Source: an uncultured Oscillospiraceae bacterium (GTDB taxonomy: Bacteria; Bacillota_A; Clostridia; Oscillospirales; Oscillospiraceae). From it: DNA of 31,968 nucleotides. Under the pieces are notes generated by a model. It was not told the origin of the DNA and did not search any database. It saw nothing but the letters and a program-made list of their open reading frames with translations. Below are positions 1-31,968 of this stretch, piece after piece; position 1 is the stretch's first letter; the number at the start of each line of letters is the position of its first letter. Where the stretch lies: positions 1-31,968 of the forward strand of contig CAAFFR010000077.1 of NCBI GenBank assembly GCA_900762245.1. Direction: 5' to 3'. A program made the position numbers and the translations under genes.

Positions 1-74
1 CAAATATTCCTCGTTCCATTTTTCCACGTTCCAGCATCTTATATCACCCAGAACTATTATAGCATACAAAATAG

Positions 75-102
75 AAAAAGCCCAGCTTTCGCTGGACTTT
101 TT
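75..102 (-). terminator. Rho-independent terminator of the first dockerin gene
   Basis: A 12-bp stem (75-86 with 91-102, loop of 4) that pairs fully on the minus strand with one G-U wobble. On that strand it ends in a run of five T followed by more T-rich sequence. It lies about 50 bases past the stop codon of the minus-strand gene that ends at 153. The plus-strand version has a C-A mismatch, which favours minus-strand use. Bases 1-74 hold nothing I can assign. Confidence 0.75.
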
Positions 103-112
103 CGACAGACTG

Positions 113-140
113 AAGCGGTGGATCTTTCGATCCACCGCTT
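113..140 (-). other. Perfect 12-bp hairpin just after the dockerin gene stop
   Basis: The stem AAGCGGTGGATC pairs perfectly with its complement across a 4-base loop, 13 bases after the stop codon. No T-run follows on the minus strand, so termination is more likely at the next hairpin (75-102). Almost the same stem sequence recurs in hairpins at 7762-7795 and 11935-11966, so it is a repeated 3'-end element of this locus. Confidence 0.6.
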
Positions 141-152
141 TCAGTTAAGGGA

Positions 153-3032
153 TTATTTCTGAACCTTCAGTTCAGTAATCAGCTTTGCTGCGTAACGCAG
201 GATACGGGTTGCGTCCATGGCATTGACACGTCCGTCACTGTTGACATCGGCTGCGATCAGGTCGATCTTATCTTCCTTAATCAGCTTTGCTGCGTAGCGG
301 AGGATACGGGTTGCATCCATGGCGTTGACCTTACCGTCGCCAGAGGCATCGCCCCAAAGGATTTCCTCGCCGGTTTCGGGGATAGCTTCGGTCTTGGTTT
401 CACCGCAGGCAGTGCAGGTAAAGGTCTTCACACCATCCTCAGTAGCGGTGGGTTCCTTGGTGACCTTGCCGTTATCCCACTTGTGGCCGATTGCGGGAAT
501 TTCTTCCTGAGCTACCAGAACCTCGTTACAGACAGAGCAGTGCTTGCCTTCGGTTTTGCCGGGCTCGGTGCAGGTGGGTTCCACCTTAGCATCGATGACC
601 TCCACATGGTTGCATTCCTGCTTATACTGGGTGATGACAAAGTCGGAGAAGCTGGTGACCACGAAGGAGACAAACAGCTTATCACCGTTTCCGGAGATGT
701 TATACTGAGCGGGACCGATTTCTTCACGGGTGCCGTCTGCATGGTAGTGCAGGATCACCAGGAATTCGGGATTGACGCCAGCGGGGACAGGCATTGTAAT
801 TCGGACGGGGACATCCAGGTTCTTGGCGTCCTCTACGTTATCCAGGGTCATGGAGAACTTGAAGGCCACGGAGTTGTCGAAGGCAGCAGCCAGAACATGC
901 TCTTCCTCAGGCTTGTCGATGACCAGCTTGATGTCCTCGTCGGCGGAGGCAGCGTTGTTCAGGTTTGCACCCACGACGCTGATCTCGTTTGCGTCCATGG
1001 CAACTTCGTTGCTGACGCTGACCTCAGCGGGGCCGCCAACCTGCTCTTCCAGAGTGGCGATCTGCTGCTGGACGGAATCTTCTGCCAGCAGGGAATCCTT
1101 CAGCTTCTGGGTATCCAGTTCCTGAACGGCTTCACGAACTTCCTCGTCGGTGAGGTTCTCAGAATCCTGCAGGATGTTGTTCAGCTGGCCGGACATATTT
1201 TCCACAACCTCAGTCAGGTTGTAAGCGGGGCTCAGCTCGGACCATTCGCCGTTGCAGACCTTGGTGATGTCGGAGCTGAGGGCGCGGACCTTGAAGTAGT
1301 AGTAGCCAACGCCGCATTCCATCATGACATCATCCCATACAGTGAGGATTTCGCTGGGATCATAGCCCCAGCTCCAGCTGTAGGTAGTAGGTTCTCCGTT
1401 TTCAGTTGCAGAGAAGAGAATCTGGAACTCCTGACCACCATAATAAGTCTTATCACCGTTGTAAGTAAAGTTTGCATGGGGCCAGTCCCAGCGCAGATTG
1501 GTGCAGGTGCCCAACTTTGCATCGGGCTTAACGTAAGTCCAGGTGGGAGAAGTGGCGGGATCACTGTCGCGGTACTGGGTGTAGTCGCCCTCGGCGGTAA
1601 CGGTGAAGTAGTAGGTGCCGCTTTCAGGATTGGACATGGCGAAGCTTTCGACGGACCGCCACTCGGGCAACTCTGTTGAACTGAACCTCCAGCTGTGGAA
1701 ATCGACCTGCGTATTGTCGTCTGCACGGTAGACCTTGATGATGGCATGACCCTGGGTGGGCTCTGCAGGCTTCCAGCTCATGGCACCGGGGAAGGCTTCG
1801 GTGGTATAGATGGGTTCCTGCTTTTCCTCATCCCAACCGGACCAAATATTATGGCGGGTACCCCATTCCAGATTGGTAGGGGTGGCCAGTTTGATCAGGC
1901 CTGCGGCATTGCGGATCTGCCAGAAGTGGTTCCAGTCATTGTGTTCGGTAATTTCAAAATCTGCCCAGTTAAGGCCGGTGACAGCTTCCTTGGGTTCGGT
2001 GAGGGTATCGCTTTGGACCACCAGAACGCCGTTACCGGAATACTTACCGGCATCGGCAATGGTCAGATGGGCGCTGCTCCAGTCGTAGACATTAAGGGAA
2101 ATACGCTGATTATTTACCAGCTCGCCGTTTATGGTTACAGGACAGGAAATATCCAAATAACCTTCCACAGTCAATACAGCACCGGAAGCGACTGTGACGG
2201 ATTCGCTGGCCATGATGATATTACAGTCAGTGGGCAGGGTTACGGACTCGTTGATAACCACATCCCCCTGGAAGGTCAGATTGTAGCGGACACGGGGATC
2301 GGTGTTGTTTTCAATCGCCGTAAGGACTGCTTTCAAGGAGGCCGTGTCTGTGACAGCCTTCATATAGGTGATCTGCGCATACTCCCGGGAGAAGGTAATC
2401 TTGTCCCGTCCGGAGAGGGTGGCACCGTCAGCAAGCCAGACACTCTCACAGCAATTGACGCTGCCGGTGATGTCCAGAGATTCGTAGACGCTGAGATTAA
2501 ACACATCTGCAGTACCGCCCACTTCCATACTCCGCACCATCATGGAGCTGCCGTCCTCCATAGTCAGGCTCACGCCTGCGGGGACAGTGACGGGGGCATC
2601 ATAAATTTCCACATGGAGCATGCTGGGAATGGTGAGATTTTCCAAAATCATCAGAGCCTCGGAAACATTGCAGTAAGCGTAAGTATCCATTTCATAGGTC
2701 TGGGAGCAAAGGATCTTCAGACCTTCAAAGTCAGAGAAGTACCAGTTGCCCCAGTCGTCCTGCCAGAGGGAGTCGGAAGCAGCCAGAGCAACGGGCTCTT
2801 CGATGACCTCGGCATCGGTGATGACTTCCGCAGTTTCCACTACGGCAGCTTCGGTTTCTTCCACCGCAGCTTCGGTGGCTTCTGTGGTTTCTGCAATTAC
2901 TTCCGCAGTCTCCGGGACAGTTTCGGCCACGGTTTCTGCGGGTTCGGTTTCCACTTCTGTTGCCAGCACGCCCATGGGCAGGCAGCTCAGCAGCATGGCA
3001 AGAACCAGCAGCATACTTAACGTACGTTTCAT
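153..3032 (-). CDS. Secreted dockerin-bearing protein with Fn3-like region
   Basis: A 959-residue secreted protein. I chose the ATG at 3032 because GGAGGA lies just upstream and it opens a clear signal peptide (MKRTLSMLLVLAMLLSCLPMG). Reading the frame further upstream would run into the promoter. Residues about 25-75 are a Thr/Glu/Val-rich linker. Next come a beta-rich region of about 300 residues with no family I recognise and Fn3-like modules (about 390-600). A helical stretch and another beta domain follow. A Cys-rich module with CSVC and CTAC pairs occupies about 806-890, and a dockerin pair occupies 893-959 (two GDxxxDGxVNxxDA-type calcium loops). The gene is a close paralogue of the broken gene at 7921-10981. 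The dockerin implies docking to a cohesin, and the only candidate in view is the protein encoded at 11988-12683. No catalytic motif is visible, so the role is structural or binding by inference. Confidence 0.85.
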   Translation of the reverse strand: MKRTLSMLLVLAMLLSCLPMGVLATEVETEPAETVAETVPETAEVIAETTEATEAAVEETEAAVVETAEVITDAEVIEEPVALAASDSLWQDDWGNWYFSDFEGLKILCSQTYEMDTYAYCNVSEALMILENLTIPSMLHVEIYDAPVTVPAGVSLTMEDGSSMMVRSMEVGGTADVFNLSVYESLDITGSVNCCESVWLADGATLSGRDKITFSREYAQITYMKAVTDTASLKAVLTAIENNTDPRVRYNLTFQGDVVINESVTLPTDCNIIMASESVTVASGAVLTVEGYLDISCPVTINGELVNNQRISLNVYDWSSAHLTIADAGKYSGNGVLVVQSDTLTEPKEAVTGLNWADFEITEHNDWNHFWQIRNAAGLIKLATPTNLEWGTRHNIWSGWDEEKQEPIYTTEAFPGAMSWKPAEPTQGHAIIKVYRADDNTQVDFHSWRFSSTELPEWRSVESFAMSNPESGTYYFTVTAEGDYTQYRDSDPATSPTWTYVKPDAKLGTCTNLRWDWPHANFTYNGDKTYYGGQEFQILFSATENGEPTTYSWSWGYDPSEILTVWDDVMMECGVGYYYFKVRALSSDITKVCNGEWSELSPAYNLTEVVENMSGQLNNILQDSENLTDEEVREAVQELDTQKLKDSLLAEDSVQQQIATLEEQVGGPAEVSVSNEVAMDANEISVVGANLNNAASADEDIKLVIDKPEEEHVLAAAFDNSVAFKFSMTLDNVEDAKNLDVPVRITMPVPAGVNPEFLVILHYHADGTREEIGPAQYNISGNGDKLFVSFVVTSFSDFVITQYKQECNHVEVIDAKVEPTCTEPGKTEGKHCSVCNEVLVAQEEIPAIGHKWDNGKVTKEPTATEDGVKTFTCTACGETKTEAIPETGEEILWGDASGDGKVNAMDATRILRYAAKLIKEDKIDLIAADVNSDGRVNAMDATRILRYAAKLITELKVQK

Positions 3033-3094
3033 AAAGGGTCCTCCTTTGTTTTGCATATACTCCCAGAAATTTTGCGTTTTTGAGTATAATGAAA

Positions 3095-3123
3095 ATTTTA
3101 CCATAGTTACCCATAAAAAGCAA
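3095..3123 (-). promoter_or_regulatory. Sigma-A-type promoter of the first dockerin gene
   Basis: On the minus strand, -35 TTGCTT (3118-3123), a 17-bp spacer ending TATGG, and -10 TAAAAT (3095-3100). The TRTG element just before -10 is typical of Gram-positive extended -10 promoters. It lies about 60 bases upstream of the ATG at 3032. The same layout recurs at five other genes in this window. Confidence 0.6.
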
Positions 3124-3170
3124 CCGCTTTGTGAATAAAATTTGAACAGAATTTTACTCGACCGCGTAAG

Positions 3171-3311
3171 CCTTCCCCTCTGGGGAAGGTGGCTCGCCGC
3201 AGGCGAGACGGATGAGGGCAGTACAGATTCGCCCAAATGCAATGAGTATCGGCGCATCGGTACTGCACCTCACCCACCGCTTACGCGGTCCCCCCTCCCC
3301 AAAGGGGAGGG
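3171..3311 (+). repeat. 141-bp structured intergenic repeat, copy 1
   Basis: The element begins and ends with self-complementary segments (CCTTCCCC..GGGGAAGG at 3171-3189 and CCCTCCCC..GGGGAGGG at 3293-3311). Inside are further inverted repeats (CTCGCC/GGCGAG, GCAGTAC/GTACTGC). A second copy of the same length and closely similar sequence lies inverted at 30618-30758. It sits between the two divergent promoters of this gap. It has no coding capacity and looks MITE- or REP-like. Confidence 0.8.
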
Positions 3312-3350
3312 TATTGCGGTTGATCCTCCCTACAATCCTGTTGGTTTCTC

Positions 3351-3379
3351 TGGACTTTTCCTTGCATTTGTGGTACGAT
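3351..3379 (+). promoter_or_regulatory. Promoter of the transglutaminase/LRR/CAP dockerin gene
   Basis: TGGACT (3351-3356), a 17-bp spacer ending TGTGG, then TACGAT (3374-3379). Four of six -35 bases match TTGACA and the TRTG extension is present. A TATGAT at 3380 is an alternative -10 but has no matching -35. The start codon at 3423 is about 37 bases from the likely transcription start. Confidence 0.5.
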
Positions 3380-3422
3380 TATGATAGGAATTTATACCCA
3401 ACCCAAGAAAGGAGTTCTTTCT

Positions 3423-6400
3423 ATGAAACGACTGCTGAGTTTGCTTCTGGTCCTTGCCATGGTGGCCTCTTATCTGCCGGTGACGGCAGGAGCAGAGGAG
3501 CCTGTGCCCGTGGAGACCGGGGCAGAAATCATCGAAACGACTGTGCCTGCGCAGACGGAACCCGTGGAAACCACGGAGGAAGTGATCCCGGAAACTTCCG
3601 TGGAAACGGTTCCCGCTTTCACCGCGCCCCAATGGGAGCTTCCGGTGATCCCGGATAAGGCTATGGAGCTGCCCTCCGCCACGACCAACGGCTACAGCTT
3701 CGCCACCTTTGGCCGGGATGCCAACGGCAACCCCAGTCTGACCCCCGGAAACCACGAAAAGTGGATCGACCGGGTAGACATGGAGGCCTACACCACCAGC
3801 CTCTACAATTGGCTGGAGGAAAACTCCGACAATGATGGCAGCGACGATGCCCTCATCGATGTGACCCAGGGCGACGAGTACCTGTACACCGACAGCGGCA
3901 CAAACGCAGTGTTGGCTGAGGGCTATGTCCATTACCTCACCATGATCGGCGGCGAGATCCGGCTGGATCTTCCCTATGATGTAGATGACGAAACCTTCTC
4001 CGATGCCTTCTACGATGCGGTTTACAGCGTTATGGACGAAAATCTGAAGCGGGTCTCCATTGATGTCTGCGCCGTATTCGATGCCTTTGACCGGGACCAT
4101 CCGGAGGTCTTCTGGCTGGAGGGCCGGTCTGTCCGCACCTCCTTCAGCTATTACTATCCCGAATACAACGGCACTTCCTGGGTCTTTGACTACGAGCAGG
4201 ATTTCCTGCTGGATCTGAACATTCAGGATCATGTCTATGGCGAATCCGTAGACATCCGGTCCGAGGCTTATCCGTCCCCTTCCGCCATCCGCAGCGGCAT
4301 CACCAAGCGGGACAATGCCGTGAATGCCATTCTGGCCCAGATCCCTGCCAACACCAATGCCGAGGGTAAGGTGGCTTTCTTCAACGACTGGCTCACCAAG
4401 CACAACGGCTACAATACCAGCGACGACCTTTATGCCATCGGATACGACTGCCGGGAATGTCTCAGCGCCCTGACCGGCACTGTGGGTACCAACGGTCCCG
4501 TCTGCGAGGGCTACGCCCGGGCCTTTAAGGTGCTGTGCGATGCTGTGAACATCCCCTGCGTTCTGGTCAACGGCGATGCCAACAACGGCAGCGGCACCGA
4601 GCCTCATATGTGGAATTACGTCAACATTCTGGGTTCCTGGTACGGCGTGGACGTAACCTGGAACGATCCCGGCTCCGGCAGCAGCGCCGTTTCCGGCTAT
4701 GAGTGTGAAGACTATCTGCTGGCAGGTGCCAACACTGTAGTAGGCGGCATGGCCTTCTCCCAGTCCCATCCCGTGGCCAATGTGGTCACCGACGGCGGCG
4801 TTGCCTTCACCAACGGCCCCAAGCTGTCCGAGAAGGACTACTGCGTCCATAGCTTCGGTGCGCCTGCTTTCCGGTTTGAGAATGACATCTTCTATGCCGA
4901 TTTCATCTGTTCCAAGTGCGGCAGCAAGGAAACCGTGCCCGGTGTGATCACCAGCGAAAACCGCACCGATGCTACCGCCACCAAGGATGGCTCCATCGTT
5001 TATACCGTGACTTTCACAAGTCCTGATGGCAAGGAATATACCCATACCCACACCGTGGTCCTCCCCGCCACCGGCGAGCAGGAGGGCTACATCGACAACG
5101 GCACCCTGGGAGAAAATCTCACTTGGACGCTGGATATGGAAAGCGGCGTGCTGACCATCTCCGGCACCGGCTTCATGGACAACAAGGACAGCGCCATTGA
5201 CAAGCCCTGGTACGAATATCAGGAGCAGATCACCAAGGTGGTGATCGAGGAAGGTGTCACCTCCATCGGCGAAAACATGTTTGCCCTGATGCCCAACCTC
5301 ACCGAGGTCCAGCTGCCCAAGACCCTGCGGATCATCAAGGCAGGCGCCTTTGAAATGTCCGAAAAGCTGAACGCCATCGACTTAAGCTATGTGGAGCGTG
5401 TGGAAGCTGCGGCTTTCCACGGCTGCACCGGCCTGACGGAGGTCACCATCCCCGACGGCATCGTGCTGGAAGGCTATGATAACATGGGCGTGTTCTCCGG
5501 CTGCACCGGCATCCAGAAGGTCACCGTGGGCAATTTTACCGGCGGCTACTACCTGTTCAGCGGCTGTACTTCCCTGACCGATGTGACCCTGAAGGAGGGC
5601 ATGGCAGCACTGGGCGGCCACATGTTTGACGGCTGCACCGCCCTGAAGACCGTCAACATTCCCGCCGGAGCGGACATCGGCGGCGGCGCTTTCGCAAACT
5701 GCACCGCTTTGACCAATGTCACCTTCACCCGGGAGATCGGCACCGTAGGCGAGCATGCCTTCAAGGGCTGCATCGACCTCACCAGCTTCACCTTCCCTCA
5801 GGTGGAGGCATTGAGCGGCTCTATCTTCTTCCTGTGCGATCATCTGAGCACCATCTATTTCAAGGGCAGCGCCCCCACCTTTGACCGCCATACCTTAAAT
5901 AATATCAAGGTCACCATCTACTACCCCTCCGGGGACAGCAGCTGGAATGACAAGATCAATGGCCACTTCGGTGCCAATATCGACACTTGGGTGCCCTATA
6001 ATGTTACCCATACCTACCAGAACAATCTGGATACCACCTGTGATGACTGCGGTTATGTAAGAGAAGTCGCCCAGACTGTAAAGACCTTCTCTGTCAGCGG
6101 TGACCTGTCTGTGGCTGCCCTTTCTCAGGATGACATCTCTCAGAAATACGCCACCGTCACCACACCTACCAAGATTTTCGACCAGCAGCCCTCCGTAACG
6201 GCTCCCTACGCCACCGGTAAGCTGAGCCAGTCTCTGCTGAACAGCGGTCTGACCCTGCTGAATTACTTCCGCTATGTTACCAAGCTGCCTTCCGTACAGC
6301 TGGACGAGACGCTGACCAGCAATGCCCAGCACGGTGCCGTCCTGCTGGCTGCCATTGATGAGCTGACCCATTATCCCAGCAAGCCTGCGGATATGGAGGA

Positions 6401-7751
6401 TGCCTTCTATAAGATTGGCGCAGCTTCCACTTCCTCCAGTAACATCTCCTGGAATATGGGCTATTCCGCAGCGGATTCCCTCTACGTCAGCCTGATGGGC
6501 TGCCTCCACGATTCCGGCACCACCAACATCAGCACCCTGGGCCACCGCCGGTGGCTGCTGAATCCTACCTTGCTGAATGTGGGCTTCGGCTATGCCCAGG
6601 CAGTAAATGGCAGCAACTATTCCACCACTCAGGTCTTTGACCGCAGCGGCCGGGCTGTGGACTATGACTTCATTTCCTTCCCCGCTTCCGGCAACTTCCC
6701 GAAGAACCTGTTCAAGAACACCGTTCCCTGGTCCGTCACCCTGAATCCCCAGCGGTTTGAGGCCCCCAATGTCAACCAGCTCACCGTGACCATCACCCGT
6801 CAGTCTGACGGCAAGGTCTGGACCCTGGATTCTTCCACCGGTGCCCCTGTCAACAACACCCAGGCCTGCCTGGGCGTGAATACCCAGGGCTACGGCGTGT
6901 CCAACTGCATCATCTTTACCCCCGGTGCCAACAGCCTGACCTCCTGCGACGGCATTTTCACCGTGGAAATCACCGGTCTGAAGACCCGGGACGGCAAGGA
7001 TGCCCGGCTGCTGTACGAGGTAAACTTCTTTGACACCAAGGAAGTCGATAAGCCCCATACCCACGAGTATACCAAGGCAGTCACTGCCCCCACATGCACC
7101 GAGAAGGGCTACACCACCTATACCTGCACCTGCGGTGACAGCTATGTGGATGACTACACCGACGCACTGGGCCACACCGAGGTTGTGGATGCCAAGGTGG
7201 AACCCACCTGCACCGAATCCGGTCTGACCGAAGGCAAGCACTGCTCTGTCTGTAACACTGTTCTGGTGAAGCAGGAAGCCGTTCCCGCCAAGGGCCACAC
7301 CGAAGTCATCGATCCCAAGGTGGAACCCACCTGCACCGAAAAGGGCAAGACCGCAGGCAAGCACTGCTCTGTCTGTAACGAGGTTCTGGTAGCTCAGGAA
7401 GAAATTCCCGCTACCAATCATAAGTGGGACAATGGCAAGGTCACCAAGGAACCCACTGCTACTGAGGATGGTGCGAAGACCTATACCTGTGCGAATTGCG
7501 GTGAGACCAAGACCGAAGTTATCCCCGCAACCGGCGAGGAAATCATTTGGGGTGATGCCTCCGGCGATGGTAAGGTCAACGCTATGGATGCAACCCGTAT
7601 CCTCCGTTACGCAGCAAAGCTGATTACGGAAGACAAGATTGACCTGATCGCTGCCGATGTCAACAGCGATGGTCGTGTCAATGCCATGGATGCCACCCGC
7701 ATCCTGCGCTATGCAGCAAAGCTGATTACCGAACTGAAAGTCCAGAAGTAA
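3423..7751 (+). CDS. Secreted transglutaminase-like/LRR/CAP protein with dockerin pair
   Basis: A 1442-residue multidomain exoprotein. The ATG at 3423 is set by AAAGGAG eight bases upstream and by the signal peptide that follows. A Thr/Glu/Pro linker runs to about residue 75. The transglutaminase-like core has the full triad: Cys361 (in VCEGYARAF), His395 (in HMWNYV) and Asp410 (in GVDVTWND). BspA-type leucine-rich repeats span about 600-830. A CAP/SCP domain spans about 936-1100 with the GHRRW signature at 1040-1044. Cys-rich repeats containing CSVC pairs follow (about 1213-1370), then a dockerin pair (1376-1442). By family, the first domain could crosslink or cleave peptides, the LRRs bind partners, and bacterial CAP domains have varied, often unknown roles. 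The dockerin implies retention on a cohesin. Its last 150 residues are almost the same as those of the 153-3032 protein. Confidence 0.9.
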   Translation: MKRLLSLLLVLAMVASYLPVTAGAEEPVPVETGAEIIETTVPAQTEPVETTEEVIPETSVETVPAFTAPQWELPVIPDKAMELPSATTNGYSFATFGRDANGNPSLTPGNHEKWIDRVDMEAYTTSLYNWLEENSDNDGSDDALIDVTQGDEYLYTDSGTNAVLAEGYVHYLTMIGGEIRLDLPYDVDDETFSDAFYDAVYSVMDENLKRVSIDVCAVFDAFDRDHPEVFWLEGRSVRTSFSYYYPEYNGTSWVFDYEQDFLLDLNIQDHVYGESVDIRSEAYPSPSAIRSGITKRDNAVNAILAQIPANTNAEGKVAFFNDWLTKHNGYNTSDDLYAIGYDCRECLSALTGTVGTNGPVCEGYARAFKVLCDAVNIPCVLVNGDANNGSGTEPHMWNYVNILGSWYGVDVTWNDPGSGSSAVSGYECEDYLLAGANTVVGGMAFSQSHPVANVVTDGGVAFTNGPKLSEKDYCVHSFGAPAFRFENDIFYADFICSKCGSKETVPGVITSENRTDATATKDGSIVYTVTFTSPDGKEYTHTHTVVLPATGEQEGYIDNGTLGENLTWTLDMESGVLTISGTGFMDNKDSAIDKPWYEYQEQITKVVIEEGVTSIGENMFALMPNLTEVQLPKTLRIIKAGAFEMSEKLNAIDLSYVERVEAAAFHGCTGLTEVTIPDGIVLEGYDNMGVFSGCTGIQKVTVGNFTGGYYLFSGCTSLTDVTLKEGMAALGGHMFDGCTALKTVNIPAGADIGGGAFANCTALTNVTFTREIGTVGEHAFKGCIDLTSFTFPQVEALSGSIFFLCDHLSTIYFKGSAPTFDRHTLNNIKVTIYYPSGDSSWNDKINGHFGANIDTWVPYNVTHTYQNNLDTTCDDCGYVREVAQTVKTFSVSGDLSVAALSQDDISQKYATVTTPTKIFDQQPSVTAPYATGKLSQSLLNSGLTLLNYFRYVTKLPSVQLDETLTSNAQHGAVLLAAIDELTHYPSKPADMEDAFYKIGAASTSSSNISWNMGYSAADSLYVSLMGCLHDSGTTNISTLGHRRWLLNPTLLNVGFGYAQAVNGSNYSTTQVFDRSGRAVDYDFISFPASGNFPKNLFKNTVPWSVTLNPQRFEAPNVNQLTVTITRQSDGKVWTLDSSTGAPVNNTQACLGVNTQGYGVSNCIIFTPGANSLTSCDGIFTVEITGLKTRDGKDARLLYEVNFFDTKEVDKPHTHEYTKAVTAPTCTEKGYTTYTCTCGDSYVDDYTDALGHTEVVDAKVEPTCTESGLTEGKHCSVCNTVLVKQEAVPAKGHTEVIDPKVEPTCTEKGKTAGKHCSVCNEVLVAQEEIPATNHKWDNGKVTKEPTATEDGAKTYTCANCGETKTEVIPATGEEIIWGDASGDGKVNAMDATRILRYAAKLITEDKIDLIAADVNSDGRVNAMDATRILRYAAKLITELKVQK

Positions 7752-7761
7752 CCCAATAACC

Positions 7762-7795
7762 AAAAGCGGTGGATCTAAAAAGCTCCACCGCTTTT
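7762..7795 (+). terminator. Terminator of the transglutaminase/LRR/CAP gene
   Basis: A 12-bp stem (AAAAGCGGTGGA with TCCACCGCTTTT) closes a 10-base loop 10 bases after the stop codon and ends in TTTT, with more T after CAA. The stem sequence is shared with hairpins at 113-140 and 11935-11966. Confidence 0.75.
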
Positions 7796-7861
7796 CAATT
7801 TTACACAGTTTTTCAATGCAGAGCTCTGTGAACAATCACGCTATATAACACAGGATTCTGG

Positions 7862-7890
7862 TAGACTTCCCCCAAAAAATATGATAAAAT
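7862..7890 (+). promoter_or_regulatory. Promoter of the broken dockerin gene
   Basis: TAGACT (7862-7867), a 17-bp spacer ending TATGA (TRTG element), and TAAAAT (7885-7890). AGGAGG at 7910-7915 and ATG at 7921 follow. The promoter and ribosome site look intact although the reading frame is broken. Confidence 0.45.
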
Positions 7891-7920
7891 TAAATGTCAT
7901 TTCATTACGAGGAGGCACCT

Positions 7921-10900
7921 ATGAAACGACTCATCAGTTCTCTGCTGGCGCTGTCTTTGCTGCTGTCCTGTCTGCCTATGGGCACACGGGCTGCCGGGAC
8001 CACTGTGGAGGTTCTGTACCCGTCCAGCGGCGAAAATACAGGCTCCCTGGACTCCATCTATGGCGACATGATCGCCAACTCCCCCACCCTCCCCAATCTG
8101 GAGCCCACCATTTCCGGCTCTATGGGTACTCTGGAACCCACGGTTCCCGGGGAACTTATTCCTGCGATTCCCCTTCCCACTGTGCCAAGCGGCGGACTTG
8201 CCCCTGAAACCGATGACACCCCCCCGCCACCCTGCCGATCCCTCCGGAGATTGACGATGTTCCCGCGACCGATGGCGAACTTGAGCAGGATGAGGTTGGC
8301 AACTGGTATTTCCGCACCTTTGCCCAGTTGAAGGAGCTTTGTTCTATGACCTTCGACACTCCCGCAACGGCCTATTACGAAGGTCCTGAAGATTTCATTC
8401 TTTCCGCCAATCTGGCCATTCCCGCCAATCTGACTGTGGATTTCAGCTGGATGAACCAGACGCCCGGTACTGTCACCATCCCCGCCGGCGTCAGTCTGAT
8501 TTCTGAGACCCATACATTTAATGACGAGGAATGTATGTGCGGTGCCGATGAACTGATGGATCTTTCAGCTATGTTACATGTCACCGGTCTTGCATTCCAC
8601 GCTCTGAACGTGGAAGAAAACCTGTCCGTTAAGGAAATGATGGTTTACGATTCCCTGAATGTCACCGGCAAGGTTTACAATCATGGCACCATCGAATTTG
8701 CTGACGGCGCTTCCATTTCCGGCGAAGAAAACATCATCCACAGCACAGAGGATTCTCTGCTTTACATCGAAAAACGGGCAGATGACACCGCCTCTCTGAA
8801 AGCCGCCATTGAGCTGGTGAAGTCCCAGACCACGCCTCACAAGCGCTTCAACCTGCGTCTGCTGGGCGATGTGACCATCGATGCGGATGTGACCGTTCCT
8901 GCCGGCTGTGATTTCGAGATCGGTGTTGCCTTCCTGAAGATCGCCCCCGGCGTTACCCTGGCGCTGGATACTTACACCACCATCATTTGCAACACTACGG
9001 TGGAAGGTACCCTTGTGAACAACGGCGGTATCCTCCTCCACGAGTGCTACTGGAACGCTCCCCGGGTGACCATCGCCCAGGGCGGTGCTTACCGTGGTAA
9101 CGGCAAAATCGTCATTCACGACAACAATACAAACGAATCTTCCGAGATGTTCACAAATCTCGACCTGAATCAGTTTACCATCACCGCTTCTGATCCTGCC
9201 AACCACTACTGGGTGCTGGAAAAGAAGGCTTCCTCCGATGAACTTTATCAGGATGCTGACGGCAACTGGCATTTCTTTGATTTCGATGATCTGAAGAAGC
9301 TGGCAGACAGGACCTATACCGCATACACTATCGCAAGTTACTGCGGTAACGAGGATTTGGTCATTTCTAAGAATCTTACTTTGCCGGAAAATTTGTATCT
9401 GAAGGTTCAGAATATGCAGACAGAGATTATACCAGATCCCTGTCCGGTCTGGATCTTTCCGGATTCACCGTTACCGATAATGGTGAAACGATCCTTCTCG
9501 GTTGCCCTAAACTCCCCGCCCCCACCGATCTGGAATGGGGTTATGACCATGATGCTGACAGAGTCTGGGATCCGGATACTGATAGCATTATAACTATCAC
9601 AAAACCGCTCCCCGGTTCCATTAGCTGGAAACCCGTTGAGCCCACACGAAGCAGTGCCAGAATTGAGATCTTCCGGCAGGGAGAAGAAGAACCTGTCAGC
9701 CACCATAACTGGTTCTTTGGTGATGAAGAGATTCCCGAATGGCGCAGTATCGACTCCTTTATTCTGGACGATCTGGACAGCGGCATCTATTATTTTACAG
9801 TTAAATCCAACGGTGAACCCAACAGGTACGAGGACAGCGATACCGTCACATCCCCTCTGTGGACCTATGAGCGGCCCAGTAAGCGTCTGGATGTTTGTAC
9901 TAACCTGAGCTGGAGCTGGCCCTCCGTCGAATACACAGGTCCCAGAGGCGCCGGTGGCTACCATGTAGAGTTCTGGTTTAAGGAAACCGAAAATGCAGAA
10001 CCCCAGAGCCTTGGCTCCACTTGGTCTATGTGGGTTAACGAAGGAGATATCTTCACCCCCGGCATTATCGATTCCGACATTTATCAGTGTGGTTCCGGCT
10101 ACTACTATTACACCGTCCGGGCTCTCAGCACCGATATCACCACCACCTGCAACAGCGAATGGGTCACCAGCCCCCTCTACAATCTGACAGACACCGTCAT
10201 CAAGGTAGACAAGGACCTCCAGGAAATCTCCGACAACATGGATCAGATGACCAACGGCGAGATCCGGCAGGCTGTGCAGGATATGGATACCCAGGAACTG
10301 AAGGATGCCATGTTGGCTGACTCCGGTGTTGCTGAGACCATCGACGAACTAGAGCGAAAGGCCGGTAACTTCGATAAGGTCAAGGTCAAGGATGTTTCCA
10401 TCCCCGCAGGTCAGGTAAATGTCATCGGTGCAGGCCTCAACACCCCTGCCAACAGCGACGAAGGCATCTCTCTGGTCATCAGCAAGCCTGAGAAGGAACA
10501 CGAAGTTCCCAAGGGTTATGACAGTGCCGTGGCCCTTAAGTTCTCCATGGACCTGAGCAATGTGGATAATACGGAAAAGCTGGGAGTCCCCGTGCTGATC
10601 ACAATGCCGATTCCCAACGGAATTGATCCCAGCAAGCTGGCCATCATCCATTATCACAACGACGGTACTTCTGAAATCATCTCCAAACTGAATGTGGATA
10701 AACGGAATCATACCGTCACCTTCGTCCTCACCAGTTTCTCCGATTTCACCATTACCCAGACTGCTCCTGAAGAAGAAATCCTTTGGGGCGATGCATCCGG
10801 CGATGGTAAGGTCAATGCTATGGATGCTACCCGCATCCTGCGATACGCGGCAAAACTAATCAACGAGGACAAAATCGATCTCATTGCTGCTGATGTAAAC

Positions 10901-10981
10901 AGCGACGGACGTGTCAATGCCATGGACGCGACTCGTATCCTGCGGTATGCAGCAAAACTGATCACAGACCTAAAAAAATAA
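7921..10981 (+). pseudogene. Dockerin-bearing exoprotein gene broken by two frame changes
   Basis: A paralogue of the 153-3032 gene spread over three frames. Frame one starts at ATG 7921 (AGGAGG upstream, signal peptide MKRLISSLLALSLLLSCLPM) and runs to a C7 tract at 8219-8225. The homologous sequence (..IDDVPATDGELEQDEVGNWYF..) then continues in another frame up to about 9420. The second change, near 9400-9445, joins the start of a second copy of the beta-rich block (QDADGNWHFFDFDDL) to the end of one (GLDLSGFTVTDNG). That suggests loss of about 200 codons as well as a frame change. From about 9430 the third frame encodes Fn3-like, helical and beta regions and an intact dockerin pair to the stop at 10981. 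The Cys-rich module of its relatives is missing. A sequencing error could explain the C7 shift but hardly the deletion. An alternative is an expressed C-terminal fragment, but I see no good internal ribosome site. Confidence 0.75.
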
Positions 10982-10985
10982 CAAA

Positions 10986-11020
10986 AAACACCGGTAGATT
11001 CTTAGGATCTACCGGTGTTT
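10986..11020 (+). terminator. Terminator of the broken dockerin gene
   Basis: A perfect 14-bp stem (10986-10999 with 11007-11020), loop of 7, right after the stop codon. The 3' arm ends in TTT. Together with the next hairpin it separates two convergent genes. Confidence 0.75.
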
Positions 11021-11030
11021 ACTACGCAAA

Positions 11031-11058
11031 AAGGCGGAATCCGAAAGGATTCCGCCTT
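11031..11058 (-). terminator. Terminator of the sortase gene
   Basis: A perfect 12-bp stem (AAGGCGGAATCC with its complement) around a 4-base loop, followed on the minus strand by TTTTTGCG. It lies just past the stop codon of the minus-strand sortase gene, so it likely ends the cohesin-sortase transcript. Confidence 0.8.
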
Positions 11059-11070
11059 AAAATTTGCTAT

Positions 11071-11913
11071 TTATTCCTGCACAGCGTCGTCAGTGATCTC
11101 ACGACCCACAACGACGAATCTGCCGTTATTCACATGGTAGGCACAGGTGACCAGGGTCACCAGATTATCGCCGTATTCTGCTGTCACACCGGTGTCATAC
11201 AGAGACTTCTTCTTGAACTGCTCGATAGCATAATCAAAGTCTTCTTCATTCTCGGCATCGATGAACTGGTAGAACTTAAAGACATTCTCAGTCTTCAGGT
11301 ACACGCGGTCATAGAAGCAGGAAATGATCTCGTACTCCTTCTCCTCATACAGTGTGGAGAACGTGAAGGTAGGATGCTTTTCCCAGAAGGGTTTCTGGTC
11401 ATACTTCAGCAGGGTACGGAATGCCGTGCCATCATACATATTATGACCATAAATGATGATGTTGTCGGATCTGGGATCCAGAGAACAATCTTCATTTATG
11501 AAGGGCAGACCTGCGATACTGAACTTCCCCTTAAAATCCTTACGGATATATTTTTCCTCGTCACCGGGGGTGAACATAACGGGGTAATCCAGCTTTGTAT
11601 CTGCAATCTTGATATAGCCGATGGTATCAGGGTTTTCCATATACAGCTCAGCCATATGCTCCAGCATTTCAGGGACCTTCTCCATATCCACCGTGGGAGG
11701 CACAGTAGCCTCGGTGGTGGGCTCGGAGGTAGTCTCAGTGGTCATCTGGGTAGCAGCGGTGGTGGGAGCGGCAGTCTCAACGGGTGCAGGCTTCTCCTCC
11801 GGGAGATTCATCAGCATGAAGACGATGAGGCCGACCAGGGCCAGTGCAATGAAGGACAGCACCGGTACCACCTTGGAACGGCGGCGCTTGGGGGTATTAT
11901 TTTCCTTGTTCAT
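11071..11913 (-). CDS. srtB: Class B sortase
   Basis: A 280-residue membrane-anchored transpeptidase. The ATG at 11913 has AGGAG eight bases upstream; an in-frame ATG at 11952 lacks a ribosome site. A basic N-terminus precedes one membrane segment (about 13-34), then a Thr/Ala/Pro linker (about 40-75) and the sortase fold. The catalytic residues are visible: His157 (in YGHNM), Cys257 (in TLVTC) and Arg265. The Asn-Gly-Arg context and length fit class B rather than class A. By family it cleaves between Thr and Gly of a sorting motif and joins the protein to the wall cross-bridge. Clostridioides difficile SrtB uses (S/P)PxTG, and the upstream gene ends in a similar EPKTG, so that protein is the likely substrate. 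It lies 74 bases downstream of that gene on the same strand, consistent with co-transcription. Confidence 0.93.
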   Translation of the reverse strand: MNKENNTPKRRRSKVVPVLSFIALALVGLIVFMLMNLPEEKPAPVETAAPTTAATQMTTETTSEPTTEATVPPTVDMEKVPEMLEHMAELYMENPDTIGYIKIADTKLDYPVMFTPGDEEKYIRKDFKGKFSIAGLPFINEDCSLDPRSDNIIIYGHNMYDGTAFRTLLKYDQKPFWEKHPTFTFSTLYEEKEYEIISCFYDRVYLKTENVFKFYQFIDAENEEDFDYAIEQFKKKSLYDTGVTAEYGDNLVTLVTCAYHVNNGRFVVVGREITDDAVQE

Positions 11914-11934
11914 TTTGCATTCTCCTAGAGGGAA

Positions 11935-11966
11935 GTAAGCGGTGGATGTCTCCACCCACCGCTTAC
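11935..11966 (-). other. Hairpin between cohesin-like and sortase genes
   Basis: An 11-bp perfect stem (11935-11945 with 11956-11966) in the 74-base gap. No T-run follows on either strand, so it is not a standard terminator. It may be a processing or partial-termination site that sets the ratio of surface protein to sortase. The stem shares the AAGCGGTGGA core with two other gene-end hairpins here. Confidence 0.5.
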
Positions 11967-11987
11967 GCGAAGATTTTAGAATTTTAC

Positions 11988-12683
11988 TTATGCAGCCTTA
12001 CGCTTGAAGACAAACATAGCAGCGGCAGCAACAGCGATGACAGAAGCAACAGCCATCACGATCTGAGGAGTGATGTCGCCGGTCTTGGGCTCATCGTCGG
12101 AACCCTCGGGCTCAGTGCTGGGCTCGGGCTTGGTCTCGGTGGGCTCGGTCTCAGTGGGCTCAGTCTCGGTGGGCTCGGTCTCAGTGGGCTCAGTCTCGGT
12201 GGGCTCAGTCTCGGTGGGCTCAGTCTCGGTGGGCTCAGTCTCGGTAGGCTCAGTCTCGGGAGCAACAACGGTCACGGAGCCGGAAGCGGCGTAAACAACG
12301 TTCTCGTCTGCGTCAGCAATGTAGCCGTCGATGGAGACAGCGTAGGTGCCAGCCTCCTGAGGAGCAACGAAGGTCAGGGTGTACAGGGTGCCATTCAGCT
12401 CAACAGCCTCAGCGGAGGAGAATGCAACGCCGGTTTCAGCATTGAAGGTCAGGCCGGAAACATTGCCCTGAGCGCAGCTGACAAAAGTCAGAGCTTCGTC
12501 ATAGGAGTAGTAAGCTTCCAGAGTATTGACGTCGGAAGCGTTGACAGAAACAGCGATGGTAACAGTTTCGCCGGGAGCGACGGTTGCGTTGGAAGCACCC
12601 AGGCCGCCGCTGATAGCCATAGCAGCGGGCAGGCAAGAGATCAGCAGCATGACAGCGATCATCAGACTAATAATTTTCTTCAC
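11988..12683 (-). CDS. Wall-anchored cohesin-like surface protein
   Basis: A 231-residue protein with a GTG start at 12683; AAGGAG lies seven bases upstream and the signal peptide (MKKIISLMIAVMLLISC) begins there. Residues about 25-145 form one beta-rich domain. It has a VAPGETVTIAVSV opening, a YYSYDEALTFVS strand pair and a GTYAVSI end, a pattern that fits cohesin domains. Eight ETEPT repeats follow, then a sorting signal: PKTGD near residue 199, a hydrophobic segment, and a KRKAA tail. The gene is followed by a class B sortase and preceded by a dockerin gene. I infer that it is the surface receptor for the dockerin proteins of this locus, comparable to the single-cohesin ScaE anchor of Ruminococcus flavefaciens. 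The cohesin call rests on pattern and context only. A generic Ig-like adhesin is the alternative. Confidence 0.7.
   Translation of the reverse strand: MKKIISLMIAVMLLISCLPAAMAISGGLGASNATVAPGETVTIAVSVNASDVNTLEAYYSYDEALTFVSCAQGNVSGLTFNAETGVAFSSAEAVELNGTLYTLTFVAPQEAGTYAVSIDGYIADADENVVYAASGSVTVVAPETEPTETEPTETEPTETEPTETEPTETEPTETEPTETEPTETKPEPSTEPEGSDDEPKTGDITPQIVMAVASVIAVAAAAMFVFKRKAA
12138..12257 (-). repeat. 15-bp minisatellite encoding ETEPT linker
   Basis: Eight near-identical 15-bp units in the cohesin-like gene, each encoding Glu-Thr-Glu-Pro-Thr. Units differ by single synonymous changes (GGT/AGT, CTC/CAG-type alternation). The array sits between the cohesin-like domain and the sorting signal, so copy number would set how far the domain stands from the wall. 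Confidence 0.9.
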
Positions 12684-12720
12684 GATTTTTCTCCTTGTAA
12701 ATTTAATAATATTGTTTTAG

Positions 12721-12749
12721 AGATTACTTCTCTACGGGGAACTTGTCAA
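12721..12749 (-). promoter_or_regulatory. Possible internal promoter for cohesin-like and sortase genes
   Basis: A perfect TTGACA (12744-12749 on the minus strand), a 17-bp spacer and a weak -10 TAATCT (12721-12726). The -35 overlaps the last codons of the giant dockerin gene. It could let the cohesin-like and sortase genes be expressed separately. The -10 matches only three of six consensus bases, so this is tentative. Confidence 0.35.
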
Positions 12750-15700
12750 TCAGCTTGACGCACTTGCGCAGGATCTGAGTAGCATCCATAGCATTGATCT
12801 TGCCGTCGCCATTGACATCAGCGACACAGCGGTGGACCTGATCAGCATCAACCAGCTTGGTAGCGTAGCGCAGGATACGGGTAGCATCCATTGCATTGAC
12901 GCGGCCATCCCAGTTGACATCGCCCCACAGGCCGTTGCACTTGGGAGCCAGCTTGACGGTCAGGCTTACCTTAATGCCGTCCAGAGTGACCTTGACGCCG
13001 TAGCCACGGTAGTCAACAGCTGCATCGTGGTATGCGATGTCGCCGTCGATGGTGAAGGTAGCAGCGCCGATTTCAGCATGGGGGTTAGCCAGCTCGGACA
13101 GAGGAGCGAAGCGGTCGGTCTTGACCTCGATCTTAGCCAGGACCTTGCCTGCGCCCTTCTGGAACAGGTCATAGTACTCGTTCAGAGTTTCGACCTCAGA
13201 CTTGGACAGCTTGACGTTTGCCTTGGCAGCCAGAGCAGCGAAGTCCCACTCCTTAGCCTCAACAGCCTTCTTGATAGCGCCGAAGAAGTCGCCAACGGTA
13301 ACAACTGCCATAGCATCGTTCAGATCCATGATGCAGCCGTCCTTAACCATCTTCATGGTCAGCTCTTCGCTGGAGAAGGCCAGCAGAGCAGCCAGCATAC
13401 GGTTGTAGTTGCAATCGCGGGAGAAGTCCAGAGTGACATCGGTGACAGCGCCGCCGCCAATGTTCAGCAGATCATTAACGACCTTGGGCTGATGCAGGTC
13501 GAACTTAAAGTCGTTGACCCAAACAGTAGCAGCCAGGTAATTCAGAACAGGCAGGACCTTGTTCTTGTTGTTGCCGGAGAACTTGATGCCGACAGTGTAG
13601 CTCTCAGCCTTGGAAGCGTCGGAAACGATACCAGCAGTCAGGTAGTCGCCGTCAGCAACATGCTTCAGACCCAGATGCCAGGGAGCGGTGGTGAACTTGT
13701 AGGAGACCAGCTCAGTGCCGTTCTTGACAGCGTCGCGAACTGCACGGAAGTCAGTCAGATCCATAACAACCTTGCTCAGGAAGCCGTCGATGCCGCCAAC
13801 CTTATCGTTGTCGAAGTTACCGAAGCGGTACAGAGCCAGGACGTCGTTGACCAGGTTAGCAACCTTGTCCTTGTTGGAGGGGCTGCCGACCATACCGACC
13901 AGATCGTCGAAGGCAACAGCGAAGATGTCGTAGTTCTGGCCATCAGCAGCGACAGACAGAGCAGCGGTGGTGTAGTGGTTCAGGATCATATCCAGGCCGA
14001 TCTCAGCTGCCAGGTAATGGACAGCGGGCAGATAGCCTTCCACATAGTTCTCGTCGAACAGCTTGTCGGTTTCGATGGTGTACATTGCGCCATCTTCAAC
14101 AGTGTACAGAGCGTTCAGAACGTTACCGTTCTTCTGGTAGTAGCCGTCAGGCAGCTTATTGGAGACATCCTTAGCATAGTAGCCAGCCAGGATAGAGACA
14201 TCGCCCTTGACGTTGCCCATAACCTTAGCGCCGGAAACAGTGTTGCGGGAAGAATCCATGATAACCAGCTTGGAGCCGGTGTAGTTGATGTCGCCCTTAA
14301 CGGTCTGACCGTTCAGGTCGATGATAGCAGTCTTGCAGCCCAGGTTGATGGAGTCAACCTCATCCAGCAGGATGATGTAGGCAGCGCCAGACAGGTCAGC
14401 GGAGTTCAGATCCTCGACGAAGTCAACGATGTTGTTAGCCCAGTTCATAGCGGAACCATGGTTTGCAACATTGATGACAGCAGCCTCGTAATCCTCGTTA
14501 GCATCCAGCAGGGTAACCTTCATGTTGACATTCAGGTTGCCGCCTTCCTTCAGCTCCTTGATCAGAGCATCAGCAGTCAGGCCGCCCATCAGCTCGGTGT
14601 TGGACAGGTCGATACCGACCATGCTGACAACCTTGTTGATGTGCTTGTCCAGTGCAGTGATCTCGATGGTGGTGTTCTCTTCGTTGCCGTTGATCAGCAG
14701 GTACTCGCTTGCCAGAGTAGCCTTCAGCAGATCGTAGTAGGGCTTGTCAGCCAGCTCGATGTCAGCACCCAGCATCTTCAGGGTGTTCTCGAAGGACTGT
14801 GCAGTGACAGCCTCGTTGTCCAGAATCAGATGCAGGTAGTCATAGACGAACTGGTAAGCAACCTTGTTGCTCATGGCGTTGATGTCGATCTTGGACAGTT
14901 CCTTGGTACCCAGCATAGCAGTCAGGTAAGCCTCGTAAACGGCCTCGGGCAGATCCAGGTCGATTTCCATAACGCCATTATTGGAGTTGAAGCGGATGTA
15001 GCTCTTGGCAGAGTTCAGGCCGTTGGCCAGAGTAGCCATCTGAGCAGGAGTGGAAGTCAGATTCAGAGTGAAGGGGTACTCCAGAACCTTTTCGAAGCCG
15101 GAAACCTTCATGGACAGGGTGGTCTTCAGCAGCTTGCCGTTACCATTGTTGCCCAGGTCGATCAGAGTCTGATGAGAGAAGGTCTTGTCTTCCAGCATTG
15201 CATCGATCAGAGCCTGGATAGAAACTTCCAGGCCATCGGTTTCACCCTCGGAAATTGCACGGGCTTCCATGTTGCCGGAGGTCATGAAGGTATGACCATT
15301 GAAGGCAATGTAGCTTGCACCGTACTCCATCATCAGGTCGGTAACCAGACCCATGACACCAGCCTGATCGCCGCTCATGTTAGCAACCAGCTCCAGCTCA
15401 CCCTTTTCATTTCTGACGGGCTCGATGACGCAGGGATCAACAGGTGCGGGCTGAGTGGGAGCTTCGGGCTCAGTGGGCTCGGTGGTTTCACCGGGCTGAG
15501 TGGGCTTGGGCTCAGTGGGCTTGGTGGTGGGAGTAGTGGGCTTGAACAGCTCTTCCAGGAACTTATCGGACTCGTTAACAGCGATGCGGCTGATAACGTA
15601 GGTGCCGTTGGTGAACAGCTTGTTCAGCTGCTCAACAGTGAAGGTGTACTTATCAGCGGTGATCTCGTCCACGCCGTCGATGGTGTACTCGTAAGCGTAG

Positions 15701-18594
15701 TCAGGATCGTCGTGCTTGGGCAGCTCGATAGTACGGTTCTTGTAGGTAATGTACTGGTCCTTAGCACCTGCAATCTTAATGGTGTAGGTCTTGACGGTCC
15801 AGTCATAAGTAATGGTGGGTCTGGTGGACAGGTGCTCACCAACCAATGCATCCAGATCAGCGGAGGTGCTCAGCTTGTAGAAGCCAACATTCTCAGCGCC
15901 GACAGCCTCAGCGATGAAAGCATCGAGCTCTGCCTTCAGAGTCTCAACCTCAACAGCGGGCAGGATGCCCTTCTCCTGAACGTTGGTGGTGAAGGTAGCG
16001 GACTTGTCTCCGACAGTGGCGATAACCTGAACGTAAACCAGGGAAGCATCGGTAGCCATCAGGCTATCGGAAACAACATAGGGAGAAGCAGCCAGCTTGT
16101 TGCTGTCGCCTTCCTCGTACTCAGCTTCCAGAGCCTCGATCAGAGCGGGGATCTCGTTGCTGTTGGTGTTGATCAGGGCGTTGGGTGCAGTCAGGTTGGT
16201 CCGGACATAGTCCAGAGTACCCTGCAGGTCATTGATCTGCTCAGCAACCTGGGGGAAGCCTGCGACGTTGCACAGGATCTTCAGAGCTTCCTCTTCCTCG
16301 ACCATGGCATCCAGATAGCCAGCCAGAGCGTTGACTTCAGCGATCAGATCAGCTGCGTTGGTGCCGGTGTAGTAGAACTTCAGACCGCCGGTGTAAGCAT
16401 CCAGATATGCGGTCATGTAGTTGTAGATCTTCAGGTACTCGTTCTTAGCCAGATGGCCGTCGATGATGGCACCAACGGTATCCTGGAAGTAGCCCTGCAG
16501 ATAAACGTTACGCTCGTCAGTCTTGGTGTCATCGCCGGGAGTGAAATCGGTAACACCAATAACGGCATCCAGACCTGCCAGCTTGACCAGGTTCAGCTGA
16601 CCCATGGTCTCATAGTTGTTAGCCAAGCTGTTCAGAACTTCCACATGGCCAACTGCATCAGCCTTGATCTGATTAGCAGCATTCAGCAGCTCTTCAACGC
16701 ACTCAGCGGAGAAGTTGGTCAGATTCAGGATGTACTGGACCTTAACAGCCTTCTGGTTCCAGTCAGCGGTGTTGCCGGAGAACTTGTTCTCGGTGCCATT
16801 GCCGCCGTAGGTGTAGGGAGCCCAGCTCAGGCCCTTGTAGTCAGCAGGATAGCTGCCTTCAGCGGTCAGAACATTGTTCTCCAGAGCCAGCATAGCGTCG
16901 GAGTCGGTGGGATCGGGCTTACGGTAGCTGATGGTCTCATTGCCCTTCAGAGCGCCGGACTTCAGAATAGCGCTGGTGCTCTTGCTGCCATAGTTGTCGG
17001 AGACAACAGTGTACAGGTCAGTAACGTTATAAGCCTTGCCAGCCTTACGGGAGATTTCGGTCTCGCCGGTAATGGTGATGTTTTCACCCTGAGCATATGC
17101 CTCGCCATTGACGGTGTAGTCATAGGAGTTGGCAGGATTCTCATGGACGGGCAGAGTCATAACATAGCCGTAGGGATAGCCAGCGGGATCAGAGTAGTTG
17201 GTAACAACCACGAAGTCCTTGGGGCCATAGACGTACTTGAAGGTAGCGTCCTTAGCCAGTGCGTCCTCTTCGTGATCGCACTCAACGGACTTCAGCTCAT
17301 AGTACTCAGCGGGCATGAGCTCAGCCCAGGTAGCGAAGATCTCAGCAGCGGTAGCATCAGCACCGGCCTGGATCTCAGCCATGTTGGTGCCGATAGCCTT
17401 AGCATAGGAGTTGCTGCCGTCGCAAACCAGAGTCAGCTCGTAGCTGTCAACTTCGTTAGCAATAACGAAACCGCGAACCTCAACATTGACGTTAGCCATG
17501 TTCAGGTTAGCCTGAATGGTGGTGGTAGCAACGGTCACAGGATCGGTAACATTGACATCAACCTTGGTAACCAGACCTTCCAGCTTAGCGAAGTCAGTGC
17601 CTTCGTTGACCAGATTGGTAGTAGCCCAATTGTTGCCGGAGATGGGCTCCAGAGCGGAGACAACACCACCGATGATGTCCTTCATGGCCATCCACTGGGT
17701 GTAACCAGCTTCATCGTTGGCCTTCAGGTAGGAGTCAACAGTTGCGTGGTTCAGGTACTTGTCGGTGCTGATAGCCTTCAGGTTCTTGTAGGTCTCAGCA
17801 ACCTCATCGCAGAAAGCTGCACCGTTGGTGTACAGGTACTGGGTCTTGTATTCTGCATTGTTGTAATCAGAAGACATGACATCCAGATCCATCTTGCCGC
17901 CGTTGGCATTGATCTCGGCATCCAGTGCGTAAACTGCTGCTGCAGCCTCGTCACCCAGCTTATAGGTTTCCTCGGTGCCGAAAATCTCGATGGTCAGGCC
18001 CTCAGCCAGCTGCTTCAGAACGCCGATAGCGCCTGCGATGTTGCCCAGCTTACCCTTGGTGCCTTCGTAGGCAGCGCTCATGTTGTTCAGGCTGGCAACC
18101 ATGTTGTTGGCAGCATTGAACATGACGCTAGCCATCTGGGACAGGCCGAGAGGCAGCTGATAGTCAACCTCAACAGAGAAGGTGTTGCCTGCGTAAGAGT
18201 AATTACCCTCAAAGCAGCCCTTTTCTGCGTTGTAGGTCAGCGCAACCTCTTCCACAGTCTCGCCAACAACTCTTGCGACGGAGGGTACCCAAGACTGCTG
18301 GAAAGGCTTTGCGGTAATGGTCTTGCTTGCGGTGTCAACAGCGACCAGCTCATCGCTGCTGTCGGGGATACTGTAGGCGATAACCTTATCACCATACAGG
18401 TAGCCGGATTTCAGCAGTGCAGCTTCTGCATCAGACATTTCAAACTTGTCTGCCAGCAGAGCGCCCAGCTGGACGCCAGCATCCGTAGCTGCGGATGCAT
18501 TCAGTGCCAAGCCGGGCATGACGTTAGATGCGCAAAGCACCAATGCCAGAGCCATGGCCAGGAACCGCGTCAGGAACGTAGTTCTTTTTGTCAT
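12724..18594 (-). CDS. Giant secreted two-repeat protein with dockerin pair
   Basis: A 1956-residue exoprotein. The ATG at 18594 has GGGAGG upstream and opens a long signal peptide (MTKRTTFLTRFLAMALALVL). Residues about 45-1015 are two diverged tandem blocks of roughly 450-500 residues. Each block opens with a LLKSG/ILKSG..L.G....Y..PD motif and ends with a Y-(D/E)-Y-T-(V/I)-(N/D)-G segment. A Thr/Pro/Glu linker lies at about 1018-1055. After it comes a region with a beta-helix-like stretch (TAIIDLNGQTVKGDI). A dockerin pair (about 1889-1956) closes the protein. I recognise no enzyme family and no catalytic motif. It is followed 40 bases downstream by the cohesin-like gene, which may bind this dockerin. 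It has its own promoter and a structured leader. It could be a large adhesin or scaffold-like surface protein, but that is a guess from size and architecture. Confidence 0.88.
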   Translation of the reverse strand: MTKRTTFLTRFLAMALALVLCASNVMPGLALNASAATDAGVQLGALLADKFEMSDAEAALLKSGYLYGDKVIAYSIPDSSDELVAVDTASKTITAKPFQQSWVPSVARVVGETVEEVALTYNAEKGCFEGNYSYAGNTFSVEVDYQLPLGLSQMASVMFNAANNMVASLNNMSAAYEGTKGKLGNIAGAIGVLKQLAEGLTIEIFGTEETYKLGDEAAAAVYALDAEINANGGKMDLDVMSSDYNNAEYKTQYLYTNGAAFCDEVAETYKNLKAISTDKYLNHATVDSYLKANDEAGYTQWMAMKDIIGGVVSALEPISGNNWATTNLVNEGTDFAKLEGLVTKVDVNVTDPVTVATTTIQANLNMANVNVEVRGFVIANEVDSYELTLVCDGSNSYAKAIGTNMAEIQAGADATAAEIFATWAELMPAEYYELKSVECDHEEDALAKDATFKYVYGPKDFVVVTNYSDPAGYPYGYVMTLPVHENPANSYDYTVNGEAYAQGENITITGETEISRKAGKAYNVTDLYTVVSDNYGSKSTSAILKSGALKGNETISYRKPDPTDSDAMLALENNVLTAEGSYPADYKGLSWAPYTYGGNGTENKFSGNTADWNQKAVKVQYILNLTNFSAECVEELLNAANQIKADAVGHVEVLNSLANNYETMGQLNLVKLAGLDAVIGVTDFTPGDDTKTDERNVYLQGYFQDTVGAIIDGHLAKNEYLKIYNYMTAYLDAYTGGLKFYYTGTNAADLIAEVNALAGYLDAMVEEEEALKILCNVAGFPQVAEQINDLQGTLDYVRTNLTAPNALINTNSNEIPALIEALEAEYEEGDSNKLAASPYVVSDSLMATDASLVYVQVIATVGDKSATFTTNVQEKGILPAVEVETLKAELDAFIAEAVGAENVGFYKLSTSADLDALVGEHLSTRPTITYDWTVKTYTIKIAGAKDQYITYKNRTIELPKHDDPDYAYEYTIDGVDEITADKYTFTVEQLNKLFTNGTYVISRIAVNESDKFLEELFKPTTPTTKPTEPKPTQPGETTEPTEPEAPTQPAPVDPCVIEPVRNEKGELELVANMSGDQAGVMGLVTDLMMEYGASYIAFNGHTFMTSGNMEARAISEGETDGLEVSIQALIDAMLEDKTFSHQTLIDLGNNGNGKLLKTTLSMKVSGFEKVLEYPFTLNLTSTPAQMATLANGLNSAKSYIRFNSNNGVMEIDLDLPEAVYEAYLTAMLGTKELSKIDINAMSNKVAYQFVYDYLHLILDNEAVTAQSFENTLKMLGADIELADKPYYDLLKATLASEYLLINGNEENTTIEITALDKHINKVVSMVGIDLSNTELMGGLTADALIKELKEGGNLNVNMKVTLLDANEDYEAAVINVANHGSAMNWANNIVDFVEDLNSADLSGAAYIILLDEVDSINLGCKTAIIDLNGQTVKGDINYTGSKLVIMDSSRNTVSGAKVMGNVKGDVSILAGYYAKDVSNKLPDGYYQKNGNVLNALYTVEDGAMYTIETDKLFDENYVEGYLPAVHYLAAEIGLDMILNHYTTAALSVAADGQNYDIFAVAFDDLVGMVGSPSNKDKVANLVNDVLALYRFGNFDNDKVGGIDGFLSKVVMDLTDFRAVRDAVKNGTELVSYKFTTAPWHLGLKHVADGDYLTAGIVSDASKAESYTVGIKFSGNNKNKVLPVLNYLAATVWVNDFKFDLHQPKVVNDLLNIGGGAVTDVTLDFSRDCNYNRMLAALLAFSSEELTMKMVKDGCIMDLNDAMAVVTVGDFFGAIKKAVEAKEWDFAALAAKANVKLSKSEVETLNEYYDLFQKGAGKVLAKIEVKTDRFAPLSELANPHAEIGAATFTIDGDIAYHDAAVDYRGYGVKVTLDGIKVSLTVKLAPKCNGLWGDVNWDGRVNAMDATRILRYATKLVDADQVHRCVADVNGDGKINAMDATQILRKCVKLIDKFPVEK

Positions 18595-18750
18595 TTTTTG
18601 ACCTCCCATTGTACGTGTGCATCCCGCACACTTAATGTTCGCTCGCCGCCGTAGACTGTAGCCGGTCCCTTTCGGGGTACATGCATGGGTCGCACCAGAT
18701 ACATGGCTACCCCGTAAAAACGGCATAGTCATACTACGGCCATAGAGTTT
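18595..18750 (-). ncRNA. Structured 5' leader of the giant dockerin gene, class unknown
   Basis: Between the promoter and the start codon the minus-strand RNA can form a closing stem GCCGUAG/CUACGGC (18734-18740 with 18648-18654). Inside it lie a CCGU/ACGG hairpin (18712-18723) and a stem GUAGCC/GGCUAC (18705-18710 with 18658-18663). Within that second stem are a six-pair stem (18699-18704 with 18681-18686) and a CCC-GAAA-GGG tetraloop hairpin (18667-18676). A further hairpin (18615-18631) ends eight bases before the ribosome site. This nested layout resembles a riboswitch or other cis-regulatory RNA. I could not match it to the c-di-GMP, c-di-AMP, SAM, cobalamin or TPP consensus from memory. 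Confidence 0.4.
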
Positions 18751-18757
18751 CATGGTC

Positions 18758-18786
18758 AGTTTACCACATTTCTTTTGGTAATGCAA
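18758..18786 (-). promoter_or_regulatory. Promoter of the giant dockerin gene
   Basis: Minus-strand TTGCAT (18781-18786), a 17-bp spacer ending TGTGG, and TAAACT (18758-18763). Its first spacer bases (TACCAAAA) are the same as those of the pilin promoter at 31663-31691. Confidence 0.6.
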
Positions 18787-18898
18787 CCATTTTTCTTTCA
18801 CAAATCCATAAATTTTCCATAGTCTTTCTTGTTGATATTTCACATAAGCCGACATCTGTTTACCGTTTTCGACTTGTGGTGTATCAAAACTATTTGAC

Positions 18899-18945
18899 GT
18901 AAAAAACCGCAGAGCACCCCTGAAACGAGGTTGCTCTGCGAATTT
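18899..18945 (-). terminator. Terminator of the type IV pilus operon
   Basis: A nine-bp stem CGCAGAGCA/TGCTCTGCG (18907-18915 with 18931-18939), followed on the minus strand by GGTTTTTTACG and on the plus strand by ATTTTT. It lies downstream of the last pilus gene (stop at 18972) and upstream of the next promoter, so it separates the pilus operon from the dockerin operon. Confidence 0.8.
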
Positions 18946-18971
18946 TTCACAGAATACACCAGATATGGTAA

Positions 18972-20009
18972 TTATACCCAGTTCAGTACACCATAGCCAA
19001 GGATGCGTCCATCATCCAGGGCATAGACCCTGCTGGCCACTTCGCCGTCAGCGTTGCCCTCGATGGTACGGACGGTACCATTTTCAACTGCGGTGACTAC
19101 GCCCACATGCTGGGGAAATTTGGCATTATTTTCCACCCAGTCGAAGAAAATAATATCGCCGGGCTGAGGATTCGAGGTTTTCCAGCGGTCAATGGGGAAG
19201 GAATTCACAAATTCCTCCACATGAGCGTACTTTGGGACAGTCAGCAGATTTTCACTGCACTGCTCCAGCGCCCAGGAAACAAAGCAGGCGCACCAGGGAG
19301 TTTCCTGGTTCCAGCCGGGGTTACTGTCATAGCCGCCGATGTACCATTCGGAGAAGTATTCCCCAGTGGTAAGGCTTGCTCCGGTGCTTCCCTTCTCCGC
19401 TTCCAGAACGGAGAGGAAATTCTTCCGAGCCTCGGCATGAGGGATGCGGGTCCAGTCGGTGGATTGGGGTTCGGAGGAGGTTCTGCGGAGAGAGAAAGCT
19501 GCAGAAGCAGATTCTGGTGCAACCTGAGGTTGCGCTTCCTCATCCTTTTTCTCTGTTGTTGGTGTCGGGATTTCTTCCAAGCGGCGGCAGTAGACCGAGG
19601 TGGCATATTCGCCCTTTTCGGTCTTGACTGTCAGCATCAGCAGATCGCCGGACAACTTTGCGCTGGAATCTTCAACAGCTTCCATAAGTACTGTTGCAGT
19701 ACCGGAATATATAGCGTCCTGTTCCGCTGAGTATGAAAATAATGGTTCTTTCGAACTATCCGCTTTAATTTCCTGTACTACCCAGCCATTTGAATCCTCT
19801 ACCACATCAATCAGCTTTTCTGAAGCCAGCTTTTCCATCACTTCCAACACAATGCGAACCTCATTCTGCTTGATAGTGATATCGGTACCCTGCTTATTGA
19901 TGCGGATATAGCTCAGCAAGGTGGTGGTGGCTGCCAGCATGACTACGGAAGCCACTGCCATAGTCACTACCAGTTCCACAAGGGTAAAGCCGTGATTTCG
20001 TTTCTTCAT
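18972..20009 (-). CDS. Minor pilin-like protein fused to a CHAP hydrolase domain
   Basis: A 345-residue fusion. The ATG at 20009 overlaps the stop of the previous gene by one base and has AGGAGG upstream. The N-terminus is a class III prepilin signal (MKKRNHG, cleavage before FTLVE) with the usual hydrophobic helix and Glu at +5, and the first 150 residues look like a GspJ/PilW-type minor pilin. A Glu/Pro/Ala/Ser linker (about 150-210) leads to a CHAP domain (about 215-345). Its likely catalytic residues are Cys240 (in PWCACFVSW), His301 (in PQHVGVV) and Glu317/Asn319 (in TIEGN). By family, CHAP domains are peptidoglycan amidases or endopeptidases. Place in the operon, after GspI-like and GspK-like genes, suggests it sits in the pilus tip complex. 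It could open the cell's own wall for the pilus or act on other cells. Pilin-CHAP fusions are not something I know as a standard T4P part. Confidence 0.88.
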   Translation of the reverse strand: MKKRNHGFTLVELVVTMAVASVVMLAATTTLLSYIRINKQGTDITIKQNEVRIVLEVMEKLASEKLIDVVEDSNGWVVQEIKADSSKEPLFSYSAEQDAIYSGTATVLMEAVEDSSAKLSGDLLMLTVKTEKGEYATSVYCRRLEEIPTPTTEKKDEEAQPQVAPESASAAFSLRRTSSEPQSTDWTRIPHAEARKNFLSVLEAEKGSTGASLTTGEYFSEWYIGGYDSNPGWNQETPWCACFVSWALEQCSENLLTVPKYAHVEEFVNSFPIDRWKTSNPQPGDIIFFDWVENNAKFPQHVGVVTAVENGTVRTIEGNADGEVASRVYALDDGRILGYGVLNWV

Positions 20010-20572
20010 CAGGTGCCACCTCCTGTGGAGATTTCATAGGAGGTGTAGGTGAATGCAATATCCTCTATTGAGAATGTTGGCTTTTCTTCCTGACTCTCTA
20101 TATCACGCTCTTTTGTTTTGATTTTTCCAACAATTTTAATAGTTGTTGAAACCAGTGGATCGTCCTTAGAAGATTTCAGATTTAACACATATGTCACGGT
20201 CGCATCATCTTCTTTTATCTCGATGTCCCCCATCTCTATGAGTTCTTCTAGGTCGAGACCTTCAATTTTGCTTTCTATAGCAGCTTTCACATCAGTTTCA
20301 CTAGGCAGAGGTAGTGTTTCTTCCTTTTCTGCTGGAGAATTGGATGTGGGCTCATAGGAGAATTTTACAAAATTCTCCTCATTGCTCAACTGCGCCACAA
20401 TCTTTTCAATCTCACCTTCAGCCGCGTATTTTGTCTCCATCCGCTCCGTGAATTTCTGCTGACTTTGCAGGTTCCGGAGAGCGGCGGTCATGAGGCTGGT
20501 AGCGATAATGGTCAGGACAATCATGACCACAAGGACAAAAGGAAGGACATAACCTTCATTGTTCTTTCTCAT
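20009..20572 (-). CDS. PilX/GspK-like minor pilin
   Basis: A 187-residue protein whose start overlaps the upstream stop by four bases (ATGA). It begins MRKNNEG, then YVLPFVLVVMIVLTII, a prepilin-like helix in which residue +5 is Phe rather than Glu. Loss of Glu5 is a known trait of GspK, the tip-capping pseudopilin, and the ATSLMTAALRNLQ stretch resembles PilX N-termini. The remainder is acidic with no domain I recognise and is much shorter than GspK. It is translationally coupled to its neighbours. I infer a part in priming or capping the pilus tip together with the two flanking minor pilins. Confidence 0.7.
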   Translation of the reverse strand: MRKNNEGYVLPFVLVVMIVLTIIATSLMTAALRNLQSQQKFTERMETKYAAEGEIEKIVAQLSNEENFVKFSYEPTSNSPAEKEETLPLPSETDVKAAIESKIEGLDLEELIEMGDIEIKEDDATVTYVLNLKSSKDDPLVSTTIKIVGKIKTKERDIESQEEKPTFSIEDIAFTYTSYEISTGGGT

Positions 20573-20946
20573 TTGCCGTCCCCTTTCTCTGGCTCCGTAG
20601 GTTCTACAGCCCGGATATAGGTTTCGACTTTTAGTCCCTCTGCCTCTTCACTTGTAACGGTTACCTTATAAAAAATAGTATCTTCACCATTTTTTACAGG
20701 CTCTGTTGCAATCGTTACGTCAGGGTAGTCTGTTGCAGCAATTGCTGTACCGTCAATGCCTTTTGCCATCAATGTTTCCACCGCGGAGGAGACGGCCAGT
20801 TCTGCCTGCATGAGCTGTTCGGTTTTGGCGTTCATTTTGAAGGCCAGGACCATGCCGGTACTGATGGGGGTCACGATGATGGCCAGAATTGCGATGGCCA
20901 CCACGGTCTCCACCAGACTATAGCCTGCGTTGTGTTTGTGCTTCAT
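20569..20946 (-). CDS. GspI/PilV-like minor pilin
   Basis: A 125-residue prepilin with a good ribosome site (AAAGGAGG) upstream of ATG 20946. The leader MKHKHNAG is followed by YSLVETVVAIAILAIIV, so Glu5 is present, and the short body is typical of GspI/PilV pseudopilins. It heads a tightly overlapping group of three minor pilin genes. By analogy with the GspI-J-K complex it would help start pilus assembly at the inner membrane. Confidence 0.8.
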   Translation of the reverse strand: MKHKHNAGYSLVETVVAIAILAIIVTPISTGMVLAFKMNAKTEQLMQAELAVSSAVETLMAKGIDGTAIAATDYPDVTIATEPVKNGEDTIFYKVTVTSEEAEGLKVETYIRAVEPTEPEKGDGK

Positions 20947-20987
20947 AGCTGGTTCCTCCTTTCCGGTGGGGTACGGGGTTGCGGGTC

Positions 20988-21767
20988 TTACTTATAAATG
21001 TTGTCCTTGCCGGTTTCGTACTGCTTGATGTCCGGTGCCTCGTATTCTCTTGCGGAGTCCACGGTGTACAGGATCAGATAGAGGGTACCCTCTGCCAGAT
21101 CCTTCTTGGCATTGTAGGATACCGTTGCCTCATAGATGGAGGTAACGAAGCCGTCCTGGGCCAGGTAGTTGATCATATCCTTGAAGCCTTCGTAGGTAGT
21201 CTTGTAGTTGACCACCAGAATCAGGCCCATGAGGTTTGCGCCCTCGGCATCCATCAGCGGTGCCAGCACCTGTGCGCTGCCGAAGTGGAAGTTGGTACCC
21301 AAACTGTACTCTGAGCCAGGCTTCACACCCAGTTGATTTCCACTGGCATCTTGAAGTCGGTTGGAATCGATATTCCAAGCGTTCTTGGACAACACGCCCA
21401 TGGAGGACAGCTTGCCGTCGATGCCCATGACTTCCCACAGCTTGATTTCCGTGCCGAAGATCTTTTCCAGATACAGACCGTACATGATCTGGTCTTCTTC
21501 CTTCATTTCCTTGGGGAAGTGGCCGTAGAGTTCTTCCCGGCTTTCTTCCAGCTGGAGCTTGGCGGCATCCAGCTGATCCTGAACATCCTTGTACTTCAGG
21601 TTTTCCGCGATCTGAACTTCCAGCACGTCGATGATGTTCTGCAGCTGCTTTGCTTCGGATTCGTAGGCGGCCTTCTCGGTCTCGTACTTATTGAACCAGA
21701 TCCAGGCGGCGGCCGCAACCAGAATGAGGGCGATGATGACCTTCCAGTATTTTGCCAGAGATTTCAT
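20988..21767 (-). CDS. pilO: PilO-like pilus assembly protein
   Basis: A 259-residue bitopic protein: a short cytoplasmic tail, one membrane segment (about 9-25), a coiled coil (about 30-85) and an alpha/beta domain, the standard PilO plan. Its ATG overlaps the stop of the pilMN gene by one base (TAATG). PilO normally pairs with PilN and links the cytoplasmic PilM ring to the extracytoplasmic part of the machine. The identification rests on topology and gene order more than on motifs. Confidence 0.75.
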   Translation of the reverse strand: MKSLAKYWKVIIALILVAAAAWIWFNKYETEKAAYESEAKQLQNIIDVLEVQIAENLKYKDVQDQLDAAKLQLEESREELYGHFPKEMKEEDQIMYGLYLEKIFGTEIKLWEVMGIDGKLSSMGVLSKNAWNIDSNRLQDASGNQLGVKPGSEYSLGTNFHFGSAQVLAPLMDAEGANLMGLILVVNYKTTYEGFKDMINYLAQDGFVTSIYEATVSYNAKKDLAEGTLYLILYTVDSAREYEAPDIKQYETGKDNIYK

Positions 21768-24700
21768 TATTCACCCACCTCCAGTTTCTCGATCTTCTTT
21801 TCGTAGTCCAGACCCTTGCGGTTCAGCTCTGCATTGCGCAGGTCTTCCTTATAATTAAGGTATACGCTGAAATACAGGTGGGTATCCTTGGCGATGCCGG
21901 CAGATGCCTGCTGGGCTGCCTGTTTAGTGGTTGCTGTGAGAAGTTCAAAATAGATTCGCTTCAAAGCCTTATCCAAGGGCCAGATACCAGTAGAATTGAT
22001 TTTCTTATCCTCGTAACTCTTGATTAGTTTGTCTAGATTGTCAAGTCCTGTTTTTCCTGCCTTACGATAAGCCACCACAATATTAGCCAACTGTGTATCT
22101 ACAGTGCCCGCCTCAATTAAATTGTCAAGTTTTTCGTCAACATATTTATAGTTCGAATCGCCACCATTGGCAAAATAAGTATCTACTACTCTGCTATAGT
22201 GCTTGTCCTTTTCCAAACCGTAGGTCAGATACATATACAAGGATAAGCTAACAGCCTGTCCTGCCTTTTCGTCAACAGTCTTATCCAATCCTTCAGGAAG
22301 CATGCTCTCCGGAATGACCATATCGGGAGAAATTCCTTCGGGGATCTTATCCTCAGGCAATACATCTCCAACAGTTAAGCCACTAAGCTCAAATTTCCCC
22401 TCTTCACTCTTAAGATAGTCATCAAAGACTTTATCGAGTTTGTCACCATCTTTAGGACCATTCGTCCAGTATTCCATGAACTCAGTAGCCAGCATGTCCT
22501 TAATTTGATCTTCGATAGACTTATCTTCCTCATCAGGTTTGGATTCGTCTGGGATAGATTCACTTGGCTTCGTTTCCGTAGGCTCAGTAGTTTCCTCAGT
22601 AGGAGCAGTGGTTTCTTCGGTAGGTTCGGTAGTTTCCTCAGTGGGTTCGGTGGTTTCTTCGGTAGGCTCCGTAGAATTCGTTTCCATCTGTTCCTCGATG
22701 GTTTTCAGCCGGGCATTCAGAACAGTATTTCCGATCTTCTTATCATAATTTGTCAACATGTCTACAACATGAGAAAGACCGTCAAACCCCTCTTCGCCCG
22801 GATTAAGCCACTCTTCGAGCAACTTTCTAAACTGGGTATCCAAGGCACCGGACTGAACGTAGGCATCCAGTGCATCGGCTTCCTCAGGCGCATTGACGAT
22901 TTCGCCGGTTCTGATGTATTCCTTCACCCGGCCAGCCAGTATCGGATCGCCCACATTTTCCATGGACAGCAGCTTTTTCAGTGCATCCTTGGTCTCATCG
23001 TAGGTTACCTGAGGCTCAGTCACATCTGGAATGGTCTCATCAGGCTTCGTTTCGTCGGGAGTGGTTTCCTCAGGTACAGTAGGCTCGGGTTCCTTATAGA
23101 ACTGATCATTCAGGACCGCATTGACGGTATCATCGCCAGCCTTTGCACCGCCATTCTGAATATCCTTCTCAATGGCAGTCACATTCAGGTAGGGGAAATT
23201 CTCCTCAGTGCGCTCCCCTGCCTGGACTTCCAGCAGATGCAGGTAGGCCTTGCCGATATAGTCGTGCTTGCAGTTTGCACCGCCATCGCACTTACTGTCA
23301 GCATCACACAGAACCTGATTCTCCAGCAGCAGGGCCTCGGTCTTGGGCAGAATGTCATCTCTGGTCAGAACCGGCAGCAGCTTTGCCATATATTCCATTG
23401 CACCGTCATAGTCGCTGGGGATATTGAAGCCCAGGCTCATGAGGTCGCCCAGAATGTGATACACCAGAATCTGAGTATCTTCGTTGAAGTCTGCCAGCAT
23501 CAATTCCTTGAATGCCAGGACTGCATAGGGATCGGTAGTCAGCAGTTCGCCGATGGCATCGGACCGCTTCTGCATATCAGAGGTAGCCATGGAAGCGCTG
23601 TTGGTGGCAGGAGTCTTGCCGTAGGCAGACTTTAAAGCGTCCAGCTGACCGCTGTTCCAGGAGAATGCCTGCCGCAGGAAGGCTTCCTGCTTGGCAGTGG
23701 GACCGTAATTCTTAGCAGCGCCTTCGGTAGGAGCCGCTTCCTTCTTGGTGCCGCTGCCGTAGGTCTTGGCGGCACCGCCGCCGCCGCCCAGCAGGTCGGA
23801 AACAGGACGGATCAGTTCCGCGTATTCCAGCTTGTCCAGCGCAGTGATCAGGTAGGCGGCCTCTTCCTTGGTATCGCAGGCGAAGGCCACATTCAGGCCG
23901 GTGGCACCGATCTGCATGTTCACCACATTGACCTTTTCAGGCATGACCGCTTCCAGTTCCTCCATCACCAGGACCAGATTGTCATTGTAGGTCTGCAGGG
24001 ATGCGAAGACGGTCTCCCAGTCATTGCTGTAGGCATTGTACTTGGATTCGTAGTCGTAATAATTGTCAGCGTAGCCGGCCACCTTGCTGTTCTGGATGGT
24101 CAGCATCTGCTGGGTATTTTTCAGAGAGCTAATATCGGCGTTCCAGCCTAAGCGGGAGGTCAGCAGGGTCAGCACCACGAACAGCACTGCCAGACCGCCT
24201 GCCAGCAGCAGGCCGTACTGCCACAGCTGGCTCTGGAATTCCCGGCGGACTGTGCCGGGCTTGTTCAGGGCGGGAATGCCGAAATCCAGTGCGGTGCAGG
24301 CAGCGCCCACGCACAGGAACCAGCCCAGATCATAGCTGGCATTGAACCGGAACAGAGAAATGCCCATAATGTCTTCCAGTTCCTGAACGATGCCGCTTTC
24401 CTCTGCCAGCGCGCCGGAGACGATGCCCTCGATACTGCTGCCGCGGCCAATATCCATGGCCCGGAAGTATTCCAGCATCATGGCCAGTTCGCCGAACTGG
24501 TATGTAGGATCGCTGCCGCAGCGGACAAAACGCTGAACCATGACCTGGCCATTCTGAACGAAGGTCATACCCAGGATATCCTTCTCCAGCAGCAGATGCA
24601 GCTGGGTAGCAGGATTTTCCCGGACCAGATTCTCCTCCGCAGCGGGACCAGGCTCGGCCTTCTTCTTGCCGAAGCTGATCTCTGCGTTCAGATCCAGCTT

Positions 24701-25270
24701 TTTCCTGGTCTTGCCGCCCTTGGCATTTTCAGCGAAGGAGGCACCAATGGCACCGGCAATGCTGTTGCCGATGTAATCGATGGCTGCTACAGACAGGCCG
24801 CAGGCATTGGCCACCTGGTAATACCGGGTCACCATGTTCACGGGCATCGCCCACAGCTGGACATTGACCTCCTTGGCGCCGCTTTCGCTGCGCTTGGGGC
24901 CGATGACCTGCCAGACCAGCTTGTAGTCATGCATGTCCACGGGGAAATACATATCCACATTGGCCTGCAGCAGCTTTTCCAGACGGGAAGCCGGCAGGTC
25001 GGGAGTGGCTACCACTTCCGAAATGACCTGAGAGGTGCACAGGGTAAAGACCACCTGACGGATGCCCTTAAACTCCGGCTCCTTCATGGCCCCCTTCAGC
25101 AGTTCCCGGACTGCCTCCTGGTTGCGGATCATGCCGTCTTCCACCGCACCCACAGGGGTCTCGTAGGTCTTGCCGTACAGGATGGTGCTGCCGTTCATGG
25201 CAACAATCTGGGTGTCCGTCCTGCCCAGCTGGATTACCAGTTTTTTTCCGGTAACTTTACATTTGCTCAT
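21767..25270 (-). CDS. pilM: PilM-PilN fusion with long extracellular extension
   Basis: A 1167-residue protein; PilM alone is usually near 350 and PilN near 200. Residues 1-335 are an actin-like PilM domain with a Lys/Glu/Pro-rich insertion at about 180-215. One membrane segment (about 350-371) and a PilN-like coiled coil and alpha/beta domain (372-493) follow. After a five-Gly stretch, about 670 further residues lie outside the membrane. They include helical repeats and two acidic Thr/Glu/Pro linkers (about 724-757 and 864-913) like those of wall proteins. The ATG at 25270 has AGGAGG 11 bases upstream. By family, PilM binds PilN's cytoplasmic tail, so fusing them makes that contact permanent. 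The extension is of unknown function; it may span the thick wall. Confidence 0.85.
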   Translation of the reverse strand: MSKCKVTGKKLVIQLGRTDTQIVAMNGSTILYGKTYETPVGAVEDGMIRNQEAVRELLKGAMKEPEFKGIRQVVFTLCTSQVISEVVATPDLPASRLEKLLQANVDMYFPVDMHDYKLVWQVIGPKRSESGAKEVNVQLWAMPVNMVTRYYQVANACGLSVAAIDYIGNSIAGAIGASFAENAKGGKTRKKLDLNAEISFGKKKAEPGPAAEENLVRENPATQLHLLLEKDILGMTFVQNGQVMVQRFVRCGSDPTYQFGELAMMLEYFRAMDIGRGSSIEGIVSGALAEESGIVQELEDIMGISLFRFNASYDLGWFLCVGAACTALDFGIPALNKPGTVRREFQSQLWQYGLLLAGGLAVLFVVLTLLTSRLGWNADISSLKNTQQMLTIQNSKVAGYADNYYDYESKYNAYSNDWETVFASLQTYNDNLVLVMEELEAVMPEKVNVVNMQIGATGLNVAFACDTKEEAAYLITALDKLEYAELIRPVSDLLGGGGGAAKTYGSGTKKEAAPTEGAAKNYGPTAKQEAFLRQAFSWNSGQLDALKSAYGKTPATNSASMATSDMQKRSDAIGELLTTDPYAVLAFKELMLADFNEDTQILVYHILGDLMSLGFNIPSDYDGAMEYMAKLLPVLTRDDILPKTEALLLENQVLCDADSKCDGGANCKHDYIGKAYLHLLEVQAGERTEENFPYLNVTAIEKDIQNGGAKAGDDTVNAVLNDQFYKEPEPTVPEETTPDETKPDETIPDVTEPQVTYDETKDALKKLLSMENVGDPILAGRVKEYIRTGEIVNAPEEADALDAYVQSGALDTQFRKLLEEWLNPGEEGFDGLSHVVDMLTNYDKKIGNTVLNARLKTIEEQMETNSTEPTEETTEPTEETTEPTEETTAPTEETTEPTETKPSESIPDESKPDEEDKSIEDQIKDMLATEFMEYWTNGPKDGDKLDKVFDDYLKSEEGKFELSGLTVGDVLPEDKIPEGISPDMVIPESMLPEGLDKTVDEKAGQAVSLSLYMYLTYGLEKDKHYSRVVDTYFANGGDSNYKYVDEKLDNLIEAGTVDTQLANIVVAYRKAGKTGLDNLDKLIKSYEDKKINSTGIWPLDKALKRIYFELLTATTKQAAQQASAGIAKDTHLYFSVYLNYKEDLRNAELNRKGLDYEKKIEKLEVGE

Positions 25271-25319
25271 AAATCTTCTTTCCTCCTCTGGACCGTATCA
25301 CAAGGTCCAGCTTCAGTGG

Positions 25320-26072
25320 TTACAGCCCGAAGAGGCTCAGGTATGCGGAAATCAGCGGCTGGCCCACCAGCGCGGAGAACCAGATTCCCGCAGCCAGGTA
25401 AGGACCAAAGGCAAGCTTGTGGCCTGCGCCGCCCTTCATACGGATGGAATGGATCACGGCACCGGAGACACTGCCCACCAGAACTGCCAAAATCATTTTT
25501 GGCCAGCCCAGCAGCAGTCCCGCGGCGGCTACCAGCTTTACATCACCCATGCCCAGTCCGTTGCCGCCGGTAAGAATATGCAGCAGCAGGAAGACCAGAC
25601 TGACAGAGGCCATACCTATTATATAAGTAGGCCAGTTGGCGAAGTCCGTGGCGAGCCGCACCAGACCCAGTACAAAAATCGTCAGGTTGATGCCGTTTGG
25701 AATAATATAGGTACGCCAGTCAATGACCGACAGAACCAGCAGCATGGAGAAGAGGCCGCAATACAGGGCCACAGTCAGCCAGTCCCCTTTAAAGAGTACC
25801 GCCGTCAGCAGCCACATGCTGCCGTTGAGGGCCTCCACAATGGGGTACTGGGCGGAGAGCCTGACGCCGCAGCTGCGGCACTTGCCGCCCTGGGCTACCC
25901 AGCTGAACACCGGAATCAGCTCATACCATTTTAAAGGATGACCGCAGCTCATGCAGTGGGAAGGAGTCTTCACGAACTCCTGTTCCAGAGGAATGCGGTA
26001 AATCAGCACATTCAGGAAGCTGCCCACGCACAGGCCCAGCAGTAAAGTCATTATATAAATTGGAAATTCCAT
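25320..26072 (-). CDS. pilD: Prepilin peptidase
   Basis: A 250-residue membrane aspartic protease of the A24 family. The N-terminal zinc-binding loop has both Cys pairs (Cys40/43 and Cys65/68). The two catalytic Asp residues are Asp118 (in VIDWRTYIIPN) and Asp177 (in GLGMGDVKL). Several membrane segments follow. It removes the short leader from the prepilins of this locus and N-methylates the new first residue. AAAGGAG lies seven bases before ATG 26072. Only 49 bases separate it from pilMN. A fold-back element lies immediately upstream. Confidence 0.96.
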   Translation of the reverse strand: MEFPIYIMTLLLGLCVGSFLNVLIYRIPLEQEFVKTPSHCMSCGHPLKWYELIPVFSWVAQGGKCRSCGVRLSAQYPIVEALNGSMWLLTAVLFKGDWLTVALYCGLFSMLLVLSVIDWRTYIIPNGINLTIFVLGLVRLATDFANWPTYIIGMASVSLVFLLLHILTGGNGLGMGDVKLVAAAGLLLGWPKMILAVLVGSVSGAVIHSIRMKGGAGHKLAFGPYLAAGIWFSALVGQPLISAYLSLFGL

Positions 26073-26086
26073 CGTTTCACTCCTTT

Positions 26087-26248
26087 AGGAAGCACTGATT
26101 AAATCGGTAAGAGCGGTCAGTGAGAGATTTTGTCACAAATTGAAGTTCGGAAATCGCAGGAATACTGGATGTATTTCAAGATTTCAGAACTGAAAAGTTG
26201 GGGCAAAAGATCCGCTGTCCGCCGCAGACGATTTATTCAGCGTTTCCT
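26087..26248. mobile_element. Fold-back, MITE-like element inside the pil operon
   Basis: Imperfect terminal inverted repeats of 20 bp (26087-26106 and 26229-26248, 17 of 20 matching) bound about 162 bases. The interior is also imperfectly palindromic. There is no coding capacity. It fills most of the 222-base gap between pilD and pilC; the other pilB-to-pilO junctions are under 50 bases. It looks like an insertion that split a formerly tighter operon. Confidence 0.65.
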
Positions 26249-26294
26249 TTAGCGCGGCCATTGTGCCGTGGAAAAATACAATCGTACAAAATTT

Positions 26295-27512
26295 TTACAG
26301 ATACTGGTCGTAAGCCTTGGTCATGTTCATCATGGGCAGGTAGATGGCGACAACCAGCAGGGCAACCATGATGCCCAGGAACACGGTGATCATGGGTTCC
26401 ATCATGCCCAGCAGGGCCTGGGTTGCCTCTTCCACTTCGTCATCGTAGTAGTCGGCAGTCTTCAGCAGCATGCCCTGCAGGTCACCGGTTTCTTCACCGA
26501 TTCCGACCAGATTGTAGACCATGGGAGGGAACAGCCCCGTATCCCGCAGAGAGGCGCTGAGGGTCCAGCCCTCGGACACCATGGACCGGCAGGTCTGAAC
26601 GGCCTCCTGATAATAGATGTTGCTCATATTCATGGCCACCATTTCCAGACTGTCCGTCAGGGTCAGGCCGGAGCCCAGCAGCAGAGACAGGGTGCGGCAG
26701 AAGGTTGCGCACTCGGATTTGATGGTCATATTGCTGACCACCGGGATCTTCCGGGTGAGCCAGCCGAAGAAATGCTTGCCTTTGTTGGTCTTGTTGAACA
26801 TCACAGCGCCAGCCACCAGTGCAATCAGCACAAGGGCCACCAGCCACCACCATTCCACAAACCAGTTGCTCACGCCCATGACGATTTTGGTGGGCAGAGG
26901 CAGTTCCATATTCATCTCCGCAAAGCTGGAAATGAAGCCGGGGAAGACCTTGACCATCATGATGATCAGAACGATCACCATGACAATGAGCACGATGCAG
27001 GGATAGGCCATGGCCTTTTTCACAGCCGCCTTGGTACGCTTGGCCTTGTCGAACCAGTCTTCCATCTGGCCGAAGGATTCTTCCAGATTACCAGATTCCT
27101 CACCGGCGGCGATCATGTTGCACAGCATGCTGGAGAAGATCTTGGGGTGCTTCTTCATAGAGCCCGCCAGGGTTTCGCCCTTTTCGATACCTGCCTGCAT
27201 TTCGCGGACGGCAGCCGCCAGCTTGGCGTTTTCCGTCTGCTGGCCCAGCATGTTCAGAACATTGGATACCGGCACGCCGGCCCGGAGAATGGACCGGAAC
27301 TGGCGGCAGAAAATAGCCATATCCTTGGGCTTGGGATTGCCCAGGAAGGGCAGCTCAATATCTTTATTCAGAGCGTTCAGCTCTTTGATTTCCAGAATGG
27401 TATAGCCTGCGGAGCGGAGGGAGTTTTTGGCAGTCTCAATGGAGGCGGCCTCTATATTATCCTTCACCCGCTTACCCATGCGGTTTACCGCAATGTAGCT
27501 GAAAGAAGCCAT
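26295..27512 (-). CDS. pilC: Type IV pilus inner-membrane platform protein
   Basis: A 405-residue GspF/PilC protein of normal family length. It has two repeated cytoplasmic helical domains (GVPVSNVLNML..GIEKGETLAGSM and GLTLTDSLEMV..GWTLSASL), each followed by membrane segments. The ATG at 27512 has GGGAGG upstream and follows the pilT stop by three bases. PilC links the PilB and PilT motors to the growing pilus. Confidence 0.95.
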   Translation of the reverse strand: MASFSYIAVNRMGKRVKDNIEAASIETAKNSLRSAGYTILEIKELNALNKDIELPFLGNPKPKDMAIFCRQFRSILRAGVPVSNVLNMLGQQTENAKLAAAVREMQAGIEKGETLAGSMKKHPKIFSSMLCNMIAAGEESGNLEESFGQMEDWFDKAKRTKAAVKKAMAYPCIVLIVMVIVLIIMMVKVFPGFISSFAEMNMELPLPTKIVMGVSNWFVEWWWLVALVLIALVAGAVMFNKTNKGKHFFGWLTRKIPVVSNMTIKSECATFCRTLSLLLGSGLTLTDSLEMVAMNMSNIYYQEAVQTCRSMVSEGWTLSASLRDTGLFPPMVYNLVGIGEETGDLQGMLLKTADYYDDEVEEATQALLGMMEPMITVFLGIMVALLVVAIYLPMMNMTKAYDQYL

Positions 27513-27515
27513 AAA

Positions 27516-28574
27516 TCAAAACCTCCCGCAAAGGTTACGCAGATTCACAGGGTCGTTGGCAACAGCCAGTGCATTGTCCATAGCCACCTGGCCGGAGCGG
27601 ACCAGTTCTGCCAGAGCATCATCCAGCAGCTGCATGCCCTGCCGCTTGCCGGTCTGCATGGCGCTGGCAATCTGGAAGCTCTTGTTCTGACGGATCAGGC
27701 TGCGGACCGCAGGGGTTGCAACCAGAATCTCATAGGCTGCCACACGGCCGCCGCCCACTCTGGGAAGCAGGGTTTTGGCAACGGCATATTCCAGCACATC
27801 CGCCAGCTGGATACGGATCTGCTCCTGCTGTTCGGGAGGGAATACGTCGATGATACGGTCAATGGTGTTGGCAGCGCCCTTGGTGTGGAGGGTGCCGAAA
27901 ACCAGGTGGCCGGTTTCCGCCGCGGTAATGGCGGTGGAAATGGTCTCCAGGTCACGCATCTCACCCACCAGGATCACGTCAGGGTCCTGACGCAGCGCTG
28001 CACGAAGACCGGCGGCAAAGCTGCCGGTATCGTCGCCCACTTCACGCTGGTTGATGATGCACTTATCTGCCTTGTAGACAAATTCGATGGGGTTTTCCAG
28101 AGTAATGATGTGACGGCGGCGGGTATGGTTGATGTGGTCCAGCATGGCTGCCAGAGTGGAGCTCTTACCAGAGCCGGTGGGACCCGTCAGCAGCACCAGT
28201 CCACGGGGCTTTTCCGCCATTTCAATGAAGATGTCTCCCATGTCCAGACCCTTGATGGAGGGGATCTTCAGGGGCAGCATACGCAGCGCCAGGGCGGTAT
28301 GGCCCTGCTGGTAGAACGCGTTGCAGCGCATACGGATAGTGCCTTCAAAGGTGACTGCAAAGTCGGCTTCGCCGGTCTCTTTCAGGGCCTTCATCTGGTT
28401 ATCATTTGCCAGCACCCGGACAGCGGAAGCAATATCTTCCTCAGTCAGAGGGGTGTCGGTGGCATCCACCAGGTCGCCGTCGATGCGGTAAATAGGAGGC
28501 AGACCCACCGTCATATGAAGGTCGGAAGCATCCTGCTTTACCGCGTTATGAATGATTTCACTTAAAATTTCCAT
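27516..28574 (-). CDS. pilT: Pilus retraction ATPase
   Basis: A 352-residue hexameric ATPase. Walker A is GPTGSGKS (131-138), Walker B is DVILVGEMRD (199-208), and the His box is GHLVFGTLHT (222-231). The last two are PilT-like and the length is typical. It has no N-terminal MshEN domain. The start overlaps the ribosome site region at the end of pilB. Its presence suggests retractable pili, hence twitching, adhesion under load or DNA uptake. Confidence 0.95.
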   Translation of the reverse strand: MEILSEIIHNAVKQDASDLHMTVGLPPIYRIDGDLVDATDTPLTEEDIASAVRVLANDNQMKALKETGEADFAVTFEGTIRMRCNAFYQQGHTALALRMLPLKIPSIKGLDMGDIFIEMAEKPRGLVLLTGPTGSGKSSTLAAMLDHINHTRRRHIITLENPIEFVYKADKCIINQREVGDDTGSFAAGLRAALRQDPDVILVGEMRDLETISTAITAAETGHLVFGTLHTKGAANTIDRIIDVFPPEQQEQIRIQLADVLEYAVAKTLLPRVGGGRVAAYEILVATPAVRSLIRQNKSFQIASAMQTGKRQGMQLLDDALAELVRSGQVAMDNALAVANDPVNLRNLCGRF

Positions 28575-28576
28575 CT

Positions 28577-30295
28577 TTACTCCTCGGAAGGGGTTTTATT
28601 GATCTGCTCATAATCTTCCACGGAGATGGCGTACATCTCGGTCAGAGCAGTGGTGCCGTCCAGCACCAGACGACGGACACTCTGCTTCAGGGTCAGCATG
28701 CCTTCGTCGATGGCAGTGTCCCGGATGGTATCCGTGGGGGCCCGGCCTGCGATCATGCCGCGGAGCCGGGGGGTGATTTCCATAATTTCATAAACACCGA
28801 TTCGTCCATAGTAGCCGGTGCCGTTGCAGCGCTGGCATCCTACGGGTTCGAAAATGGTCTGTCTTGCCCGGTCCTTGGCAGGAATCTTCAGGTAATCCGC
28901 CTCGTGGGGCAGCATTTCCCGCTCCTTGCGGCAGTGGGGGCACAGACGGCGGACCAGACGCTGGGCGATGATGCCCACAGTGGAGTCCGCGATCAGGTAG
29001 CTCTCAACACCCATGTCCAGCAGACGGGTGACGGAGCTTGCGGTGTCGTTGGTATGCAGAGTGCTGACCACCAGGTGGCCGGTGATGGAAGCCTGGACGG
29101 CGATGGACGCAGTCTCGCCGTCACGAATCTCACCGATCATGATGATATCCGGGTCCTGACGCAGAATGGAGCGCAGGGCATTGGCGAAGGTCAGTTCGGC
29201 TTTGACATTGACCTGGACCTGATTGATGCCCTCGATGTTGGCTTCCACGGGGTCCTCAACGGTGACGATGTTCACTTCGTCATTGTTCAGTTCGCTCAGA
29301 GCGGTGTACAGGGTGGTGGACTTACCGGAACCGGTGGGGCCGGTGACCAGCACGATGCCGTTGGGGCGGGAGAGAATTTTATCGAATTTTTTAAGATCCT
29401 CATCGGACAGGCCCAGCGCCTTCTTGCTGCGGGACAGAGCCTTCTTCTGGTTCAGTCGGAGAACGCATTTTTCACCGTAAACGGTGGGCAGAGTGGACAC
29501 ACGGATATCGTAATCCTTCCGGTCCACGGTATAGGTAAAGCGGCCGTCCTGGGGCTTTCTCTTTTCGGAGATATCCAGACCGCTGACGATCTTAATACGG
29601 GCCACGATGGCGCTGAGCAGTCTCAGGTTATAGTTGGCGGTGGTGTACAGCACGCCGTCCACACGGCAGCGCACCCGGACCCGGTCCGGCTCGGCTTCCA
29701 CATGAATATCGGAGGCTCTCTGACGGACCGCCTGCTCCACCATGGAGTTGACCAGCATAACCACAGGGGAAGAATTGACGTCCTCGCGAAGGATCTCCTC
29801 CTCCAGAGAAGTCTCTTCTTCATTGTCCCGGGTGTACATATCCACGGCTTCCTGCATTTCCTCGGTGCCGTAGTAGCGGTCGATGGTCAGCATGATGTCG
29901 GTGACAGTGGCAAGGTAAGCCTTCACCCGGCATTTGGTAGAAATCGCGATCAGATCCCGGCCCCGGATGTTCATGGGGTCGTTCATAGCCACCAGCAGCG
30001 TGCCGGGGTCATTTTCGTCGAAAGCGAAAGGCAGCATCACCTGTTCCCGCAGGATATCGGCCCGAACGATCTGGCGGACCTCCATGGGGATCGCCTGCTC
30101 ATACAGCCGGACAACAGGCATCCGGTAAACGGCAGACAGGGCATCGGTCAGCTGTTCTTCGGTAACCTGACCGCCTTCTGCCAGCAGTTCCCGGACGGAT
30201 TTTCCGGTCTTCTGATATTCTGCGCGGACTTTCTCCGCCTCAGCCTGAGTCAGCAGGCCCTGTTCCAGCAAATATTGCAGTAATTTCTCGTTCAA
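28577..30295 (-). CDS. pilB: Pilus extension ATPase
   Basis: A 572-residue assembly ATPase. I place the start at TTG 30295 (MNEKLLQYLLEQ), since AAAGGAG lies eight bases upstream. The ATG further upstream at 30352 lies in repeat DNA and adds an unlikely leader. An N-terminal MshEN-type domain (about 1-145) is followed by the ATPase core. Walker A is GPTGSGKS (319-326), Walker B is DIIMIGEIRD (383-392), and the zinc cysteines are 452/455 and 487/490. MshEN domains can bind c-di-GMP in some families; whether this one does is unknown. Confidence 0.95.
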   Translation of the reverse strand: MNEKLLQYLLEQGLLTQAEAEKVRAEYQKTGKSVRELLAEGGQVTEEQLTDALSAVYRMPVVRLYEQAIPMEVRQIVRADILREQVMLPFAFDENDPGTLLVAMNDPMNIRGRDLIAISTKCRVKAYLATVTDIMLTIDRYYGTEEMQEAVDMYTRDNEEETSLEEEILREDVNSSPVVMLVNSMVEQAVRQRASDIHVEAEPDRVRVRCRVDGVLYTTANYNLRLLSAIVARIKIVSGLDISEKRKPQDGRFTYTVDRKDYDIRVSTLPTVYGEKCVLRLNQKKALSRSKKALGLSDEDLKKFDKILSRPNGIVLVTGPTGSGKSTTLYTALSELNNDEVNIVTVEDPVEANIEGINQVQVNVKAELTFANALRSILRQDPDIIMIGEIRDGETASIAVQASITGHLVVSTLHTNDTASSVTRLLDMGVESYLIADSTVGIIAQRLVRRLCPHCRKEREMLPHEADYLKIPAKDRARQTIFEPVGCQRCNGTGYYGRIGVYEIMEITPRLRGMIAGRAPTDTIRDTAIDEGMLTLKQSVRRLVLDGTTALTEMYAISVEDYEQINKTPSEE

Positions 30296-30339
30296 AGTAA
30301 GGTCTCCTTTCGCCGGATGCGAATGAGGCAGGGAATGCC

Positions 30340-30455
30340 TCGCCCCCCGCATTTATGAGGGGGGTGGCCCGCAGGGCCGGGGGGAGCCGGATTCACACTC
30401 CCCCAGTCACCGCGCTTCGCCGGTGACAGCCCCCTCGCAAGCGCGGGGGCCAAGG
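30340..30455 (+). repeat. Structured intergenic repeat in the pilB leader
   Basis: A GC-rich segment sharing the order of blocks with the tandem repeats at 31751-31968 (TCGCC..GGTGGC, then ACTCCCCCAGTCA, then a TTCGC loop, then GCCCCCT..GGGGGCCAAG). It is the most diverged of the three copies. It lies in the roughly 225-base untranslated leader of pilB, between the promoter and the TTG start, and so may be transcribed. Confidence 0.65.
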
Positions 30456-30524
30456 CGGCTGCGCCGCAGCTCTATCCATAAGCCTATTTTCAGAAATAGC
30501 ATAGTGATACTTATATACCGTACC

Positions 30525-30553
30525 ATACTACCACATTCCGCCAAAAATAGCAA
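30525..30553 (-). promoter_or_regulatory. Promoter of the pilB operon
   Basis: Minus-strand TTGCTA (30548-30553), a 17-bp spacer ending TGTGG, and TAGTAT (30525-30530). The layout matches the pilin and dockerin promoters. It suggests that pilB and downstream genes have their own transcript, separate from the two pilin genes. Confidence 0.55.
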
Positions 30554-30617
30554 TACCTTTTCTCAATATCCTGTGGCTAAGGAAGTTTTTTCCACAAAAT
30601 ATAGGAAGCGGCCTACG

Positions 30618-30758
30618 CCCTCCCCTTTGGGGAGGGGGGACCGCGTAAGCGGTGGGAGAGGTGCAGTACCTATGCGCCGATCCCCATTGCATTTAGGCGA
30701 ACTGGTACTGCCCTCTTCCGTCAGCCCTTCGGGCTGCCACCTTCCCCAAAGGGGAAGG
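30618..30758 (-). repeat. 141-bp structured intergenic repeat, copy 2 (inverted)
   Basis: The reverse complement of the element at 3171-3311, the same length with scattered substitutions. Both terminal hairpins and the central segment are kept. It lies between the pilA terminator and the pilB promoter. Confidence 0.8.
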
Positions 30759-30784
30759 CATTTGACGCGCCCCCGCCCCAATAC

Positions 30785-30817
30785 GCAAAAAATCCCCGTC
30801 CGGCGAACCGGACGGGG
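30785..30817 (-). terminator. Terminator of the pilin genes
   Basis: A perfect 10-bp GC-rich stem (CCCCGTCCGG with its complement, 30794-30803 and 30808-30817) around CGAA, followed on the minus strand by ATTTTTT. It lies about 40 bases after the pilA stop, so the pilin pair forms a separate transcript. Confidence 0.85.
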
Positions 30818-30858
30818 GAGTTTTCGGTAAAAGGGGAAGTTAAATTAGGGAATGGCAA

Positions 30859-31248
30859 TTAGTTACCAGCCTGCCAGCTGTTCTCAGGGGTCCACTTTGC
30901 GCCTTTAGTCTGATATTCACTATGCTTTGCAATTGCATTCTTCAACGTGGTAGCATCGCCACCATAGAGCTCCTCAAACAGCGTCATTGTATTTGTACCC
31001 AGAGGGGCAATAGTTACATCGCCATCAACACCAACCATAATACTGGTCACGTTGATCCCCTCATAGGCAGCCGCAGCTATGGCCGCCACATGGACAGCAC
31101 GCAGTTCCACATTGGCAGCAGTATCACTGGCCTTGTCAATATAGCCAGAGTAAGCAGGAACGGCAACAGCTGCAAGGATAGCTAAAATTGCAATAACAAC
31201 TATCAGTTCAACCAGAGTGAAACCACCATTAGATTTTAACGTATTCAC
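30859..31248 (-). CDS. pilA: Type IV pilin, probable major subunit
   Basis: A 129-residue prepilin from the GTG start at 31248. An upstream TTG at 31266 is in frame but overlaps the best ribosome site (AAAGGA), so I reject it. The leader MNTLKSNGG precedes FTLVELIVVIAILAILA, with Glu5 present. The body (about 95 residues) ends NSWQAGN and has no cysteines. It follows a shorter pilin gene with an almost identical N-terminus. Its normal length and place just before a strong terminator favour the major pilin role. Confidence 0.88.
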   Translation of the reverse strand: MNTLKSNGGFTLVELIVVIAILAILAAVAVPAYSGYIDKASDTAANVELRAVHVAAIAAAAYEGINVTSIMVGVDGDVTIAPLGTNTMTLFEELYGGDATTLKNAIAKHSEYQTKGAKWTPENSWQAGN

Positions 31249-31281
31249 AGGCAAAAATCCTTTCAATCAATTATTTTAATT

Positions 31282-31313
31282 GTCCCCCATTCGATGTAAC
31301 TCGAATGGGGGAC
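31282..31313 (-). other. Strong hairpin between the two pilin genes
   Basis: A perfect 13-bp stem (31282-31294 with 31301-31313), loop of 6, in the gap between the short pilin stop and the pilA start. No T-run follows on the minus strand, so full termination is unlikely. It could stabilise the short pilin mRNA or cause partial termination. Confidence 0.6.
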
Positions 31314-31333
31314 AAAAATAACTTTACCTTTAA

Positions 31334-31585
31334 TTAGTTTGTACGGGCATCCTCTTCGATGTACATATCGGCTTCTGCAGCGATTGTTTCCATAGTTGCT
31401 TCGGCCAGTGCGTCGTTAGCAGCATCCAGAACATCAGAGTAGTGAGACTTAACCTGATTTTCTGCCTCACCAGCCTTCTCAATGTAGCCGGAGTAAGCAG
31501 GAACAGCGATACCAGCCAGGATAGCCAGAATTGCGATAACAACGATCAGCTCAACCAGAGTGAAGCCGCCATTAGACTTGAACAT
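31334..31585 (-). CDS. Short type IV pilin-like protein
   Basis: An 83-residue prepilin. The leader MFKSNGG and helix FTLVELIVVIAILAILA match pilA, but only about 50 acidic residues follow (rich in Glu and Ala, predicted helical), too few for the usual pilin beta-sheet. ATG 31585 has AAAGG upstream. It may be a truncated duplicate of pilA or a small subunit made mainly of the helix. It is the first gene after the pilin promoter. Confidence 0.82.
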   Translation of the reverse strand: MFKSNGGFTLVELIVVIAILAILAGIAVPAYSGYIEKAGEAENQVKSHYSDVLDAANDALAEATMETIAAEADMYIEEDARTN

Positions 31586-31662
31586 AATAAATCGTACCTT
31601 TCATTATAAAATTTTTTACGCCTGGGAACTGGGTAGTACCCTGATGCGCATATTATGGCATT

Positions 31663-31691
31663 ATATTACCATAATCGTTTTGGTAGCGCAA
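31663..31691 (-). promoter_or_regulatory. Promoter of the pilin genes
   Basis: Minus-strand TTGCGC (31686-31691), a 17-bp spacer starting TACCAAAA and ending TATGG, and TAATAT (31663-31668). It lies about 80 bases before the short pilin start. Confidence 0.6.
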
Positions 31692-31750
31692 TTGGCAGAA
31701 ATGACAATTTTTACCCCATGGATTCAGCAATAATATCACACTTTTCGCCC

Positions 31751-31875
31751 TCGCCTCCCTCTCTGAGGGAGGTGGCACGGCGCAGCCGTGACGGAGGGAG
31801 TGTCCTATCCCAGGAACGCCACTCCCCCAGTCATGCTGTTCGCATGACTGCCCCCTCACAGAGGGGGCCAAGATC
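31751..31875 (+). repeat. 125-bp tandem repeat, unit 1
   Basis: Contains three inverted repeats: CTCCCT/AGGGAG at the start, AGTCATG/CATGACT around CTGTTCG, and CCCCCTC/GAGGGGG at the end. The next unit begins exactly 125 bases on. Both lie upstream of the pilin promoter. Confidence 0.85.
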
Positions 31876-31968
31876 TCGCCTCCCTCTCTGAGGGAGGTGG
31901 CTTCGCGCAGCGAAGACGGAGGGAGTGTCCTATCCTAGGAACGCCACTCCCCCAGTCATGCTGTTCGC
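31876..31968 (+). repeat. 125-bp tandem repeat, unit 2 (cut by window end)
   Basis: A near-identical copy of the previous unit, differing mainly in the loop of the second hairpin (ACGGCGCAGCCGTG against TTCGCGCAGCGAAG, a compensated change that keeps the stem). The array may continue past the window. Confidence 0.85.

Follow-up and report, generated by a model that had tools for sequence, protein, structure and literature searches.

Little is understood of how type IV pili (T4P) cross the thick wall of single-membrane bacteria, and the locus described here raises the question of whether such a filament may bring its own wall-opening enzyme. The locus lies in a stretch of 31,968 nucleotides from an uncultured Oscillospiraceae bacterium (the window, taken at its full length), in which a sequence-only reading had noticed a pilin that appears to carry a peptidoglycan hydrolase. 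The question has several parts: whether the gene is real, where its product would sit in the pilus, whether its second domain is likely to be an enzyme, and whose wall that enzyme would cut.

The gene is a single uninterrupted open reading frame (18972-20009, minus strand; Table 1), in which a prepilin signal, a GspJ-type minor-pilin module, a disordered linker, and a CHAP domain follow one another. Only two Pfam domains score above their cut-offs in the product, N_methyl at residues 2-27 (35.3 bits, cut-off 21.2) and CHAP (PF05257) at residues 235-319 (50.6 bits, cut-off 26), which bears out the earlier claim that prepilin signal and CHAP domain share one frame. The signal has the features of class III prepilins: a leader ending in Gly or Ala (here MKKRNHG), then FTLVE with Glu at +5, and a hydrophobic helix. 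With an N-terminal pilin module and a non-pilus functional domain in one protein, the product has the architecture of a modular pilin.

A search of about 5.8 billion proteins returned 5353 matches, of which the 120 listed are counted here. Precomputed Pfam calls place both domains in 110 of these 120, with identities running from 97% to 33%, so the combination of N_methyl and PF05257 that the sequence-only reading proposed looking for does exist beyond the window. All 120 listed relatives except P0094 cover most of the query, and a prepilin signal is visible in the alignment for four (P0049, P0061, P0107, and P0118) of the ten that have no N_methyl call. Such proteins go by the database name "CHAP domain-containing protein." A missed frameshift, a doubt that the sequence-only reading had itself raised, is ruled out, as are a chimera and an annotation or assembly artefact, because those 110 listed protein clusters, as well as 12 genome loci, all have the same fusion; the chance that two genes were joined here in error is negligible.

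Table 1. Features of the type IV pilus locus and of related loci. Positions are those of the window unless a locus is named.
Feature	Position	Strand	Basis
GspJ-type minor prepilin with C-terminal CHAP domain, 345 aa, whole gene	18972..20009	-	ATG start, Pfam, relatives, model
Prepilin leader, residues 1-7, presumed cleavage after Gly7; +5 Glu is Glu12	19989..20009	-	Sequence and invariance
GspJ-type pilin module, residues 8-142: helix 10-62, eight strands 67-140	19584..19988	-	Models, GspJ-type matches, weak ComGF profile match
Flexible linker, about residues 143-191; pLDDT <50 at 146-180	19437..19583	-	Model
CHAP domain, residues 192-344	18978..19436	-	PF05257 and structure matches to CHAP and NlpC/P60 enzymes
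Cys240 codon, presumed catalytic	19290..19292	-	Conservation; role by family knowledge
His301 codon, presumed catalytic	19107..19109	-	Conservation
Glu317 to Asn319 codons, presumed completion of site	19053..19061	-	Conservation
K-type minor prepilin without +5 Glu, 187 aa	20009..20572	-	PilX_N, GspK, and ComGE matches, weak, all below cut-off
I-type (ComGE/GspI-like) minor prepilin, 125 aa, +5 Glu	20569..20946	-	N_methyl over cut-off, ComGE below
PilO-like assembly protein, 259 aa	20988..21767	-	Position, shape, homology with sister operons; no Pfam/NCBIfam match over cut-off
PilM homologue with further segments (PilN-like part presumed), 1167 aa	21767..25270	-	PF11104 PilM_2 over cut-off at 39-165
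Prepilin peptidase PilD	25320..26072	-	PF06750 and PF01478 over cut-off
Platform protein PilC	26295..27512	-	PF00482 T2SSF over cut-off
Retraction ATPase PilT	27516..28574	-	TIGR01420 over cut-off, 462 bits
Extension ATPase PilB	28577..30352	-	PF00437 and MshEN over cut-off
Small prepilin, possible major pilin	30859..31248	-	N_methyl over cut-off; GTG start (ORF list: TTG at 31266)
Second small prepilin, 83 aa	31334..31585	-	N_methyl 35.4 bits
Large downstream prepilin	L003:11094-12251, L005:11997-13490, L006:7012-8721	+	
Large downstream prepilin	L007:11966-13531, L011:1905-3233, L012:11207-12799	+	

The CHAP pilin gene is the last of a T4P operon and comes right after genes for I-type and K-type pilins, as the sequence-only reading had placed it, with the names I and K taken from matches below cut-off. 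The K gene overlaps both of its neighbours, the CHAP pilin gene by one base and the I gene by four. Further upstream lies a T4aP-like machinery of the monoderm type, comprising PilB, PilC, PilD, PilM, and PilT, a PilO recognized by position, and two small prepilin genes upstream of PilB. This operon can be called complete in the monoderm sense; in the wider sense it is not, as no secretin was found in any of 22 related genomes (6 of 14 control genomes gave a match). The long PilM homologue contains a Thr-, Pro-, and Glu-rich stretch, and the open frames holding the PilM part in sister operons range from 492 to 1577 aa. The 83-aa prepilin is very short and stands in tandem with the other small prepilin, and repeated intergenic elements that resemble inverted repeats by eye surround both genes (30400-31968, minus strand). 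Adjoining the operon are four proteins with type I dockerins (153-3257 and 12724-18855, minus strand; 3381-7751 and 10028-10981, plus strand), one of which combines its dockerin with BspA-type LRR, transglutaminase, and CAP domains. The gene that comes after the CHAP pilin in the window encodes a dockerin protein of 2043 aa, and a relative occupies the same place in locus L001.

The position of the enzyme domain within the pilus depends on the pilin module. When this module was modelled alone, GspJ-type chains ranked first in the second of two structural comparisons, with a gap to everything else, and the predicted fold is that of GspJ as against other pilin folds. The assignment is drawn from this second comparison and not from Foldseek, which for the pilin module alone returned nothing at E <= 0.001 and no pilin among its 50 best matches. 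Among sequence profiles, the curated GspJ model TIGR01711 scores 11.8 bits (cut-off 64.85) and the ComGF equivalog NF041002, the best non-generic NCBIfam match, 27.1 bits (cut-off 80), both of them below threshold. GspJ/XcpW/EpsJ of the T2SS and ComGF of the Com pilus share with the CHAP pilin the prepilin signal, the helix and beta-sheet head, and a gene beside I- and K-type pilins; we know of no enzyme domain in any of them, and GspJ differs in belonging to a diderm T2SS with a secretin. In GspI-J-K (the complex of 3ci0), the K pilin, which lacks Glu5, caps the tip, and J lies beside K. The I and J pilins of the window have Glu at +5, and K pilins lack it in 19 of 19 aligned. From the GspJ-type match, the CHAP domain should sit in the tip complex, so that the tip placement that the sequence-only reading had left conditional gains support from the modelled fold and from the neighbouring I and K pilins. 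Several type IV filaments carry a minor-pilin complex at their tip (PMC10191384, PMC12153270).

For conservation we used an alignment of the window protein with 37 of the 120 listed relatives (A1, 38 rows), and as a second set 18 further CHAP-bearing loci, picked by operon and often more distant. Seven residues are invariant in A1: Gly7 and Glu12 of the prepilin signal, which are also kept in 24 of 24 sequences of another set and in all 18 further loci, and Cys240, Cys242, His301, Glu317, and Asn319 of the CHAP domain. Cys240, His301, and Asn319 are kept in 18 of 18 further loci and hence in 56 of 56 sequences overall, Glu317 in 17 of 18 (Asp in L011) and 55 of 56; these four stand at the positions the earlier reading gave. 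Cys242 is kept in 14 of the 18, being Thr or Leu in L009, L010, L012, and L115, which places it outside the site. The residues that are held are thus those of the family's catalysis, the catalytic role of a cysteine like Cys240 being known from CHAP enzymes generally. The stretch 143-195, in contrast, varies from 31 to 104 aa across the 38 A1 sequences, and Ala, Glu, Ser, Thr, and Pro are its commonest residues.

The CHAP part has a papain/NlpC-type fold, and Foldseek with the full model matches Ly7917 at E = 1.4e-4. A sequence search of the PDB with A1 gave no CHAP chain and only the N-terminal helices of other pilins (E 0.02-0.08). When four distant relatives were scanned with PF05257, L009 and L127 passed, and L085 (23.1 bits) and L010 (21.2 bits) fell below the cut-off of 26. 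Fold and kept residues support the CHAP part as a probable peptidoglycan hydrolase, and to this extent the earlier claim of an enzyme-bearing pilin stands; set against it, PrgK has a CHAP domain that gave no hydrolysis in vitro even with its catalytic residues present (PMC11323569). The same finding could speak for a CHAP that binds peptidoglycan or regulates, making the tip an adhesin or wall anchor that does not cut. Modular pilins with a tested or predicted function are mostly binders (PMC8179133), and two peptidoglycan-hydrolase proteins of conjugation have been proposed as adhesins (PMC11067333). We nevertheless consider a non-cutting domain unlikely, given that Cys240, His301, and Asn319 are kept in all 56 sequences checked while the linker and the pilin head drift. 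The rates of change agree: in the single pair formed by the window and L001, dN/dS is 0.05 for the pilin helix, 0.25 for the head, 0.40 for the linker, and 0.08 for the CHAP domain, so that, judged from these coding sequences, the CHAP domain is under purifying selection and held more strictly than the pilin head.

Related CHAP domains also occur in proteins that are not pilins. A Lysozyme_like domain is present in five of nine such relatives scanned, and directly upstream of the L043 and L021 CHAP genes lie PrgI and a TraG-type ATPase, with a T4SS coupling protein in addition at L043; in L014 the single upstream open reading frame scanned is not a T4SS gene. The lysozyme part of L043 matches 4hpe, the solved structure of a Tn916-like putative cell wall hydrolase. 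CHAP/lysozyme proteins of this conjugation type are thought to open the wall of the donor. PrgK, CwlT, and the Tn916-like hydrolases of Gram-positive T4SSs are like the CHAP pilin in having a related CHAP domain and in opening the wall for a machine that crosses the envelope, and differ in a lysozyme-like or SLT domain beside the CHAP and in having no prepilin signal. The CHAP pilin has no lysozyme-like or SLT domain, and its neighbours in the window are T4P rather than T4SS genes. The authors of the PrgK study propose that this protein serves mainly to create room within the wall of the donor (PMC11323569).

For the history of the fusion, 143 CHAP domains were thinned at 75% identity to 74 (36 from pilins, 38 others; 140 columns), leaving out the partial L020, L044, and L075, and L028 and L102, which gave no match. 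The 36 pilin CHAPs together with L015 split from the 37 other CHAPs with branch support of 100/98, many other forks being poorly resolved; L015 is cut at the start of its contig, with its N-terminus outside, and groups on the pilin side. Since the pilin CHAPs form one group, one old fusion fits. A tree of operon proteins with 20 rows (L139 omitted by choice; L008, L010, and L011 dropped for having fewer than three of six genes) needs two changes, and with midpoint rooting the CHAP-less L143/L144 and L142 fall outside, the placement of the CHAP-less L116 among the CHAP operons being ambiguous; the data do not reject a single CHAP clade (p-AU 0.373). Three changes were required in an earlier 22-row tree, where L139 sat on a very long branch. 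A single gain of CHAP, with or without one loss, fits these trees, and one old fusion followed by inheritance with the operon would be the simplest reading.

The slot itself is stable. Genome contigs were examined for the best 80 of 455 confirmed relatives, among which are 12 full-length fusions (L001-L012). All 12 have a K pilin immediately upstream (a fragment in L008), and 10 have PilO upstream, the contigs of L008 and L011 starting too late. Among 200 genomes from the family of G001, 97 match A1 at E <= 0.001, many through the CHAP part alone, and five carry the full-length fusion (G001, G031, G170, G099, and G160); in four others (G159, G053, G203, and G142) the same slot holds a CHAP-less J pilin whose end falls near the expected start of the linker. 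Among 295 genomes of the order, 16 match the pilin module at 1e-8: four with CHAP (G001, G031, G299, and G351), three CHAP-less in a similar slot (G053, G142, and G421), and nine other pilins. The CHAP-less form of the pilin is therefore present in five genomes, one of which, G421, has its minor pilins separate from the remaining T4P genes. In the family of G011 (10 genomes), the sole match is G011 itself, and A1 at 1e-35 found 2 of 391 genomes in a class-wide draw (G001 and G031) and 2 of 299 in a phylum-wide draw (G001 and G011), so that the fusion has a narrow range.

A search for CHAP-less pilins with 23 pilin modules (A2), scoring the 7996 candidates of about 78-248 aa that shared most words, found 14, nine of them below 1e-20; two of the nine, P0123 and P0131, may represent pieces of fusions, both being short proteins from short contigs. 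A PF11612 domain, the family of T2SS protein J, is present in P0135. With the divergent pilin module of L127 as query, two proteins were found, both with CHAP. CHAP seems to be the rule for this pilin, at nine CHAP-less proteins below 1e-20 against 110 listed with CHAP, counts that come from searches with differing methods and size limits. In the CHAP-less sister operon L116, two genes follow the J pilin (4531-5091 and 5315-5926, plus strand), whose products by eye presumably resemble signal peptidase I and TasA/camelysin.

The same loci bear on whose wall would be cut. An enzyme at the tip is well placed to cut the wall of neighbours or prey for killing, DNA release, or nutrients, and CHAP enzymes of the CbpD/LytF type have long been viewed as fratricins (PMC13192262, PMC5069739). 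PilT lies within the operon in 7 of the 12 loci, the other five contigs starting too late, so most such pili could retract, and a ComEC match in 11 of 11 genomes means that released DNA could be taken up. Set against such an attack, no downstream immunity-like gene is conserved among proteins of at least 80 aa (3 of 19 CHAP loci have almost no downstream sequence). The CHAP domain is, moreover, strongly conserved and forms one group inherited with the operon, unlike diversifying toxins. The CHAP pilin is also kept in G170 and G099 (L112 and L113), where PilT was found neither in the operon nor by a genome match at 1e-60, with PilB present; these two genomes are closely alike and may be incomplete. 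We therefore give an attack on other cells only a small probability. Among the five CHAP-less genomes, PilT was not found in G159, G053, and G421 and was found in the other two. The commonest downstream family, in six loci, is another prepilin, a large related protein of 385-569 aa with no other Pfam domain (Table 1).

A further reading is a role specifically in DNA uptake, with the CHAP pilin as the J/ComGF subunit of a competence pilus whose enzyme widens pores for the return of a DNA-loaded tip. The ComGF profile match noted above agrees with this, as does the finding that 11 of 17 carriers have exactly one PilB-type ATPase above 400 bits (two in 4, none in 2), which leaves this pilus as the only candidate in those 11 genomes. 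ComEA-type matches above the cut-off occur in 11 of the 17 carriers, or in 15 of 22 genomes when the CHAP-less ones are counted too, and ComGD-ComGF of S. sanguinis binds DNA (PMC12153270). However, the ComEC model also matches 10 of 14 controls, E. coli included, and so says little; PilM, the PilO-like protein, and PilT point to a T4aP-like system rather than a Com pilus; and PilT is apparently absent from G170 and G099. DNA uptake as the enzyme's specific role is in our view quite improbable, and it overlaps, compatibly, with passage through the cell's own wall.

Our assessment leans, by a little, toward passage through the cell's own wall, in which a J-type minor pilin of a monoderm T4P bears a hydrolase that, at the tip during assembly, cuts the cell's own peptidoglycan and so gives the filament a way out. 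The absence of a shared downstream gene able to give immunity favours this reading; CHAP-less sisters, whose pili presumably form, and the inactive CHAP of PrgK count against it. Of the uses that the sequence-only reading had listed, own-wall passage is thus the one favoured, with DNA uptake compatible and attack on neighbours less supported. PilD would cleave the prepilin after Gly7, and J would join the I and K pilins in the assembly-priming complex and remain at the tip, where the CHAP domain, on a linker of about 35-50 residues, could swing around and cut stem peptides or amide bonds while PilB pushes the filament out. With no secretin in related bacteria, the filament would meet peptidoglycan directly, the hydrolase tethered to J being among the first parts to do so, and because of this tether a hole would form only at sites of pilus building. 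Pili of about 6 nm might in this way get through wall pores of roughly equal size (sizes as quoted in PMC13192262). We see about an even chance that this lineage has a self-drilling T4P, whose tip-complex subunit is the wall-opening enzyme, so that the wall opens where and when each filament is assembled.

Modular pilins as such are known, with 264 architectures in InterPro by 2021 (PMC8179133). That survey names adhesion modules and S74 and M26 peptidases, and its main text names no wall hydrolase and does not use the word "hydrolase." PilB (vWA) and PilC (lectin) of S. sanguinis likewise combine a pilin module, a linker, and a C-terminal non-pilus domain in a minor pilin of a monoderm T4P; in the CHAP pilin the graft is a peptidoglycan-enzyme fold and not an adhesin, and the pilin module is J-type (PMC8179133). 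EssH of the staphylococcal T7SSb is also a dedicated CHAP hydrolase of an envelope machine, and differs as a separate protein recruited to the complex of another secretion system (PMC13059805). Among open-licence papers, judged by title and start of abstract, we found none on a CHAP-bearing pilin, and the literature searched holds no description of a type IV-family filament with a peptidoglycan hydrolase as a subunit; pilin fusions with other wall hydrolases were sought in passing only. As far as these searches reach, the joining of a wall-hydrolase domain to a J-type pilin is new.

The closest functional parallel is LytF of S. sanguinis, a CHAP enzyme that promotes exit of the type IV (competence) pilus through the wall; unlike the CHAP pilin, it is no pilin and is secreted as a free protein with Bsp repeats (PMC13192262). 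LytF increases the amount of ComGC outside the cell, the Cys-to-Ala variant behaves like the deletion in transformation, and LytF added from outside does not help; the authors suggest that it may associate with the pilus (2026; PMC13192262). The CHAP pilin unites in one protein what that paper could only suggest acts together (PMC13192262). In this family, the putative enzyme and a tip-type pilin are a single polypeptide, for which natural enzyme-less relatives serve as controls.
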